DNA of 64,000 nucleotides from Bacillota bacterium (GCA_021850485.1 JAJZLY010000025.1:124001-188000), one strand, 5' to 3'. Shown: positions 1 to 64,000, counted from the stretch's first letter. The notes: generated by a model from the sequence alone, not told the origin. A program made the numbers and translations.

Positions 1-1
1 C

Positions 2-295
2 CCTGGCGACTTGTGGCTGCATGCGCGTGGCATCCCCGGCTCGCACGTCATCCTGTCCACTCAGGGCGGCGTTGGCGAGACCGACAAAGAGGCCGCCGCC
101 CTGCTCGCCGCCCACTTCTCCAAGGGCCGTCAGGCCCGCACCGTGCTGGTCGACTGTACGCTGCGCCGCCACGTGCGAAAGCCAGCCAAGGCGGCCCCTG
201 GGCACGTCGTATTCGATCATGAGGAGACCCTGCAAGTGAATCCGGAAGGCAGCCTGCTGGCATTTCTGTTGAGTCAGTTGGAGTCTGACGTCTAG
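2..295 (+). CDS. rqcH: RqcH / NFACT family protein, C-terminal fragment
   Basis: The gene enters from the left edge in frame, so only about 97 C-terminal residues are visible. The leading residues G-D-L-W-L-H-A-R-G-I-P-G-S-H are the hallmark of the NFACT-R domain (DUF814) found in RqcH and in proteins formerly called fibronectin-binding protein A. In the known family RqcH binds the obstructed 50S ribosomal subunit and recruits tRNA-Ala to add alanine tails to stalled nascent chains. The remaining residues fit the end of that domain, and the chain stops normally in TAG at 293-295. The N-terminal NFACT-N and coiled-coil parts lie outside the window. Confidence 0.85.
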   Translation, partial: PGDLWLHARGIPGSHVILSTQGGVGETDKEAAALLAAHFSKGRQARTVLVDCTLRRHVRKPAKAAPGHVVFDHEETLQVNPEGSLLAFLLSQLESDV

Positions 296-361
296 GGTGG
301 CGGACAGGAATCGGCCGGGCCAAGGAGAATCCTCCTCTGTTTTAGGTAGGAGGTGAGGTCG

Positions 362-946
362 ATGCGCCTTTTCCCGATGATTCTAGGCGCCGCCTTGTTG
401 GTATTGGTCTCCGGTTGCGGTGGTAGCGCCCCGGCAGCTTCCACCAACCCACCCGCGAGCACAACGGCATCCAGCTGCACCCTGACCGTCAACATCACGC
501 AGGCCGGCGGAACGGTGTGGGGCACGGTCACAGTGGTCGACGGCAGCGTGAACACGACCGTCACATCCGCTTCTCAACAGGTGTCGGTGCCCTGCAACTC
601 CACCGCGACACTCAGTGAGGCGGCGGTCAGTTCGGCCACTTGGCCCTTCACCAACTGGACACTGAACGGCGACTCCGGTGCTTATTCGTCCACCACCAAG
701 AGCGGAACGACCATCTCGGTCCCAGTTAAGGCCGCTACCAGTGTGACGGCCACCTACATCTTGAGTGCGGGCGGGTCTTCCGGCGGCTCGTCTGGATCGG
801 GGGGCAGTTCTTACTCAAGCCAGTCCTCCGGGAGCAGCTCCGGAGCCAGTGCGGCTCCGCCCAGCAGTAGCTCTTCTGGCAGTTCCTCGTCGGGTAGCGG
901 GTCCTCTAGTGGGTCATCTGGAGGATCGTCCTCGAGCGGTTGGTAA
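362..946 (+). CDS. secreted lipoprotein with repeat-type domain and Ser/Gly tail
   Basis: The start chosen is ATG 362, 8 bases after AGGAGG (348-353); an upstream in-frame GTG at 353 overlaps that ribosome site. The N-terminus is a lipoprotein signal peptide: a hydrophobic stretch ending in the lipobox L-V-S-G-C, so the protein should be lipidated and anchored on the outer face of the membrane. Residues from about 35 to 135 resemble the bacterial InlB-B-type repeat domain, with a GG-T-V-W-G-T-V strand, an F-T-N-W motif and a final V-T-A-T-Y-I strand. The last 55 or so residues are almost only Ser and Gly, a flexible linker-like tail with no recognised sorting motif. The function is unknown. 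It is transcribed alone and ends in a strong terminator. Confidence 0.7.
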   Translation: MRLFPMILGAALLVLVSGCGGSAPAASTNPPASTTASSCTLTVNITQAGGTVWGTVTVVDGSVNTTVTSASQQVSVPCNSTATLSEAAVSSATWPFTNWTLNGDSGAYSSTTKSGTTISVPVKAATSVTATYILSAGGSSGGSSGSGGSSYSSQSSGSSSGASAAPPSSSSSGSSSSGSGSSSGSSGGSSSSGW

Positions 947-961
947 GCTCAGCCTCGGCGG

Positions 962-1004
962 GAGGAGCCGGTAGCCCACCGGCTCCTCTGCACGCTTTCG
1001 TTTT
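962..1004 (+). terminator. intrinsic terminator after the lipoprotein gene
   Basis: A perfect 11-bp stem (962-972 with 978-988) with a 5-base loop is followed by a T-rich stretch. It lies 15 bases after the lipoprotein stop. The remaining bases up to the convergent nfo gene (1005-1198) show nothing else. Confidence 0.85.
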
Positions 1005-1198
1005 GTCGAGATCAGTCGCCCTCCGCAGTCGGCGGCTGGCGTGGCGCCAAGGAAGACAAACCGTCTAGCGATGACGAGGACGGTGGGCGCGAGTTCGGGC
1101 GAAGCTTGGGCTCAAGGCAAAGCTGGACAGACACGAGCTGCCAGTGTGGCAGGACGTGTTGGCGAGGCGCGTGCTGGAAGGAGCATGGTCTCGCCCGC

Positions 1199-2044
1199 CT
1201 AGTCCCCACTCAGCCAGGACTTGGCCAAGGCGATTTCCGCCTCGTATTCCTTGATGTCCTCGACCGGCGTCTCCATCACCAGCGGCAAGGTGGACAACCA
1301 CGGATGGCGCAGGATGTTCAAGATTCCCTGCTTGCCCAGGCTGCCCTGGCCCAGGTTCTGATGACGGTCCTTGTGGGAACCCAGCGGGAATTTGCTGTCG
1401 TTTAAGTGCATGGCTCGCACGCGGTCTCTGCCCACTGTCTGGTCGATGTCAAAGAGCAGCTGGTCGATGCCGTGGGCAGTCGTGAAGTCATATCCCTGAC
1501 TGAAGAGGTGACAACTGTCCAAGCACACGCCCAAGGTGGGTGGCGCACCGGCGCCGTCTAGGATCTGGGCCAGCTCAGCGAACGACGCCCCGATCTCGCT
1601 GCCCGAACCAGCCATCGTCTCGAGCAGCAACATGGTGGTCGAACTGGCGTGCGGCAGCGAATCTTTCAAAACGGCCACCACCCGCTCGATCCCGGCGGCC
1701 GCACCATCTCCCAGATGGCTGCCCGGATGCAGGCACATGTACTCGCCGGCAAAGCTCTCCACGCGTCGAAAGTCTTCGGCCACCACCATCCGGGCGAAGC
1801 CCTGGACCGAGGTCTTGTTTCCAGCCAAATTGACGGTGTACGGCATGTGGCCGACCGTCGGGCCGATGGCGTAGGTCTGGCGTGCCGTCTGCCAGGCGGC
1901 GACCTCCTCGGCCGGAATCTGGCGGGCGCTGCCACCTCTCGGGTTTCTGGTGAAATAGGCGAAGGTGTTGGCACCAAGGCTAGCCGCCGTCTCAGCGGCC
2001 TCCGGCAAACCGGCGCTGATGCTCAGGTGCGCTCCCAGCCACAT
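1199..2044 (-). CDS. nfo: deoxyribonuclease IV (AP endonuclease)
   Basis: This is an endonuclease IV family TIM-barrel enzyme that cleaves 5' of abasic sites in base excision repair. The N-terminus M-W-L-G-A-H-L-S-I-S-A-G is typical. Metal-site signatures follow in order: H-P-G-S-H-L, L-L-E-T-M-A-G, C-L-D-S-C-H, H-L-N-D-S-K, H-Q-N-L-G-Q-G and a late M-E-T-P. From ATG 2044 it has 281 residues, the usual length. ATG 2044 is chosen because GGAGG lies 9 bases upstream and the preceding dehydrogenase ends one base before; an earlier in-frame start would lie inside that gene. It is the last gene of the long ileS-pyr array. Confidence 0.93.
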   Translation of the reverse strand: MWLGAHLSISAGLPEAAETAASLGANTFAYFTRNPRGGSARQIPAEEVAAWQTARQTYAIGPTVGHMPYTVNLAGNKTSVQGFARMVVAEDFRRVESFAGEYMCLHPGSHLGDGAAAGIERVVAVLKDSLPHASSTTMLLLETMAGSGSEIGASFAELAQILDGAGAPPTLGVCLDSCHLFSQGYDFTTAHGIDQLLFDIDQTVGRDRVRAMHLNDSKFPLGSHKDRHQNLGQGSLGKQGILNILRHPWLSTLPLVMETPVEDIKEYEAEIALAKSWLSGD

Positions 2045-2045
2045 C

Positions 2046-2909
2046 TTATGGCGCCTCCGGATAGTCAAAGAAGCCCGCTCCCGCCTTCTTTCCGACCCGC
2101 CCGGCCCGCACCAGCCGGCGCATCTCGACTGGTGGTGCGTATTCGGGCAATCCGAACTCCCGCTGAAAATAATCCATCACGTCGAGGCAGACGTCGACTC
2201 CGGTGAAGTCGAGCAGGGTCAACGGACCCATCGGATGATTGAGGCCGAGCCGGATGGCGGTGTCGATATCCTCTGCAGATGCCAATCCCTCAGCGTAGAC
2301 CTTCACCGCTTCGGCCAAAAACGGCATCAGGATGCGGTTGACGATGAATCCCGGACTGTCCTTTTTGACCTCGATGGCGGTCTTCCCCATCGTCTCGGCC
2401 AGGTCTTTCGCCCGTTGCACAGTCTGATCCGAGCTGCCCAGGCCGCGAATCACCTCGACCAGTTTCATCACCACCGGCGGGTTGAAAAAGTGCATGCCGA
2501 CCACGCGTCTTGGGTCGCGCACGGAGGCGGCCAGCTGCGTGATCGAGATCGAAGACGTGTTGGTGGCGATCACCGCAGTTGCCGCCAGATGCGCATCGAG
2601 CGCTTTGAAGACAGCCTGCTTCACCTCCACCCGCTCCACCACCGCTTCGATGGCAAAGCTCGCCCCCGCGGCACCAGCAGCAATGTCGGCCACCGGGTGA
2701 ATGCTGGCGATCAGGGCCTTGGCTTCGTCAGCGCTGAGCCGGCCCTTGTCCACAGCCCGCTGGTTGAGCTGGCGAATGCGGTCGAGACCTCGGGTCACCT
2801 GGGACGGGTCTTGATCGGTCAACCGTACACTCAGCCCGCTCTGGGCGGCCAGATGGGCGATGCCACTGCCCATCTGCCCGGCTCCCACCACCAACAGCGT
2901 CTCTGCCAT
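2046..2909 (-). CDS. 3-hydroxybutyryl-CoA / 3-hydroxyacyl-CoA dehydrogenase
   Basis: This is an NAD(P)-dependent dehydrogenase that interconverts 3-hydroxyacyl-CoA and acetoacetyl-CoA-type 3-oxoacyl-CoA. The N-terminal Rossmann motif is V-V-G-A-G-Q-M-G-S-G near residues 7-16. The catalytic histidine lies in V-V-G-M-H-F-F-N-P, and the C-terminal domain has the family segment D-F-T-G-V-D-V. The length of 287 residues matches Hbd/PaaH proteins. ATG 2909 has AGGAGG 7 bases upstream; the long upstream extension is low-complexity antisense of the thiolase gene. It follows the thiolase by 25 bases, and the pair plus the thioesterase suggests C4 acyl-CoA metabolism (butyrate, polyhydroxybutyrate or fatty acid beta-oxidation). 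The direction of flux cannot be told. Confidence 0.9.
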   Translation of the reverse strand: MAETLLVVGAGQMGSGIAHLAAQSGLSVRLTDQDPSQVTRGLDRIRQLNQRAVDKGRLSADEAKALIASIHPVADIAAGAAGASFAIEAVVERVEVKQAVFKALDAHLAATAVIATNTSSISITQLAASVRDPRRVVGMHFFNPPVVMKLVEVIRGLGSSDQTVQRAKDLAETMGKTAIEVKKDSPGFIVNRILMPFLAEAVKVYAEGLASAEDIDTAIRLGLNHPMGPLTLLDFTGVDVCLDVMDYFQREFGLPEYAPPVEMRRLVRAGRVGKKAGAGFFDYPEAP

Positions 2910-2934
2910 GCCGATTCCTCCTGTCCGCATCGGC

Positions 2935-4083
2935 TCAGCCCTCGCCTCGCTCCACCACCATGGCGATGCCCTGGCCGCCACCGATGCACAAGGCGGCGAC
3001 GCCGAACTTCTGTTGGCGGCGGCGAAGCTCGTAGAGCAGCGTGAGCAACAGCCGGGCACCGCTGGCACCGACCGGATGGCCCAGTGCAATGGCACCGCCG
3101 TTGACGTTGGTCTGCTCACGAGGCAGCCCCAGCAGCCGTTCCACCCCCAGATACTGAGCGGCGAAGGCCTCGTTCACCTCGAACAGGTCGATGTCGGTCA
3201 CAGCGAGATGCGCCCTTGCCAAGGCAAGCTGAATGGCGCTGACCGGGCCAAGCCCCATCCGGGTGGGGTCGACGCCGACCACCGCCCAGCTGCGAATTGA
3301 GCCCAGCGCCGGGCGGCCGGCTGCCTTCAGGCCGGCGTCAGTGGTCAGCACCACGGCGCTGGCGCCGTCGTTGATGCCAGATGCGTTGCCGGCCGTGACC
3401 CGTCCACCTTGGCGGAAGGCCGGCTTGAGGCTGGCCAGTTTCTCGACTGAGGTGACGCGCGGGTGTTCATCCGCGGTGACCTCGCCGACTGGCACGATCT
3501 CGGCGGCAAAACGCTCCCTAGCCGCTAGGGCCCGCTGATGCGACAGCAGGGAGAATTCGTCTTGCTCCTGGCGGCTGATCTGCAAGTCGTCGGCGATATT
3601 CTCTGCCGTCTCAGCCATTGAGCAGCCGCAGTCCACGTCGGTCAGGCAATCCCAAAGACTGTCCCCGACCTGGCCGCCGCCTAGGCCCCAGCCCTCTCTG
3701 GTGCCACGCAGCACATGCGGCGCCTGAGACATCGACTCTGTGCCGCCCGCCACCGCCCACTCGGCCTCATTGCCGAGCAGCGCCTGTGCGGCGCTGACCA
3801 CCGCTTGCAGGCCAGAGCCGCACAGCCGGTTCACAGTCAACGCCGGTGCGGCCACCGGTAAGCCCGCTCTCAGTGCCACATGGCGGGCCAGGTACACGGC
3901 GTCCGCAGACGACTGGATGACATTCCCGAACACCACTGCTCCGACCCGCTGTGGATCCACTTCGGCTCTGGCCACCGCAGTGCGCGCCACGATCGTACCG
4001 AGATCTACGGCCGACACGCGCTTGAGCCCGCCCATGAACCTGCCAAAGGGCGTGCGCGCCCCATCCACCACATGAATCGTCAC
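2935..4083 (-). CDS. acetyl-CoA C-acyltransferase (thiolase)
   Basis: This thiolase-family enzyme condenses two acetyl-CoA to acetoacetyl-CoA or cleaves 3-oxoacyl-CoA. The nucleophilic Cys88 is in N-R-L-C-G-S-G. The C-terminal half carries [12 protein letters not shown] and the second catalytic Cys in C-I-G-G-G-Q-G. The length of 382 residues is normal. The start is GTG 4083, whose bases overlap the TGA of the upstream thioesterase (GTGA), implying translational coupling. It sits directly before the hydroxyacyl-CoA dehydrogenase, which should act on its product. Confidence 0.92.
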
Positions 4084-4568
4084 TTAGATCCTTCCTTCCG
4101 CTGGCTCAGCCGCACCTGGCGACGCTTCTGGGCATCGCTGAAGGCCTGCCGGTCTTGGTCTGTAACCAAAGTCAGAGCCGGCACCGGGATCGGGCGCAGA
4201 TCCCGATCCACCGCCACAAACGACAAAAAGGCACGATTGGTCAGCTCCCGGGCCCCGCTCAGCAGCTGCTCCGACCACACCTCGACCGAGACCTCCAGCG
4301 AGGTTCGGCCCACCCAGTCCACCTGCGCTTGCAAGAGCACCGCCATGCCCTCTCTGATCGGCCGCTGGAAGGTCAACTGGTCGATCGCCACCGTCACCAC
4401 ATAGGAATGCGAATGCCGAATCGCCGCCATCGAGGCGGCCATATCGATCCAGGCCACCATCTGGCCTCCGAACAACGAACCCAGAGAGTTGGTGTGCATC
4501 GGCATCACCATCTGCACCATCTCCACGCGGGACGCACCCGGCGTGCCTGGGGTACCGGCGTCTGCCAT
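4080..4568 (-). CDS. acyl-CoA thioesterase (hotdog fold)
   Basis: This 162-residue single-hotdog acyl-CoA hydrolase resembles YciA/BACH thioesterases. The family signature H-T-N-S-L-G-S-L-F-G-G-Q, followed by W-I-D-M-A-A, lies near residues 25-45 and carries the conserved Asn and Asp. It would release free fatty acid and CoA from acyl-CoA. The ribosome site AAGGAGGG lies inside the last codons of pyrE and the start is ATG 4568. The gene bridges the pyrimidine genes and the thiolase/dehydrogenase pair. The substrate chain length is unknown. Confidence 0.85.
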   Translation of the reverse strand: MADAGTPGTPGASRVEMVQMVMPMHTNSLGSLFGGQMVAWIDMAASMAAIRHSHSYVVTVAIDQLTFQRPIREGMAVLLQAQVDWVGRTSLEVSVEVWSEQLLSGARELTNRAFLSFVAVDRDLRPIPVPALTLVTDQDRQAFSDAQKRRQVRLSQRKEGSK

Positions 4569-4571
4569 CTG

Positions 4572-5141
4572 CTATCCCTCCTTGGGTCTGGTCAGAGGCA
4601 CCGCCTGGGCACACAGCGGACACTCTTCGGCTGGCCACTGGTTGACCGCAAGCGACCAGGCGGCCCGAAACGGCACGCCAAAGGTGGCTTGGCCAGCACT
4701 GCGATCGGCCACTGCCGCCACTCCCACCACCTGCGCCGGTTGGCCGCGCAAATGGTCGAGCACTTTTTGTACCGAGCCACCAGTGGAGACCGCGTCCTCC
4801 ACCACCAGTACGCGTTCGCCCGCCGCCAGCCGAAACCCTCGCTTCAGGGCCATACCGGCATCTGACTTCTCGGTGAACAGCGCCCGGGCGCCCAGTGCCG
4901 CCGCCACCTCGTAGGCCAAGATGACGCCGCCCATAGCCGGGCCGACCACAGCCTGCGGCTGCTCTTGGCGAAAGAGATCAGCCACGGCAGCGCCCAACAG
5001 CCGGCCCCAGGCCGGCCGTTCGAAGGCCCGGGCCATGATCAAGAACTGGTCGCTGTGCAGCCCGGAGGTGAGCAGGAAGTGGCCGCGCAACCAGGCGCCG
5101 CTGGCGATCAAGATCTCCGGCACGGTGCCAGATTCACTCAC
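4572..5141 (-). CDS. pyrE: orotate phosphoribosyltransferase
   Basis: PyrE transfers the phosphoribosyl group of PRPP to orotate, giving OMP. The PRPP-binding motif V-L-V-V-E-D-A-V-S-T-G-G-S lies near the middle, and the N-terminal S-G-L-H-S-D motif contacts orotate. At 189 residues it is of normal length. The start is GTG 5141, overlapping the pyrF stop as GTGA. Confidence 0.93.
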   Translation of the reverse strand: MSESGTVPEILIASGAWLRGHFLLTSGLHSDQFLIMARAFERPAWGRLLGAAVADLFRQEQPQAVVGPAMGGVILAYEVAAALGARALFTEKSDAGMALKRGFRLAAGERVLVVEDAVSTGGSVQKVLDHLRGQPAQVVGVAAVADRSAGQATFGVPFRAAWSLAVNQWPAEECPLCAQAVPLTRPKEG

Positions 5142-5827
5142 AGGCCCACCTCCTGAGCTTGCCGCAGTCTAGCCTGAGGATCAGCCGCCGCCGTGATCGG
5201 CCGGCCGATCACCAGCTGGGTTGCCCCCGCCAGCAGCGCCTGCGCCGGATCCATGGTGCGGCGCTGGTCGCCGGGGTCATCGCCGCTGAAGCGAATGCCG
5301 GGCGTCACGATGTCGAAGGCCTCCGGAGCCATTTGCCGCACCATCTTCGCCTCCACACCAGAGGCCACCACACCATCGCAACCAGCCGCCCGGGCTAACC
5401 TGGCCAAGCGGCGGACACTGGTTTCAGGGGAATCCTGATAGCCGATCTCGCCCCACAGCTGATCGTCCAACGAGGTGAGCACCGTCACCGCCCAGACCTT
5501 GGTCCCCTGACCGTGCGCCGCTGCTACTGCCGCCTCCAGCATCGGCCGCCCGCCTTGGGCGTGCACGGTGACGGCGTCTGCACCGCAAGACGCCAGTTGC
5601 GCGGTCGCCCGGCTCACCGTCTGCGGGATATCGTGGAGTTTGAGGTCCACCATCACCTTCAGGCCGGCACCTTTCAGCCGGGTAATGGCCTGGGGGCCAG
5701 CTTGAGAAAATAACTCCAAGCCAACTTTGACCCAGCGCAAGTCCGGGCCAAGACGCCCGATCAGGCCCTCCGCCAGCTCCCAACTAGCCACGTCCAGCGC
5801 AACGATCACCCGCTCACGAACGTCCAC
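5138..5827 (-). CDS. pyrF: orotidine-5'-phosphate decarboxylase
   Basis: PyrF decarboxylates OMP to UMP, the last step of de novo UMP synthesis. The catalytic segment V-M-V-D-L-K-L-H-D-I-P carries the Asp-Lys-Asp set. The N-terminal V-A-L-D and the late phosphate-binding V-I-G-R-P-I motif are present. GTG 5827 is chosen: it has a GAGAGGAG ribosome site 8 bases upstream and gives 229 residues with the expected N-terminus V-D-V-R-E-R. The start lies 14 bases inside the pyrD end. Confidence 0.93.
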   Translation of the reverse strand: MDVRERVIVALDVASWELAEGLIGRLGPDLRWVKVGLELFSQAGPQAITRLKGAGLKVMVDLKLHDIPQTVSRATAQLASCGADAVTVHAQGGRPMLEAAVAAAHGQGTKVWAVTVLTSLDDQLWGEIGYQDSPETSVRRLARLARAAGCDGVVASGVEAKMVRQMAPEAFDIVTPGIRFSGDDPGDQRRTMDPAQALLAGATQLVIGRPITAAADPQARLRQAQEVGL

Positions 5828-6755
5828 GGCCGTCTCTCCTCTCGCGCTCTTGGCGGACCGCCCTGCCAACCGCTTCGTCCACGGTCTGGTAGCCGGCTGT
5901 GCTCAGGGCCGCAGGTAACTCGTCAATGATCCGCAGCGCCGTCCACGGATCTCGAAACAAAGCCGTACCAACCGCCACCGCCCCGGCACCAGCCTGCAGG
6001 AAGCTGACGGCATCTTGGGCGGTGGCGATGCCGCCCATCCCGATCAGGTCCACCGGCAAGGCGGCCGCGACCTCCAGCACAAAGCGCAGCGCGATCGGCC
6101 GGATGGCCGGTCCGGACAGGCCGCCGGTCCGATTACCCAGAACCGTCTGACCGCTGTTGCGGTCGATGGCCACGCCCAATACAGTGTTAATCAAAGATAG
6201 TGCATCTGCCCCAGCCTCCACCGCCGCGCGGGCGTACGGCAGCGGGCCACTGGTATTGGGCGAGAGCTTGACGATCAAGGGCAGTGCGGTCACCTTGCGC
6301 ACGGCGCTGACCAGGCCAAACAGGGCTCGCTCATCCGTGCCGAAGACCAGGCCATCGGCGATGTTGGGGCAAGAGACGTTCAGCTCGACCGCGCCGACTC
6401 CGGCCGCAGTGACCGCCTCAGTGACCGCCACATACTCGGCCACCGAGTGGCCGACCACGTTCACCACCACCGCCGTGTCAAAACGGCGCAGCCAGGGCCA
6501 GTCCACGTCTAAGAAGTGCTGCAAGCCCGGGTTTTGCAGACCAATCGCATTGAGCATGCCCGACTCCGTCTCAGCGACGCGCACGCCTGCATTCCCAGCC
6601 CAGGGCGTCACTGACACCCCCTTGACCATGATGCCGCCCAGCCGAGACAGATCAAACAGCGGTGCGAACTCCCGGCCGTAGCCGAAGGTGCCAGAGGCGA
6701 CCAGCACCGGGTTCTTCAAGCTCAGGCCGCCGACCGACACCGCCTGTGCGCTCAA
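5814..6755 (-). CDS. pyrD: dihydroorotate dehydrogenase B, catalytic subunit
   Basis: This is the class 1B flavoprotein that oxidises dihydroorotate to orotate and passes electrons through PyrK to NAD. The N-terminal segment L-K-N-P-V-L-V-A-S-G-T-F-G-Y-G and the catalytic loop E-L-N-V-S-C-P-N carry family signatures; Cys in the latter is the class 1B general base. V-K-L-S-P-N and G-M-G-G-I motifs follow. The start is taken as TTG 6755, overlapping the pyrK stop (TTGA) with GAGGTG upstream, giving 313 residues. An in-frame GTG five codons later is possible. Confidence 0.92.
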   Translation of the reverse strand: MSAQAVSVGGLSLKNPVLVASGTFGYGREFAPLFDLSRLGGIMVKGVSVTPWAGNAGVRVAETESGMLNAIGLQNPGLQHFLDVDWPWLRRFDTAVVVNVVGHSVAEYVAVTEAVTAAGVGAVELNVSCPNIADGLVFGTDERALFGLVSAVRKVTALPLIVKLSPNTSGPLPYARAAVEAGADALSLINTVLGVAIDRNSGQTVLGNRTGGLSGPAIRPIALRFVLEVAAALPVDLIGMGGIATAQDAVSFLQAGAGAVAVGTALFRDPWTALRIIDELPAALSTAGYQTVDEAVGRAVRQERERRDGRGRS

Positions 6756-7531
6756 AGCGTCACCTCTTCGGCCAAAAAGGTCGGCCCCTCCTGGCACACC
6801 CGCAGGTATCGGCCATAGGCACCCAAGGTCGGATCAGGGTGAGCGGCCTCCACCGTACAGCCGAGACAGGCGCCAAAACCGCAGGCCATGTGCGCCTCCA
6901 GGGTCAGGTAGGTGGGCACGCTGCGTCCTGAGGCCCAATGCTGGACGGCCCTCAGCATGCCTACGGGTCCACAGGCGTAGACGGTTTTGGCCGCGTCCGA
7001 AAGCACATCTGCGGCCGCCGCCCGCCTGCCGGCACTGCCGTCGTTGGTCGTGACCAGACACTCGTCTACCGCCTGGGCAAAGGCCTCCACCGCCAGCAAC
7101 TCCGCGCTGGTGCGGGCGCCGATCACTGCCACCACACGGTGGCCGCTCTGACGCAGGGTCAGCGCCCAGTCGTAGAGCGGCGGCACACCCACACCGCCGC
7201 CGACCAGCCATACCTCACCCGGTGCAGGGTCGCGGTAGGGACGACCCAGTGGACCGAGCACGCGCAGGCGGCTGTCCGGCATCAGGCCTGCCAGATGGCG
7301 GGTCCCGCTTCCGGTTGTCTTGAAGAGCACCGAAATGGTGTCGGTCGAACGCCGGAAATAACTCATCGGCCGCGCCAGATAGGGTGCTCCCGCCGCCTCG
7401 GACAAGAGCATCACGAACTGGCCAGGGCGCAGGGCTGTGGCCAGGCTTGGTGCCTCGAGCACCAGTTCACACACCCCCGGCGCTACCGTCAGCCGCTCCA
7501 GCACGCGGACCGTCTCTTGGCTGACGCTCAT
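6752..7531 (-). CDS. pyrK: dihydroorotate dehydrogenase B, electron transfer subunit
   Basis: PyrK is the FAD and [2Fe-2S] subunit that couples PyrD to NAD. Near the C-terminus the cluster ligands C-G-F-G-A-C-L-G-C and a distant V-C-Q-E-G are visible (C-x4-C-x2-C spacing, then about 16 residues to the last Cys). The N-terminal flavin domain has R-P-M-S-Y, and the NAD domain has L-V-G-G-G-V-G-V-P-P. The start ATG 7531 overlaps the carB stop as ATGA. At 259 residues it is normal. Confidence 0.93.
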   Translation of the reverse strand: MSVSQETVRVLERLTVAPGVCELVLEAPSLATALRPGQFVMLLSEAAGAPYLARPMSYFRRSTDTISVLFKTTGSGTRHLAGLMPDSRLRVLGPLGRPYRDPAPGEVWLVGGGVGVPPLYDWALTLRQSGHRVVAVIGARTSAELLAVEAFAQAVDECLVTTNDGSAGRRAAAADVLSDAAKTVYACGPVGMLRAVQHWASGRSVPTYLTLEAHMACGFGACLGCTVEAAHPDPTLGAYGRYLRVCQEGPTFLAEEVTL

Positions 7532-10500
7532 CTTGGTTCACCCGCCCTCGTGCCCGGCAACTGGGCGAGATAGTCCTGCAGGGCCAGCGTACGCGGCCTG
7601 CGGTCCCAGGACAGGGCGTGCAGCACCGCCCGCACCGTGTCCAGCGACGTGATGCAGGCGACGCCGTGCTCGACCGCTGCCCGCCGGATGCGAAAGCCGT
7701 CGCGCTCTGGCTTGTGGCCGCGGGTGATGGTGTTCACCACCAGGGACACCTGCTGACTGGCGATCAAATCCAAGATGTCCGGGTGGCCGTCGCCGATCTT
7801 GGCCACCCGCTCCACCTCCACACCACGCTGCTCTAGTGCGCTGGCCGTCCCGCCCGTGGCCAACAGCCGAAAACGGCGCGCCGCCAGTTCCTCGGCCAGC
7901 GCCACCACCTCTTCCTTGTCCCGATCCGCCACCGTCAGCAAGATGGCCGAACCCTCTGCCACGGCAAATCCTGATGCCTCGAAGGCCTTGACGAGAGCCC
8001 CTTCGAACGTTGCATCCAGACCCAGCACCTCACCTGTCGACTTCATCTCCGGGCCGAGTGCTGCATCCACCGCTCCCAGTTTGGCCCAAGAGAACACCGG
8101 CACCTTTATGCCCACGTGCATGGGCTCAGGCCAGATGCCGCCGGGCACTTGGTGGTCGCTGAGCCGATCGCCCATCATCAGGTGGGTGGCTAGTTCTGCC
8201 AGTTTGATGCCTGCCACTTTCTCCAGAAAAGGGATGGTGCGGCTGGCCCGGGGGTTGGCTTCGATCACCAAGATCTCGCCGTCTGAGACCACGAACTGGA
8301 CGTTGAGCAGCCCCTTCACGCCCAGCCCCACGGCAATGCGGCGGGTGATCTCCGCCACCTGTTCTTTTTGGGCCTGGCTCAACGAGTGGGCCGGATAGAC
8401 GGCCATGGAGTCTCCCGAATGCACCCCGGCTCGCTCGATGTGCTCCATGATGCCGGCGATCAGCACCTTTTCGCCGTCGGACAGGGCGTCCACCTCGACC
8501 TCGATGCCGGCGCAGTACTGGTCGACGAGCAGGGCCTTGAGTTGACCGGCTGCGGCCATGGCGTCTAGGTAGGCGCTCAGCTCCTGGGGGTCGTAGGCGA
8601 TCTGCATGGCCCGGCCGCCGAGCACGAACGAGGGCCGGACCAAGACCGGGTAGCCGATCATCTGGGCGGCAGCGAGCGCCTCCTCCCGGCTATCCACAGC
8701 CCGGCCCAAGGGCCGCCGGATGTCCAGGCCAGCGAGCAAGGCGTCAAACTGGCCGCGATCCTCCGCTGCCCACAGTCCGGCCAGCGGTGTCCCCAGAATC
8801 CGGATGCCAGCCTGCTCCAAGCGGGCGGCCATATTCAGGGCAGTCTGGCCACCGAACTGCACCAAAACGCCGCTCACCTGTTCGTGGCTACACACCTCCA
8901 GCACGTCTTCCAACGTGACCGGCTCGAAGAACAGGCGGTCTGACTCGGAAAAGTCGGTGGACACTGTCTCCGGATTCGAGTTCACGATCAGGCCGCGCAC
9001 CCCCCGCTGGCGCAGTGCGCTGAGGGCGTGCACCGTCGAGAAGTCGAACTCGATGCCCTGCCCGATCCGGATCGGCCCTGAACCGATCACCAGCACCCGC
9101 TCTCCAACCAACTCCTCGGCCTCGTCTTGTTGGTCGTAACAGGCGTAGAAGTAGGGCGTCTTGGCCAAGAACTCGCCGGCACAGGTGTCGACCATCTTGT
9201 ACACCGGGTGGACACCGCTCGCCCAGCGAGCGGCCCGCACTGTTGCCTCGTCGATGCCCCAGCACTCGGCCAGGCGGCGGTCGGCGTATCCCTGACGCTT
9301 GAGCGTGTGCCAAGTGGCGGCTGACATCTCAGCCAAGGGCGGCAGGGACTGCTCGCCCGCAACCAGCGCCCTGATCTCTTCCAGAAAGTAGGGCCGGATC
9401 CGGCTCAGCTGGGCCACTTGGTCCAGGTCCCAATTCCGGCGAAAGGCCGCGGCTACGGCAAACAGGCGATGGTCGTCTGGCTCAGACAGCGCCTGGGCCA
9501 AACTGCGATCGTCCAATGCCTCCACCTGCCAGGCAAAAAGGCCACACTGGCCCGCTTCCAAGGCCCGGATCGCCTTTTGCAGGGCACCGCCGAAACTGCG
9601 GTCGATGGCCATCACTTCTCCGGTGGCCTTCATCTGGGTACCAAGCCGGCGATCCGCCTGCACAAACTTGTCAAACGGCCAGCGCGGGATCTTCACCACC
9701 ACGTAGTCGAGGGCTGGCTCAAAACAGGCTGTGGTCTCACCGGTCACCGGGTTGGTCAGCTCGGCCAGGGTATAGCCAATGGCGATCTTAGCCGCCATCC
9801 GGGCGATCGGGTAGCCGGTGGCCTTCGAGGCCAGGGCGCTGGAACGGCTGACCCGCGGGTTGACCTCGATCACCCGGTACTCTGAGCTTGCTGGCTGCAG
9901 CCCGAATTGCACGTTGCAGCCGCCTTCCACCTTCAGGGCATGGACGATGGAGAGGGCGGCCGAGCGCAGCAGCTGGTAGTGGTGGTCGGTCAAGGTCAGG
10001 CTGGGGGCGACCACGATCGAATCTCCGGTGTGCACCCCCACCGGGTCGATGTTCTCCATGTTGCAGACGGTGATGGCGTTGCCGGCGCTGTCGCGCATCA
10101 CCTCGTACTCCACCTCGATCCAGCCGGCGATCGACTCTTCGATCAGGCACTGATGGATCGGGCTCAGTGCCAATCCGCGGCCCAAAACCTCAGCCAGCTC
10201 CTGCGGCTGGTCTGCGAAGCCGCCACCGGTTCCCCCTAAGGTATAGGCCGGGCGGACGATCACCGGGTAGCCGATGGTGGCCGCGAATTGCTGACCGGCC
10301 GCCACCGACTCCACCACCAGACTCCTCGGGATCGGCTGACCGATCTCCAGCATCAGTTGCCGGAATGCTTGGCGGTCTTCGGCCTGGCGGATGGCGGCCA
10401 GATTGGTGCCAAGAAGGCGGATGTTCAGGGCCTCCAGCACACCTGCCTCCGCCAGGCCAACCGCCAAATTGAGCCCCATCTGCCCGCCCAGGGTGGCGAT

Positions 10501-10755
10501 CAGGCCGTCTGGCCGCTCGCGCTCCAAGACCCGGCTGACCGAGGGCACCGTCAGCGGCTCCAAGTAGACCCGGGCGGCCATCTCCGGGTCGGTCATGATG
10601 GTGGCCGGGTTGGAGTTGATCAACACCACCTCCACCCCCTCCTCGGCCAGGGCGCGACAGGCCTGGGTACCGGCGTAGTCAAACTCGGCGGCCTGCCCGA
10701 TCACGATCGGTCCAGAGCCGATCACCGCCACCTTGCGCAGCCTGTGATCACGCAC
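7528..10755 (-). CDS. carB: carbamoyl-phosphate synthase, large subunit
   Basis: CarB makes carbamoyl phosphate from bicarbonate, ATP and the ammonia delivered by CarA. The N-terminal K-V-A-V-I-G-S-G-P-I-V-I-G-Q-A opens the first ATP-grasp half, and a second copy, V-L-V-I-G-S-G-P-I-R-I-G-Q-G, opens the second half. The C-terminal MGS-like allosteric domain begins around A-I-L-L-T-V-A-D. GTG 10755, overlapping the end of carA by 8 bases, gives 1075 residues, the usual length. The longer frame into carA has no family similarity. Being inside a pyr operon it probably serves pyrimidine synthesis, though it could also feed arginine. Confidence 0.93.
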   Translation of the reverse strand: MRDHRLRKVAVIGSGPIVIGQAAEFDYAGTQACRALAEEGVEVVLINSNPATIMTDPEMAARVYLEPLTVPSVSRVLERERPDGLIATLGGQMGLNLAVGLAEAGVLEALNIRLLGTNLAAIRQAEDRQAFRQLMLEIGQPIPRSLVVESVAAGQQFAATIGYPVIVRPAYTLGGTGGGFADQPQELAEVLGRGLALSPIHQCLIEESIAGWIEVEYEVMRDSAGNAITVCNMENIDPVGVHTGDSIVVAPSLTLTDHHYQLLRSAALSIVHALKVEGGCNVQFGLQPASSEYRVIEVNPRVSRSSALASKATGYPIARMAAKIAIGYTLAELTNPVTGETTACFEPALDYVVVKIPRWPFDKFVQADRRLGTQMKATGEVMAIDRSFGGALQKAIRALEAGQCGLFAWQVEALDDRSLAQALSEPDDHRLFAVAAAFRRNWDLDQVAQLSRIRPYFLEEIRALVAGEQSLPPLAEMSAATWHTLKRQGYADRRLAECWGIDEATVRAARWASGVHPVYKMVDTCAGEFLAKTPYFYACYDQQDEAEELVGERVLVIGSGPIRIGQGIEFDFSTVHALSALRQRGVRGLIVNSNPETVSTDFSESDRLFFEPVTLEDVLEVCSHEQVSGVLVQFGGQTALNMAARLEQAGIRILGTPLAGLWAAEDRGQFDALLAGLDIRRPLGRAVDSREEALAAAQMIGYPVLVRPSFVLGGRAMQIAYDPQELSAYLDAMAAAGQLKALLVDQYCAGIEVEVDALSDGEKVLIAGIMEHIERAGVHSGDSMAVYPAHSLSQAQKEQVAEITRRIAVGLGVKGLLNVQFVVSDGEILVIEANPRASRTIPFLEKVAGIKLAELATHLMMGDRLSDHQVPGGIWPEPMHVGIKVPVFSWAKLGAVDAALGPEMKSTGEVLGLDATFEGALVKAFEASGFAVAEGSAILLTVADRDKEEVVALAEELAARRFRLLATGGTASALEQRGVEVERVAKIGDGHPDILDLIASQQVSLVVNTITRGHKPERDGFRIRRAAVEHGVACITSLDTVRAVLHALSWDRRPRTLALQDYLAQLPGTRAGEPR

Positions 10756-11803
10756 GGCGGCCACCGACCAGTTCGTCCAAGATGCGATCGAACGCCACCC
10801 GTTCGTCACGCGGACCGGGCCCGGCCTCGGGATGGTACTGCAGCGACCGAATCGGCAGCTCGCGATGCCGCAGTCCCTCGACCGTCTGATCGTTGGCATT
10901 GCGGTGCGTGACCTCCAGGGCACCGCCCTGTAGACTGCCCTCGTCGACGGCATAGCCGTGGTTTTGGGCGGTGATCCGCACCAGGCCACTGGCCTCGTCA
11001 CGCACCGGGTGGTTGCCGCCGCGATGCCCGAAGCGCAGCTTATAGGTGGAGCCGCCAAAGGCGCTGGCCAGCAGCTGATGTCCGAGGCAGATGCCGAACA
11101 CGGGCACCCGCTGCGCCACCTCGGCCACCACCGCGGTCCAGTCCGGAAGATCAGCTGGGTCGCCAGGGCCAGGTGACAAGACCACCAGATCAGGACGCGC
11201 GGCCAGGATCTGGTCGGGACTCGAAGTAGGTGGCAGCAGGCGGACGCCGACCTGGCGCCGGGTCAGTTCGGTCAGGATCTGCCGCTTCACGCCATAGTCC
11301 ACCACCACCACCTGGATCGCCCCCGCCTCGGCCACCGTGCTCGGGGTGCGACAGGCGGCGGCCAAAATCATCTGCCGGGTGTTCAGACGGGAAAATGGTT
11401 TACCGTCCATTTCGCCGATGGCTCCCAGCAGGCTGCCATGCGTGCGCAGATGACGGACCAGGGCCCGGGTGTCGATACCGCTCAGGATCGGCCGCTCGTG
11501 AGCCAGCAGGTATGCCCGCAGGGAACTGTCGCCGTCTTGGCGATCCACCAGCTCGTGCACGATCATGCCAGCCACATGCGGCTGCCCCGACTGATGTTCT
11601 GATTCGCGCTGGCCGTAGATGCCAATCAGTGGAAAGCACATCACCACCAGCTGATCCCGAAACGACGGATCGGTCGCCACCTCCGGGTAGCCAGTCATGG
11701 CAGTGGTGAACACCACCTCGCCGGCCCTGGGCGGTCCGTACAAGGTCCCTTCGAACACTGTGCCGTCTTCCAGCACCAGGCGGCCGGGCCGGCCGTTCAC
11801 CAT
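10748..11803 (-). CDS. carA: carbamoyl-phosphate synthase, small (glutaminase) subunit
   Basis: CarA hydrolyses glutamine and channels ammonia to CarB. The class I amidotransferase nucleophile is in V-F-G-I-C-L-G-H-Q, with the His/Glu pair in Q-Y-H-P-E-A. The N-terminal domain shows L-E-D-G-T-V-F-E-G and T-G-Y-P-E. The start chosen is ATG 11803, seven bases inside the pyrC end, with GGAGGGG about 11 bases upstream; GTG 11812 is the alternative. The result is 351 residues. Confidence 0.92.
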   Translation of the reverse strand: MVNGRPGRLVLEDGTVFEGTLYGPPRAGEVVFTTAMTGYPEVATDPSFRDQLVVMCFPLIGIYGQRESEHQSGQPHVAGMIVHELVDRQDGDSSLRAYLLAHERPILSGIDTRALVRHLRTHGSLLGAIGEMDGKPFSRLNTRQMILAAACRTPSTVAEAGAIQVVVVDYGVKRQILTELTRRQVGVRLLPPTSSPDQILAARPDLVVLSPGPGDPADLPDWTAVVAEVAQRVPVFGICLGHQLLASAFGGSTYKLRFGHRGGNHPVRDEASGLVRITAQNHGYAVDEGSLQGGALEVTHRNANDQTVEGLRHRELPIRSLQYHPEAGPGPRDERVAFDRILDELVGGRRA

Positions 11804-13068
11804 GCCAGCCACCGCCCCTCCACCACCACACCAAGCACCCTGCCGAGGCCGCGTTCGCCCAAAAACGGGCAGTTCTTGCCTGCGGTAGCCAGGCGATCGG
11901 CGCTGAAGGTCACCGCGGCCGAAAGATCGACCAGCGTGAGGTTGGCAACGGCACCGACCGAAAGAGTGCGTGGCGCCAGGGCGAGGATGGCGGCTGGCGC
12001 CGACGACATCGCTTCGATCAGCCGGCCCAAGGGAATCAGTCCCGGCTCCACCAGTTTCGCCACCAGCATAGGCAGCGCCGTTTCCATGCCGGTCACACCG
12101 AACGGGGCTTTCAGCCAGCCGGCCGCCTTTTCGGCGCCGGTGTGCGGCGCATGGTCGGTGGCCACCGCGTCGATGGTGCCGTCCGCCAAGCCAGCGATCA
12201 GGGCCTGTCGATCGCGCTCTTGGCGTAGCGGCGGATTCATCTTGGCCAAGGTGCCCAGTCGGGCCAGTTGCGCAGAGGTGAGCAGCAGGTGGTGCGGCGT
12301 CGCTTCGGCGGTCACCGCCACACCGTTGGCCCTGGCGGTGCGGATCAACTGGACGGTGGCAGCCGTTGACACGTGGGCCACGTGCAGCCGGCCGCCGGTC
12401 TCTGCGGCCAGCACCAGATCGCGGGCCACCATCGCCGCCTCGGCCGATGCCGGTTGGGTGGGCAGTCCCAGCCGCCAGGCGTCTGGCCCGTCGTCCGCCA
12501 CTCCGCCTTGCGCCAACGATGGGTCCTCAGAGTGGGTGACGACCACAAGTCCGGTGGCTCGGGCATGTTGCAGGGCACGGCGCATCAGCCCCCCGGCCCC
12601 CACCGGCAGGCCATCGTCGGTGACGGCCCGGATTCCGGCTTGGGCGTAGCCAGCGAAGTCGGCCAGCAGCTCACCGCCACTGCCCAAGCTGATCGCCCCC
12701 ATTTGATGCACGCGGGCCAGGCCAAGAGCGGCTGCTGCCTGCTCGATCTGGACCGCACGTGCGGGCTGGTCGATCACTGGGTTGGTGTTGGGCATGGCTG
12801 CCAGAGCTGTAAAGCCTCCGCGCACCGCCGCCCGCAGCCCAGTTTCAAGCGTCTCCTTGGCCGACTGCCCAGGCTGGCGCAGGTGGACGTGCATGTCGAC
12901 CAAACCGGGCATCACCACCTGACCCTGGGCCTCCACCACCTGCCCGCCGTCCGCCGGCTGGCTGCCGCCCACCTGGGTGATCAGGCCAGCCTCGACCACC
13001 AGGTCTCCGACCTGGTCCAAGCCGAGTCCCGGGTCCAGCAGCCGGCCGCCTTTGATGATCAGACGCAT
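11797..13068 (-). CDS. pyrC: dihydroorotase
   Basis: This is a class I amidohydrolase-type dihydroorotase that cyclises carbamoyl-aspartate. The zinc motif D-M-H-V-H-L-R-Q-P-G is clear near residues 58-67. Later ligands lie in V-T-H-S-E-D, V-A-H-V-S-T and A-T-D-H-A-P-H. Its length of 423 residues fits. ATG 13068 shares one base with the pyrB stop (TGATG). Confidence 0.93.
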   Translation of the reverse strand: MRLIIKGGRLLDPGLGLDQVGDLVVEAGLITQVGGSQPADGGQVVEAQGQVVMPGLVDMHVHLRQPGQSAKETLETGLRAAVRGGFTALAAMPNTNPVIDQPARAVQIEQAAAALGLARVHQMGAISLGSGGELLADFAGYAQAGIRAVTDDGLPVGAGGLMRRALQHARATGLVVVTHSEDPSLAQGGVADDGPDAWRLGLPTQPASAEAAMVARDLVLAAETGGRLHVAHVSTAATVQLIRTARANGVAVTAEATPHHLLLTSAQLARLGTLAKMNPPLRQERDRQALIAGLADGTIDAVATDHAPHTGAEKAAGWLKAPFGVTGMETALPMLVAKLVEPGLIPLGRLIEAMSSAPAAILALAPRTLSVGAVANLTLVDLSAAVTFSADRLATAGKNCPFLGERGLGRVLGVVVEGRWLAW

Positions 13069-13958
13069 CAGGCAACCTCCTCGCCGAGCAGGCTGAGCAC
13101 AGCGGCCCGCACCTGGGTGCCAGAGGTGACTTGGCTCCGAATCAGAGACTTCGTCCCGTCAACCAACTCGGAATCGATCTCGACTCCCAAGTTGGCTGGC
13201 CCGGGATGCATCAGCCAGGGCACTTGGCGAAGCCCTAGGTAGCGCTCTTGGGTGATCCCCCACTGCCTGCGGTAGGCGCCGAGATCTGCGACCACCGTCT
13301 GGCCCATCCGCTCTTGCTGGATACGTAGCGCCATCACCACATCTGCCCGGGACAGCCCCTGCTCCAGATCCGGGCAGTGATCCGCTCCCAGCATCTCAGC
13401 GAATCCTTCGGGCAGCAGATCAGGCGGGCCGGCCAGTTCCACCTTCGCTCCCTGCTGGCTGAGCAACCTGACCGTGGAGCGGCTGACGCGGCTGTGCAGG
13501 TGGTCTCCGACCACCAAGACGCGTAATCCCCGCACCGCCCCGACCGCCCGCTGCAACGCAACCAAATCGGCCAGAGCCTGAGTTGGGTGTTCATGACAGC
13601 CATCGCCGGCATTGACCACGGCCACACCGAGTTCAGACAGCCGATGCGGCAACAACGGTTCACCGCTGCGCACCACCAGCACCCGGGCACCGATGGCCCT
13701 AAGGGTGTGCAAGGTTTCCTCCGGCCCTTCCCCTTTGACCACCGAAGCCCGCTCAGGCAACAGGCGCAGGACGGAGGCGCCAACCATCTGGCAGGCCCGG
13801 ACAAAGGACATTTCGGTGCGCGTGGACGGCTCGTAAAAAGCCAGGGCCACCGGCTGGGCAAACGAAAAGATCGCCCCTTGGGCGATCTTGGCTGTGCGAT
13901 CCAACACGGCGGACAATTCGGTCTCGGTCAACTCGGCGATTCCTAGAAGGTGTCTCAC
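13068..13958 (-). CDS. pyrB: aspartate carbamoyltransferase, catalytic subunit
   Basis: PyrB joins carbamoyl phosphate and aspartate. The carbamoyl-phosphate motif F-Y-E-P-S-T-R-T is at about residue 42, followed by the aspartate-side segments H-P-T-Q-A-L-A-D and M-H-P-G-P. GTG 13958 is preferred to TTG 13961 because AGGAGG then lies 7 bases upstream. No regulatory pyrI subunit is present. It is separated from pyrR by 78 bases, the only sizeable gap in the pyr block; see the leader feature there. Confidence 0.93.
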   Translation of the reverse strand: MRHLLGIAELTETELSAVLDRTAKIAQGAIFSFAQPVALAFYEPSTRTEMSFVRACQMVGASVLRLLPERASVVKGEGPEETLHTLRAIGARVLVVRSGEPLLPHRLSELGVAVVNAGDGCHEHPTQALADLVALQRAVGAVRGLRVLVVGDHLHSRVSRSTVRLLSQQGAKVELAGPPDLLPEGFAEMLGADHCPDLEQGLSRADVVMALRIQQERMGQTVVADLGAYRRQWGITQERYLGLRQVPWLMHPGPANLGVEIDSELVDGTKSLIRSQVTSGTQVRAAVLSLLGEEVA

Positions 13959-14039
13959 CAATGCCCCTCCTGCCCGGGGTGCGAGCCTAGGGCAGGGCTG
14001 GCCACGGTGGCCCTCCCTTCCTGGCTTCGCTGAACCAGA
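13959..14039 (-). promoter_or_regulatory. pyrR-pyrB intergenic leader with SD-overlapping hairpin
   Basis: On the transcript, CCTGCCC (13996-13990) can pair with GGGCAGG (13975-13969), and the latter runs directly into the AGGAGGGG ribosome site of pyrB. A second small palindrome, GGCCACCGTGGCC, lies upstream at about 14000-14012. This is the only gap in the pyr genes large enough to carry regulation. A PyrR-responsive control of pyrB translation is therefore plausible, but I do not see the Bacillus PyrR-binding consensus clearly, so this is inference. Confidence 0.4.
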
Positions 14040-14594
14040 TTAAAGGTTGGTTGCCGCACTCCCGACACTATGGCCCACGATCAGGACCTCGTCAACTCCA
14101 TCTACCTCTTCCAAGTGGACCTCGACCTCGTCCTCCCTGGCGGTGGGGATATTTTTGCCGACGAAATCCGGACGAATCGGCAATTCGCGGTGGCCGCGGT
14201 CGACCAGCACCAGCAGCCGGATCACCTGGGGCCGGCCGGCGGCCAAGACGGCGGCGATGGCGGCCCGGGCGGTACGACCTGTGAACAAGACGTCGTCGAC
14301 GATCACCACCTGGTGGCCAGCCGTCTCTACCGGCGGTGGCGTCTGGATACCCTTACGCCGCTCATCGTCACGAAACGGCGTGGTATCCAAGGCCGCCACC
14401 TGGGGCCGGCCGTCACCGACCTGACCGATCAAGTCCGCCAGCCGATGCGCCAACTGGCTGCCGCGCCGCTCCACGCCAACCAGGATCAAGGGGACGTCAT
14501 CATCAGCTCGCTCCAGCACCTCATGCGCCAGTCGCCACAGGGACCGGCGCATCCCTTCGGCATCGAGGACCACTTGTCTTGGCCCGACCACCAC
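14040..14594 (-). CDS. pyrR: bifunctional pyr operon regulator / uracil phosphoribosyltransferase
   Basis: In Bacillota PyrR binds pyr mRNA in a UMP-dependent way and also has uracil phosphoribosyltransferase activity. The PRPP motif V-V-I-V-D-D-V-L-F-T-G-R-T-A-R is diagnostic and differs from pyrE. L-V-G-V-E-R-R-G is another family segment. GTG 14594 lies one base after the rluD stop with GGAGGG upstream, so there is no leader in front of pyrR itself. Any PyrR target must lie elsewhere, most likely just before pyrB. Confidence 0.93.
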   Translation of the reverse strand: MVVGPRQVVLDAEGMRRSLWRLAHEVLERADDDVPLILVGVERRGSQLAHRLADLIGQVGDGRPQVAALDTTPFRDDERRKGIQTPPPVETAGHQVVIVDDVLFTGRTARAAIAAVLAAGRPQVIRLLVLVDRGHRELPIRPDFVGKNIPTAREDEVEVHLEEVDGVDEVLIVGHSVGSAATNL

Positions 14595-14595
14595 G

Positions 14596-15591
14596 TCAAT
14601 TCCCTCCTACTACCAGGGCCCCGGTCTCTTCGGCCCACCGTTCGGCGTCTTGGCGGGCTTCCCTCTCAGCTTCCTCGCGCTGGTCCCCCAGCGCCTGCCG
14701 CAGGTCGAGGGGCAAGGGAGCGATGAACAAGACCGCCTGTCCGGTCAGCGGGTGGCGAAAGCCCAGCGCATACGCATGCAACATCTGGCGGGCGGCAGGC
14801 GGGCCACCGTAGACCCGATCCCCTACCAAGGGACAGCCCAGCGCCTGCATATGCACCCGGATCTGATGCGTGCGCCCAGTCTCCAGTCGTAAGAGAACGA
14901 TGGCACCACCACCAGGCAGCTCGCCTACGGTGCGGTAGTGGGTGACCGCCGGCCGGCCCGCCGGCGTCACCGCCATCTTCTGGCGATGGCTGGGATGGCG
15001 GCCGATCGGAGCCGCAACCGTTCCGGACAAGGGATGGGGCGCACGGGCGGCGATGGCCAGGTAGCGCCGGCTCATCGAGTGGTCGGCCAACTGCCGAATC
15101 AGGTTTTGGCGGGCCAGTTCGGTCCTGGCCACCACCAACAGGCCGGAGGTGTCCTTGTCCAGCCGATGCACGATGCCGGGGCGGCTGGGGTCATCACCAG
15201 GCAGGCTGCCTAGGCGGGCCAAGAGAGCGTTGACCAGGGTTTTGCTGGCATGGCCAGCGGCCGGATGCACGACCATGCCGGCGGCTTTGTCTACCACCAC
15301 CAATTGTTCGTCCTGGTAGACGACCGTCAGCGGCAACGCTTCGGCCACCGGCTGGTCGGCGGGAAGCGGCCAGTCTACCACCACCCACTCGCCGCCCTGC
15401 AGCAGGTGTGCCGGTCTGGTCACGACTCGGCCGTTGACCGCGACCGCTCCGGCCCGGATCAGTCCGGCCAGCCGGTGGCGGGCGACATGGAAGCACTCGG
15501 CGGCCTCCTTGTCCAAACGGCCGGCGGCTGAGATGCGCAGGCGCTGCGGGCCCGGCTCACTGATGAGAGGTCCCCCCCTTGCTGCGCGCAC
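14596..15591 (-). CDS. RluA/RluD family 23S rRNA pseudouridine synthase
   Basis: The protein isomerises uridine to pseudouridine in large-subunit rRNA. An N-terminal S4-like RNA-binding domain (A-G-R-L-D-K-E onward) is followed by the catalytic motif I-V-H-R-L-D-K-D-T-S-G-L, whose Asp is essential. The ribosome site and start are unclear. GTG 15591 overlaps lspA by 35 bases. An AAGGGGGGG tract sits 7 bases before an in-frame ATC at 15564, which would be a very rare start. At up to 331 residues its length is normal. Confidence 0.88.
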   Translation of the reverse strand: MRAARGGPLISEPGPQRLRISAAGRLDKEAAECFHVARHRLAGLIRAGAVAVNGRVVTRPAHLLQGGEWVVVDWPLPADQPVAEALPLTVVYQDEQLVVVDKAAGMVVHPAAGHASKTLVNALLARLGSLPGDDPSRPGIVHRLDKDTSGLLVVARTELARQNLIRQLADHSMSRRYLAIAARAPHPLSGTVAAPIGRHPSHRQKMAVTPAGRPAVTHYRTVGELPGGGAIVLLRLETGRTHQIRVHMQALGCPLVGDRVYGGPPAARQMLHAYALGFRHPLTGQAVLFIAPLPLDLRQALGDQREEAEREARQDAERWAEETGALVVGGN

Positions 15592-16042
15592 TGAGCCACG
15601 ACTCCACGACCAGGACCACTGCGGCCACGGTGATCGCCATATCTGCCACGTTAAAGGCTGGCCAGTGCGGCAGTTTGATAAAGTCCAGCACCTGGCGGCC
15701 AGTCAGCCGATCGATCAGGTTGCCCAAGATCCCACCTAACAAGAGGCCGAGGGTGACCGCTAGCCACGTCTCCGCTGTCCGCCATGCCACCACCGCCACC
15801 ACCGCTGCGGCCACCACACCGATCACGCCCAACCACAGGGCCTGGTGCGGGAGTAGGCTGAAGGCGGCGCCTGAGTTGTAAAGCGGCGTCAGGGACAGCA
15901 AATTCGGCACCAGCCACGTCTGTGTACCCACGGTCAAATGGGCGGCCACCCAAGCCTTGGTGCCCTGATCTGCGGCCAACACCAGTGCGGCGGGCACGAG
16001 CCACCAGCCGACACGTTGCCAAAGAGGTGGTCGAGCCTTCAC
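15557..16042 (-). CDS. lspA: lipoprotein signal peptidase II
   Basis: LspA is the membrane aspartyl protease that removes signal peptides from diacylglyceryl-modified prolipoproteins; the lipoprotein at 362-946 would be a substrate. Four membrane segments are visible. The catalytic aspartates lie in G-N-L-I-D-R-L and F-N-V-A-D-M, and Y-N-S-G-A-A-F-S is the conserved periplasmic motif. GTG 16042 overlaps the ileS stop (GTGA). At 161 residues it is normal. Confidence 0.94.
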   Translation of the reverse strand: MKARPPLWQRVGWWLVPAALVLAADQGTKAWVAAHLTVGTQTWLVPNLLSLTPLYNSGAAFSLLPHQALWLGVIGVVAAAVVAVVAWRTAETWLAVTLGLLLGGILGNLIDRLTGRQVLDFIKLPHWPAFNVADMAITVAAVVLVVESWLSARSKGGTSHQ

Positions 16043-18777
16043 AGCTGGCCACCGCCCAAGCGGGCGAGAACCTCCGCACAGCGGTCACAGATCTGACCTG
16101 CCTCCCGCGCCATCACCTCCGGCAGAACCCGCCAGCAGCGCTCACACTTATGCCCTGCCGCCACTTCGACGGCGATCTTGATCTCGTCTCCATGGCCGTC
16201 GCAGATGGTCACCTGGGACACCACGAACAAGGTCGGCAGCAGCTCCGCGGCCTGCTGCAGGCTCTTCAGTGCACTCCCCGCCGCCGTCAGCACCACGCCT
16301 GCCTCCAGCGAAGAGCGGATGTGGCCGGCTGCCCGCATCGTTTCCAGTTCGCGCAGCACCCGGGCGCGCAGTCGGTCGAGCTCGAGGTAACGGGCTTCTA
16401 ACGCCTCGTCATACCAGCCTTGAGCTGCCGGAAACGAGGCCAGCTGCACTGTTTCCGGGTCTTGAGGTGGATGCGGCAGATAGCGCCAGGCTTCTTCCGA
16501 AGTGAAGGTCATGATCGGGGCCAGCAACAGGATGAGAGAGCGGGCCAGGTGCTCGCAAACAGCCACGGCAGCTTGGCGCTGCGAGTCCTCGGGGTGGGCT
16601 GTGTAGAGCAAATCCTTGCGCACATCCAAATAGAAACTGGACAGATCGACTGCTGCGAAGTTCACCAGCTGCTGGGTCACGATGTGGAAGTCAAAGCGGC
16701 GGTAGGCATTGTCCACCCGTTCGATCACCCGCTCCATCCGCGACAAAATGAGCCGTTCCAATTCGGGCAATTCGTGAGACGGCGGCAGAGGCAACGAGAC
16801 GTCCCCGACGTTGCCCAGCAAAAAACGGATGGTGTTTCTAAGTTTGCGATAGGCCTCGGCGGTTTGGGCCAAGATGGTGTCCGACACCGAAATGTCGGCC
16901 CGATAGTCCGAAGACGCCACCCAAAGCCGCAAGATGTCGGCTCCGTATGTCGTCATCAACTCGGCCGGTGTCACCACGTTGCCGCGGCTCTTGGACATCT
17001 TGTCCCCCAGCTGGTCGGTGACGAATCCATGCGAGAGCACCTGGCGGTACGGGGCCGCGCCGCGGATCGCCACCGCCGTCGTCAGTGATGAGTTGAACCA
17101 GCCGCGAAACTGATCTGTCCCCTCCAGATAGAGATCGGCGGGCCAGCCCAGCCCCTCGGCGCCGCCCAACACCGAGGCATGCGAAGACCCCGAATCAAAC
17201 CAGACGTCGAGGATGTCGGTCTCCTTGCGAAAGACCCTTCCGCCGCACTGTGGGCAGGTGAAGCCCGGGGGCAAGAAGGTCTCAGCCGGCTGCGTAAACC
17301 AGACGTCTGACCCCTTTTCGGCAAACACCTCAGCGATGGTGTGCGCCGCCTCGCTCACCACAATCCGCTGGCAAGACTGGCAGTACAGCGCCGGGATCGG
17401 CAGGCCCCAGGCCCGTTGCCGGGAGATGCACCACTCGCCTCGCTCCTCGGTCATCTGGCGCATGCGGGCCTCACCCCAGGCCGGACTCCACGACACCTCA
17501 GCAATCGCCGCCAAGAGCTGGGGCCGGATTTTGGAGATTGATCCGAACCACTGCTCGGTCGCCCGAAACAAGATCTGGTTGTGACACCGCCAGCAGTGCG
17601 GATAGCTGTGCCGGTAGGCGAGTTCATGCACCAGACGCCGGCGCGCCCGCAACTGCTCGACGATGGGCGCATAGGCGGCCGAGTAGTGGGTGCCTGCCAA
17701 GCTGCCGGCCTGGGCGGAAAACACGCCCTTGCCGTCGATCGGCACCGCCACTTCGAGCTGGGCAGCCCGGCCCAGGTCGAAGTCCTCCTCCCCGTGTCCA
17801 GGGGCAGTGTGGACCACTCCGGTGCCCTCTGAATCAGTGACGTGCTGGCCTGCCAACACCGGCACGGTCCGAGTTTCCAGGGGATGGTCCACGCCGGCGC
17901 CGACCATGGTCTGCCCTGGGAATTCTGCCTGGACCGGGCCGAGATCAAGGGCTGCCTGCAGGCGCTGATGGGCGCTTTTGCCCAGCACCAGGGTGCCGTG
18001 CGGACTGCTGGTGCGGACATAGGTTAGCTCCGGGTGCACGGCCAGGGCTCGGTTTGCCGGCAGGGTCCAAGCCGTGGTGGTCCAAGCGAGAAGCTGATCT
18101 CCAGAGCGCAACTCGCCGCTCGCATCCACCACCGGGAAGGCCACAAACAGAGATGGCGAGGTGATGTCTTGATACTCGATCTCAGCCTCGGCCAGTGCGG
18201 TTTCACAGTCCGGACACCAGTTGACCGACTTGAAGTCCTTGTTGATCAGCCCCAGCTCGTACATCCGGGCAAAGACCCGTACCTCTTCTGCTTCGAAGGC
18301 CGGGCTCAAGGTAACATACGGATGGTCCCAGTCGGCCCGTACCCCCAGCCGCTTGAACTCGTCACTCATGATGCCGATGTACTCCTGGGCATAGGCCCGA
18401 CAGGCCTGACGCAGCTTCACGGGATCGAGTCGGATGTCGTTGCCCTCGCGCAGCTGAACCGCCCGCTCAATCGGCAGTCCGTGCGTGTCCCAGCCCGGGA
18501 CGTAGCGGGCATCTTTGCCCTGCATGGTCCAGTACTTATTGATCATGTCTTTGAGGGATTTGTTGAGCAGGGTACCGAGGTGGATGTGGCCGTTGGCGTA
18601 GGGCGGACCGTCGTGTAAGACGAACGGCGGCTTACCCACCCTGGCCTGGCGCACCTTGGCCAGCAGGTCCATCTCCTGCCAGCGAGCCAGTTGCTCCGGC
18701 TCCCGCATAGCCAGGTCAGCGCGCATCGGGAACTCGGTACGGGGCAGGCTCAGCGTGGACTTCAAATCCTCAGCCAC
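16039..18777 (-). CDS. ileS: isoleucyl-tRNA synthetase
   Basis: This class I synthetase charges tRNA-Ile. The HIGH-type motif is G-H-I-H-L-G at residues 63-68, and K-M-S-K-S begins at about residue 593. The editing domain contains the expected W-T-T-T-A-W-T-L-P segment. The C-terminal zinc ribbon is seen as C-E-R-C-W and C-D-R-C, as in bacterial-type IleS. The length of 912 residues fits. GTG 18777 is preceded by GGAGG at 9 bases. It is the first gene of the long operon and has its own T-box leader. Confidence 0.95.
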   Translation of the reverse strand: MAEDLKSTLSLPRTEFPMRADLAMREPEQLARWQEMDLLAKVRQARVGKPPFVLHDGPPYANGHIHLGTLLNKSLKDMINKYWTMQGKDARYVPGWDTHGLPIERAVQLREGNDIRLDPVKLRQACRAYAQEYIGIMSDEFKRLGVRADWDHPYVTLSPAFEAEEVRVFARMYELGLINKDFKSVNWCPDCETALAEAEIEYQDITSPSLFVAFPVVDASGELRSGDQLLAWTTTAWTLPANRALAVHPELTYVRTSSPHGTLVLGKSAHQRLQAALDLGPVQAEFPGQTMVGAGVDHPLETRTVPVLAGQHVTDSEGTGVVHTAPGHGEEDFDLGRAAQLEVAVPIDGKGVFSAQAGSLAGTHYSAAYAPIVEQLRARRRLVHELAYRHSYPHCWRCHNQILFRATEQWFGSISKIRPQLLAAIAEVSWSPAWGEARMRQMTEERGEWCISRQRAWGLPIPALYCQSCQRIVVSEAAHTIAEVFAEKGSDVWFTQPAETFLPPGFTCPQCGGRVFRKETDILDVWFDSGSSHASVLGGAEGLGWPADLYLEGTDQFRGWFNSSLTTAVAIRGAAPYRQVLSHGFVTDQLGDKMSKSRGNVVTPAELMTTYGADILRLWVASSDYRADISVSDTILAQTAEAYRKLRNTIRFLLGNVGDVSLPLPPSHELPELERLILSRMERVIERVDNAYRRFDFHIVTQQLVNFAAVDLSSFYLDVRKDLLYTAHPEDSQRQAAVAVCEHLARSLILLLAPIMTFTSEEAWRYLPHPPQDPETVQLASFPAAQGWYDEALEARYLELDRLRARVLRELETMRAAGHIRSSLEAGVVLTAAGSALKSLQQAAELLPTLFVVSQVTICDGHGDEIKIAVEVAAGHKCERCWRVLPEVMAREAGQICDRCAEVLARLGGGQL

Positions 18778-18808
18778 GGTCCGGCGCCTCCTTGAAGCAG
18801 CCTTGGTG

Positions 18809-19025
18809 AAAACAAAACGGCCCGTACGCCAAAGGGCGGACGGACCGCGGTACCACCTTCGTTGGGGTTGCCCCCACTCGAACCCGCTAACGGGGGGATC
18901 CGGCCACGGCTACTACCTTCACCACGGCCCTCTCGAGGGATACCGCCCAAGTCGCCGCCCCGCCTTGCACCGGCTGCGGGTCGCTGTTGCGACGTTGCCC
19001 GGACGGGCTGTCTCGATCATCGGTT
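18809..19025 (-). promoter_or_regulatory. T-box riboswitch leader of ileS
   Basis: The T-box core AAGGTGGTACCGCGG lies at 18859-18845 on the minus strand; its UGGU pairs with the NCCA end of uncharged tRNA with discriminator A. It is followed by a terminator stem of about 13 bp with one mismatch (18847-18835 with 18830-18818) and a T-rich tract at 18817-18809. The upstream 160 bases hold several GC-rich stems. An isoleucine AUC that could be the specifier lies near 19017-19015, but I could not fold Stem I, so that assignment is tentative. Uncharged tRNA-Ile should favour the antiterminator and read-through into ileS and the genes behind it. Confidence 0.9.
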
Positions 19026-19031
19026 CGTAAA

Positions 19032-19060
19032 ATCCTACCACGGGCCGAGGTCGCGGTCAA
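19032..19060 (-). promoter_or_regulatory. sigma-A-type promoter of the ileS-pyr operon
   Basis: On the minus strand TTGACC (19060-19055) and TAGGAT (19037-19032) are separated by exactly 17 bases. Transcription would start near 19025, just ahead of the T-box leader. The promoter lies 155 bases inside the upstream flank of the divergent plus-strand gene at 19215. Confidence 0.75.
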
Positions 19061-19179
19061 AACCGCCACGACGTCAGCGTCGGCCGCCGCACCGGGCCCT
19101 TGCCTGGCGGGTCGGGGCGAACCAGCCAGCACGGCACGCCAGACCACGTCAACAGGGCCAATGCCCACAGAGATCCCGG

Positions 19180-19208
19180 TTGTCGGCAAGGCTGCACTCG
19201 GGTACGAT
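19180..19208 (+). promoter_or_regulatory. promoter placing the start site at a GTG codon (leaderless mRNA)
   Basis: TTGTCG (19180-19185) and TACGAT (19203-19208) are spaced by 17 bases. The next gene begins with GTG at 19215, seven bases after the -10 box, which is where transcription would begin. No ribosome site is present in front of that GTG, consistent with a leaderless transcript. Confidence 0.55.
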
Positions 19209-19214
19209 GGCATT

Positions 19215-19994
19215 GTGACCGCTACTAACGTTGCCTTTTTGACCCTCTTCCTCCCCCCGTCTGACGCCCTCACGGGTGCTCCCCGCGCGCTCGAAACGGC
19301 AACTCGCCAGGCGTTGTCGGCGCTCGACCGCTCCCAGGTCGACACCGTCGTGATGGTCGACTCAAGCTGGCGTAGCCGCACGCTCAGCGTCTCCTTACCA
19401 ACCGACCCCGCCGGTCGCCACCTGGCCGAGGCGGTGCGCGCTGAGTTGGCGGAGCGAGACTTCTGGCCCGGCCCAGCAGATCCCGCTTGGGAAGCCACTG
19501 CCCGGCGCCACTTCGCCATTTGGCAGCATGATGCCCCCACCGCCTTGGTCGCCGTCAGCGTGCCACCGCACACACCGGATCGGGCGATGGCCGTTGGTGA
19601 AGCCATCGCCGCAGCCTGTGCCACGATGCCAGGCAACACAGCGCTGGTCGTGACCGGGGCCATCACCGCAGGCCATGAGCGATCGTCCGAAGGCCCCCTT
19701 GGCTTCGAGCAGGCGCTGCGCCAGCTGCTCGAACAGGCAGCTGGACCGGAGATCTTGAACGTGGGTGCCGAGTTGTGGATTGGTGGCCGTCCAGAGGCTG
19801 AACTAGGGCATCTGTTTGTCTTAATGGGTGCGGCCCCCGGCCGCACCGCAACCTACCTGGCCGAATGGCAGTCAGCGGGGGCCGCCTACGCAGTGATCTC
19901 CTTCGGCGAAGCGCCAGCACTCCCGCCCCTCGCTCCCAGTGCGTCACCGACCATCTTCCGGTTGACCCTGAAGGGAGAGTCGCCCAGTGCCTGA
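19215..19994 (+). CDS. class III extradiol dioxygenase (LigB/MEMO)-like protein
   Basis: The 259-residue protein has the layout of the LigB/MEMO-type fold: an N-terminal L-F-L-P-P segment, V-D-T-V-V-M-V-D-S in the place of the usual strand with metal ligands, V-P-P-H-T-P, and A-L-V-V-T-G-A-I-T-A-G-H in place of the S-G-D-L-S-H strand. Most metal-ligand histidines are missing, so it may be a non-catalytic relative. GTG 19215 is chosen because the upstream frame is low-complexity and contains the ileS promoter region. The next two genes overlap in series, so the three form an operon. The assignment is by pattern only. Confidence 0.5.
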   Translation: MTATNVAFLTLFLPPSDALTGAPRALETATRQALSALDRSQVDTVVMVDSSWRSRTLSVSLPTDPAGRHLAEAVRAELAERDFWPGPADPAWEATARRHFAIWQHDAPTALVAVSVPPHTPDRAMAVGEAIAAACATMPGNTALVVTGAITAGHERSSEGPLGFEQALRQLLEQAAGPEILNVGAELWIGGRPEAELGHLFVLMGAAPGRTATYLAEWQSAGAAYAVISFGEAPALPPLAPSASPTIFRLTLKGESPSA

Positions 19995-20412
19995 GCCTTC
20001 CAGACCCAGCGCTTTTCTGGGTCTCATGCTGCCGGCTGCCGACGGAGCTGAGCGCGCGGCCACTACCGACCTTCTGGCCAATGTGGTGGCCTGTGTGCTG
20101 GACGAGGCGCTCCTTCGCCGAATCGGTGAGTTTCAGTGGCAAGATTCCTTCGTGGTGGCCCCGCCCACCTACGACGCAGCGGTGCCGGTGAATCGCTGGG
20201 AGCGCGCCGCCTGTCACTTCTGGGACACCTTGTTCACCGGCCAGGTGTATATTGGGCCAACAGATCGCGGTCGGCTGATCTACCTGTTGGGAGATGTCTT
20301 CAAGGCGGCGGAGCGCTGTCGCGCCGGGGACATCTGCATGATGATGGGCCACTCGCTGTGGCAGCGCGTCCTGCAAGCGCTGAGCGCACCCTCCGGGGAG
20401 GCGGCTTCGTGA
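19987..20412 (+). CDS. hypothetical protein, 141 residues
   Basis: I do not recognise this family. The protein is soluble, has no signal peptide or membrane segment, and contains a tryptophan-rich middle (R-W-E-R-A-A-C-H-F-W-D). GTG 19987 overlaps the end of the previous gene by 8 bases and has AGGGAG about 9 bases upstream. Its stop overlaps the next start as GTGA. Tight coupling on both sides argues that it is real and works with its neighbours. Confidence 0.65.
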   Translation: MPEPSRPSAFLGLMLPAADGAERAATTDLLANVVACVLDEALLRRIGEFQWQDSFVVAPPTYDAAVPVNRWERAACHFWDTLFTGQVYIGPTDRGRLIYLLGDVFKAAERCRAGDICMMMGHSLWQRVLQALSAPSGEAAS

Positions 20413-21008
20413 CCGACCTTCAGATCAAGCGCTTTTCCCTCTTCGTCTTCTTCTTGTTCTTCGCCGTGATGGTTGTGTTCAGTGCCCTGGCCCAAACCTT
20501 TGGCAGCACCACTTTGGCCCATCTCTCCACCATGGTCAGCCACGGCTTCCAGCGCAGCCTCTTTTCGGCTCTGCTCTTTTCCCACTCGCCTCTGCTGCGC
20601 GCCGGGGGCATCTTCTTGAACAACCTGAAGGTGTTGGCCGTGGTCTTGGCCGCCGCCGGGCTGCTCAGGGTGAAGAACCGAGGGGCCCGGTTTGTGGGCT
20701 ACATCGGGCTTTCCCTGTTCGTTGGCCTGCTGATCGTCAACGCCGTGGTTGGCGGTCTGGTCGTGACCGCCATCGCCCGCGCCCACCACGCCGCTTGGCC
20801 ACTGGTGATGCTGGCTGGCATCTTGCCGCACGGCGTCTTTGAAATCGGCGCCTACGCCTTTGGCATCGGCCTGGCGGTGGCCGCCTCTCGGCCAGCGGGT
20901 GTGCGTAGCCGCGTGCTCTACCACACCCTGTTGCCGGTCTTTTTGCTCCTCCTGGCCGCCCTAGTCGAGAGCTTCGTGACCCCTCTGCTCCTCGGTCTGG
21001 TCACCTGA
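20409..21008 (+). CDS. SpoIIM / DUF95 family membrane protein
   Basis: The 199-residue integral membrane protein has about five hydrophobic segments and the family motif L-P-H-G-V-F-E-I-G-A-Y near residue 140. SpoIIM in Bacillus takes part in septal peptidoglycan degradation during engulfment; DUF95 relatives are broader. GTG 20409 has GGAGG 7 bases upstream. The frame before that is antisense-like. It closes the plus-strand trio and converges on the orphan methyltransferase. Confidence 0.75.
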   Translation: MTDLQIKRFSLFVFFLFFAVMVVFSALAQTFGSTTLAHLSTMVSHGFQRSLFSALLFSHSPLLRAGGIFLNNLKVLAVVLAAAGLLRVKNRGARFVGYIGLSLFVGLLIVNAVVGGLVVTAIARAHHAAWPLVMLAGILPHGVFEIGAYAFGIGLAVAASRPAGVRSRVLYHTLLPVFLLLLAALVESFVTPLLLGLVT

Positions 21009-21052
21009 CCTGGCCGATTCCTTCTCACCGACTTGCCCAGCCGACTCGCCGC

Positions 21053-21856
21053 TTATGGAGGGCTCCAATCCCAAGCCGCCCCCTGCCAGAGGGCGAGACG
21101 GGCGGCGGCCAGGTCGCAGGCCGCAGGCGAGCTGTCTACACCGAAATAGCGCCGGCCCAAGCTGGCGGCTGCCACCAAGGTGGTGCCCGACCCCATGAAC
21201 AGGTCGGCCACCAGGTCGCCTCGATTGGAGGTTGCTGCGATCAGCCTGCTGAGCAGAGCCAGCGGCTTTTGGGTGGGATATCCCAAGCGCTCACCTGACC
21301 AGCCGGTCACGGTCGGAATGTCCGTCCACCAGTCGGTCTCGGGTGTTCCCCGCTCCAGGTCTATCGTCACCTGGCGAGCCCTGGTGGAATGGCGGCCAAT
21401 GGCTTGGGTGTTGGCCTTGTAGGGCCGTCGCGGCATGTGAAAGGTCCAATTCTCACCTTTGACATAGCGCAAGAGCAGGTCGTGCTTGCGCGGGAAGTCT
21501 CGCTTTGGCACGCCCCCGCCGTTATAGCACCACACCACTTCATTGCGACACGTCCCATCTGCCCACAGCTGGTCGAGGGCGAGCCGCATGTGGTGCACAG
21601 AGTGCGCATCCAGATGCAGCCACAACGTCCCGCCCTGGCGGAGCGCCGGCCACAGCCGTCGGCAGCATTCGGTCAGCCAGCCGACCTGCGAGAGGGCTCC
21701 GCGCCACTGGTCACCATAAGCTCCAGCGGGCCCTTGCCGCAGCCGGCCGGTGCCGAACGGCGGGTCCAAGTAGATCAAGTCGATGGTCCCAGGTGGCAAC
21801 AAGGAGGCCGCTGCTTGAGCGTCCCCCTGCCAGATCCCCGGTGCCACTCGGTTCAC
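21053..21856 (-). CDS. orphan site-specific DNA methyltransferase (N6-A or N4-C, beta class)
   Basis: The protein shows motif IV D-P-P-F-G-T near residue 32 and motif I D-L-F-M-G-S-G-T-T near residue 220, that is, motif IV before motif I, the beta-class (CcrM/HinfI-like) order. The target-recognition region lies between. At 267 residues it is compact. No restriction endonuclease is adjacent. GTG 21856 follows the divIVA stop by one base, so it is co-transcribed with division genes. A role in epigenetic or cell-cycle control rather than restriction is inference. Confidence 0.85.
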   Translation of the reverse strand: MNRVAPGIWQGDAQAAASLLPPGTIDLIYLDPPFGTGRLRQGPAGAYGDQWRGALSQVGWLTECCRRLWPALRQGGTLWLHLDAHSVHHMRLALDQLWADGTCRNEVVWCYNGGGVPKRDFPRKHDLLLRYVKGENWTFHMPRRPYKANTQAIGRHSTRARQVTIDLERGTPETDWWTDIPTVTGWSGERLGYPTQKPLALLSRLIAATSNRGDLVADLFMGSGTTLVAAASLGRRYFGVDSSPAACDLAAARLALWQGAAWDWSPP

Positions 21857-21857
21857 G

Positions 21858-22307
21858 TCACTCGCCTTCGCCAGCCGCCTCCAGGATCTTCAGCTGCGAC
21901 TCGAGCAAAGAGCGCGTCTTGGCCCGGAACACCTCCAGCTCGCTCCTCAGCCGGGCCGCCTGCTCCTCCACGGTGCGCACGGCAGCGCGGGCGTCCTCTG
22001 TGATCTTTCGGCCCTCCATGTCGGCCCGATCTGTGATCAGCTGCGCTTCCTTGTGCGCCGTCTCGACCACCTCTTGGGCCGTCTGCTGGGCGACCAAAAG
22101 TGCTTTCTGCAGCTGCTCTTCCAGCGTGCGGTACTGCTGTACCTGGTGCTGGGCCTCTACCACCTGGGTCTTGAGCTCGTCGCGCTCCTTGAGCGCCAAT
22201 TCGAAGTCGCGCACCACTTCGTCCAGGTAGGCGTCAACCTCCTGTTCGTCATAGCCGCGAAACCCCTTCTTGAACTCCTTGTTCTGAATGTCCAGCGGCG
22301 TCAGCAC
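21858..22307 (-). CDS. divIVA: DivIVA-domain protein
   Basis: DivIVA binds negatively curved membrane at poles and septa and recruits partners. The N-terminal membrane-binding segment L-T-P-L-D-I-Q-N-K-E-F and F-R-G-Y-D-E-Q-E-V-D-A-Y-L are textbook. The rest is a coiled coil to the C-terminus. At 149 residues it is of normal length. The neighbours yggT and sepF are its usual companions in Bacillota. Confidence 0.93.
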   Translation of the reverse strand: MLTPLDIQNKEFKKGFRGYDEQEVDAYLDEVVRDFELALKERDELKTQVVEAQHQVQQYRTLEEQLQKALLVAQQTAQEVVETAHKEAQLITDRADMEGRKITEDARAAVRTVEEQAARLRSELEVFRAKTRSLLESQLKILEAAGEGE

Positions 22308-22326
22308 GACCCCACCCCCCTAACCA

Positions 22327-22581
22327 CTACAAGACCCAGAGCACGACCGACATCACCAGATAAACAACCACGATCGCCATCAGCGGCGCCCAGTCGAAAC
22401 CGCCCCAGGTGGGCAGGCGACGGCGAATTGGGCCGATCACGGGTTCGGTCAGGCGGTCCAGTCCATGCACCACCATCCAGTACATACCACCCGGCCGCAC
22501 TGGTGCAAACCAAGTCATCAGGGCCCGGATCAAGATGGCTACGATCAAGAGCTTTCCAATCAACTCGACCAGGAACATCAC
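22327..22581 (-). CDS. yggT: YggT family membrane protein
   Basis: An 84-residue protein with two hydrophobic helices and the conserved middle V-I-G-P-I-R-R-R-L-P. YggT proteins sit between sepF and divIVA in many Gram-positive bacteria; their role is unclear, with links to osmotic stress and division. Tandem starts GTG 22581 and ATG 22578 are both possible. The ribosome site is weak. Confidence 0.88.
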   Translation of the reverse strand: MMFLVELIGKLLIVAILIRALMTWFAPVRPGGMYWMVVHGLDRLTEPVIGPIRRRLPTWGGFDWAPLMAIVVVYLVMSVVLWVL

Positions 22582-22624
22582 AAGTACGAGCAGTCCGACC
22601 CAGCCCTTTCCGGTGGCTCAGCAC

Positions 22625-23071
22625 TCAGGCGCCGAAGTAGTTCGCCTCGCGCTTGGGAGCTTCCTCGGCGGGTTGGGATTCGTCCATCTGCACTTCCACG
22701 TTGGCCGGAGTGACCAAAAAGATCCCTGTGCCGACCCGTTCCAGCCGCCCGTCCAAGGCGTACACCGCGCCGGCCAGAAAGTCCAAAATCGGCTGCGCCT
22801 CACCCTTGGTGATGCCTTCCAGGTTGACGATCACCGGCCGGCGCCCTTTCAGCTGATCGGCAATCTCTTGCACATCCTTACCGTCTGTGGGGTAGGCCAC
22901 CACCACGTGCAGGCCGCCCTTTTGGCTCTGGTTTCCCGGCAGACTGACCAGCGGCACCCGCCGCACCTTGTCCTTGAGCTCTTTGCGGTCTTCCAGCACC
23001 GGAGCGTCGTCTGTGCCCTCTTCTTCCTCAAAGCCAATCATGTTCAGGAACTTGTCCATCATCTTCATCAT
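22625..23071 (-). CDS. sepF: cell division protein SepF
   Basis: SepF polymerises and tethers FtsZ to the membrane and can replace FtsA. The N-terminal amphipathic segment (M-D-K-F-L-N-M-I-G-F), an acidic linker, and the core with V-V-A-Y-P and V-I-V-N-L-E-G followed by F-L-A-G-A-V-Y-A-L-D-G are all present. Tandem ATGs at 23071 and 23068 follow GAGGAGG. In this genome segment it is the only visible FtsZ anchor, because ftsA is absent from the dcw cluster. Confidence 0.93.
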   Translation of the reverse strand: MMKMMDKFLNMIGFEEEEGTDDAPVLEDRKELKDKVRRVPLVSLPGNQSQKGGLHVVVAYPTDGKDVQEIADQLKGRRPVIVNLEGITKGEAQPILDFLAGAVYALDGRLERVGTGIFLVTPANVEVQMDESQPAEEAPKREANYFGA

Positions 23072-23081
23072 CGATCCTCCT

Positions 23082-23792
23082 CTAGATGGCGGGCCTGGCC
23101 CCGAATAGGGCCCGACCGATCCGAATCATGGTGGCACCTTCTTCAATCGCCAACGGAAAGTCATCGCTCATTCCCATCGACAGCTCCAAGAGACTGGGGA
23201 AGCGCCCGATCCACTGCTCCCTCAACATCCGAAGCTGGGCGAAGTCATGCTGTGGATGATCGCGAGAAGCGACGGTCATCAGCCCAGCGAGATTCAGGTG
23301 CTCGCTCTCAGCGACAACTTCCAGTAACCATGGCAATCGTTGCGGTACCACCCCTCCTTTGGTCGCTGCGTCCCCGGTCAACACCTCGACCAGCACCTGG
23401 GGCCGACAACCGAACTGGCCTGCGGCCCGGCTCAACTGCCTGACCAGATCCTCCCGGTCCACAGAGTGGATCCAGGGGAAGAGCCTCACCGCCCAGTTCA
23501 CCTTGTTCGTCTGCAGGCGGCCGATGCCGTGCCAGGTGGCGGCCTCGACACACGGCACCTTCCCACGGGCCTCCTGAACCCGGTTCTCACCGAAATCCAC
23601 GATCCCCAGCCGGGAAGCGGCCTGCACCCGATCCAACGGGACTCCCTTGGTAACGGCGATCACTCGCACCTCCGCCGCCTCACGGTTCGCCGCCAGTGCA
23701 CTCTCGGCCACCTGCCGACGGACCTTTTGGAAACGGTCCAGAAGTTCTGTCAACCCGTTACTATCCCCTTGATTCGCCGCGACCCCTGTCAT
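23082..23792 (-). CDS. yggS: YggS family pyridoxal phosphate homeostasis protein
   Basis: This is a PLP-binding TIM-barrel protein that buffers free PLP. The cofactor lysine is in A-V-T-K-G-V. G-E-N-R-V-Q-E, W-H-G-I-G-R-L-Q-T-N-K and the C-terminal S-M-G-M-S-D-D-F with I-R-I-G-R-A-L-F-G are family signatures. ATG 23792 overlaps the pgeF stop as ATGA and gives 236 residues. A TTG further in is a less likely start. Confidence 0.92.
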   Translation of the reverse strand: MTGVAANQGDSNGLTELLDRFQKVRRQVAESALAANREAAEVRVIAVTKGVPLDRVQAASRLGIVDFGENRVQEARGKVPCVEAATWHGIGRLQTNKVNWAVRLFPWIHSVDREDLVRQLSRAAGQFGCRPQVLVEVLTGDAATKGGVVPQRLPWLLEVVAESEHLNLAGLMTVASRDHPQHDFAQLRMLREQWIGRFPSLLELSMGMSDDFPLAIEEGATMIRIGRALFGARPAI

Positions 23793-24619
23793 TCCTGCTT
23801 CTGCAGGCCAATTAAGGCCGCAATTCTGCCGCTCGCCTGACCGTCTCGCCGGTAGGAGAAAAGCAGCTGCTCGGCGCACCTGGTGCAGAGCCTAGAAGCC
23901 AGTATAGACGCCGGTTTCAGGCCATGTCTACGCAAGATTTCTGCCTGCAGCGAGACCAAATCGACGCGGCCATCTGCCGTCTCAGCGAGTGCCCACGCGT
24001 GATTTTTCAAAATTTCGCGGCCAACTTCCGGTCCGACAGGATAGCACTCCGGGCCAATTGCCGGGCCGATCGCGGCCTCAAGCTCATCAGGACCACAAGC
24101 GCATAGACGACATAATTCTTCAACCGCCGCCTCCGTCACACCGGCAGCCGTGCCCCGCCACCCGGCATGCACCACGCCGATGCCCTGCCCCTTCTTGGCT
24201 CTGAGCAATACGGGCACGCAGTCCGCCACCACCACAGAGAGGACCACGCCTGTCAGCCGGGTGACCTGGGCATCCGCCTGCACCAAGGCGTTCATCGGCC
24301 AACCTGCTGCCGGCGCCTGCGAGACCACAGCGACATCGGCGCCGTGCACCTGGTGGATGGCGGCCACCGGCCAAGCGGGGGCGCCGACTGCGCTCAGAAG
24401 CCGTCTGCGGTTTTCCGCCACCTTGGCCGGATCATCGCCACTTGAGAGCGACGGGTTCATGGACTGATAGGCGCCCTCGGACACGCCGCCCAGTCTGGTC
24501 GAGAACGCCGCCAGAACGCCATCGTCAGCCCACGACGGGGGCTGCAACAGGGCAACGCCTTGGTGCCAGCAGATGGCCAGCGGCTCTTGGGGAGGCAGGA
24601 GGATGGCGGCGGTACTCAC
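23789..24619 (-). CDS. pgeF: peptidoglycan editing factor PgeF (YfiH/LACC1 family)
   Basis: Family members were named polyphenol oxidases; later work points to purine nucleoside or muropeptide editing activities. The copper/zinc-site motifs are I-H-Q-V-H-G (first His pair), V-V-V-A-D-C-V-P-V-L, V-H-A-G-W-R-G and a late C-T-R. F-S-T-R-L-G-G-V-S marks the N-terminal side. GTG 24619 is given as the start. An earlier GTG at 24661 has GAGGTGA upstream but would overlap the first codons of the divergent gene at 24656, so the true start is uncertain. Confidence 0.88.
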   Translation of the reverse strand: MSTAAILLPPQEPLAICWHQGVALLQPPSWADDGVLAAFSTRLGGVSEGAYQSMNPSLSSGDDPAKVAENRRRLLSAVGAPAWPVAAIHQVHGADVAVVSQAPAAGWPMNALVQADAQVTRLTGVVLSVVVADCVPVLLRAKKGQGIGVVHAGWRGTAAGVTEAAVEELCRLCACGPDELEAAIGPAIGPECYPVGPEVGREILKNHAWALAETADGRVDLVSLQAEILRRHGLKPASILASRLCTRCAEQLLFSYRRDGQASGRIAALIGLQKQE

Positions 24620-24655
24620 GAATGCTTGGCCACTCGACAGATCGGGAGGGTACTG

Positions 24656-25369
24656 ATGCACATCGCTGAGCTCACCTCGAAGGAGTTTTCGGCGCTGATC
24701 AAACAGCGACCCCTGGCTCTATTGCCGATCGGCACGTTGGAGGCCCATGGCATGCACGCATCACTGGCCACCGACACCTTGATCCCGGTGGAGATCGGCA
24801 GGCGGGTGGAGCAGGCCGAACGCACCAGATTTCTCCTTTTGCCCGAGATCCCCTATGGACACTCCTGGGATCTGGCCGTGTTCGACGGCACGGTAGACAT
24901 TCCGGCTGCGCCCTTCATCAGTTACGTAAGCGCCGTCGGTAGCGGCCTGGTGAAGGCCGGTTTGAGCCGACAGATCTGGCTCAACGGGCACGGCGGCAAC
25001 AACGGGGCTCTGACCTTGGCAGCCGAAGCTGTGGCTGAGGCTGGCGGCCAAGTGGTGATCGTGAACTGGTGGATGGACTTTCGTCAGGAGATCGACGCCA
25101 TCACGCCCGGAGCCGGCCATGCCGGAGCCGACGAGACGGCGGCGGTGATGGCGATCAACGCCGCCTGGGTGCACCTGGCTGACACGCCGGAACATGCGCC
25201 GGCGCGCACCGCCAAGGTGACCTACAAAGAAGTCAGTGGCCGCGCCGGCCGGTTTCCCGGTGCAGTGAACGGTGCGCCGAGGGAGGCCACGGCGGAAAAA
25301 GGGGAGGCCTTGCTGACCATGTGTGCAAGACGGGTCCGAGAACTCTCGGTCGAGTTCTTTCCCGCCTGA
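24656..25369 (+). CDS. creatininase family protein
   Basis: A metal-dependent amidohydrolase of the creatininase fold. It has L-P-I-G-T-L-E-A-H-G, D-T-L-I-P, L-N-G-H-G-G-N-N and H-A-G-A-D-E-T-A, which carry the two-metal ligands. Relatives include creatinine amidohydrolase, MftE and the riboflavin/F420 pathway formamide hydrolases; the substrate here cannot be assigned. ATG 24656 has GGGAGGG upstream. At 237 residues it is normal. It is the only plus-strand gene inside this division-gene region and splits pgeF-divIVA from ftsZ. Confidence 0.85.
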   Translation: MHIAELTSKEFSALIKQRPLALLPIGTLEAHGMHASLATDTLIPVEIGRRVEQAERTRFLLLPEIPYGHSWDLAVFDGTVDIPAAPFISYVSAVGSGLVKAGLSRQIWLNGHGGNNGALTLAAEAVAEAGGQVVIVNWWMDFRQEIDAITPGAGHAGADETAAVMAINAAWVHLADTPEHAPARTAKVTYKEVSGRAGRFPGAVNGAPREATAEKGEALLTMCARRVRELSVEFFPA

Positions 25370-25471
25370 TTTCCCCGATCAGGGCGGCTCCGCCGTTCCC
25401 CTGGGCAACTCAACACTACCGCCAACGTGGGCGGTGTCGCCTCGTGTCCTCGTGTCAGTCGTTGGTCTCGT

Positions 25472-26560
25472 TCAGTCCTTACGGCGCAGGAACGACGGGA
25501 TGTCCAGCTCGTCTTTGGCCGGCTGCTCTTCGACCGGCAGTGGCGCGAAGGTCGCCGTGTCGAAGCGGCGGCTGATCGGCTCCAAGTTGGGCCGCTCGCC
25601 ACCACCGAATCCGGTGGCGATCAAGGTGAGACGGATCTCGTCACCCATCCGTTCGTCGATCACGGCACCGAAGATGATGTTGGCATCCTCATGCGCCTCT
25701 TGCCGAATCAAGGTGGCAGCCTCGCTGATCTCGGCCATCGCCAGATCGGCGCTGCCGGTGATATTGAGCAAGATGCCCTTGGCACCGTGGATCGACGTCT
25801 CCAGCAGCGGGCTTTCGATCGCCGATTTCGCCGCCTCGAAGGCCCGGTTCTCGCCGCGGGCCACGCCGATGCCCATCAGCGCTGAACCGGCCTCGCGCAT
25901 GATGGTGCGCACGTCGGCAAAGTCAACATTGATGACGCCGGGAACGGTGATCAGGTCGGAGATGCCTTGCACACCTTGGCGCAAGACGTCGTCGACGCGC
26001 TGAAAGGCGTCCAGCATGGTGGTCTTGCGATCCACCACCTCCAGCAGGCGATCGTTGGGGATGACGATCAAGGTGTCCACCTTCTCTTTGAGGCTGGCCA
26101 CCCCCATCTCGGCGTAGGCGCTCCGCCGCTTGCCCTCGAAGCTAAACGGTTTGGTCACCACTCCAACCACCAGCGCACCGGTCTCCCTGGCGATCTCCGC
26201 CACAACCGGCGCAGCACCGGTGCCGGTTCCGCCACCAAGGCCGGCTGTCACAAACACCATGTCGGCGCCTTGAACATGCTCTGAGATCTTCTCTCGAGAC
26301 TCCTCGGCGGCTTTCTTGCCAACCTCGGGGTTGGCACCAGCGCCCAGTCCCTTGGTCAATTTGTCCCCGATCTGCAACTGGACCGGCGCCTGCGACATGC
26401 GCAGGGCCTGAAGATCCGTATTGATGCAGATGAATTCCACGCCTTGAATCCCGACCGCGATCATGCGGTTTACGGCATTACTGCCGCCACCGCCGACGCC
26501 CACGACCTTGATGACGGCACTGCGATCGGGATGAGTCGGAGCCGACTCAAACTCAAACAT
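25472..26560 (-). CDS. ftsZ: cell division protein FtsZ
   Basis: FtsZ is the GTP-dependent tubulin-like ring protein. The signature G-G-G-T-G-T-G lies at about residues 109-115, [10 protein letters not shown] at 21-30, and the T7 synergy loop is in N-V-D-F-A-D-V. The C-terminal anchor peptide D-I-P-S-F-L-R-R is intact and is the SepF/FtsA docking site. ATG 26560 follows AGGAGG at 5 bases. The 76-base gap to ftsQ holds no ftsA. A weak stem (25418-25435) lies after the stop. Confidence 0.96.
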
Positions 26561-26636
26561 AGCGTCCTCCTCGGGGGACGGATGGCTAGACTCTTCAAGG
26601 CAACGCACTTCTCTTCCCCCTTCGGTTTCCCTTCTG

Positions 26637-27350
26637 TCAGGGCGTGGCCGTCACGGAGGGCGCAGCCGGCTGGCTGAGATCGACTCGGGTGACGATCAGT
26701 CCCTTGGCCTGAGCTTGGGCCAAGATCTGGGCCAGAAGGCTGGCTTTTTCGCTCAGACCGGTCGGTGCGCCCAGTGCCACCTCTGTCCCCGCTAACAAGT
26801 AGACACTGACCTGGCCCTTGGAGACCACCAATTCGGACACCTCAGAACGCAGCGGCAGCGGCAAATCGACCAGGAAAGTGAGCGCGCCCAGTCCTGCGCT
26901 CGAGGTGACCTTCTGGTAGGGGGTGGCCGGAACCAGGACGCCGCTGAGGTACGGATAGGCCGCCTGATCCTTGGCAGTAACCGGCAAGGTGACGCCACTT
27001 GCGTCCAGGCCGATCAGATCGCCTGCACCGACGAAGGCCAAGGCCACCGGCCGACGCAGGGTCACTGAGATCACCAACTGGTCAGGGAACACCACACTGA
27101 GTGTGGCGCTGGCCAACCACGGCGCCCGAGCCAGCAGCGTGTTTTTGGCTCGGAGCAACGGCGCACTGAACAGCGGTTGTCCCAGCTTCAGCCCTGTGTC
27201 TTGAAAGAGCTGCGCTGGCCCGCCTTGGACCCGGATCTGGCGGATGGTGAACCAGGGGCCGGCCAGAACCAACCAGACCAAGCCTGCGGCCACGACCAGG
27301 GCCGCCACCACCGCCAGCACTCGGCGCCTGATCAGGCGTCGGCTCGCCAC
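26637..27350 (-). CDS. ftsQ: cell division protein FtsQ/DivIB
   Basis: This is a bitopic protein of the divisome FtsQLB complex. A short basic cytoplasmic tail (S-R-R-L-I-R-R-R) precedes one membrane helix near residues 10-31. An extracytoplasmic POTRA-type domain starts at I-R-Q-I-R-V-Q-G, followed by the FtsQ beta domain. GTG 27350 is preferred because GGAGG lies 7 bases upstream; it overlaps murB by 19 bases and gives 237 residues. Confidence 0.9.
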
Positions 27351-28237
27351 ACTCTGACCTCCAATTCCAGCTGCTGACCCGACGTCTCGGCCACCCGCTC
27401 CTTCGCCCACTCTACCAAGGCCAACACGTCGCCCGCGGTTGCCGACCCGAGATTGAGAAAGAAGTTGGCATGGAGCTCAGAGATCTGGGCGCCGCCGATG
27501 CGGTGCCCTTTTCCGCCGGCCGCCTCGATCAGCTGCCCAGCGCTGTGTTCGGGCGGATTCTTAAACATGCTGCCGGCATTTTTGCCCTGCGGTTGGGTGC
27601 GACGGCGGTGCGCCAGCGCCTGTGCCAATCGGCCGCGCGCCGCCGCCAGATCTCCCCGCTGCAGCTGGAATCGGGCGGCCAGCACGCCCTGCCCGCTGCC
27701 AATCAGGGCGGAGTGGCGGTAGCCGTATGCCAGTTCGCTGGCCCCAATCCACCGGGCCGGTTGCGCATCACAGACCACCAGCGCCTCGACCAGATGGTCC
27801 GAGATGGAACCGCCATGGGCACCGGCGTTCATCACAACCGCCCCGCCCACCGTCGCCGGAATGCCACCAGCCCACTCCATCCCGGTCAGACCAGCTCCAT
27901 GGCCCGAACTGACCACGCTGATCAACGCAGCACCGGCTGCCGCCTCCACCACCGGCCCCGTCACCATGACTTGGCGCAACCTGCCGGTGGCAATGGTCAA
28001 GCCGGGCAAGCTGCCCGCAGTGACCAGGACATTGGAACCGGCGCCCAAAAACCGCCACGGCACGCCGGCCGCCTGGCAGATGCCCAGCACCTTGGGCACG
28101 GCCTCAATGCGCTCCAAGATCAGCAGGGCCTGCGCCACACCACCGACGCGCAGCGTGGTGCGCGCTGCCAACGATGCATCGGTCAACAGCGCGCCACAGT
28201 CCAGTGCCCCAAGCTCCTTGAGCCAATCGGCGGTCAT
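27332..28237 (-). CDS. murB: UDP-N-acetylenolpyruvoylglucosamine reductase
   Basis: MurB reduces UDP-GlcNAc-enolpyruvate to UDP-MurNAc using NADPH and FAD. T-T-L-R-V-G-G, L-G-A-G-S-N-V-L-V and G-I-P-A-T-V-G-G-A-V-V-M-N-A-G are the FAD-binding signatures. The catalytic serine is in K-N-A-G-S-M-F-K-N-P (type II form). At 301 residues it fits. ATG 28237 overlaps the murG stop (ATGA) with GGAGG upstream. murC, often placed just before murB, is not here. Confidence 0.94.
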   Translation of the reverse strand: MTADWLKELGALDCGALLTDASLAARTTLRVGGVAQALLILERIEAVPKVLGICQAAGVPWRFLGAGSNVLVTAGSLPGLTIATGRLRQVMVTGPVVEAAAGAALISVVSSGHGAGLTGMEWAGGIPATVGGAVVMNAGAHGGSISDHLVEALVVCDAQPARWIGASELAYGYRHSALIGSGQGVLAARFQLQRGDLAAARGRLAQALAHRRRTQPQGKNAGSMFKNPPEHSAGQLIEAAGGKGHRIGGAQISELHANFFLNLGSATAGDVLALVEWAKERVAETSGQQLELEVRVWRADA

Positions 28238-29340
28238 GGTGCCACCTCCAGCAAATCCTCGGCCAAGATGTCGGCGATGCGCTGGGCTGCGTCCGCCGGA
28301 ACCGCCTGCCGGATGGCCCGGCTCATGGCAGCCAGGGCGGTGCGGTCGTGGAGCAGAGTGACGATCCGAACCAGCGTGTCAGGGTCCGCCAAAGCCGCTT
28401 CCTCGACCACCAAAGCGCCTCCACCTCCGGCAACTCGCCTGGCGTTTTCCATCTGCTGGTCGTCGCTGACGTTGGGGGATGGCACGAGCAGGGCCGGAAG
28501 CCCCGCTTGCGCCAACTCGGCCACGGTTCCTGCGCCAGAACGGGTCAGGGCCAGATCTGCCGCCGCCATGGCACCGGCCATATCGTCCAGGTAGGGCACT
28601 ACCATCCGGCCGGGTAGTGATCCGGTGTGGACTTGAGCCCGGTAGCGCCGACCTGTTGCCCAGATCAGCTGCACGTCTTCCCCCAGCCCAGACGCGACCA
28701 GTTTTTCTGCCAACTGGTTGAGCGCCTGTGCGCCGAGGCTGCCACCGAACACCAGCAACACCGGCTTGTCGGCCGCCATTCCCAGGCGCCGGCGGGCCAA
28801 CGCGCTGTCCATGCGGCCGATCGCCTGCCGGACCGGCAGACCGGTGCCGATCGACTTGCGGCGCAGCGCTTCAGGCAGTGCGTCTTGCATGTCCGGAAAG
28901 CCAAGGAACAGCCGGCGCGCCTTGCCGGCAAGCAACCGATTGGCCACCCCCAGCCGGGCGTCCGGCTCCAGCAGGTACAGCGGCACCCGCAGTTGGCCAG
29001 CGGCCCAGCCGACCGGTCCGCTGACGTAGCCGCCCGTGCCCACCACCGCCGCCGGCCGCAGCCGACGCAGGTGGGCGGCAGCCTGGGCCAACCCCCATCC
29101 GGTCACGGCCAGAGCCCGACCGCGTGCGAGTAGGCCTTTGCGGGCCAAGCCAGCCGCTATCACCGGCACAAAGGGCAAACCGGCAGCCAAGGCCAGGCCC
29201 TTTTCCGGTCCGTAGGGACTGCCGGCGAAGACCAGTTCAAATCGGTCCGAGAGCCGCTCAGCCAGCGCCAGCGCAGGCGACACGTGCCCGGCAGTGCCAC
29301 CGCCGGTGAGGACGATCAACGGGCGACGCTGATCACTCAC
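28234..29340 (-). CDS. murG: lipid I N-acetylglucosaminyltransferase
   Basis: MurG adds GlcNAc to lipid I to form lipid II at the inner membrane face. T-G-G-G-T-A-G-H-V-S-P-A-L-A-L and V-V-G-T-G-G-Y-V-S-G-P are donor/acceptor motifs, with F-G-G-S-L-G-A-Q opening the C-terminal Rossmann half. The length of 368 residues is normal. The start at 29340 overlaps the ftsW stop. Confidence 0.95.
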   Translation of the reverse strand: MSDQRRPLIVLTGGGTAGHVSPALALAERLSDRFELVFAGSPYGPEKGLALAAGLPFVPVIAAGLARKGLLARGRALAVTGWGLAQAAAHLRRLRPAAVVGTGGYVSGPVGWAAGQLRVPLYLLEPDARLGVANRLLAGKARRLFLGFPDMQDALPEALRRKSIGTGLPVRQAIGRMDSALARRRLGMAADKPVLLVFGGSLGAQALNQLAEKLVASGLGEDVQLIWATGRRYRAQVHTGSLPGRMVVPYLDDMAGAMAAADLALTRSGAGTVAELAQAGLPALLVPSPNVSDDQQMENARRVAGGGGALVVEEAALADPDTLVRIVTLLHDRTALAAMSRAIRQAVPADAAQRIADILAEDLLEVAP

Positions 29341-30437
29341 GACGGCTTCTTACGCTGCCTGGAGATGTTCAGCAAGATGCCGATGCCGGCCAAGGTGAAG
29401 ACCAGGGAAGATCCGCCGTAGGAGATGAAGGGCAACGGGATGCCGGTGACTGGCACGGTGTCCGTGACCACAGCCACATTGAGCAGGGCCTGGAGCATGA
29501 TCATGCTGGTCAGGCCAGCGGCCAAAAGCCGGCCGAAGGCATCTGGCGCCTCGGCGGCGATCTTGAATCCCCGCCACAGCAAGAGGACGAACAGCACCAG
29601 CACCACGGCACCGCCGATGAAGCCCAACTCGTTGCCCAAGATGGCGAAGATGGAGTCGGTGTACTGCTCAGGCAAGTAGAAAAACTTGAAGGCGGAGCGG
29701 CCAAGGCCAACTCCCAAAAAACCGCCGGAGCCGAGTGCAAAAAGGGACTGCAAGATGTGGTAGCCGGAGCCAAGGGAGGTCTTGGCCGGGTCCAAAAAGG
29801 CCAATAGGCGCTGCAGACGGTAGGCCTTGGCGACCACCTCGTAGACCAGCGCTGGAATCGCCAACACCAGCGTGCCGATCAAGGCGCTGGCGCGCGCCCC
29901 CGCCAGATAGAGCATGATGAAGGCCGTCCCACCGAGGCACAAAGCGGTGCCAAGGTCTGGTTCTTTCAGCACCAGGTAAAAAACGGCGGCTACCACCACG
30001 ATGTGCGGCAGATAGCCTTTCTTCAGATCCCTCGGCGGGAAGCGGCCACCGGTCAGCGTGTCGGCGAAGACGATGGCCAGTGCCAACTTGGCCAGCTCGG
30101 ACGGCTGAAACTCCAAGGAGCCAAACCCCAACCAGCGGCGGCCACCGGCGATCACCCGGCCGACATGGGGAATCAAGACAGCCACCAGCAAGATCGCCGT
30201 TAAAATGGCCAGCGCCTTGGTGTGGCGCCGAAACTGATGGTAGTCGAAGCGCGAGAAAAACCAGGCAGCCGCCCCGCCCAGCACCGCCCAGATCAGCTGG
30301 CGGATCAAAAAGTAATAGGGGGTGTTGAAATTGACGTAGGCGGTCACGGAACTGGCGGAAAAGACCATCACCACGCCGATGCCAAGCAGGGCCATGACCA
30401 GTACCACCAGCCTCTGGTCAACGGCCTCCATCCGCAT
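29337..30437 (-). CDS. ftsW: SEDS peptidoglycan glycosyltransferase FtsW
   Basis: This is a SEDS-family polymerase of septal peptidoglycan with about ten membrane helices. V-M-V-F-S-A-S-S, W-L-G-F-G-S-L-E-F-Q-P-S-E and the C-terminal P-V-T-G-I-P-L-P-F-I-S-Y-G-G-S-S are hallmark segments. Its place between mraY and murG makes FtsW more likely than RodA. ATG 30437 is chosen, giving 366 residues; ATG 30431 is also possible and the ribosome site is modest. The usual partner, the class B PBP ftsI, is not in this cluster. Confidence 0.93.
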   Translation of the reverse strand: MRMEAVDQRLVVLVMALLGIGVVMVFSASSVTAYVNFNTPYYFLIRQLIWAVLGGAAAWFFSRFDYHQFRRHTKALAILTAILLVAVLIPHVGRVIAGGRRWLGFGSLEFQPSELAKLALAIVFADTLTGGRFPPRDLKKGYLPHIVVVAAVFYLVLKEPDLGTALCLGGTAFIMLYLAGARASALIGTLVLAIPALVYEVVAKAYRLQRLLAFLDPAKTSLGSGYHILQSLFALGSGGFLGVGLGRSAFKFFYLPEQYTDSIFAILGNELGFIGGAVVLVLFVLLLWRGFKIAAEAPDAFGRLLAAGLTSMIMLQALLNVAVVTDTVPVTGIPLPFISYGGSSLVFTLAGIGILLNISRQRKKPS

Positions 30438-30442
30438 CTGCT

Positions 30443-31390
30443 TCAGATCCTCACCCCCCACAGCAAGGTTCCGAGGATGCCGGCAACGACTCCTGCCGTC
30501 CAAAAGCGCTGCAGCACCCGTGGCTCACTCCAGCCGCCTAACTCAAAGTGATGGTGCAGCGGGCTCATCCGAAAGATGCGCCGGCCAGTCGTCCGAAAGG
30601 AGATCACCTGCAAGATCACCGACAGCGTTTCGGCAACGAAGACGGCAGCCACCAGCGGCAACAAGATTTCCCAGCCAGTGGCCACGGCCAGCCCGGCGAT
30701 GGCGCCGCCGATCCCAAAGGCACCGGTGTCCCCCATCATCACCCGGGCCGGGTGTCGGTTATAGACGAAAAATCCGATCAGTGCGCCCAGCAATGCCAAC
30801 GCGATGGCAGCAGAGGCACCGTTGTTGAGTGCCAGGGCGGCAATCGCAAAAAAAATCAAGATCGGCATCGACACACCAGCGGCCAGGCCGTCCACGCCAT
30901 CGGTCAAATTGGCTCCGTTGGCCGTCGCTGCCACCACCAGGTCGACCACGATCACAAAAAGCCACAAGGGGGCATGCCAGATACCCCCGCCCAGCGGCAC
31001 ACGAATCACCCTGCTGGCCGACCCCAGGGTCAGCGCAAAGGCTGTGGCCACTACCAGCCCGGCTACGACCTTTCCCCGCGCCCGCAGACCAAGGGGCTGC
31101 CGGCGGTGCACCTTGACCCAGTCGTCGACCAGACCAATTCCAGCCATCGCCAAGGTAAGTCCGAGGACCGCTAAGCCATCGCCGCTGACCGCTCCAGAGG
31201 CTAGGGCAGCCAGGACGGCCGCGATCACAAACACCACGCCGCCCATGGTCGGCGTACCTGCCTTGACCTGATGGCTGATCGGCCCGTCCACGCGCACCGT
31301 CTGGCGCGCTGTCCACGGCTGGCGAATCCACCAGGCACAGCCACCAAGACTGAGCGCCAGCGCCAGGAGTCCTCCAAGCCAGCTAGTCAT
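30443..31390 (-). CDS. mraY: phospho-N-acetylmuramoyl-pentapeptide transferase
   Basis: MraY makes lipid I by moving phospho-MurNAc-pentapeptide to undecaprenyl phosphate. The aspartate motifs L-V-D-D-W, N-L-T-D-G-V-D-G-L and M-M-G-D-T-G are present, followed by the histidine motif M-S-P-L-H-H-H-F-E. About ten membrane helices are visible. ATG 31390 overlaps the murF end by 8 bases. murD, which commonly follows mraY, is missing; ftsW follows within 10 bases. Confidence 0.95.
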   Translation of the reverse strand: MTSWLGGLLALALSLGGCAWWIRQPWTARQTVRVDGPISHQVKAGTPTMGGVVFVIAAVLAALASGAVSGDGLAVLGLTLAMAGIGLVDDWVKVHRRQPLGLRARGKVVAGLVVATAFALTLGSASRVIRVPLGGGIWHAPLWLFVIVVDLVVAATANGANLTDGVDGLAAGVSMPILIFFAIAALALNNGASAAIALALLGALIGFFVYNRHPARVMMGDTGAFGIGGAIAGLAVATGWEILLPLVAAVFVAETLSVILQVISFRTTGRRIFRMSPLHHHFELGGWSEPRVLQRFWTAGVVAGILGTLLWGVRI

Positions 31391-32741
31391 CGGTCAACAC
31401 CGCTTGCATCAGACCGTCCAGCCCGACAGCTCGAGAGGCCTTGACCAAGACAGCGTCTCCGGGCTTGATCCAGCGGCGGCAGATCTCCTCAGCTTCGCGG
31501 CGATCCGATGCCACCAGAGTGTCGGCTGGGCTGAACCCAGCTTCAAGCGCACCGGCCGCAATCGCACGGCCGCCGTCTCCTACTGCGATGAGTCGGTCCA
31601 CGCACTGGGCTGCAATCCGTCCCACATCCTGATGCAGGCGGGGGCCGTGCTGCCCCAGCTCTCGCATGTCACCTAAGACGGCGATGCGGCGGTGGCCGCT
31701 CACCGCACCGAGCAACCGAAGTGCGGCCTCCATCGACTGCGGCGAGGCGTTGTAGCTGTCATCGATCACCAACACGCCAGATCGGTCCCAGATGTAAATC
31801 CTGCAAGCCGCCGGATCCAAGCTCTGCAGAGCAGCGGCCACTTGCTCCAGGCCGACGCCGAACTGGACGGCGCCAGCAGCTGCCAGGGCCAGTGCCTCCA
31901 AGGCACCAGGTCCAGGCCAAGCCAAGTCCGCTTCGACCATGGAGCCAAATCCGGCCAATCGCACCCGCCAACCCAAGAGGCCGCGGTCCTCAAGCACCGT
32001 AAGTCGGAGATCAGCCTGCTCTCCTTGTCCCGCCCGTAAAACTGAACCGGGAGCGGCCAGCGCAAGATAGTCAGCCCACGGATCGTCGGCATTGAAGATG
32101 GCGATGCCGGTCCTCGCCAAGCCTCCCAAGATCTCCGCCTTGGCCCTGGCGATCGCTTCTACAGAACCGAGTCGGCCGATGTGACTGACGCCGATCCGGG
32201 TGATGATCGCCAGATCCGGTGAGAAGGCCTTGACCAGTGCGGCAATCTCTCCGGGCAGGCGCATGGCCATCTCGACCACAGCCACCTCTTGGTCGGGATC
32301 CAGCGCCACCACCGCGATCGGCAAGCCAACATCGCTGTTCAAGTTGCCGGCGGTGGCGAATGTGGTGAAGGTCGAAGCCAGCAGATGGGCGAGCAGGTCC
32401 TTGGTCGTGGTCTTGCCCACCGATCCGGTGATCGCCACCACCCGCCCCGTAAACCGGCGGCGTTGACCGCTCAGAATCTGGAACAGGGCGCGGCGCGTAT
32501 CTGGCACTTGGATACGCGGCTGCCAATCACCGGGCTCGTCGACCAAGACGGCGCCAGCTCCACTGTCCAGGGCCATCTGGGCATAGCGATGGCCATTATC
32601 GTGGTCACCGCGCACGGCGGCAAACAAACTGCCAGGGGCGCAGCGGCGGGAGTCGGCGGTGGCCACCTGAAAGACGTGGCCGGCGGGCAACCCGGTCGCC
32701 ACGCCGCCGGTGTCGGCGAGCAGATCAGTCAGTTTAATCAT
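31383..32741 (-). CDS. murF: UDP-MurNAc-tripeptide D-alanyl-D-alanine ligase
   Basis: This Mur ligase adds D-Ala-D-Ala to the muropeptide precursor. The P-loop is A-I-T-G-S-V-G-K-T-T-T-K, and N-L-N-S-D-V-G-L-P is the MurF-specific loop. D-D-S-Y-N-A-S-P-Q-S-M marks the C-terminal domain. At 452 residues it is normal. The start overlaps the murE stop as ATGA. Confidence 0.95.
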   Translation of the reverse strand: MIKLTDLLADTGGVATGLPAGHVFQVATADSRRCAPGSLFAAVRGDHDNGHRYAQMALDSGAGAVLVDEPGDWQPRIQVPDTRRALFQILSGQRRRFTGRVVAITGSVGKTTTKDLLAHLLASTFTTFATAGNLNSDVGLPIAVVALDPDQEVAVVEMAMRLPGEIAALVKAFSPDLAIITRIGVSHIGRLGSVEAIARAKAEILGGLARTGIAIFNADDPWADYLALAAPGSVLRAGQGEQADLRLTVLEDRGLLGWRVRLAGFGSMVEADLAWPGPGALEALALAAAGAVQFGVGLEQVAAALQSLDPAACRIYIWDRSGVLVIDDSYNASPQSMEAALRLLGAVSGHRRIAVLGDMRELGQHGPRLHQDVGRIAAQCVDRLIAVGDGGRAIAAGALEAGFSPADTLVASDRREAEEICRRWIKPGDAVLVKASRAVGLDGLMQAVLTDD

Positions 32742-34180
32742 GGCCGCGCTAGCAGCTCGCTCGCCACCAGGCGATCATCAAAGGGCATCTCCTGGTCGCC
32801 GATCACCTGGACGGCCTCGTGGCCCTTGCCGGCGATCAGCACGATGTCGCCGGCTCGGGCAGCGCCCAGGGCGTAGGCAATGGCCTGGCGCCGGTCCGGA
32901 ATGACGCGAAACGGACCATGACCCCGACGGGCCCCGGACTCCATTTCGGCCAGGATGCCGAGCGGATCTTCAGTGCGTGGATTGTCAGACGTGAGTACGG
33001 CCAGGTCGGACTGTCTGGTCGCCATCTCGCCCATCACGGGTCGCTTGCCTGCGTCCCGGTCCCCGCCACAGCCGACGACCACGATCACACGCCCCCTGGT
33101 CACTTCCCGAGCGGCGGCCAGAGCCTTCTCCAGCCCGTCAGGGGTGTGTGCGTAGTCCACCACCACTGCAAAGGGCTGGGTGCCCGGCACCCGTTCGAAG
33201 CGTCCCGGGACTGCTGTCAGTTGCGGCACCACACCGACCAGCTGTTCTGGGTCGAATCCCAAGCTGATCAGCACGGTCAGACTTGCCAGCAAGTTGGCCA
33301 CGTTGAAGCGGCCGATCAGGGGGCTCTCCACCGCCAGCCGCAGGGAGGGACCGGTCAACTCGAAGCGGCTCCCCTGCTCGGCCAAGCTGACATGACTGGC
33401 CCGAAAGTCGGCCGCTCCAGAAGAGACGCCGTAGGTCACCACCGTGCCCTTGGTTCTCCGACCCATCTTCTCATGCGCCGGGTCATCGGCGTTGAGGATC
33501 GCTAGGCCCGCCGCCTCCAGGGACTCAAATAACTTGGCCTTGGCATCGCCATAGGCCTCCATGGTGCGATGGTAATCCAAGTGATCTCGGGTCAGGTTGG
33601 TGAAGATCGCCGCGCGGTAGCGCAACCCACTCACCCGGCCCAAAGCCAGTGCGTGTGAGGACACCTCCATGGCCGCCCAATCCAGCTGGTTTCGCACCAT
33701 CTCGTGCAGGTAGCGGCACACGTCGGAGGCCTCCGGCGTGGTCCGCTCTTCCTTAAGGCGGCGGTGGCCAGTGTCCACCCAGACGGTGCCGATCAGGCCG
33801 CACGGGTGGCCGATCAATTTCAGCAGTTCAGCGACCAAGAAGGCTACCGTCGACTTGCCGTTGGTGCCGGTCACCCCAATCAATTCGAGCTGGCGAGAGG
33901 GATCTTGGTAGACCCGTCTCGCAATCTCTGGAAGCACAGCGCGGGCGTCTGGAACGATCAGTTGCGGCACTGTCAGTTGCGGCTGTGCGCGTTCGGTCAC
34001 CACGGCCGCGGCGCCACTTCGAACCGCCGCCACGATGAATTGGCTTCCGTCAAAGTGCGCACCGCTTACCGCCACAAACAAATCGCCGGCCTGGCAACGC
34101 CGGGAATCGTGGGTGACGCCGGCAATGACAAGGTCGTCTCCGACCAGGGTCCCCAGGTCTGTCAGATCCACAAGGTGCAC
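32738..34180 (-). CDS. murE: UDP-MurNAc-dipeptide:meso-diaminopimelate ligase
   Basis: MurE adds the third residue of the stem peptide. The P-loop is V-T-G-T-N-G-K-S-T. The C-terminal substrate motif reads D-N-P-R-T-E-D-P, the D-N-P-R form associated with meso-diaminopimelate rather than lysine, so the wall is probably of the DAP type. At 480 residues it is normal. GTG 34180 has GGAGG 7 bases upstream. A promoter precedes it in the gap to ftsL. Confidence 0.94.
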   Translation of the reverse strand: MHLVDLTDLGTLVGDDLVIAGVTHDSRRCQAGDLFVAVSGAHFDGSQFIVAAVRSGAAAVVTERAQPQLTVPQLIVPDARAVLPEIARRVYQDPSRQLELIGVTGTNGKSTVAFLVAELLKLIGHPCGLIGTVWVDTGHRRLKEERTTPEASDVCRYLHEMVRNQLDWAAMEVSSHALALGRVSGLRYRAAIFTNLTRDHLDYHRTMEAYGDAKAKLFESLEAAGLAILNADDPAHEKMGRRTKGTVVTYGVSSGAADFRASHVSLAEQGSRFELTGPSLRLAVESPLIGRFNVANLLASLTVLISLGFDPEQLVGVVPQLTAVPGRFERVPGTQPFAVVVDYAHTPDGLEKALAAAREVTRGRVIVVVGCGGDRDAGKRPVMGEMATRQSDLAVLTSDNPRTEDPLGILAEMESGARRGHGPFRVIPDRRQAIAYALGAARAGDIVLIAGKGHEAVQVIGDQEMPFDDRLVASELLARP

Positions 34181-34237
34181 GTTGTGACCTCCACAGGCGG
34201 GTATGGAACGCCAGCGCGGGGCTCGGCCCCCACCCGT

Positions 34238-34266
34238 ATCATACCCGGGCAGCCCGTTACGGTCAG
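34238..34266 (-). promoter_or_regulatory. internal promoter before murE
   Basis: On the minus strand CTGACC (34266-34261) and TATGAT (34243-34238) are spaced by 17 bases. It lies in the 93-base gap between ftsL and murE, the largest gap between mraZ and ftsQ. It would let the mur-ftsW block be transcribed apart from mraZ-rsmH-ftsL. Confidence 0.6.
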
Positions 34267-34273
34267 GGGGGGG

Positions 34274-34708
34274 CTACCACATCACCAGGGCGTTGGCAAA
34301 GGCACCCTCAATGGTGTCCAAGCCGGACTTCCAGACGGTGGTCGCGGCCGTAGTCGGCGCCGTGGCCGCATGGCCCGTACCACTCAATACCAAGACTGTT
34401 GCGGGATTGCCGAGGTGCTGTGCCGTCGCATACGCGGCCAAGGTGGCCGGATTCGTCATCGCCGAAAGTTGGGTCTCCAGTCCCTGATGTTGTGCGGTCA
34501 ACACCTGGGATTGGGCCTGCAGAGCATCAATCTGATAGCCGATCACCGATGCCCGCGCAAAGCCTCCTGCAGTCCACAAGGCGGCTGCCGTCAGGACACC
34601 CCAGGTCAGCGCGATGCGCAGCCATGCGGCGCGGGGTGCGGGGCGGGCAACGACATGCTCTTCTTGCGCCTGGAGCAGGGATCGGGAAAGCTTCTCGACT
34701 GGCATCAT
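34274..34708 (-). CDS. ftsL: FtsL-like bitopic division protein
   Basis: A 144-residue protein with a cytoplasmic N-tail, one membrane helix near residues 31-52 and a coiled coil near 56-85 (Y-Q-I-D-A-L-Q-A-Q-S-Q-V-L), ending in the A-A-Y-A-T-A-Q-H-L-G pattern typical of FtsL/DivIC proteins. Position right after rsmH is the standard ftsL place. The sequence itself is poorly conserved, so the call depends on topology and synteny. The C-terminal tail of about 40 residues beyond the family core is extra. Tandem ATGs (34708, 34705) follow GTGAGG. Confidence 0.8.
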   Translation of the reverse strand: MMPVEKLSRSLLQAQEEHVVARPAPRAAWLRIALTWGVLTAAALWTAGGFARASVIGYQIDALQAQSQVLTAQHQGLETQLSAMTNPATLAAYATAQHLGNPATVLVLSGTGHAATAPTTAATTVWKSGLDTIEGAFANALVMW

Positions 34709-34751
34709 CGGCCCTCACCCACCCTTAGCGATTCGGCCACCTTAATGACGA

Positions 34752-35639
34752 TCACTGTACCCGCTCCACCGCTCGCAACTTGGCGCTGCGGGCTCTTCGG
34801 TTGCGGCCGACCTCTTCCTCAGTCGCCCGCAAAGGCTTGCTGGTCAGCCGGTGGAATGTTGGCGCCATGAACGCTTGCTTGACCGGTCGATCCTCTAGGG
34901 AATGGAATGCCAAGACCGTCGCACGACCACCAAGTTTAAGCACGTTCGGGATAGTTGACAAAAGACCTTCTAGCTCTGCTAACTCCTGGTTCACTGCGAT
35001 CCGCAGTGCCTGAAATGTCCGCCTGGCCGGATGCGTCGATCCCCGACGCGCTTCCGGCGGAACCGCGCGGCGAATTATGGACGTTAACTCGGCGGTGGTC
35101 GTCACAGGGCCCAACCGTCGAGTCCTGACGATCTCCCGAGCGATTCGGCGGGCATAGCGCTCTTCACCATATGTTGCCATTATGTCTTCCAGTTCACGTT
35201 CGCTGAGCCGCGCAATCAGCTGAGCCGCCGTCTCCCCGTCTGTGGGGTCCATGCGCATGTCCAGTTCTACCTCGGCAGAATAGGAAAATCCGCGACTGTC
35301 ATCGTCCAACTGGGCTGATGACACACCGAGATCGGCGAGCAGGAGGTCGACCTCCAAAACGCCGTCGGCGGCCAAAAACCGCTCCAAATCGCTGAACCGG
35401 CCATGGTGCAGGGCAAATGGCACGTTCGTCTCAGACAGCCGTCGTGCAGCCGCTTCAATCGCCCAGGGGTCGCGGTCAATGCCGATCACCCGGCCGTTTG
35501 GCCCGATCCTTTCAGCCACCTCCACGGCATGACCCCCACCCCCGATCGTAACGTCCACGTACGTCATGCCAGGCTCTGGATCGAGCGCCGAGAGAACTTC
35601 GTCCAACATCACGGGCGTGTGCGACAGCGTGGTCATCAT
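34752..35639 (-). CDS. rsmH: 16S rRNA (cytosine(1402)-N4)-methyltransferase
   Basis: RsmH (MraW) methylates C1402 of 16S rRNA with SAM. H-T-P-V-M-L-D-E-V, D-V-T-I-G-G-G-G-H, D-R-D-P-W-A-I and D-L-G-V-S-S-A-Q-L-D are diagnostic, and F-H-S-L-E-D-R-P-V-K is near the end. At 295 residues it is slightly shorter than most. ATG 35639 overlaps the mraZ stop (ATGA). Confidence 0.95.
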   Translation of the reverse strand: MMTTLSHTPVMLDEVLSALDPEPGMTYVDVTIGGGGHAVEVAERIGPNGRVIGIDRDPWAIEAAARRLSETNVPFALHHGRFSDLERFLAADGVLEVDLLLADLGVSSAQLDDDSRGFSYSAEVELDMRMDPTDGETAAQLIARLSERELEDIMATYGEERYARRIAREIVRTRRLGPVTTTAELTSIIRRAVPPEARRGSTHPARRTFQALRIAVNQELAELEGLLSTIPNVLKLGGRATVLAFHSLEDRPVKQAFMAPTFHRLTSKPLRATEEEVGRNRRARSAKLRAVERVQ

Positions 35640-36070
35640 AAGGCTCCCACCTCGGACAGGTTCTTGGCCATCTGCTCTGGCTCCATGCCGTCTGTCTTAA
35701 GGTAGGCGCTCCAGGTCTCCTCGGACCAGATCTCGACACGGTCACCGACTCCGAGCACAATGGCCCCTTTTGTCAGATGCGCATGGCCGCGCAACGGCGG
35801 TGACAGGAGCACCCTCCCCTGGCGGTCTGGCTCCATTTCCTCGGCTCCACCGAGAAAGAATCTAGAGAAGTGCCTGGCATCCGGGTTGGCGAATGACATG
35901 TCACGCAGTTTGTGCTCAATGTCCTCCCATGCCTCAACACCGTAGACAAATAAGCAGCCATCCAAACCCTTCGTAACGATAAATCTCGCGCCCAGCGACT
36001 GGCGGAAGCGAGTCGGAATGAAGAGGCGGCCCTTGTCGTCCAGCGCGTGGCGGAACTCGCCAGTGAACAC
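35636..36070 (-). CDS. mraZ: MraZ, transcriptional regulator of the dcw cluster
   Basis: MraZ is an AbrB-fold repressor/activator binding repeats ahead of its own operon. The core F-T-G-E-F-R-H-A-L-D-D-K-G-R-L-F-I-P opens the first half, and the second half repeats the pattern with E-P-D-R-Q-G-R-V-L-L. GTG 36070 gives 144 residues with the expected N-terminus. The longer frame adds a glycine-rich stretch covering the ribosome-site region. No clear set of MraZ box repeats was identified upstream. Confidence 0.9.
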   Translation of the reverse strand: MFTGEFRHALDDKGRLFIPTRFRQSLGARFIVTKGLDGCLFVYGVEAWEDIEHKLRDMSFANPDARHFSRFFLGGAEEMEPDRQGRVLLSPPLRGHAHLTKGAIVLGVGDRVEIWSEETWSAYLKTDGMEPEQMAKNLSEVGAL

Positions 36071-36202
36071 CCCTCCACCACCCTTCCCCACTTCACCCCA
36101 CATTTGTTCTGTATCCTATCACGCCTTCCTCCCAATTGCCGCATCTTCCCCAGAATTTTTGCGCCTTGACCACCATCAAACCCGGACCTACACTTGCGCC
36201 AT

Positions 36203-36278
36203 GGGGGCGTAGCTCAGTCGGGAGAGCGATTGGTTCGCAATCAATAGGTCGGGGGTTCGATTCCCCCCGCCTCCACCA
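36203..36278 (+). tRNA. tRNA-Ala (anticodon CGC)
   Basis: All arms are visible. The acceptor GGGGGCG (36203-36209) pairs with CGCCTCC (36268-36274) with a G3:U70 wobble, the alanine identity element. The D arm is GCTC/GAGC. The anticodon loop TTCGCAA gives CGC, reading GCG codons. The T arm is GGGGG-TTCGATT-CCCCC. Discriminator A and an encoded CCA complete it. The integrase gene begins its 3' end only 93 bases downstream, so this tRNA is the likely attachment site of the accessory region. Confidence 0.97.
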
Positions 36279-36287
36279 CATTGAAAG

Positions 36288-36310
36288 CCGCCCGCTGCAA
36301 TAGCGGGCGG
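36288..36310. terminator. hairpin between tRNA-Ala and integrase
   Basis: A 9-bp GC-rich stem (36288-36296 with 36302-36310) with a 5-base loop. Short T runs are found on both outer sides, stronger in the minus direction. It could end both the tRNA transcript and the integrase transcript. Confidence 0.6.
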
Positions 36311-36370
36311 ATCCGCGTCTTTCAGAGAATTTGGTGCATGGACGCAGTTGGCGCGAAGAGTTGGCGCGAA

Positions 36371-37552
36371 TCAGGGTAGCGGCCGCCGGCCAGGTGCACT
36401 CTCCAACAGCTGGTCAAACAGTCCCATCGCCTGTCTCTTGGTCGGTCCTAACACATGGACGTAGGTTCGGGCCGTGAAGGCGGGGCTTTCGTGGCCCAGG
36501 ATCGTCGACAGCGTGGTGATGTCCATGCCTGCAAGGAGGGCGAGGCTGGCGAAGGTGTGCCTGAGAGCATGCACCCCGCCCTGCTTCAGTCCAACCTCTG
36601 CCAAGGCCACGTACCATGCTCGGAGGACGTTCCGTTGCCCCATCCATCCGCCGGCCTCACTGGGGAACACCAGGCCCATCGAGTTCCAGCCCTTACCCCG
36701 CATCTGTGCCTCTACCGCCTGAGTCGCTCTATGGTTTCTCAGGATGGTAGCCGCCTCACCGCTCAGCGGGATCTCCCTGACTCCGCGGGCGGTCTTGGGA
36801 CGGGTTTCCATCTTCCGGCCGCCGACCTCTACGATCTGCCGCGAGACGAAGAGCACTCCCTTGTCGAGATCGAGATCACTCCACCGCAGGGCCACCGCTT
36901 CGCCAATCCTGAGCCCGCTCCGCCACAACACCGCCAGCAAGGGGCCGACCCTGAATCGAGAGTCTGCGACGTCGAGACGGCGAACTTCGTCCAAGGTGTA
37001 CGACGCGATGACTTTGGAACGTGAAACAGGCCCTCGCACCAGATCCACGGGGCTACCAGCCAGGAGTCCGTCCCGAACCGCCTCGTGTAGACATACCCGA
37101 AGGATTGAACGGCAGTAAGAAACGGTCCGGTCGGCCAGCCGCCCACCGCGCGCGCTGGGTTTCGCCGCCAGGGCGGACAACCAGTCCGCTATCTGGGCTC
37201 TCGTCAGTTTGGAGAGCGGTGTGGCCCCGAGCGCCGGCAGAATGTGCAGCCTGGCCATCCTGGCGTAGCTGTCCTTGGTTTTCTCGCTCCACCGTGGAGC
37301 AGTTCGCTTCATCCAGGCGTCCAGATACTCGCCGACGGTGATCGCACCGGGCCGCACAACCCGCATCGGAGACGAGGTGATCTCTGCCTGTCTCCGGGCC
37401 CACTCGATCTCGGCCGATCGCCTGGTACCAACGAACGTGTGACTTTCTCGCGGCCGAGATCCGTCAGCCTGAAGAGGAAGTTGCCAGGTCAGTTTCCAGC
37501 GCGAGCACTTACTGGGCGGCTGCCCTTTGAAGGGCCTTGGGCGGATATTCAT
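36371..37552 (-). CDS. tyrosine-type site-specific integrase
   Basis: This phage/ICE-type integrase of 393 residues has an N-terminal arm-binding region, a SAM-like core-binding domain (V-G-E-Y-L-D-A-W-M to about residue 175) and a catalytic domain. The catalytic Arg is in S-G-L-R-I-G-E-A, Lys in the R-P-K-T-A-R-G-V-R-E-I beta-hairpin, H-x-x-R in H-A-L-R-H-T-F-A-S, the third His in G-H-E-S-P, and nucleophile Tyr in T-Y-V-H-V. All are intact. Its 3' end faces tRNA-Ala(CGC), the standard arrangement for integration into a tRNA 3' end. Confidence 0.93.
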   Translation of the reverse strand: MNIRPRPFKGQPPSKCSRWKLTWQLPLQADGSRPRESHTFVGTRRSAEIEWARRQAEITSSPMRVVRPGAITVGEYLDAWMKRTAPRWSEKTKDSYARMARLHILPALGATPLSKLTRAQIADWLSALAAKPSARGGRLADRTVSYCRSILRVCLHEAVRDGLLAGSPVDLVRGPVSRSKVIASYTLDEVRRLDVADSRFRVGPLLAVLWRSGLRIGEAVALRWSDLDLDKGVLFVSRQIVEVGGRKMETRPKTARGVREIPLSGEAATILRNHRATQAVEAQMRGKGWNSMGLVFPSEAGGWMGQRNVLRAWYVALAEVGLKQGGVHALRHTFASLALLAGMDITTLSTILGHESPAFTARTYVHVLGPTKRQAMGLFDQLLESAPGRRPLP

Positions 37553-37558
37553 GGCCGC

Positions 37559-37774
37559 CTAATCACGGAGGCCGACGTTGTGCTCGTGCCTGGCCAGAGG
37601 GCGGCCGTCCAACCAGGACCTGAGGGCCCGGCTACTCACCCTGACCAATCGAGGGGACACCCTCCTTGCCGGGAGCTCGCTTGAGGCCACCAAGCGCTGG
37701 ACTGTCGTCAAGGACAGATGCAGTTGCTCAGCCACTTCAGGCAGCGTCATCCACCTGTCACCAGCTCTTGGCAT
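37559..37774 (-). CDS. excisionase-type helix-turn-helix protein
   Basis: A small MerR/excisionase-family DNA-binding protein. The segment M-T-L-P-E-V-A-E-Q-L-H-L-S, followed by T-V-Q-R-L-V and a wing, fits the 'excisionase DNA-binding' family of about 60 residues. ATG 37774 is the chosen start (71 residues). It lies 6 bases upstream of the integrase in the same direction, so it probably acts as a recombination directionality factor. Confidence 0.75.
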   Translation of the reverse strand: MPRAGDRWMTLPEVAEQLHLSLTTVQRLVASSELPARRVSPRLVRVSSRALRSWLDGRPLARHEHNVGLRD

Positions 37775-37860
37775 CCCCACAACCCCCGTCAATGGAATCG
37801 CGCCTAATCGGTCACTTCTAAAAAGTCCTGCTGAACTCGTGCGGCGGGAACGATTTACAG

Positions 37861-37906
37861 CAAGAGAGAAGGGCCGTCCGGACAACCGGACGGCCCTTCT
37901 CTCTTG
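37861..37906. terminator. perfect 21-bp inverted repeat, bidirectional terminator
   Basis: Bases 37861-37881 pair perfectly with 37886-37906 around the loop ACAA. The stem is GC-rich in its centre. It insulates xis-int from the genes to the right. The remaining 37775-38052 interval otherwise holds the presumed xis promoter region without a clear -10/-35 pair. Confidence 0.75.
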
Positions 37907-38052
37907 TGCCACGCCTGGTACTCAGCGCCCCCCCGTCTTCCTTCCTGGCAGCCGCACCGCATCTCGTGTGAAGCCGCCGCATACGGCGGCGCCCATCACC
38001 ATCCGGCCCCAGTGCTTTGCGTTGAGCGGCGGCCGCCGGGATCGTATGAGAT

Positions 38053-38835
38053 CTACTGCCTCTCTACGGCCCCGAATGCCTGGGCCTCCCGAATGGCCGC
38101 TGAGAGGTTCGTGGCTCGCCGCGTCCGATGGAGGGCCTTCCTGGCCTCGCGTTCCCATCTAGTGAGCAGAGCGGTCTGCGCCTCCCGCCCTAGCAGGTTC
38201 GCCGCCTCCACCTCTCGGCGGGTCACCCGCTCAGGGTGGGCCTCACAAAACTGCTGGAGGGTGAGGTTCTCGCACAGCGCCTGAGGCAGGTCGAGCGGCA
38301 GGGGCACGATCCGCTGGCAGTCCAGGCTCGGATCAAGGCCCAGTGGAGCTGGTAGCAGTCCTCGCACGGCGCGTCGGAGACGGAGGCTGGTCAGTCCGGG
38401 GTGGTTCTCCATCACCTCCGCCTCGGCTGCCCACAGGTCGGCGGCCGTTATCTGACCGCCGTCGACTCCCCCGCATCTGGCCAGTGCTGCGCTGTATTCC
38501 AGCCTCAGCGTGTCCGCGTCGTCCGGTTGCTGTTCCGCCTCGGGCTCCGCCGCAATCGTGATCTGGTTCAGCTTGGCCAGGAGCACGAGTACCTTGGCAA
38601 AAGGGGATCCTAGTTCCAGGGCGATCCGTCGGGCCTCGGCCCGCAGGACCTCTCGTCGGTCCTCACCAGGCTGCAGCCAGTAGATCGTCGAGGGACCCAC
38701 CAGGAACGCACGGTATTTGTCCCGAGCCGACTGTGCCACCTCGAGGGCGACATCGCACACCGTGCCGTCGGCAAACCTCGCGGTCCATGTCGTCGGTTGG
38801 TCGGTTTCCTGGTGCTGTGTTGACAAAATAAGCAC
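38053..38835 (-). CDS. hypothetical protein of the integrated element, 260 residues
   Basis: I do not recognise this family. The N-terminal 60 residues are strand-rich (T-W-T-A-R-F-A-D-G-T-V-C-D-V), followed by helical, charged sequence rich in Ala, Arg and Glu up to the end. No signal peptide or membrane helix is seen. GTG 38835 or, better spaced from GAGGGG, TTG 38826 could start it. It follows the XRE gene at 38935-39258 in the same direction and may be co-transcribed. Confidence 0.6.
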   Translation of the reverse strand: MLILSTQHQETDQPTTWTARFADGTVCDVALEVAQSARDKYRAFLVGPSTIYWLQPGEDRREVLRAEARRIALELGSPFAKVLVLLAKLNQITIAAEPEAEQQPDDADTLRLEYSAALARCGGVDGGQITAADLWAAEAEVMENHPGLTSLRLRRAVRGLLPAPLGLDPSLDCQRIVPLPLDLPQALCENLTLQQFCEAHPERVTRREVEAANLLGREAQTALLTRWEREARKALHRTRRATNLSAAIREAQAFGAVERQ

Positions 38836-38934
38836 CCCTCAGATCACGCTTGGGCCGCACTCGGAGCACTGCATGGCCTGCTGAGTTCCCGCCGGCGCCA
38901 AGCCTCGCGCTGGCGGTCTGGAGTCAGGCTGTCC

Positions 38935-39258
38935 TCAGCCGACGGTCACCTCCTCCGAGCGACTCTTCGGAACGCGCGCGTTGTGGCGGCCCGTCTGGTG
39001 CGGTACGCTCCCTGCAAGACGGATCGTGTTCGACACACCGTCCCTAGTTTGGTGTGCATCCCGAATGGGGAAGGCTGCCTCGAGTTGGGCGAAGGGGAGG
39101 TCGAACAGAGCGGCCATGCGGTGTATCACCCTTCGGGACGGGTTCCGCTCCCCCGACTCGATCTTCTTGATGTGTAAAGCGGAGATGCCCAGGCACGACG
39201 CCAGAGCCTCACGCGTTAGGCCTGCTCTCTGCCGTAGGTCCCGTAGCACTTGAGCCAC
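38935..39258 (-). CDS. XRE-family transcriptional regulator
   Basis: A Cro/CI-type helix-turn-helix spans residues 3-58 (L-R-Q-R-A-G-L-T-R-E-A-L-A, then I-K-K-I-E-S-G-E-R-N-P-S). The C-terminal 40 residues are of unknown role. GTG 39258 has GGGGGC upstream. It is divergent from a second XRE gene at 39335, a layout reminiscent of phage or ICE repressor switches. The short control region between them contains two GTACCC copies (39278 and 39306). Confidence 0.8.
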   Translation of the reverse strand: MAQVLRDLRQRAGLTREALASCLGISALHIKKIESGERNPSRRVIHRMAALFDLPFAQLEAAFPIRDAHQTRDGVSNTIRLAGSVPHQTGRHNARVPKSRSEEVTVG

Positions 39259-39318
39259 TTTGTAGCCCCCTGTATAGGTACCCCTTGTTTCGAACGCCCT
39301 CTTTTGTACCCATTGTGC

Positions 39319-39330
39319 AGGAGGTGATCC
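39319..39330 (+). promoter_or_regulatory. extended Shine-Dalgarno (12-nt match)
   Basis: AGGAGGTGATCC matches the full complement of the usual 16S rRNA 3' tail and lies 4 bases before GTG 39335. It fixes the start of the plus-strand XRE gene. Confidence 0.75.
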
Positions 39331-39334
39331 TTGG

Positions 39335-39784
39335 GTGTCAATCCCCCCAGGTAAAGAAACTTTCGGTAGCCGTTTCCGAATAGCGCGGCAGCTAAGAGGT
39401 CTGACGAGGGAAGACGTTGCGTCTCACCTTGGGTGCACGTTTTATCTCATCAAGAAATGGGAATCGGGAGACCGTGCGCCCAATGCCCTGCTGTTGCCAG
39501 ACATTGAGAAACTCTTGGACGTGGACATGAGATGGCTTCTTGGACGTCCCGGTGCTCCGAGTCCCGAATCACGCGGACCGGCCTCCGCGCCCAAACCACG
39601 AGCGTCCTCTCCCTTGACCGAGGAGAGGCGTCAGGAACTGAGAGAGATCAGAATGAGGCGGCGGAGGCCGATTCGTCCGACCGACCTGGATGGGCCAGGT
39701 GGCACAGCACCTCCTCCCGAAACAGCTGCACCTGGTCAGGGAAGTGGGCGTCCTGCCAAGCCCAGGAGGCCATCAGAAGACTGA
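39335..39784 (+). CDS. XRE-family transcriptional regulator with basic Pro-rich tail
   Basis: The helix-turn-helix covers about residues 10-68 (R-Q-L-R-G-L-T-R-E-D-V-A-S-H-L-G, then L-I-K-K-W-E-S-G-D-R-A-P). The last 70 residues are rich in Pro, Arg and Ala with no fold evident. GTG 39335 is set by the extended ribosome site. It is divergent from the other XRE gene and probably part of the element's lysogeny-type switch. Its 3' part overlaps a small minus-strand frame (39648-39878), so the tail may be partly non-genuine. Confidence 0.75.
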   Translation: MSIPPGKETFGSRFRIARQLRGLTREDVASHLGCTFYLIKKWESGDRAPNALLLPDIEKLLDVDMRWLLGRPGAPSPESRGPASAPKPRASSPLTEERRQELREIRMRRRRPIRPTDLDGPGGTAPPPETAAPGQGSGRPAKPRRPSED

Positions 39785-39878
39785 TGGCGGTCAGTCGGGT
39801 CTCATGGTCGAGGCCGCGGCAGAACAGCGCGATGTCGCCAAGGATCTCTTCCCGCATGGGCCACCCCCGCACCGCCAA
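39648..39878 (-). CDS. possible small protein antisense to the XRE tail
   Basis: A 76-residue frame with balanced composition (E-I-L-G-D-I-A-L-F-C-R-G-L-D-H-E-T-R-L-T), unlike the low-complexity tail it overlaps on the other strand. The start is unclear: TTG 39878 or ATG 39857, neither with a good ribosome site. No family is recognised. It is listed because its composition looks protein-like. Confidence 0.3.
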   Translation of the reverse strand: MAVRGWPMREEILGDIALFCRGLDHETRLTAISLLMASWAWQDAHFPDQVQLFREEVLCHLAHPGRSDESASAASF

Positions 39879-39974
39879 TGAAGCAGGTAGGTTTTACCAT
39901 GCGCCAAGCCTGTCGCCTGCGTGATGTCGGCGTGACTGGCAGGACTTCCATCTGAATAGCGTAACAGGGCCAAG

Positions 39975-40238
39975 ATGTTAGAACCTACAGGCTTCGTGCG
40001 ACGGGTGGACGAATTGGGCCGGGTGGTCCTGCCCAAAGAACTGCGCGGCCGCTTCGGAATCGTCGACGGCGACGCGGTGGAAATCTGGGTGCAGGACGAC
40101 CAGGTGATGCTCGCCAAGCACATCGAGACATGTGTGTTCTGCGGTGGTCAGGAGAACCTGGCCGCCTTCAAGGGCAAGCGGGTGTGCCGGCCATGCCAAG
40201 TTGAGGCGGCTCGCCGCCAAGCCCCCCCCCCCGGCTGA
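39975..40238 (+). CDS. AbrB-family regulator with zinc-ribbon tail
   Basis: The N-terminal SpoVT-AbrB swapped-hairpin domain is textbook (T-G-F-V-R-R-V-D-E-L-G-R-V-V-L-P-K-E-L-R). A C-terminal C-V-F-C and C-R-P-C pair forms a probable zinc ribbon, as in many clostridial AbrB-like proteins. At 87 residues it is normal. Such proteins are transition-state regulators; here it may be cargo of the element. Its end faces the EAL gene at 40243. Confidence 0.9.
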   Translation: MLEPTGFVRRVDELGRVVLPKELRGRFGIVDGDAVEIWVQDDQVMLAKHIETCVFCGGQENLAAFKGKRVCRPCQVEAARRQAPPPG

Positions 40239-40242
40239 CGCC

Positions 40243-41007
40243 TCAGCGCGGCAGGGGCCGTGCCGCCCGCACCCCGGCAGGGCGACCGGTCGTCACTCCC
40301 AGCTCGTCCACCACCAGCTGGCACGGCGACGGCATCGGGTGAGCGGCCGGCAGGCCGAGCAGGAATCCCTGCCCGTACTCCGCCCCCAGTTCGCACAGCA
40401 CCCGCAGCTCCTCCACCGTCTCGATGCCCTCGACGATCACCCTGATGCCGAGGTCTCTCATCAAATTCAGCACCGCCCTGACCACGATCCGGCGCTGGCG
40501 GTCGGCGTCCAGCCCCTCCACCAGGTAGCGGTCGATCTTGATCATGTCCGGCTGCACCGCCAGCACCGTGCCCAGCGAGGAGTGGCCGGTGCCGTAGTCG
40601 TCCAGCACGATGTGGTGCCCGGCCTCCCGCCATCTGTGTAGCCGCTCCAGCGCATGGGGATGGCCGAGCACATCCTGGTGCTCCGACACCTCGATCGCCA
40701 GGCGGTCGGGGTGCACCTCCTTGCCGTCGGCGTCTGCCGGCCACACGTCGTATCGCAGGTCGACGTTCATGAACAGCAGTTGGTCCTCACCCAGCGCCTG
40801 CCGTCCGGTGGTCAGCGCCAGGCGTTTGCAGGCCTCTTCCAGCTGCCGGCCCTGCTTGCCGCGACGCGCCCGCCGCACGATCTCGCCCGGCGCCTCCCAC
40901 TGCGACCCGACAGGCCCGCGCACCAGCGCCTCGTGCCCGATCACCTGGCCGGTCCTGAGGTCCACGATCGGCTGCAGCGCCATCCACAGCGTTTTGAGGA
41001 ATGCCAT
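40243..41007 (-). CDS. stand-alone EAL-domain c-di-GMP phosphodiesterase
   Basis: A single EAL domain of 254 residues with no sensor or membrane part. Catalytic residues are all present: E26 in G-H-E-A-L-V-R, N81 in F-M-N-V-D, E106 in I-E-V-S-E, D136-D137 in L-D-D-Y-G-T-G, K157 in I-K-I-D, E193 in V-E-G-I-E and Q213 in Y-G-Q-G. It should hydrolyse c-di-GMP to pGpG. ATG 41007 gives the normal N-terminus; the longer upstream frame is antisense-like. It lies inside the integrated element, so the element can probably lower host c-di-GMP. Confidence 0.88.
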   Translation of the reverse strand: MAFLKTLWMALQPIVDLRTGQVIGHEALVRGPVGSQWEAPGEIVRRARRGKQGRQLEEACKRLALTTGRQALGEDQLLFMNVDLRYDVWPADADGKEVHPDRLAIEVSEHQDVLGHPHALERLHRWREAGHHIVLDDYGTGHSSLGTVLAVQPDMIKIDRYLVEGLDADRQRRIVVRAVLNLMRDLGIRVIVEGIETVEELRVLCELGAEYGQGFLLGLPAAHPMPSPCQLVVDELGVTTGRPAGVRAARPLPR

Positions 41008-41126
41008 GTCCCACCACGGTCCTTCCACGGTGCGCTGATGGTCCTCTCTGCACCGCTTTCCACCCAATACCTCCCAGATTCGTGCCCAAACTAGCATCCC
41101 CTGTATCCTGCCCGCATTCAGCCCCT

Positions 41127-42053
41127 CTAGCCAGGCCCTGGCGGCCCGGCTCCACGCGCCGTGGCCGTCACCAACTCGGACAGGGGGCCGACCCCAGTTC
41201 CATGGCACCTGGTGCACGGCGTCAGGCCGTCCTTGTCGTCGAACAGGGATCCCCGCCCGCCACAGGCCGAACACGGGACCGCCCTGAGGGCGGCGGGGGT
41301 AGGTGGTACGGCCTGCCGTTCGGCTGCAGCCAAGAAGAACTGCCAGGAGCTGATCGGCTCCGCTTTCTTGGTGCGGCGATGCCGTTCGGCGGCATGCTTC
41401 ACGGCGGCTTGTGCTGCTGACAGGGTGCCGCAGGCTTGGATGAAGGCTGCCGCCTGCTCCGTCTTGGGCACAGCCCTCGGTGCCAACGACCGGACCAGTG
41501 CCACCAGGTCTGCCACTCCCTCCGGCTCCCCACCCGTAGGGCGAACGTCGTCGTCCTGCGTCTGGTTGCCAGTGTGCCGATCCGACACAGACCTGACGAT
41601 GACGGTTGAGTCTTTCTCCCCTGGGTCTTTGCTTAAGCAAGGACCGGACCCCTGGGTCCGGTCTGGAGCGGACATATACTTCCGGTCCTGACCGGACATT
41701 TTTGTCCGGTCAGGAGTATCGATCGGCATGATTTCGTACAGGTTCGGCTGCTGCAGGCCCCGCCGGTGGACCTGCACCAGGTGCTCTTCTTCCAGTTCCT
41801 TCAGCCCGCGCCGCACCTGGCGGTCCGTGCATCCTAGATCGGCGGCCATCGTGGCCTGATCCGGGTGGCACGCCCCGTCCTGCCAGGCGTAGGAGAGCAG
41901 CACGCCGTACAGGACCTTCGCCCCGGAGGAGAGCGTGCGGGACCGCAGAACGCAGTTCGGCACCTGGGTGAACCCGCCGGCCAGCCGCACGTCGGTGCCG
42001 CGGGCGAAGAAGACCGGCGGCTGGTCCCGGTCCTGGTCGACTGTCCTCGGCAT
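41127..42053 (-). CDS. helix-turn-helix replication-type protein with zinc-finger tail
   Basis: Residues about 28-100 form a winged helix (S-S-G-A-K-V-L-Y-G-V-L-L-S-Y-A, then T-D-R-Q-V-R-R-G-L-K-E-L-E), as in HTH_36-type proteins of plasmids and ICEs. The middle is a variable linker. The C-terminus has a DnaJ-like pair C-S-A-C-G-G-R-G and C-T-R-C-H-G-T-G. This resembles replication-initiation or helper proteins of mobile elements, but the exact role is inference. ATG 42053 follows GGGAG at 9 bases. An intrinsic terminator lies 35 bases upstream. A 50-bp segment of this gene (41581-41630) recurs at 62981. Confidence 0.7.
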   Translation of the reverse strand: MPRTVDQDRDQPPVFFARGTDVRLAGGFTQVPNCVLRSRTLSSGAKVLYGVLLSYAWQDGACHPDQATMAADLGCTDRQVRRGLKELEEEHLVQVHRRGLQQPNLYEIMPIDTPDRTKMSGQDRKYMSAPDRTQGSGPCLSKDPGEKDSTVIVRSVSDRHTGNQTQDDDVRPTGGEPEGVADLVALVRSLAPRAVPKTEQAAAFIQACGTLSAAQAAVKHAAERHRRTKKAEPISSWQFFLAAAERQAVPPTPAALRAVPCSACGGRGSLFDDKDGLTPCTRCHGTGVGPLSELVTATARGAGPPGPG

Positions 42054-42081
42054 GACATCAGACTCCCTTCTCTGGCCAACG

Positions 42082-42107
42082 AAAAAAGGCCGCCCGTGTG
42101 GGCGGCC
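42082..42107 (-). terminator. terminator/attenuator just upstream of the HTH gene
   Basis: Read on the minus strand, an 8-bp perfect stem (42107-42100 with 42095-42088, loop of 4) is followed by six T residues (42087-42082). It sits between any upstream promoter and the HTH start at 42053, leaving no room for a promoter after it. It may attenuate the HTH gene. The rest of 42108-42361 shows no gene. Confidence 0.7.
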
Positions 42108-42361
42108 TCTTGTTGATTCGCTTCCAGTAGGTGTTTGTGAAGAGAGGAGCCCATGCGGTTGGTCTTGGGTCGCCCATCTACCGAGAGCCCGAGTCCTTCC
42201 TCCGTCGAACCGTTCCGGGCTCGGGCATCGTCGGCAGCGGCGAACTCAAGAGTGCTCCCTTCTTGTTGCCGAGTGACCACCCGAACGCCTTAGGGAGGAA
42301 CGGTAATTGTTGGGTGGAATACGTCCCTCATCCTAAATATGAAGTCAGGAGTTGATGGCTG

Positions 42362-42844
42362 GTGGCGGACCCGACTGAGAGGGGTCTCATTGAGATCATC
42401 GGCCATGAGCATGAGCACGTGCGTGCGGCAGAGGTTTCCGAGTTCCTCCGGAATTACAAAGCCACGTATACCGCCATCCAGTCTTCGTGGATGGTGAACG
42501 AATTCAGCCTCCCCGCTCTCCAGGATGAAGCGACTCGTGCACATCTTCAGGAGTTGTCAACTGCCTACCTTGATGATTTCAGGGTCAGAAATGGACCCTG
42601 GGCCAAGCAGGATGCCTTTCGGTCGGTACTGGTGAGGGACGATCTGTTTCTCCTCAGGTTCACGACCGAGAGCCCCTACGTATTTTTGTTCGACGCATCT
42701 ATTGTGGCAGGAGTTCTGGCCGTGCTTCTCTGCGGAGGAGAGTTTGAGTTGACCCTCGTACCTCCCCGTGTTCGCGTCCGCCAGTCTAAGTCGCTGGGCG
42801 AAGCTCTTGAGGATCTGAAGCGTGCTTGGCGACACAGACGGTAG
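42362..42844 (+). CDS. hypothetical protein, 160 residues
   Basis: No family is recognised. The protein has a helical first half with F-L-R-N-Y-K-A-T-Y-T-A and a hydrophobic segment (V-F-L-F-D-A-S-I-V-A-G-V-L-A-V-L-L) that is too marginal to call a membrane helix. GTG 42362 has AGGAG 11 bases upstream. It is the only plus-strand gene of the defence block and converges on the CD-NTase genes. Confidence 0.55.
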   Translation: MADPTERGLIEIIGHEHEHVRAAEVSEFLRNYKATYTAIQSSWMVNEFSLPALQDEATRAHLQELSTAYLDDFRVRNGPWAKQDAFRSVLVRDDLFLLRFTTESPYVFLFDASIVAGVLAVLLCGGEFELTLVPPRVRVRQSKSLGEALEDLKRAWRHRR

Positions 42845-42935
42845 ACAGCCCTGTCCCGGACCCTCCTGGAGGCCAGCCTGTCCCCTTGATTCTTAACCAA
42901 GGGACTGTCTACCAGCCAGGGGGGCCCGGGACAAG
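42838..42935. other. structured intergenic region with interleaved inverted repeats
   Basis: GGTAGACAG (42840-42848) is complementary to CTGTCTACC (42905-42913), and TGTCCCGG (42852-42859) to CCGGGACA (42926-42933). The pairs interleave (A-B-A'-B'), a pseudoknot-type order. A further hairpin (GTCCCCTTG with CAAGGGAC) lies inside at about 42879-42904. It separates the convergent hypothetical gene and the first CD-NTase and may act as a terminator for both. Confidence 0.5.
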
Positions 42936-42950
42936 AACGGAATGCCAGCG

Positions 42951-43835
42951 CTAGGGGTAGTACATGCCGAAAATGTGGCGATAGATCTCGTGCATCTTCG
43001 CAAAGTCACCTTCCGCGGCAGCGGCTTCTGCCCTCAAGCATCTGTCGTATGCAGATCCGACTTTACTGATGGCCGCCGCACGAGAAGTCTCAGTTAGATA
43101 AGCACTGACCTTGCCATCGGTTCCGGCGGGATCACTCAGTTCATATCTAAGCCTATCCCGAGCCTTGTCAAAAAAGTAGCAGGTGTTCTGCCAGTCCGAC
43201 TGCATGTTGAGGTGCGACCACCACGAGGACCCAAAAATCGACCAGGCAAGAACCTCAAGATGGAACGAGCGTAAGGGGCTGTTCGCGGCTTGATTCCATG
43301 CCTTGAGTTGTTTGATGCAAGGCACCAGGCGGCCCTCATGGAGCCCGTTGACCAGGGCTGAGAGTTCGACGTGCTTCTTAGGATTCGTCTCGATCCACTT
43401 GTCACCCCCCGAGTCGCAAATGTCCCAAGTGGGCTCCAAACCGGAGCTGTTCCACCAGGGTCGGCGAAACGCGGGGACCACATCAACAAGAAAGTCGCTG
43501 AAGGAGACAGTTACGGCTTGCCCATTGCGGCTGATGCGTGGCGTCCGCGGATATGTTAGCATCAGTGCCTTCCGCGTGAGTTCCAGTACGGCTCGGGCGT
43601 GGCGGGCCCGGTAGCCATCATCCAGGACGACAACAATGTCTATGTCGGCCTTCGTGAGCGGTGCTATCAAGGTCTGTCGACGATACGACCCAGTCAGAAA
43701 GTCATCAACGACGGTGAGCTGGCTGGCTACAGCTTGTCGGACATTTCGTTGCCTGGTTGCTACCGTTTCATCTTGCAGGTCTGTGAGGTTGAGGTTGTGG
43801 CGCAATTGCTCAAATGCCTGCCTTCGTGTCAGCAT
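42951..43835 (-). CDS. CD-NTase (cGAS/DncV-like nucleotidyltransferase) 1
   Basis: A SMODS-type nucleotidyltransferase expected to make a cyclic nucleotide on phage sensing. The active site reads G49-S50-Y, D64-I-D66 in K-A-D-I-D-I-V-V-V, and D117 in F-L-V-D-V-V-P-A-F. The C-terminal half ends with S-D-P-A-G followed by a K-V-S-A-Y-L helix, as in CD-NTase C-domains. At 294 residues it is compact. ATG 43835 follows GGAG. It lies 66 bases downstream of the second CD-NTase in the same direction. Confidence 0.85.
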   Translation of the reverse strand: MLTRRQAFEQLRHNLNLTDLQDETVATRQRNVRQAVASQLTVVDDFLTGSYRRQTLIAPLTKADIDIVVVLDDGYRARHARAVLELTRKALMLTYPRTPRISRNGQAVTVSFSDFLVDVVPAFRRPWWNSSGLEPTWDICDSGGDKWIETNPKKHVELSALVNGLHEGRLVPCIKQLKAWNQAANSPLRSFHLEVLAWSIFGSSWWSHLNMQSDWQNTCYFFDKARDRLRYELSDPAGTDGKVSAYLTETSRAAAISKVGSAYDRCLRAEAAAAEGDFAKMHEIYRHIFGMYYP

Positions 43836-43901
43836 CCGCTTCCCACTCCGATTACCATAGACTCGGCATCCACCCCTCTAGTGGTGTTGGTGATAGGCAC
43901 A

Positions 43902-44771
43902 CTAAGCTGGAAACTCCTCTCCCAATTCGATACGCCAGAGCCGCTTGGCCTCAGTGTGATTGCCTCGGGCCTCCATGAGTAGGGCCAGTTTCGCACGCGC
44001 CAAGGCTTCACTGAACCTCGACTCCAGGGCCAACCGATCAATCTCGGTAAGGTAGCCGTCGAGATTTCCGGAGTGGCCAGCTGGGTCCGCACACGTGACC
44101 CGCCTGGACGCCGCTTCGAAAAAGCACTTCAGGTTATCCCGATGGTTGGAGTCGACCGCCTTAAACATCTTCGCCACCATAACTTCTAGATGGTATGGCT
44201 CAAAACGGCGGCTGTGAACGACGTTCCACCGCCGAGCCAGTTTGACCAGAGGCGTGAGGTTGGTGCCAACGGATGCATGTCGTGCTGAGTACCATTTGGC
44301 CTGATACTCGGGGTCTGTGGTCATCCAGTTGCCGTCGCCTTTCGGTAAAGCGAATCCGCCATCACGCCACTTAAAGACAGGCGCGATGTCGACATGAGCG
44401 CCGGACGTATAGAACAGCCGAACGGCCTGACCTCTTGCACCGATCTTCTTGATCGATGTCTTGGCGTTCAATGCCATTCGGATCCGTTGAAGGAAGACAT
44501 CGGACTCGGAGCGATATTGTTCAAAGATCCCTTCCCTGTTAACGAATACAGCCATCACGTCGATGTCCTGAACGGGTCGAATGATGGTTCCCCGAGCCGC
44601 AGAGCCAATTAGGATGACTCGACTAAGGGGTAGCGTGCTCGATGCGGGGAAGGCCTTGCGCAAGTTTCTCTCAGTGGCTTGCCGCTTATCAGAAATGTCT
44701 TGTTTCTGCGAATCTGTAGGGCTGATCGCTTCCAGAAACGCCGCGAACGCCTGGGCCGTCGTGAGTGCCAC
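43902..44771 (-). CDS. CD-NTase (cGAS/DncV-like nucleotidyltransferase) 2
   Basis: A second, diverged relative of the same fold: G56-S57-A-A-R-G, D69-I-D71 in V-Q-D-I-D-V-M-A-V-F, and D128 in A-H-V-D-I-A-P-V-F. The C-terminal part has A-D-P-A-G-H-S-G-N-L-D-G-Y-L, matching the D-P-A-G region of the neighbour, so the two are paralogues. GTG 44771 shares one base with the stop of the SLATT gene (TAGTG), implying coupled translation. Which of the two makes the signal, or whether both do, cannot be told from sequence. Confidence 0.85.
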   Translation of the reverse strand: MALTTAQAFAAFLEAISPTDSQKQDISDKRQATERNLRKAFPASSTLPLSRVILIGSAARGTIIRPVQDIDVMAVFVNREGIFEQYRSESDVFLQRIRMALNAKTSIKKIGARGQAVRLFYTSGAHVDIAPVFKWRDGGFALPKGDGNWMTTDPEYQAKWYSARHASVGTNLTPLVKLARRWNVVHSRRFEPYHLEVMVAKMFKAVDSNHRDNLKCFFEAASRRVTCADPAGHSGNLDGYLTEIDRLALESRFSEALARAKLALLMEARGNHTEAKRLWRIELGEEFPA

Positions 44772-45307
44772 TACTGATCGACCCGGAATCGCTGCGACCC
44801 GCCGTCAATTTGCCTCTTTGCCCTTTGCCAAGCGCGGGAAGAGGTGATCTCCGACTCATGGTTGAGCTTCTGAAGCCGCCTGACCAGTTCACTTAGCTGC
44901 TGACGAGCCTCAGTGTCTGATAGAGCAACAAGATCGACATGGAGGAAGATGCGGCTGTCTTGCTGGAGTGCTCGGTACGCGTTGGCGGCAGCGGACGCCT
45001 TTGCTTTTCCATGTCGCGGCCCGATCGACGCGGCAACAGCTCCAACAGCTGCCGCCAGTAATGCGATCCATCCCGCCCAGGTCCTCGACAAGATCGTGGA
45101 AAGGCCGGTGACTCCTGCGACGGCCGCCAGCACTGCCGAGGTAATCCCTAACCACTGCTCCCAGAAACCCCAGTGTTTCGCAAACTCGAATTGACACTCG
45201 GAAGCATATGTTGCCGACTCCTCAACGCGCTCGGCCTCTCGGCGGATCTCGTCCCGGTGCGCCGACAATATTTCTGGAGGTGTCTTCCCCTCTTGGTCGT
45301 CCGCCAT
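44771..45307 (-). CDS. SLATT-domain 2-TM effector
   Basis: SLATT proteins are predicted pore-forming effectors linked to SMODS nucleotidyltransferases. After a charged helical N-region, the conserved F-W-E-Q-W-L-G-I-T-S-A-V-L-A-A segment begins TM1 (about 49-72). TM2 follows at about 77-97, and the post-TM helix has the typical A-Y-R-A-L-Q-Q-D-S-R-I. At 178 residues it is normal. ATG 45307 follows AGGGG at 7 bases. Activation by a nucleotide made by the adjacent CD-NTase is the expected but untested mechanism. Confidence 0.85.
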   Translation of the reverse strand: MADDQEGKTPPEILSAHRDEIRREAERVEESATYASECQFEFAKHWGFWEQWLGITSAVLAAVAGVTGLSTILSRTWAGWIALLAAAVGAVAASIGPRHGKAKASAAANAYRALQQDSRIFLHVDLVALSDTEARQQLSELVRRLQKLNHESEITSSRAWQRAKRQIDGGSQRFRVDQ

Positions 45308-45325
45308 GAGGCCACCCCTCTCCCG

Positions 45326-46042
45326 TTAGCTGTTGAGAAAGCCACGCACATGAGCTTCCATAGCCGCCGCGAACCGCCGGAATGTTAGCGAGGCGCCCGG
45401 AAACGTGACCTCTGTAGGGTCCGACTTAGTAGCTAATGCCAGGCAGCAGCTGTTGTACTTCCGTTCGAGAATAAGCCGTTCACACAGCACCTCGTATCGT
45501 CTTGCGTAGGAAGCGCCCTTAAAGATTGGATCGACTTGGAAATGCCGCTCCGAGTTTCGGACGGGTGTGTGAACCCTTGGGCAGTCTTCAAACAAGAAGA
45601 CGTAGCCTAGGAAGGGCGCTGGATGCTGTCCGAGCCGGCCTTCCCGAAAAGCTGTCCAAATATCCTCGGCGTTCCCAATCGCCTCTTCGGTTCGGTTGTT
45701 GAAATTATTACCGAAACTCGGACCCACCTGCGACTTCAACTCAACCGCAAGCACAAGCTTACCGTCCACCACCGCGACGAGATCCCACTTCTTCTCTGGA
45801 CGGTAATAGCCTGGCAGCTCCAAGGCGCTCTGGGTGCTCACATGTTTGGAGTTAAGGCCCGCCGCCACCAGAACACTGGTAAGCAAGGTCGCAATGGCAC
45901 CCATATGGGTGCCACCGGTAACAGCTCCGCGAGTACCAGCGTCGGCCTTGCCTGCGCTCATCTGCTTCTGCTGTTGCCGCTGCCGGCCGTGCCAGAAAGC
46001 TTGGACGGCCTCTGAGAACTGCCTGTCGAGGTCGTCTAGCAT
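45326..46042 (-). CDS. PaeR7I/XhoI-type restriction endonuclease
   Basis: The 238-residue protein carries the XhoI/PaeR7I family pattern: G-A-V-T-G-G-T-H-M, then E-L-P-G-Y-Y-R-P-E-K-K-W-D-L-V-A-V. The PD-(D/E)xK core is D87 with E101-L-K103, followed by Q-V-G-P-S-F-G-N-N-F-N-N-R. Family members cut CTCGAG, so that specificity is predicted. Its start overlaps the methyltransferase stop by 7 bases, and the SLATT gene begins 19 bases after its stop, so restriction and CD-NTase genes look like one transcript. Confidence 0.9.
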   Translation of the reverse strand: MLDDLDRQFSEAVQAFWHGRQRQQQKQMSAGKADAGTRGAVTGGTHMGAIATLLTSVLVAAGLNSKHVSTQSALELPGYYRPEKKWDLVAVVDGKLVLAVELKSQVGPSFGNNFNNRTEEAIGNAEDIWTAFREGRLGQHPAPFLGYVFLFEDCPRVHTPVRNSERHFQVDPIFKGASYARRYEVLCERLILERKYNSCCLALATKSDPTEVTFPGASLTFRRFAAAMEAHVRGFLNS

Positions 46043-47781
46043 CCGAACACAGCAGCTCGGTCACCGATTCCATACGCCTCGACGGCAGCACTGGTCGCAG
46101 CCTGGGCATCGCGGGCTTGAAATGCATGGCGCAGCCGTTCGTTCAGCGAGGGGGCGAGAGAGGCGGGATCGGGAACGCGAATCCGTCGGAGGTATTGCGC
46201 CTGAAAACGTAAGGTTCCACCGCGCATTTTCACGCAGTATGCCTCGATGAACAGTTCTGCGACCTTGGATAGAAGTAGTCCGCCAAGTACCTCCAGGTCC
46301 CAAAGGTCGGAGGTCAAGTAGTAGAGGTTGTGGTGAGGGTAGGTCTTTCCAACGTCGAGCGTCGGATTGCTCATGAGCTTCATGTCAGGGAAGTAGAGTT
46401 TGTCTTGTCGGATCAGTCGGTGGTTGACCCGGTCAATCGTCCGGTACCAGTTCTTCGCCTTGTTTCGAACGATGTGCCGCCGCTCTAAAGCGTCACGTCG
46501 CGCCTCCAGATACTGCCGCAACCTTGGGTAGACATCGAGATCGACAAGGTTGCCGTTCGCTTGCCAGGGATTCACAAGGTAGTGGCCCGACCAATTCACC
46601 ACTCCGCCTCGGGTGTCTTCGGACATGGCGAGGGGGAGCAATCGCTCAGGCTCGACCACACTTGCGTCCTGGGTAACATAGACACGGTCGGCTCCCGTTG
46701 CCACCCCGATGCCGACCTTGGTGCCCGTGTACTCATCCTCCAAAGGACGGTACCGCTCCTCCAGATGGCGGAGTAGCTCGAGTCGATGCGACTGGAGCGA
46801 CGGCCAGGGACTGCTGCCCTTAACCCAGTCGGCAACCCTTGTCGCGGAAAAACCTGGCACGTCACCTTGTCCCCGATCGGCCAAATCAATGACACCATCC
46901 GCAAGGTTCCTGCCGCCTGGCGCTGGCCCGGCGGTCGCTCCGCCACTGGCAACGAGGGTACTGCCTTGCGGGGCTCGCCTGATGGTGATTACAGCCGGGT
47001 AGGCTGACACGTTCTCCTCGAAGGCGGGCGCCTCGTGCATCTCGATGACCGCCTCCATGCTGTACCCGGCAGAGATGAGGCGCCGGAGCTCAACACCATA
47101 TGCACTCCTCATCCACCTGTCAGCACAGATGAAACCAAGTGCCCCGCCTTGCCTCAACTGACGGAGCCCCGCTTCAAAGAACCCGATGTAGATGTCGCCT
47201 CTGCCAATCATCGTCGGGAGTACTCGTCGATAGCGAGCGAACACACCAGCTGGGAGATCGTCGTATCGGATATACGGTGGATTGCCAACGACGAAGTCAG
47301 CACTGCGATCCTTCGAAGCGTTCAATAGATAGTCTCCGGTTGTCACCCAACCTTCAGCAACCTCATGCGCCTGACGCGCCGGTGCGCCGTGTTTGAGTAA
47401 CTCCCTCGTCGCTAGATCAACCAGCCGACGCGCTGCGGAAGCATCAATCTCATAGGCATGGAGTGCATGCTCCACGTCGGTCAACTGGTGACCATGGGCC
47501 TCGAGAGAGACAAGGAGCCGCCGGATCATCGGTAGAAGAAATGCCCCTTCTCCAGCCGCTGGCTCCACGGCGTATCGCTCTGCGAGGTCGTGAGACGATC
47601 GGTAGCCAACTAGGTCGAGAATCAGGTCAACGACCCACGGCTTGGTGTACACAACGCCCCTTAGGTCTCTAGCCGGGGCTAGAGCCGCCTGGGACCTGTG
47701 GTTGCCCGGGCCATCTCCGAAGAGATCGCGGTCTGGCTCCGCCAAGGCAATATGGGCCGCTGTCTCCACTGCGCCTATCAC
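46036..47781 (-). CDS. N6-adenine DNA methyltransferase of the PaeR7I-type system
   Basis: The SAM motif V-E-P-A-A-G-E-G-A-F-L lies near residues 72-82 and the catalytic N-P-P-Y at 167-170, the gamma-class order seen in M.PaeR7I and TaqI/Eco57I-type enzymes. A long C-terminal target-recognition region follows (to residue 581), with W-Y-R-T-I-D and Y-L-R-R-I-R segments. It should protect the sites cut by its partner. GTG 47781 or GTG 47769 is the start; the latter has GGGGTGA better spaced. Confidence 0.9.
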   Translation of the reverse strand: MIGAVETAAHIALAEPDRDLFGDGPGNHRSQAALAPARDLRGVVYTKPWVVDLILDLVGYRSSHDLAERYAVEPAAGEGAFLLPMIRRLLVSLEAHGHQLTDVEHALHAYEIDASAARRLVDLATRELLKHGAPARQAHEVAEGWVTTGDYLLNASKDRSADFVVGNPPYIRYDDLPAGVFARYRRVLPTMIGRGDIYIGFFEAGLRQLRQGGALGFICADRWMRSAYGVELRRLISAGYSMEAVIEMHEAPAFEENVSAYPAVITIRRAPQGSTLVASGGATAGPAPGGRNLADGVIDLADRGQGDVPGFSATRVADWVKGSSPWPSLQSHRLELLRHLEERYRPLEDEYTGTKVGIGVATGADRVYVTQDASVVEPERLLPLAMSEDTRGGVVNWSGHYLVNPWQANGNLVDLDVYPRLRQYLEARRDALERRHIVRNKAKNWYRTIDRVNHRLIRQDKLYFPDMKLMSNPTLDVGKTYPHHNLYYLTSDLWDLEVLGGLLLSKVAELFIEAYCVKMRGGTLRFQAQYLRRIRVPDPASLAPSLNERLRHAFQARDAQAATSAAVEAYGIGDRAAVFGC

Positions 47782-47989
47782 CCCGATCCGCCGTCATCAG
47801 AAGCATTCAAAGATCTGGGCGACCTTTTCTGGGAACCAGGTGTGGCCCTTTCCAAGATAGCGCGTTCCACAAGTACCAGCCGATCGCCTGCCAGCCAGAC
47901 CTTCTGTCACATCCTCGAGGTAACCACACTGATATCGACCAGAGGTGACTCAACGGGTCCGGACTTTCTGACGACATGGTGACGTCGGC

Positions 47990-48760
47990 TTAGTCCGTTT
48001 GCGCTGGGGTTGCTCCCGCCAGTTCCCGCTGCATTGCCTTCTTGAGCTTCTCTAGGTCATCGGCGATTCCGACCTCCAGCCGCTGTCTCTCCTCATACCC
48101 GCTGGTGCCGTTGTATTGCTCAAACCGACTGCTGGCCAGGTATCGTCCCATGTGCACGCTTATTGCGCGACAGATCTCGTCGACATCGTGAGAAAGAAAC
48201 AGGCCAGAGCGCAGGCAAAGGTTGCGAGCCTGCTCGAAGGCTCGCCGCGCCTCCAACTTCTGGCGTTCACGCAGAAGGATCTGGAGCTTAGACTGAACCG
48301 CTCTAGGAAGTGGCTTGGCCCAACACGCACAGACCTGCTCGCGCTCCCTCTTGGAGATACCACGTTCCCGAAGATAGATCTCCGCCTCTTCAGCAGACAG
48401 AACGGAGAAATCCGGGTATTCGACGAAGCCGTAGAGGCCCATCATGAGCGACTGTGCCTCCAGGAATGTGCGGTAAATTGCCGGATAGTTCGCGTGGCGC
48501 TCGGCCGTGAATAGGCCAAAGTCCTTGAGGCGCTTCTGGTACTCAAAGTCCAAGGTCATCTCGAGGACAGAAACTTGCTTTCTGAGTTCCGCCTCGAACG
48601 CTGCCTGAGAGAGATCTAGCCGATGTTTGTACGCCTCAAGCTTCTTGTCAAATAGGCTATCTACCGCGGCAAGGGCCGTAGCTCTAAAGAGCAGGAGCCC
48701 AAGCGCGGCCAGAATACTGACTCCACCGAGGTAACTGAGGATAGTCTGAGCCACGTTCAT
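47990..48760 (-). CDS. membrane-anchored coiled-coil protein of unknown function
   Basis: Residues about 7-30 form one N-terminal membrane helix (I-L-S-Y-L-G-G-V-S-I-L-A-A-L-G-L-L-L). A long charged helical region follows (F-D-K-K-L-E-A-Y-K-H-R-L-D-L-S to about 90), then a globular helical part with three Cys residues (C-A-C-W and C-L). No family is recognised. It lies 208 bases upstream of the methyltransferase in the same direction, so it may be part of the defence block. Confidence 0.6.
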   Translation of the reverse strand: MNVAQTILSYLGGVSILAALGLLLFRATALAAVDSLFDKKLEAYKHRLDLSQAAFEAELRKQVSVLEMTLDFEYQKRLKDFGLFTAERHANYPAIYRTFLEAQSLMMGLYGFVEYPDFSVLSAEEAEIYLRERGISKREREQVCACWAKPLPRAVQSKLQILLRERQKLEARRAFEQARNLCLRSGLFLSHDVDEICRAISVHMGRYLASSRFEQYNGTSGYEERQRLEVGIADDLEKLKKAMQRELAGATPAQTD

Positions 48761-48881
48761 CTTGGAATCGTTCGCCGCAGAGCGCTATTCCCCCGTCGGG
48801 TCGTCTCGGCACCAGACAGGGCTGAGACTTAATATCGGTGCCTCGCTTGTGCCTGCCGCCGAGGCTGGGTTGCAGCGTTGG

Positions 48882-49802
48882 TTACCGACCCCTCCCTATC
48901 GCCGCCACTGGCTCAGGGCTTCGCACCTGCTGAATCTCGTTCTCCTTCATCTGTTTGAGCTCCACCCGGTTGATGATCGTCTGGGCCGCCTTCTGGATGG
49001 TCGCCCCAACTCGCTTCACGATCTTCGGCCCTTCCTCGCCGCTCCAGTCGGCCACATAGCCGAAGGTGTAGTCCGAGGTGTCGATCCCGAAGTGCTCGCA
49101 GACCACGAACGCCGTGCCTTCGGCCTCAGCCTCCTCGATGGCTCTGTCTCTCTTCGCGCCAGGCATTCCGTGCCCGCACCAGTGATGCGCCAGTTCGTGA
49201 CAAAGTGTTTTCGCTGTCTGGTCGGCTGCCAGGCTCTTTGCTAGAACGATGGTCTGGGTGGTGCGTTGGTAATAGCCCTTGGCACCGCGCAGCTCTGACG
49301 GGTCTCGGTAGACGACCCGCAGGCCCTCATGTTCGGCCGCCAGAACCAGCCGACCAAGAAGCAGCCGTGCCTCCTCGCTGTTGCCGGTGAGGTCACGGGC
49401 AGGGTGCTCGGGCAGACCTTTCCCTTCTGTCTGGGTCCAGTCCCATACATAACCCACCTTGAAGAAAACCGGCTCCCGCTTGGCTGTTTTCGTCTCCGCG
49501 GGCTCTACCGAATCGGCGGTAGACCGTGTTTGGTCCGACGGGCCTTTGCGGGGGAAGATCGGGACCAGGATCTGGATGCCGTGCTCGCCCTTCTTCACAT
49601 GGCGGTCAAGAGCCAGCCACGAATGGTAGCCAGCAATTTTCGTGGCATTGGGGAACTGAGACAGCACCAGAAGCACGTTTCCCAAACTGTACCCGTGCAG
49701 TTTGGCCTGGGCCTTCAGCAGCCGTCTCCACTCGTCTGACGACTGGATGGCACTCACTCCGTCCTCCAGCCTCTTGAGCAGCTCCTTGACGTCTGTTGCC
49801 AA
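48882..49802 (-). CDS. ArdC-like antirestriction protein / ImmA-type metallopeptidase
   Basis: The N-terminal domain (residues about 1-75) matches the ArdC ssDNA-binding region, with S-L-G-N-V-L-L-V-L-S-Q-F-P and Y-H-S-W-L-A-L-D-R-H-V-K-K-G-E-H-G. The C-terminal domain has the zinc site H-E-L-A-H-H with downstream E-A-E-A-E-G-T-A-F-V. ArdC-type proteins are carried by conjugative elements and protect incoming DNA. TTG 49802, 8 bases after GGGGG, gives 306 residues; GTG 49811 is the alternative. A terminator hairpin lies only 16 bases before the start. Confidence 0.82.
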   Translation of the reverse strand: MATDVKELLKRLEDGVSAIQSSDEWRRLLKAQAKLHGYSLGNVLLVLSQFPNATKIAGYHSWLALDRHVKKGEHGIQILVPIFPRKGPSDQTRSTADSVEPAETKTAKREPVFFKVGYVWDWTQTEGKGLPEHPARDLTGNSEEARLLLGRLVLAAEHEGLRVVYRDPSELRGAKGYYQRTTQTIVLAKSLAADQTAKTLCHELAHHWCGHGMPGAKRDRAIEEAEAEGTAFVVCEHFGIDTSDYTFGYVADWSGEEGPKIVKRVGATIQKAAQTIINRVELKQMKENEIQQVRSPEPVAAIGRGR

Positions 49803-49817
49803 CAGGATCACCCCCAC

Positions 49818-49853
49818 AAGAAAAAGGGATCGCCTCCGAAGAGGCGACCCCTT
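49818..49853 (-). terminator. terminator/attenuator between the 107-aa gene and ardC-like gene
   Basis: On the minus strand an approximately 12-bp stem (49853-49841 with 49836-49824) has a TTCG loop and is followed by TTTTTCTT. It begins 5 bases after the stop of the upstream gene and ends 16 bases before the ardC-like start, so that gene must be read through it or be shut off. Confidence 0.75.
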
Positions 49854-49857
49854 GGTC

Positions 49858-50181
49858 CTACCGATCCACCTGCAGCGAGCCACCCCGGCTGATGGCCTTC
49901 TTGACCACCCGCTCCTGCTCGACCCGGTCCCGGTTGAACTGGTCACGGATCAGCTTGGCTGCCCCGACGAAGATTTCAGCCTGGCCTGCATTGCCGACGA
50001 AGCCCTGGTCGATGGCCTCTTTTTCGCTGATCACCGTTTCCCCGTAGTGGCCGAGCGCCCAGGCGGCGCCGTCCTGTAGCGGACCTGCCTCCCGTTCCGG
50101 CAGGATTCCCGCCACCTCCGCCAGGGTCTCCCGGACGGCTGTCAGTCGTGGACTGAGGCCGAGACTAGTTCTCGTCTCCAT
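49858..50181 (-). CDS. hypothetical protein, 107 residues
   Basis: This small soluble alpha-helical protein is not recognised. It has the segment F-V-G-N-A-G-Q-A-E-I-F-V-G-A-A-K-L-I-R and a basic C-terminus. ATG 50181 is chosen because AGAGGAG precedes it; the longer frame is unlikely. It sits in a chain of small genes (spoVG-like, 65-aa, this gene, ardC-like) typical of conjugative or phage elements. Confidence 0.6.
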   Translation of the reverse strand: METRTSLGLSPRLTAVRETLAEVAGILPEREAGPLQDGAAWALGHYGETVISEKEAIDQGFVGNAGQAEIFVGAAKLIRDQFNRDRVEQERVVKKAISRGGSLQVDR

Positions 50182-50223
50182 CGTCTCCTCTCCCCTTTCC
50201 GCCGGCGCTGCCAGCAACCAGAA

Positions 50224-50256
50224 GGCCCCGCCCCGGCGCATGGCCGGGACGGGGCC
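50224..50256 (-). repeat. GC-rich hairpin between small genes
   Basis: A roughly 14-bp stem with one mismatch (50224-50237 with 50243-50256) and a 5-base loop lies between the 65-aa and 107-aa genes. No T run follows on the minus strand, so it is more likely an mRNA-stability or weak termination structure. Confidence 0.45.
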
Positions 50257-50270
50257 CCTGTTCGCCCGGT

Positions 50271-50468
50271 TCACCTCTCCTGCAGGTCCTTGAGCAGCAG
50301 GGACATGCCATGCCGCAGCTGCAACAGAGCGTCCATCGCCTCGCCGGCGCCAGGGAGGCTGGCCCGCCTGCAGGCGGCGACATAGATCTCCACCTGATCC
50401 ACCAGGCGGTAGGCCGCCCTCCAGTCGTCGGGCTCTGGCAGCGGCTCACGTGCCTTCATGATCAGCAC
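50271..50468 (-). CDS. small helical protein, 65 residues
   Basis: No family is recognised. The sequence is helical (D-D-W-R-A-A-Y-R-L-V-D-Q-V-E-I-Y-V) with a leucine-rich end (A-L-L-Q-L-R-H-G-M-S-L-L-L-K). GTG 50468 has GGGGGAG 7 bases upstream and follows the spoVG-like stop by three bases; ATG 50459 is the alternative start. Confidence 0.55.
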   Translation of the reverse strand: MLIMKAREPLPEPDDWRAAYRLVDQVEIYVAACRRASLPGAGEAMDALLQLRHGMSLLLKDLQER

Positions 50469-50471
50469 GGA

Positions 50472-50813
50472 CTATCTCCCCCTTTCCAGACCAACCCGGG
50501 TCTCATGCAGCGCTGCGGACGCCTTCACCACCCGCTCGACCCGATCGATCAGCATCTGGGTGTACTGGGCCAGCACCAAGGCGGCCACCCGATCGTTGAC
50601 CGCCGCGGTGACTGGGAAGGCAATCGCCTGCCATGTCCCTTGGGCGTCCCGTCTTACCGGCCAGCTCACGAACAGTGAGTCCTTGCCCTCTTGGTGCCGG
50701 GCCATCACCCGCACGCCCTTGACCAGGAACTCGCCGCCCAGCTCGAGATCGCAGACCGCCAGAACGGAGCTGTCATCACGGGGCACGTGCATGTCCTTGA
50801 CCTGTACATTCAT
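50472..50813 (-). CDS. SpoVG-family protein
   Basis: The 113-residue protein aligns by eye to SpoVG over its core: L-G-G-E-F-L-V-K-G-V-R-V-M, then D-S-L-F-V-S-W-P-V-R-R and W-Q-A-I-A-F-P-V-T. SpoVG is an RNA/DNA-binding regulator in Bacillota, and SpoVG-like proteins also occur on mobile elements. ATG 50813 follows GGAGG at 8 bases. The IS21 end lies about 40 bases upstream, so the native promoter has probably been displaced. Confidence 0.7.
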   Translation of the reverse strand: MNVQVKDMHVPRDDSSVLAVCDLELGGEFLVKGVRVMARHQEGKDSLFVSWPVRRDAQGTWQAIAFPVTAAVNDRVAALVLAQYTQMLIDRVERVVKASAALHETRVGLERGR

Positions 50814-50856
50814 GGTCCTTGCCTCCCTTGTGCCGGTGGTGCCGGCAACTGGATTT

Positions 50857-50956
50857 GATCAACTAAAGCGGAGCCAGTTCAGGGCTTGTGATCACGCAAA
50901 ATGGAGCCACCTGTGGGCGGCTGTGGCCAGATGCGATCACTCAAAACGGAGCCAGT
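50857..50956 (+). repeat. three left terminal repeats of the IS21 element
   Basis: Copies at about 50857-50878, 50890-50910 and 50935-50956 share the pattern GATCA, then CAAAA or TAAAG, then GGAGCCA. They are direct repeats, as expected for transposase-binding sites at an IS21-family end. Confidence 0.8.
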
Positions 50957-51017
50957 GCAGACCTCTCCGCCGGTACACTCGGGTGACTGAACACCGAGCG
51001 ACTGGGGGAAGAAGGAG

Positions 51018-52531
51018 ATGCGCAAGATGGCCGACATGGAGTTCATTCGCAGGCTGCAGGTTGCAGAAGGGTGGAGCGAGCGCCGGATTGCCAGGGAGTT
51101 CGGCTACGGGCGGAACACGGTCCACAAACTGCTGGACCGCAGCCAGCCGACCACGGCGCCGGTCTATAGGCGCAGCAAGCCGGTGCGGGCTCCCAAGATG
51201 GACCGCTACCGGGAGATCATCGACAGCTGGCTGATCGCGGACCAGGCTGCACCCCGCAAGCAGCGGCACACCGCCCACCGCATCCACGATCGCCTGGTCA
51301 GCGAGTACGACGCCACCGACTTGGCCGAATCCTCCGTCCGCCGCTACGTCCGACAGCGGCGTGAGCTGGTGGCGCCCAAGGCTGCCCCTGCCTTCCTTCA
51401 CCTGGAGTTCGGGCCCGGCCAGGTGGCCCAGGTGGACTGGGGCGAGGCGACGGTGAAGCTGGCGGGGCGCCAGGTGACGGTCTGGATGTTCTGCATGCGC
51501 CTTTGCCACTCGACCAAGCCGTTCGTCGCCGTGTACCCGCACGGTCGCATGGAGTGCTTTCTGGAAGGCCACATCCAGGCGTTCGCCTGGTTCGGGGGCA
51601 TCCCCGCCGAAATTATCTACGACAACCTCGGCTCCGCCGTGCAGCGCGTCCTCAGCCGGCGCGGCCGGCTGCTCAACGCCGCCTTCCAGGCCTTCGTCGC
51701 CCACTACCTGTTCAAGCCGGTGTTCGCCAACCTGGCCGCCGGCTGGGAGAAGGGGCTGGTCGAGGGGTTGGTCGGCACCGCCCGCCGCAACTATCTGGTG
51801 CCCGTCCCGGACGTGTCCTGCCTGCAGGAAGTGAACACCCATCTACGCCATGGCATCGACCGAGACGCCGATCACGTGGTGCCGGAACGCGACGGCCGCT
51901 CGGTGCGCGAACTGTTCGCCGAGGACCGGCAGGGTCTGATCGCCCTTCCCCCAAGCGTCTTTCCCGCTTGCACCCGGCACAGTGGCACGTCTCGCATCAG
52001 TGCACCGTGCGTCATCAGCAGGTGCAGTATTCCGTTCCGGCCCAGCTGGTCGGACGCGACCTCGAACTGCGCGCCTTCAGCGATCACATCGATATCCACG
52101 ACCGGGCCCGGCTGGTGGCCAGCCACCACCTGGGCACGCCCGGCCAGACCCCGGTGCTGGAGCTCGACCACTACCTGGACGTGCTGATGCGCAAGCCGGG
52201 CGGCGTGCGCCACGCCCGGGTGGTGAACCAGCTGGGGGCAGAGGCAACCGCCTACCGCGACGCCTTTCTCAGCCACAACCCGGACGCCTACGGCGGCTTC
52301 GTCCAGATTCTTCTGCTCTGCCGCCGCTACACCCGAGAGGCTGTCCTGGCCGGCATCGCCCAGGCCCGTGCCGAGCGCATCTACGATGTGGCCAGGGTGG
52401 AGGCCCTGATCGCCAAGGCGCTCGGCCAACCCACGGCGGTGATTATGGCTGTGCCCTCTGGCCCGGTCGTCCGCCAGCCCGCACTTGAAGCCTACGACTC
52501 CCTGCTGCCGGCGGCGGGGGTGGTGGCGTGA
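51018..52531 (+). pseudogene. istA: IS21 transposase IstA, frameshifted
   Basis: The first frame (51018 to about 51985) encodes the N-terminal HTH (R-R-I-A-R-E-F-G-Y-G-R-N-T-V-H) and the DDE catalytic domain (V-D-W-G-E-A, then I-I-Y-D-N-L-G and a G-L-V-E-G-L-V segment). Family-like sequence then continues in the -1 frame (H-V-S-H-Q-C-T-V-R-H, then Y-S-V-P-A-Q-L-V-G-R) to 52531. The shift is near 51975-51990. The two pieces together equal a full IstA of about 500 residues. No convincing slippery heptamer in the right phase is seen, so this is a mutation or a sequencing indel. ATG 51027 is a better-spaced start than 51018. Confidence 0.85.
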
Positions 52532-53331
52532 GCACTCGCAAGACAGATCCGATCGCCGTCCAGGACGCCATCCGGGAGACCGCCATCGACGGCCAGCTGC
52601 GTCTGCTCAAGATGCCCGGCGCCCTCCGCCACTACCGCGACCTCACCCGCCAGGCTCGCACCGGCAGCGACGACCCGCTCACCTACCTGCAGTCGGTGCT
52701 AGCCGTGGAGCTGGACAGCCGCCGCCAGAACCAGATCGCCCAGCGCCTGCGCGATGCCCGTTTCCCCTACCCCAAGGATCTCGACGGCTTCGACTTCACG
52801 GCCGCCCCATCGATCAGCCGCCAACAGATCCTCGAACTCGCCGGCGGCCGCTTCGTGGCGGAACGGGAGGGAGTGATCTTCATCGGCCCCAGTGGAACGG
52901 GAAAGAGCCACCTGGCCATCGCCATCGGCCGGGCCGTGATCTACGGCGGCTACCGCAGCCGCTTCACCACGGCGACCCTGTTGATGAACGAGCTGCTGGC
53001 CGCCCAGACCGAGCGCACGTTGATCCGCTACTTCAAGATGTGGTCGCGCTACGACTTGGTGGTGGTGGACGAGATCGGCTACGTGCCGTTCTCCCAGGAC
53101 GGGGCCCGGCTGCTCTTCCAGTTCTTCTCCGAGCTGTGCGAACGGCGCTCATTGTTGCTCACCACCAACTTGGAGTTTTCGCGCTGGGTGGACGTGTTCG
53201 GCGACGCCGGGATGACCGCCGCCCTCTTGGACCGCCTCACCTACCGGGCCCACATCGTGGCCACCGAGGGAGAGAGCTACCGGCTCAGGCAGGCCCAGGC
53301 CCGCAAGGCGGCGGCAGCGGGCCAGCTATGA
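52528..53331 (+). CDS. istB: IS21 helper ATPase IstB
   Basis: IstB is the AAA+ ATPase that aids IstA target capture. The Walker A motif is G-P-S-G-T-G-K-S-H-L and Walker B is L-V-V-V-D-E-I-G-Y-V. Q-D-G-A-R-L-L-F-Q-F and T-T-N-L-E-F-S-R-W are family motifs. GTG 52528 overlaps the istA stop. The gene looks intact at 267 residues. Confidence 0.93.
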   Translation: MSTRKTDPIAVQDAIRETAIDGQLRLLKMPGALRHYRDLTRQARTGSDDPLTYLQSVLAVELDSRRQNQIAQRLRDARFPYPKDLDGFDFTAAPSISRQQILELAGGRFVAEREGVIFIGPSGTGKSHLAIAIGRAVIYGGYRSRFTTATLLMNELLAAQTERTLIRYFKMWSRYDLVVVDEIGYVPFSQDGARLLFQFFSELCERRSLLLTTNLEFSRWVDVFGDAGMTAALLDRLTYRAHIVATEGESYRLRQAQARKAAAAGQL

Positions 53332-53565
53332 TGGCGGGGCACGCCAGGGCGTCTATTGGTATGGGCCTATACCCATCGGCCCACAGAGGGAACCAGTGAC
53401 AGCCGCATGCTGCGCTGGACGGTGCACCTGACGGCCCAGGAGTTCACCCTGCTGGAGGTTGTAGGCAGCCAGTGGCGAGGCCAGAGCCGGGCCGACCTCC
53501 TGATCGATCTGGTCGAGTGGCTGGTCACGGACGACTCCTGGGAGCGGGCCGCCGACCGGCCCGAC

Positions 53566-53866
53566 CCCCTTCACCTGCTTGCCGCCCAGGCTGATCACCG
53601 TGGTGTCTTGCACGGCCAGCACCACCCTTGGCGCCCTGACCCCGCTGCAGGGGGGCCGGGTGGTGGGGGCAACCACCCGCTGGGCCGTCACCTTGTCGTT
53701 GTCCAGAAACCGGTAGGCCGCCTTGGTGTCGCCCCACGACTGCATGGCGAGGGGCAGAGAGCCCTCCGGCTTCTCGGCCAGGGCCGTGGCCATGCGCACC
53801 ACCCGCTGGCCGAAGCGGAGATCGCCGAAAGAGGCGGTGGAGACCTCGCCGTGCCGCCCAGCTCAC
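53566..53866 (-). pseudogene. IS4/Tn5-like transposase, N-terminal remnant
   Basis: About 100 codons match the N-terminal DNA-binding part of Tn5-type IS4 transposases: F-G-D-L-R-F-G-Q-R-V-V-R-M-A, then D-T-K-A-A-Y-R-F-L-D-N-D and V-Q-D-T-T-V-I-S. A stop lies just upstream in frame and no start codon is available. After K-Q-V-K-G the family similarity ends although the frame stays open to 53353. It is a truncated relic next to the IS21 element. Confidence 0.7.
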
Positions 53867-54266
53867 GAGCCTCACCTCCCAATCCCCTGCTCAGAGCAGG
53901 ACTACGAGGCGGAGCAGGCCACCTTCTTAGCTCACTACATCTCGGACATGTTAGTTGTCCCCAAGTGGTCGGGAGATGTGGGTAAGAGAGAGTCTGAAGG
54001 GAGAGCGATTTAACACCCCGACTGTCGCACCCTGCAAGGGCTCAGGATACACTGGTCCACTTTTACTTGACGTTTACCATGCGGACCATGAATTCCACTG
54101 GGAATACCCAAAATGTGTACGAATGGTGAGTGGCGCGGTCAAGATTTTAAGTATGAGGAAGGAAGGCGCGTCGTGATTACAGAACGTTGACGCAACATCA
54201 AAGACTGCTGAGGCTGAAACCTAGGTACGACGGTCGTGTACGGTCGCCACTGGGGGGAGCAGATCC
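53867..54266. other. intergenic region between transposon relics and chemosensory operon
   Basis: No convincing gene is seen. It is less GC-rich than the flanks by eye. It holds a possible degenerate IS21 right end at about 54049-54070 and, near its right end, GGGGGGAG, the ribosome site of the first cheW. No strong -10/-35 pair and no clear flagellar-type sigma promoter could be assigned, although the operon promoter should lie here. Confidence 0.5.
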
Positions 54267-54773
54267 GTGGTAGAAGAGTCGCCGACCCGTAAGCTCGGCG
54301 GTTCACGATCTGGCCTGATCGGCCAAGTGGTCGAGGTATGGATTGAGGACCAGCGCTATGGACTGCCACTGGAGCGCGTAGAACAGGTGTTGCCCATGGT
54401 TTGGGTGGCACCGCTACCTAAGGCGCCAGAGATGGTGGTCGGCGTCATCAACCTGCACGGAGCTGTGTTGCCTGTGTTGGATATCCGCAAACGATTCGGC
54501 TTGCCGGAGCGGAGGTGGGGGCTGACCACTCGGTTGGTCGTGGTCCAGTTGGCCCATGCTCGGATTGCCGTGCCGGTCGACGAGGTGGTCGGCGTACGCG
54601 ACCACTTCGTCGACGTACGCCTGCCGGATCCCCTGCCCCAATCTGGAGATGGCTGCATCAGCGGCATCGTGGGCCTTTCCGACGGCCTTTTGTTCTTATG
54701 CGATTTGGAGGCCTTCCTCTCGCTTGACGAGCAACACCAACTCACCGTAGCCCTTGATCGAGGTACGCCATGA
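54267..54773 (+). CDS. CheW-like coupling protein (WspB/WspD-like)
   Basis: A 168-residue CheW-domain protein that links receptors to CheA. Typical segments are V-E-V-W-I-E-D-Q-R-Y-G-L-P-L, V-V-G-V-I-N-L-H-G-A-V-L-P-V-L-D and I-A-V-P-V-D-E-V-V-G-V. GTG 54267 lies 7 bases after GGGGGGAG. It is the first gene of the chemosensory operon and its stop overlaps the cheR start. Confidence 0.9.
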   Translation: MVEESPTRKLGGSRSGLIGQVVEVWIEDQRYGLPLERVEQVLPMVWVAPLPKAPEMVVGVINLHGAVLPVLDIRKRFGLPERRWGLTTRLVVVQLAHARIAVPVDEVVGVRDHFVDVRLPDPLPQSGDGCISGIVGLSDGLLFLCDLEAFLSLDEQHQLTVALDRGTP

Positions 54774-56179
54774 GACTTTCCGACGTTGTGCTGGAAGACG
54801 CCCGGGTGGGGATCGCCGCCGGGCTGGGGCTCGACTTTCGCACCAGCCAGTCATCCAGGCTAGAGCGAGAGTTGAGTGCCTTGTTGCGCACGGAGGGCGT
54901 TCCCGCCGCCGAGGCCACCAGGTATCTGCAAGAGTTGTGGGCGTTGCCGAAGACGAGTCCCAGGTGGGGCAGACTCAGTCGTCACTTGGCGGTGGGCGAG
55001 ACCTACTTCTTTCGCGACCAGGCTTGTTTTGACGCCATCAGGCAGACAGTGCTACCGGAGCTGGTGGCCAAGCGCCGTCGCGGAGCCGCTCCGAAGCGCC
55101 TGCGCATCTGGTGCGCCGGGTGCGCCACTGGGGAGGAGCCTTATTCCTTAGCCATGTTGCTGGACCAGCTGCGGATCGGGACGCCGGAGTTCTTGGTGGA
55201 GATTGTGGCCACCGACGTCAACGACGTGGCGCTGGAAACAGCGCGGCGCGGCGTATACCGGGAGTGGTCGCTGAGAGCGACGCCTGCCGCCATTCGAGAT
55301 CGCTACTTCGAGGAGTCTGGGCTGGGGCGCTATGAACTCTCCCCGGCCATCCGCAGGCGGGTGACCTTCCAGGCGCATAATCTGGCGGATGCGAGTAATC
55401 CCGGTCCTCTCGGAGACGTCGACCTCTTGCTTTGCCGCAACGTCTTGATGTACTTCGTTCCCGAGGTGGCGCAACAGATCATCCGGCGCCTGCAGGACCA
55501 GTTGGCGGCGGACGCCTGGCTGGTCACAGCGCCCTCTGAAGCATCGGCGGAGTCTTACCCGCGGCTGACAGCGGTGAACTTCCCAGGGGCGATCTTGTTT
55601 CGCAAGGGTAAGCCGATCCCCGTCCACGGCCCGTCGGTCGTTGCTCGGCCAGTGTCGGCGCCTGGAACTGAACTGCCGAAGAAGGCGGTTCCGGTGCTCC
55701 CCGTGGTCCGAGCGAGGACACAGACGCCTGTCCCGCACCCGGTCGTCCCGCCGCCGGAAATCAACTCCGCGGCGAAGGTTCGACTTGCCGAGGCGCGGAG
55801 ACTTGCCGACGAGGGCCGCCTTGCCGACGCCCGGGTCGTCTGTGAGCAGGTAGTGGCCGCCGACGTCCTGCTGCCGGATGTGCACATCCTGCTCGGCGTC
55901 ATCCATCAGGAACAAGGCGAGGTCGACGCCGCGAAAAGCGCCTTACGCCGGGCTTTGTATCTGGATCCGGATGCCACGGCGGCGCACTTTCTATTGGGCA
56001 TCCTGCTCACCCAACAGGGCGAGATCGAACGGGCCAGACGCTCGATGGAAACGGCGGTGAGGCTATTGGAGAGATCCCCATCCGATCAGGTGGTGGCCTG
56101 GGCCGACGACCTCACGGCTGGGCGGCTGCTGGAAACCGCAAAGGGCTATCTGGAAGCGGACAGGAGCGTGCGACGATGA
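54770..56179 (+). CDS. CheR methyltransferase with TPR tail (WspC-like)
   Basis: It methylates receptor glutamates using SAM. The all-helical CheR_N covers about residues 1-75. R-H-L-A-V-G-E-T-Y-F-F-R opens the catalytic domain, with W-C-A-G-C-A-T-G-E-E-P-Y-S (114-126) as the SAM site and L-L-C-R-N-V-L-M-Y-F (220-229). After a Pro-rich linker (about 290-330) a TPR region of about 100 residues follows. The CheR-TPR fusion is characteristic of alternative chemosensory systems such as Wsp (WspC). ATG 54770 overlaps cheW (ATGA). Confidence 0.92.
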   Translation: MRLSDVVLEDARVGIAAGLGLDFRTSQSSRLERELSALLRTEGVPAAEATRYLQELWALPKTSPRWGRLSRHLAVGETYFFRDQACFDAIRQTVLPELVAKRRRGAAPKRLRIWCAGCATGEEPYSLAMLLDQLRIGTPEFLVEIVATDVNDVALETARRGVYREWSLRATPAAIRDRYFEESGLGRYELSPAIRRRVTFQAHNLADASNPGPLGDVDLLLCRNVLMYFVPEVAQQIIRRLQDQLAADAWLVTAPSEASAESYPRLTAVNFPGAILFRKGKPIPVHGPSVVARPVSAPGTELPKKAVPVLPVVRARTQTPVPHPVVPPPEINSAAKVRLAEARRLADEGRLADARVVCEQVVAADVLLPDVHILLGVIHQEQGEVDAAKSALRRALYLDPDATAAHFLLGILLTQQGEIERARRSMETAVRLLERSPSDQVVAWADDLTAGRLLETAKGYLEADRSVRR

Positions 56180-56781
56180 CGGAGTCCCCCAAGATGGGTG
56201 CAGCCACCAACACGACGACACGGGGCCAAAGGCGCACTGGGGGTCGGCGCGGACAGCTGCCCTGGCCAGAGGTAGCCAGCGCCTTAAAGGCGCGGGCCAA
56301 GCAGTTGGCACAGCCGCTGGAGCGCACCCAGCCGATGCGCCAGCCGGTCAGCCTGCTGGTCTTCGAGTTGAACGGCGAGCGCTACGGGGTCGACATGAGG
56401 CACGTGGTCGAGGTGTTGCGCCCGAGTGGCGTGACGGCGGTGCCCTGCACTCCCCCTTTTTTGCTGGGGCTCACCAGTTATCGCGGACGAGCCCTGCCTC
56501 TGGTCGACCTCGGCGTCTTGCTGGAGGTGTGGGAGCGAACCAGCGAGTTCGGCGATCAGACAGCAGTCGTGGTTCAGGTGGGGGGCGTGTGGCTTGGCTT
56601 TCCAGTGGACAATGCACCGACGGTGATCCAGGTGGATTCCCACGGCTGGACCGAGAGTGCACCGGCGGGGAGTCAGGGCCAAGCGGGATTCGTCCGCACA
56701 CTGACCGATGTGATGGTCGGCGTGGTGGATCTGGACGCCCTCTGTCGCAGCGGACGGCTGGTGGTGGACGAGGTTTCGTAG
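56176..56781 (+). CDS. second CheW-like coupling protein
   Basis: A 201-residue CheW-domain protein with an N-terminal basic extension of about 50 residues. The core shows L-V-F-E-L-N-G-E-R-Y-G-V-D, then L-T-S-Y-R-G-R-A-L-P-L-V-D-L and L-G-F-P-V-D-N-A. Two CheW proteins flanking a CheR-TPR is the wspB-wspC-wspD pattern. ATG 56176 overlaps the cheR stop and has AGGAG upstream. Confidence 0.9.
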   Translation: MTESPKMGAATNTTTRGQRRTGGRRGQLPWPEVASALKARAKQLAQPLERTQPMRQPVSLLVFELNGERYGVDMRHVVEVLRPSGVTAVPCTPPFLLGLTSYRGRALPLVDLGVLLEVWERTSEFGDQTAVVVQVGGVWLGFPVDNAPTVIQVDSHGWTESAPAGSQGQAGFVRTLTDVMVGVVDLDALCRSGRLVVDEVS

Positions 56782-56799
56782 GTCCAGAGAACTGGGGGA

Positions 56800-58347
56800 A
56801 TGACGGTGAGACGCGGTATTGGGGCACGGATCGCCTGGGGTTACGGCATCGGGGCGCTATTGCTGATTGTGGTGGCGGTGATCGGCATCACGGCGATCAA
56901 TCGGACCACGACGTCGTTTAAGTCCACCATCTCGGATCTGAACGTGCACCTGACGGCGGATCTGACCGTCAAGGGCACCTATGAGGAGACCACCGTCGAC
57001 TACCTGCGCTATCGGTTGACCGCCAACCCGAGTGATCTGACCACTTACCAGCAAGAGGATGCTCGAACCCAACAGGAACTGTTGGCCTTAGCCAAAGAGG
57101 CCCCGGTCTGGGAACAGGCAGTCACGTTATTTGCCTCCTGGAACACAGGAGCTCAGGCGTCCTTGGCCGCCGCCAGGGCCGGTCAGGCGGCGACCGCCAA
57201 TCAGATCTACCAAAGCCAGGTCGTTCCCGTGCACAGCGCATTGCTGGCCTTCATCGATCAGCGGGTGGCCCAGCGCGAGGCGATCGTCGCAGCGCAAGAG
57301 CGGGCCGCTGCCGCCACCGCCGGACAGGCGCTTTGGATCCTGGCCCTGGCCAGTGGGGTCGCCCTGCTGTGCCTGATTCTGGCGGCCTGGATTCTCATCC
57401 GCTCCATCTCCTCCAGCTTGCGGTCGGCGATCACCACCTTGGGTAGCGCCGCAGCCGAACTACTGGCCGCCAGCAGCCAACAGGCGGCAGGAACAGCCGA
57501 GGAAGCGGCGGCGGTGCAACAGACCACCACCACCATCGAAGAACTGAAACAGACCGTCCAGGTCGCAGCGCACAAGGCTGAAGCGGTGGTGGAGGCGGCG
57601 CAGAAGACTGTCCAGGTGTCGGAGAGTGGACGCCAGGCGGTGGCGGACACCGTCTTGCGCATGCAGGAGGTGCGCAAGCAGATGCAGAGTCTGGCCGAGC
57701 GCACCGTGGCACTGAGTGAGCAGAGCCAAGCCATTGGCGGTATCACCACTACCGTCAGTGACCTCGCCGAGCAGTCGAACCTACTGGCCGTGAATGCGGC
57801 CATTGAGGCGGCCAAAGCGGGAGAGGCTGGCCGCGGATTCGGCGTGGTGGCAGCGGAAGTGCGCAGCCTCGCCACCCAGTCCAAGCAGGCCACAGAGCAG
57901 GTGCGCGCCATCCTGACCGAAATCCAGCGAGCCACTCAGGCCGCGGTGATGGCGGTGGAACAGGGCGTCAAGTCGGTAGAGGCTGGGGAATCTGTGGCCG
58001 TCCTTGGCGGCGAGGCCATCTCGCAGCTGACCGAGAGCATCGATACCTCCACCCAGATGGCACACCAGATTCTGGCTTCGTCTCAGCAGCAGGTGGTGGG
58101 TGTCGATCAGATCAGTATGGCGATGGAGAACATCAATCAGTCGTCGGTCCAAAATATGGCCTCGACCCGTCAAGTCGAGCAGGCCGCACAGAATCTGAAC
58201 GACCTGGCCGGGTCGCTCAGCGACCTTTTGGAGGGACCGGGGCAGCGCTCTCCTGGTGCGACCGACCGTGGGCCCTCAGCGGCGGCGCATAGGTCGGCGC
58301 GAGGACCGCGGCGATCGCAAGGAGGCGACGATGAACCAGGACGATGA
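56800..58347 (+). CDS. membrane methyl-accepting chemotaxis protein (WspA-like)
   Basis: A 515-residue transducer. TM1 is at about 12-34, a helical extracytoplasmic sensor of four-helix-bundle type at about 35-177, and TM2 at about 178-200. The cytoplasmic signalling domain has the conserved tip L-A-E-Q-S-N-L-L-A-V-N-A-A-I-E-A and A-G-E-A-G-R-G-F-G-V-V-A-A-E-V-R. No clear HAMP domain stands between TM2 and the signalling helices, and there is no C-terminal CheR-tethering pentapeptide. ATG 56800 or GTG 56806 is the start; the second is better spaced from GGGGG. The stop overlaps cheA by 17 bases. Confidence 0.92.
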   Translation: MTVRRGIGARIAWGYGIGALLLIVVAVIGITAINRTTTSFKSTISDLNVHLTADLTVKGTYEETTVDYLRYRLTANPSDLTTYQQEDARTQQELLALAKEAPVWEQAVTLFASWNTGAQASLAAARAGQAATANQIYQSQVVPVHSALLAFIDQRVAQREAIVAAQERAAAATAGQALWILALASGVALLCLILAAWILIRSISSSLRSAITTLGSAAAELLAASSQQAAGTAEEAAAVQQTTTTIEELKQTVQVAAHKAEAVVEAAQKTVQVSESGRQAVADTVLRMQEVRKQMQSLAERTVALSEQSQAIGGITTTVSDLAEQSNLLAVNAAIEAAKAGEAGRGFGVVAAEVRSLATQSKQATEQVRAILTEIQRATQAAVMAVEQGVKSVEAGESVAVLGGEAISQLTESIDTSTQMAHQILASSQQQVVGVDQISMAMENINQSSVQNMASTRQVEQAAQNLNDLAGSLSDLLEGPGQRSPGATDRGPSAAAHRSARGPRRSQGGDDEPGR

Positions 58348-60463
58348 GCTCCGACAGCGCCTGGAAGTCATCTTCCGGATGGAGGCCCAAGATCACCTGC
58401 AGGCGATGGTCACCCATCTTTTGTCACTGCAGCGTGATTTGGGGGCCGATGAACAAAAGGAGCACGTCGAAGGGTTGTTTCGCGCTGTTCACACTCTGAA
58501 GGGGGCTGCCCGATCGGTCGGGTTGGAACAGATCGAGGGCCTGTGCCAAGCGGCAGAAAGTGTGATGAGCCGCCTGGTGCAGGGGGTGACGGCCGTGACG
58601 CCCGCTCTGGTCGACTTGCTCCAAGACACCGTGGCCGAGATTACCCGGGCCGTCGCCGGCGATCACGATGCAGGGCGTGGCCAAGCGCTGATTGGCCGCC
58701 TGGAGGCGACCGCAACCATATCCGGGCAGATGCCTGATCCCTCGCAAATGGTTACCGCTCAACCGCGCCGGTCACCGGGTGCCACGGTGGGGGCTCCCGC
58801 TGATGGCAGCATTCGTGTCTCCACCGCCCTCCTTGATTCGCTGATTTTCCGAGCCCAGGATCTGACCGTGGCCAAGCTGGCCGCCGCGGCGCAGGTGCCA
58901 AGGTTGGCGGCACTGGTCGCTTCCATCGCGGCCCTGCATGGAAGTACATCTGCGGAGTCTGACCTGAGTGCCCTGGAGACCCGGTCCCGCACCATGCTGG
59001 GCCATCTCCAGCAAGATGCCACCGCCCTTGGCCGGGCGGTCGATGCGCTGCAGCGAGAGATCCGGCACATTCGGATGGCGCCCGCCTCCACAGTCGTGGA
59101 TCTATTCCCGCTGATGGTGCGCGACCTAGAGCGGGAGAACGGCAAACAGGTGGAATGGTCGACCAACGGCACGGAGCTGGCACTGGACCGAAAAGTGCTG
59201 GAGACGATTAAGGATCCGCTGATCCATCTGGTGCGAAACGCCGTGGATCACGGCATCGAGTCACCGGCAGTACGACTGGCTGCCGGCAAACCAGCCCGCG
59301 GACAATTGACCCTCTCCTTGACCCCGCGCGAGGGGGAGCAGATCGAGATCCGCCTCGCCGACGATGGAGGCGGGCTGGACCTGCAAGAGATCCGGGCCAC
59401 CGCCGTGCGCGCCCGGTTGCTGACCACGGAGGAAGCCCAGGCCCTGGATGATGAGCAGGCCCAGGAGTTGGTGTTTCGATCTGGCTTCAGCACCAGTCCG
59501 ATCATCACGCGCGTCTCCGGCCGTGGCCTCGGCATGGCCATCGTTCGGGAACGGGTGGAGAGCCTCGGTGGGTCGGTACGCCTGAAGAGCGAACCAAAGC
59601 GGGGGACGACCGTGACCCTGGTGGTGCCGAGCACCATCACCACCTTCCGTGGTCTAATGGTGCGCGAGCGCACTCAGCGCCTTCTGATCGCCCTCGACGC
59701 AGTCGAACGGGTCATGCAGATCGCACCAGAGCAGATCCAGCACCTCGAGGGTCGGCCGACGGTACTCGTTGAGCAGGTTGCGGTCCCCTGCCTGCGCTTG
59801 GGTGATGCCCTCGGCCTAGAGGAGACGACGGCTCGGCAGCCAGCCGCTGATGCCGCTCTCCCGTGCGTGGTTGTCCAGAGCGGCGACCAGCGAGTGGCGC
59901 TCTTGGTGGACGCCGTCGACGGGGACTGCGAGGCCGTGATCAAAGAACTCGAGAGCCCGTTGGTACATGTCCGAAACGTGGCAGGGGCAGCGCTGTTGGC
60001 CAGCGGCGAGATCATGGTCATCTTGCGCGTGTCTGACCTGGCTCAGTACGCTCAGGGCTACCGGCGCCCGCCGGCCGCCGAGCCCGATTCGACACGTCGG
60101 CGGGCCACCATCTTGGTGGTGGACGACTCGATCACGACCCGTACGGTCGAAAAGAACATCCTGGAGGTTGCCGGATTCAACGTGTCGGTGGCGGCCGATG
60201 GAATTGAGGCCTGGGAGATGCTCGGCCACCAGACCTTTGATCTGGTGGTGTCTGACGTGGACATGCCGCGGATGGACGGGTTTGAACTGACCGAGCGGAT
60301 CCGTGCCCATCCGCCACTGAAGGACCTGCCGATCGTCCTGGTCACCGCTCTGGAGTCACGGGGCGATAAAGAGCGAGGCGTCCGCTTGGGTGCGAACGCC
60401 TATCTGTTCAAATCCAGCTTTGCCGAATCCAACCTGCTTGAGATCGTGAGTAGGCTGATCTGA
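58331..60463 (+). CDS. hybrid chemotaxis kinase CheA with C-terminal receiver (WspE-like)
   Basis: Domains in order: Hpt (H54 in A-V-H-T-L-K-G-A-A-R), linker, HATPase (L-V-R-N-A-V-D-H-G-I-E; D-D-G-G-G-L; G-R-G-L-G-M-A), a CheW-like domain, then a full receiver (I-L-V-V-D-D-S-I-T-T-R; phosphoacceptor in V-V-S-D-V-D-M-P-R). At 710 residues it is a CheA-CheY fusion, the WspE architecture. ATG 58331 has GGAGG 5 bases upstream; the longer frame runs inside the receptor gene. It should phosphorylate CheB and the REC-EAL protein downstream. Confidence 0.94.
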   Translation: MNQDDELRQRLEVIFRMEAQDHLQAMVTHLLSLQRDLGADEQKEHVEGLFRAVHTLKGAARSVGLEQIEGLCQAAESVMSRLVQGVTAVTPALVDLLQDTVAEITRAVAGDHDAGRGQALIGRLEATATISGQMPDPSQMVTAQPRRSPGATVGAPADGSIRVSTALLDSLIFRAQDLTVAKLAAAAQVPRLAALVASIAALHGSTSAESDLSALETRSRTMLGHLQQDATALGRAVDALQREIRHIRMAPASTVVDLFPLMVRDLERENGKQVEWSTNGTELALDRKVLETIKDPLIHLVRNAVDHGIESPAVRLAAGKPARGQLTLSLTPREGEQIEIRLADDGGGLDLQEIRATAVRARLLTTEEAQALDDEQAQELVFRSGFSTSPIITRVSGRGLGMAIVRERVESLGGSVRLKSEPKRGTTVTLVVPSTITTFRGLMVRERTQRLLIALDAVERVMQIAPEQIQHLEGRPTVLVEQVAVPCLRLGDALGLEETTARQPAADAALPCVVVQSGDQRVALLVDAVDGDCEAVIKELESPLVHVRNVAGAALLASGEIMVILRVSDLAQYAQGYRRPPAAEPDSTRRRATILVVDDSITTRTVEKNILEVAGFNVSVAADGIEAWEMLGHQTFDLVVSDVDMPRMDGFELTERIRAHPPLKDLPIVLVTALESRGDKERGVRLGANAYLFKSSFAESNLLEIVSRLI

Positions 60464-60483
60464 CCGACATGGGGGCAGTACGC

Positions 60484-61518
60484 ATGTTCAGAGTCCTGGT
60501 CGTCGAGGATTCGCCGGTTGCGCGGGAGCTGATTACGCATCTGCTCACCCGTGACCCGCAGATCACGGTGACTGCGGTCGCTGGCGACGGCGTGGAAGCC
60601 GTCCGCCTGACCCAGGAGCTGCAACCCGATGTGATCCTGATGGACGTGCACATGCCGCGCATGAACGGGCTGGAAGCCACCAGGGAGATCATGCGCACCA
60701 CTCCGACCCCGATCGTGGTGATGAGCGCTACGTCAGTTGGCACCGAGGCGGCGATGGTTTTCGAGGCGACCCAGGCCGGGGCCTTGACCTTCGTCCAAAA
60801 GCCAGGTGCCGCCGCATCTGACCAAGACGGTGCCCACCGCTTGGTGGAGATGGTCAAGGCGATGGCGGAGGTCAAGGTCATCGGCCGCCGGCATCAGCGG
60901 TCAGGGCCACCTCGGGAAGTCGTCGCGCCGGCGACACGGCCGAGTCAGGCAGTGCGGGTGATCGCCATCGGCGCCTCCACAGGCGGGCCACCTGCCCTGA
61001 TGGCGATTTTAAAGGCCCTTCCCCGCAACTTCGCACTGCCGGTGGTGATGGTGCAGCACATCACGCCTGGCTTCACCGAGGGACTGGCGACGTGGTTGGC
61101 GTCAGCCAGTTCATTCGATGTCCAGGTGGCGAGAGACGGGGAAGTGTTGCAAGGCGGCCGCGCCTATCTGCCGCCCGACGGCGTGCAGGTGGTGGTGGCT
61201 GCGGGAAACCGCATCCAATTGGTCCCACGGCTTCCCGAACAGACCTTTTGCCCGTCGATCGATCGCCTATTTAAATCGGTGGCCGAGGTGTTCGGGCCAG
61301 CGGCCCTCGGCATCATCCTGACCGGGATGGGCCGGGACGGCGCGGAGGGGTTGCGCCGGATGCGGGAATCCGGCGGTCTGACCATCGCTCAGGACGAGGC
61401 CAGCAGTGCTGTCTTCGGGATGCCGAAGGAAGCTGCCCGGCTGAAGGCCGCGATCTATGTGTTGCCGCTGACCAAGATTCCTGGCCTGATCGTCGAAAAC
61501 GTGGCTAGGGGGGTTTGA
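60484..61518 (+). CDS. protein-glutamate methylesterase CheB (WspF-like)
   Basis: Residues 1-120 are a receiver with D54 in I-L-M-D-V-H-M-P. The C-terminal esterase has S165 in I-G-A-S-T-G-G-P-P, H192 in V-Q-H-I-T-P-G and D285 in G-M-G-R-D-G-A, the catalytic triad. It removes methyl groups added by CheR and provides adaptation. ATG 60484, 8 bases after GGGGG, is preferred over ATG 60469. Confidence 0.94.
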   Translation: MFRVLVVEDSPVARELITHLLTRDPQITVTAVAGDGVEAVRLTQELQPDVILMDVHMPRMNGLEATREIMRTTPTPIVVMSATSVGTEAAMVFEATQAGALTFVQKPGAAASDQDGAHRLVEMVKAMAEVKVIGRRHQRSGPPREVVAPATRPSQAVRVIAIGASTGGPPALMAILKALPRNFALPVVMVQHITPGFTEGLATWLASASSFDVQVARDGEVLQGGRAYLPPDGVQVVVAAGNRIQLVPRLPEQTFCPSIDRLFKSVAEVFGPAALGIILTGMGRDGAEGLRRMRESGGLTIAQDEASSAVFGMPKEAARLKAAIYVLPLTKIPGLIVENVARGV

Positions 61519-61519
61519 A

Positions 61520-62821
61520 GTGGAAAGCGCAGCCTACTCAGTTTTGGTGCTGGAAGACAGCCCCACCCAGGCGGAACGCCTGCGCCAACTGCTGACTGGA
61601 GAGGGCTACCAGGTCACGGTGGCGGAAAACGGTCAGCGGGGACTCGAATTGGCGCATGCCTCGCTGCCCGATCTGGTGATCAGTGACGTGCTGATGCCGG
61701 AGTTGGACGGCTTCTCGTTCTGCCGGGCGATGAAGGCCGACGAGGCCACGCGCCATGTTCCCCTGGTCCTTCTGACCACCGAGAATTCCCCGCTGGACGT
61801 GATTGTTGGCCTGGAGCGGGGCGCCGCCAACTTCATCACCAAACCCTACGAGCCAGCGTATCTGTTGCAGACGATCGCCCGCATCTTGCACAACGTGGCC
61901 GGGCAGAAGGAGGGCTCACTGGCGGCGGACAGCATTTTGCACATCGGTGAGCGTGAGGTTTCCGTGCCCACCGACCGCCAACAGATCATCGAGCTGTTGG
62001 TCTCATTGACCGTCGGCACCGACGCCAGCCGAAAGGTGGAAAGCCAGATCCTGACCGACAGCTACAACCAGCAAATCGGCCAACTGGACGCCATCAGGAG
62101 CGCCTTGGACAACGAGCAGTTCGTCCACTATTATCAGCCGATCCTCGACCTCAGACGAGGCGTCATCGTGCAAGATGAGCTGCTGTTGCGGATGGTCAAC
62201 GAGACCGGCCAGATCATTCCGCCCGACCAATTTTTGCCGCTGGCGGAATCGTCCGGCCTGATCAGCCGCATCGACATCAGCGTGCTGCAGTGGGCGATCA
62301 AGGTCCTCCGCCAGCACCACGAGGAGGGCCATCCGCTGCGCTTGTCGATCAACATCTCCGGGCAATCGCTGCTGCGGCCCAGCGTCGTCGAGCGGGTGAA
62401 CGACCTAATGGCTCTGATGAAGGTCGATCCCTCATATTTGATGCTGGAGATCACCGAGACGTCGGTCATTTCGGATATGACCCAGGCCAACCGGGCGATC
62501 GAGGCGTTGCAGAATCGAGGGTGTCAATTTGCACTGGACGACTTCGGGGTCGGCTTTTCGTCACTCGACTACCTCAAGCGGCTACCAGTGGACATCGTCA
62601 AGATTGATGGCAGCTTCGTGCGCAACCTTGTCGATAAGCCGACAGACCAGCGGCTGGTGCAGGCCATGACTGAGATGGCGCACGATCTGGGCAAGCGGGT
62701 GGTGGCCGAGTTTGTCGGCGATCAGGCGACGTTGGATCTGCTGGCAGGGTACGGAGTCGACTTTGGCCAGGGGTATTTGATCGGACGGCCAGGGCCGGAC
62801 CCCCATCCCCCGACAGCCTGA
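61520..62821 (+). CDS. response regulator with EAL c-di-GMP phosphodiesterase output
   Basis: An N-terminal receiver has D56 in V-I-S-D-V-L-M-P. A linker (about 125-195) leads to an EAL domain. Catalytic residues are present: E220 in the D-E-L-L-L-R variant of E-x-L, N278, E310 in L-E-I-T-E-T, D340-D341 in L-D-D-F-G-V-G, K361 in V-K-I-D, E397 and Q417 in F-G-Q-G. Phosphorylation by the CheA hybrid should switch c-di-GMP hydrolysis. In the Wsp system this place is held by WspR, a REC-GGDEF cyclase, so the output sign is reversed here. GTG 61520 follows GGGGGG at 6 bases, one base after the cheB stop. Confidence 0.93.
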   Translation: MESAAYSVLVLEDSPTQAERLRQLLTGEGYQVTVAENGQRGLELAHASLPDLVISDVLMPELDGFSFCRAMKADEATRHVPLVLLTTENSPLDVIVGLERGAANFITKPYEPAYLLQTIARILHNVAGQKEGSLAADSILHIGEREVSVPTDRQQIIELLVSLTVGTDASRKVESQILTDSYNQQIGQLDAIRSALDNEQFVHYYQPILDLRRGVIVQDELLLRMVNETGQIIPPDQFLPLAESSGLISRIDISVLQWAIKVLRQHHEEGHPLRLSINISGQSLLRPSVVERVNDLMALMKVDPSYLMLEITETSVISDMTQANRAIEALQNRGCQFALDDFGVGFSSLDYLKRLPVDIVKIDGSFVRNLVDKPTDQRLVQAMTEMAHDLGKRVVAEFVGDQATLDLLAGYGVDFGQGYLIGRPGPDPHPPTA

Positions 62822-62980
62822 CCGCCAGCGCTGCAAACTCTCGGGACCGAGGAGAGGCCTCACCCGGCTCCACTGGGCGGGTCGGTGTGACCCTGTCCGA
62901 GGAAGGATGGCCATTGGCTGGCGGCTGACGAAGGAATCTCTCTCCCAAAACACGATCAGTGTCTGGCCGGCGGTGTCTCG

Positions 62981-63030
62981 TCCGACACAGACCTGACGAT
63001 GACAGTTGAGTCTTTGTCCTCTGGGTCTTT
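62981..63030 (-). repeat. 50-bp near-copy of part of the HTH replication-type gene
   Basis: These 50 bases match 41581-41630 with three mismatches. On the minus strand they would encode the segment D-S-T-V-I-V-R-S-V-S-D found in the intact gene. The terminator-like hairpin at 63113-63132 lies upstream of it on that strand, as one does upstream of the intact gene, so this may be an internally deleted copy of the leader plus gene. Confidence 0.75.
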
Positions 63031-63112
63031 CTTATGGTGGAGCGGAACCCTGGTTCCGTTTTGCTCGATCGCGCTGGCTCCGACTGTCGTTGACAAAGCC
63101 AGCAACAAAGAG

Positions 63113-63132
63113 GGCCGCCCCGAAGGACGGCC
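63113..63132 (-). terminator. terminator-like hairpin in the remnant region
   Basis: An 8-base stem with one G:U or mismatch position (63113-63120 with 63125-63132, loop of 4) is followed on the minus strand by CTCTTTGTTG. It resembles the hairpin at 42088-42107 upstream of the intact HTH gene. Confidence 0.45.
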
Positions 63133-63479
63133 AAAGCCCTCATCCGCACACCGTCGGAGCCGCTTACTTGAGGGAGACGCTGGTTGGCGCCCTCACCGAC
63201 TCGAGACTGGGGCTGCGTATCGCATCCGAGGTCGGGCCGGACCAGCCAGTGCACAAGTTTCCTCACCTCCAGTTGAGGCACCTCGCAGGTCGACTGGAGA
63301 CACCGGGCGCCGTCGTGGCCACAACTTGGTGACGATCCCCCAGGAATAGCGTTGTTGGGAGAGGAACGACCGCTGAAGAAAGTTCCCATCGTGTCCGCTT
63401 GGTCACCCGGCTGGAAGGCCATTGCTTCTCGGTGGGCTGGCCACCGGCCGTGGTCCGCTACTTTAAGGAGGGCTCCCTG

Positions 63480-64000
63480 GTGTCTGATCTGACCTTCTTC
63501 GAAAAGGCGAGGCTTGAGCGGCTCTTCGGGATGGCTGGCGGCTACGCGCTAGGTTTCACTAACGCCACCTTTGCGAGGTTCTTCGCAGAGACTGCGCATG
63601 TCCAAATCTACGATGCCGCCTTCGATGGGTACGGCGACTCGAAGGCTAACCGCATGCGCAGCTTTTGGGCTGCCGCAAACAACGATCTCGTCGGCAAGGT
63701 TATCGAAGCTCTCATTACCTACGGGGAAGCAGAGAAGACAATCACGGACGATCCCGAGCTCATAACTGAATGTCGCAGGATATCGGCGCGGTTACTAACG
63801 GCTGGCCCTGTCCCTGAACTTGATGTGCTGACGTCGACCATGGACAGCCTAGACTTTGAGGCAGTTTCGGAGCAGGTTCGCGCCGCCATTGAAAGGCATC
63901 AACCCGAGGCGGCTCTGGATCGACTGCACACCTTCGTAGTGCGGTATGTTCGTAGACTCTGCAGCGAGCATGGCATCACCGTGGATCAGGAGAAGCCGCT
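63480..64000 (+). CDS. abortive-infection (Abi_C / AbiJ-type) family protein, 5' part
   Basis: An uninterrupted frame starts at GTG 63480, 8 bases after AAGGAGG, and runs off the window edge, giving about 173 residues. The N-terminus resembles the region in front of Abi_C domains: K-A-R-L-E-R-L-F-G-M-A-G-G-Y, then F-T-N-A-T-F-A-R-F-F, then G-Y-G-D-S-K-A-N-R-M-R-S-F-W and V-G-K-V-I-E-A-L. Known relatives act in phage defence by halting growth of infected cells. The C-terminal domain lies outside. Because it has no stop inside the window it could be missed by simple frame searches. Confidence 0.7.
   Translation, partial: MSDLTFFEKARLERLFGMAGGYALGFTNATFARFFAETAHVQIYDAAFDGYGDSKANRMRSFWAAANNDLVGKVIEALITYGEAEKTITDDPELITECRRISARLLTAGPVPELDVLTSTMDSLDFEAVSEQVRAAIERHQPEAALDRLHTFVVRYVRRLCSEHGITVDQEKP

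Follow-up and report, generated by a model that had tools for sequence, protein, structure and literature searches.

An element-borne chemosensory operon of a Bacillota bacterium with a predicted c-di-GMP phosphodiesterase as output

Seven genes on one strand occupy positions 54267-62821 of the window, by which we mean the whole 64,000-nucleotide stretch of Bacillota DNA that was analysed. An initial annotation had proposed this gene set, from cheW to a REC-effector, and all seven genes were recovered at that place and on that strand with significant Pfam domains:

54267..54773, + strand: first CheW-like adaptor (168 aa; PF01584, 3.8e-25; 57% identity to the copy in the related genome G095)
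54770..56179, + strand: CheR methyltransferase with C-terminal TPR (469 aa; PF01739, 2.7e-49; TPR_2, 2.4e-12)
56176..56781, + strand: second CheW-like adaptor (201 aa; PF01584, 6.2e-25)
56800..58347, + strand: membrane chemoreceptor, mcp (515 aa; PF00015 (MCPsignal), 4.6e-33)
58331..60463, + strand: hybrid CheA (Pfam: Hpt, HATPase_c, CheW and Response_reg)
60469..61518, + strand: CheB, receiver and methylesterase (PF01339 (CheB_methylest), 2.8e-60; Response_reg; NCBIfam PRK12555 above cut-off)
61520..62821, + strand: REC-EAL output regulator, predicted c-di-GMP phosphodiesterase (PF00563, 5.8e-71; PF00072, 1.6e-24)

Neighbouring genes overlap (cheR overlaps the first cheW by 4 bases, and the second cheW overlaps cheR by 4 bases) or sit 1-18 bases apart, and this tight packing makes a single transcript likely. 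Two earlier start assignments were corrected: the likeliest start of cheA is the ATG at 58331, which gives a 17-base overlap with mcp, and cheB begins at either 60484 or 60469. CheA comprises one Hpt domain, the kinase, a CheW domain and a C-terminal receiver, while the Pfam scan detected no P2 domain.

The last gene had been described as encoding all phosphodiesterase residues and no GGDEF domain. The Pfam scan indeed found no GGDEF domain, and alignment to annotated RocR places the EAL residues Q206, E220, R224, N278 and E310 on RocR Q161, E175, R179, N233 and E265, and D340, D341, K361, E397 and Q417 on RocR D295, D296, K316, E352 and Q372; the equivalent of RocR E268 is also kept. The catalytic set is E220/N278/E310/D340/D341/K361/E397. 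The description holds for these essential residues but fails for the second glutamate of the ExxE motif (RocR E355), whose position is G400 here and a glycine in all three orthologs (window, G095 and G056). Could the EAL domain then be a c-di-GMP sensor or adaptor that does not hydrolyse its ligand? The glycine would fit such a role, but the metal and catalytic residues are all kept, and in TBD1265 mutation of the equivalent glutamate, E706, was reported to be without effect, E703 being essential (PMC12943098); we regard this reading as improbable. A degenerate EAL domain was rejected, the essential residues being intact. Because these residues match RocR and the lost glutamate is reported to be dispensable, REC-EAL is likely to be an active c-di-GMP phosphodiesterase, as far as its sequence can tell. 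The receiver keeps E12, D13, D56 (the acceptor), T86 and K108, and the essential residues of both domains are conserved across the three orthologs. The AlphaFold model (mean pLDDT 67.9, from three sequences) adds nothing to the residue mapping, its receiver and linker being modelled too weakly. The protein shares its domain order and catalytic residues with RocR and differs from it in a longer REC-EAL linker. RocR also has a different sensor context and is not known to lie in a che operon.

A search for the same operon in other genomes, as the initial annotation had suggested, covered 154 genomes of the class (CheA threshold E<=1e-30). It returned two close relatives of the CheA, each 60% identical, in G095 and G056, which belong to other families. 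Both loci carry, beside cheB, a gene whose product was confirmed by Pfam as Response_reg plus EAL and is 65% (G095) and 64% (G056) identical to the REC-EAL of the window. The G095 order has changed to cheB, REC-EAL, cheW, cheR, cheW, mcp, cheA, so that the cheB/REC-EAL pairing survives rearrangement. Full-length matches to the REC-EAL profile occur in three of the 154 genomes, from three families, and these are the same three that possess this CheA type; the remaining matches cover the EAL domain alone. REC-EAL might be a mere neighbour in the operon, with another regulator or the CheA receiver as the true output. CheA does have its own receiver, other regulators in the genome could be targets, and a related operon of S. 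meliloti has no regulator directly after cheB; nevertheless, REC-EAL accompanies this CheA in three of three cases, always beside cheB despite the changed order, and we judge a chance neighbour to be unlikely. Judged from a small sample of the window and two orthologs, the REC-EAL output is conserved with this CheA lineage. A more distant operon in G039 is flanked by GGDEF, EAL and HD proteins. Viral contigs scanned with a single CheA sequence yielded no match, and the wider genome contigs, searched with the same kind of single-sequence query (an alignment query being preferable), yielded two weak matches and no orthologs. In G095 a CRISPR array (contig C73, L043 26-4000) with some 60 repeats at a 61-base spacing lies upstream of the orthologous operon.

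The receptor consists of a first transmembrane helix (about residues 15-33), a helical sensor with a weak match to 4HB_MCP_1, a second transmembrane helix (TM2, about 182-200) and the MCP signalling domain. It had been said to lack both a HAMP domain and a CheR-tethering peptide, and both statements are borne out. Pfam found no HAMP in the receptors of the window, G095, G039 and G467, and found one in each of the eight remaining receptors scanned, whether Wsp or non-Wsp. The distance from TM2 to the tip is 139 residues in the window and 139-144 across five Bacillota receptors, versus 183-204 in most other, HAMP-bearing receptors (268 in Deinococcus, which has a longer insert), and the difference of about 50 residues points to deletion of about one HAMP. 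An AlphaFold model of the receptor, with a mean pLDDT of 71.5 and low confidence at the junction, shows TM2 followed by a short break and a single helix spanning residues 204-477. The receptor aligns ungapped to chain 6s18, an aromatic acid chemoreceptor, whereas two gaps of about 14 residues are needed against Tsr, and the signalling sequence is for this reason consistent with a 40H-like hairpin. The protein ends in ...GGDDEPGR, without a CheR-tethering pentapeptide.

The operon had been assigned to the Wsp surface-sensing systems, with which it shares the parts list and a c-di-GMP output. For the trees we took references from plasmid records, namely six Wsp loci, in five of which the wspF-like gene is followed by one encoding REC-GGDEF, and non-Wsp operons. 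In the CheA core tree the window, G095 and G056 are united (100/100), and the six Wsp references cluster on their own (100/100), leaving the window outside. Forcing the window and Wsp together carries a penalty of 28 log units and is rejected (p-AU 0.0027), as is constraining it with the paralogous CheAs of the class (87 log units, p 1.6e-6); the one such paralog that was checked has P2 and no receiver. In the concatenated tree of CheA, CheR and CheB the window joins Niveispirillum (98/97), apart from Wsp. Its grouping with non-flagellar hybrid CheAs in the CheA tree has moderate support (92/88), and the deeper order of that tree is unsure because several branches are long.

A true Wsp system in which WspR had been swapped for REC-EAL would account for the common protein set, the more so as CheR-TPR and a hybrid CheA are common to Wsp loci. 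Besides both trees, however, the receptor gene comes first in the Wsp references L123 and L126-L128 (wspA-B-C-D-E-F-R) and the window reads cheW-cheR-cheW-mcp-cheA-cheB-RR, and HAMP is present in all four Wsp receptors scanned and absent from ours. Such a swap thus appears very improbable, and Wsp membership was rejected on the trees, the gene order, the receptor and the REC-EAL output in place of WspR (REC-GGDEF) or WspH. Wsp makes c-di-GMP, whereas the system in the window is predicted to degrade it. Wsp has been reported to be exclusive to beta- and gammaproteobacteria (PMC8552884).

The gene order instead matches alphaproteobacterial non-Wsp systems. The closest of these is on the Niveispirillum cyanobacteriorum plasmid NZ_CP025613, which has the same cheW-cheR-cheW-mcp-cheA-cheB order and, outside G095 and G056, the nearest CheA, CheR and MCP scores to the window; its receptor, however, has CHASE3 and HAMP, and no REC-EAL was found directly after cheB. 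Operons with the same core, order and hybrid CheA lie on an Azospirillum ramasamyi plasmid, where a response-regulator transcription factor and a hybrid kinase follow, and on Sinorhizobium meliloti pSymA (Che2), where no regulator adjoins cheB and Tad pilus genes lie alongside; both receptors differ from ours in having HAMP.

The broader assignment to an alternative cellular function (ACF), non-flagellar system with a phosphodiesterase-like output is supported. The operon shows CheR-TPR, a CheA with a C-terminal receiver and no P2, and a multidomain response regulator (REC-EAL) within the cluster. The last of these is a described feature of the ACF class (PMC3447774), and CheA receivers occur mostly in the F3, F5, ACF and Tfp classes (PMC10782961). 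Among the CheR-TPR clusters known in 2012, REC outputs were fused to GGDEF in about 20 cases and to EAL in one, and a single Gram-positive member, Heliobacterium modesticaldum, was known (PMC3447774). A REC-EAL output in such clusters is not new in principle; the novelty lies in a conserved Bacillota lineage with this output, in its HAMP-less receptors, and in its carriage on an integrated element by a genome in which no other chemosensory system was found. In P. aeruginosa, phosphorylated CheA promotes c-di-GMP hydrolysis through the phosphodiesterase Pch (PMC3861689), but that system is flagellar and Pch has no receiver.

The host genome is a 1.61 Mb draft in 33 contigs, 97% complete, and the one MCP and the one CheA (at E<=1e-30) found in it are those of the operon. 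No flagellar gene lies near the operon, as the initial annotation had noted, and FlhA/FHIPEP, the flagellar marker searched, was not found anywhere in this genome. A flagellar output is for this reason unlikely, and the earlier expectation that the system favours motility loses ground. Flagellar chemotaxis was rejected as well, given the missing FlhA and the single MCP. The genome encodes 7 GGDEF and 5 EAL domains, which suggests that c-di-GMP is used; PilZ was not found in it. A Tad pilus locus lies on contig C15, and our guess is that Tad pili or adhesion are a better target than flagellar motility. On pSymA, the Che2 operon (L062 11562-18978) adjoins Tad/Flp pilus genes, which hints that pathways of this sort may act on Tad pili.

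The operon is cargo of an element integrated at a tRNA-Ala gene, whose ends lie on two contigs. Its features, in window coordinates except for the last, are:

36203..36278, + strand: tRNA-Ala (CGC), the integration target; attL comprises its last 45 bases (36234-36278)
36371..37552, - strand: tyrosine-type phage integrase of the element (PF00589, 7.5e-21), abutting the tRNA-Ala
42951-45307: CBASS-like set of two SMODS oligonucleotide cyclases, side by side, and a SLATT 2TM effector
45326-47781: XhoI-type restriction enzyme and its DNA methyltransferase
51018-53331: IS21, with istA split between frames
53353-53802: Tnp_DNA_bind transposase fragment, after IS21
L119 17400-19998 (G000:C25:187399-189997): Abi_C, a PDC-M50A/B pair with a ThsB-like TIR, and an MT-A70 methyltransferase, all after the operon

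The 45-base attL repeat recurs exactly at G000:C9:2673-2717, and the C9 sequence to the right of it is collinear with sister genomes. An empty site is seen in G001, where left flank, tRNA and right flank are contiguous. This CheA and this REC-EAL were not found in the two genomes of the same genus. No less than 29.8 kb of the element lies on C25 and a further 2.7 kb on C9, its middle being missing from the draft assembly. Its cargo further includes an ArdC-like protein, and the IS21, which is decayed, lies between integrase and operon. Because this IS21 is single-copy, a contig misjoin there is unlikely, and misassembly at this point was rejected. No relaxase or type IV secretion genes were noticed among the element genes scanned, the middle of the element lying outside the assembly. 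A literature search of incomplete coverage gave no direct precedent for element-borne chemosensory operons. In the sister genome G002 (C62, L117 453-3601) this tRNA-Ala att site occurs twice with about 3 kb in between, probably another small element that uses the same target.

We consider it probable that the operon is an element-borne, self-contained ACF-type pathway that controls c-di-GMP hydrolysis and likely alters attachment, not swimming. The HAMP-less membrane receptor and the two CheW adaptors would control the hybrid kinase CheA, and CheR-TPR and CheB would adapt the receptor. CheA would phosphorylate CheB and the receiver of REC-EAL, and phosphorylated REC-EAL would change its c-di-GMP hydrolysis. 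A stimulus-dependent fall in c-di-GMP is the likely effect and would alter attachment, possibly through the Tad pilus of the host. The phosphotransfer, the direction of control, the stimulus and the target are our inferences from the gene content. The earlier statement that receptor activation lowers c-di-GMP is likewise conjectural, the polarity of the kinase and the effect of phosphorylation on the EAL domain being unreadable from sequence.

The locus shows a chemosensory array and a predicted c-di-GMP phosphodiesterase conserved as a pair in Bacillota, where CheR-TPR pathways had been considered almost absent. With one receptor and one kinase in a small genome, output swapping and HAMP-less signalling become directly testable, and the locus suggests that whole behavioural circuits can be carried by mobile elements. 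It is a long shot that the element-delivered pathway commandeers c-di-GMP and surface attachment of its flagella-less host for the element's own benefit; if it did, the gain could lie in the timing of transfer, or in the exposure of Tad pili to phage together with the adjoining defence genes. A second EAL protein is encoded on the same element (window 40243-41640), beside an HTH_36 protein, and a further EAL protein, at G000:C7:2569-3213, matches the profile in a similar way.
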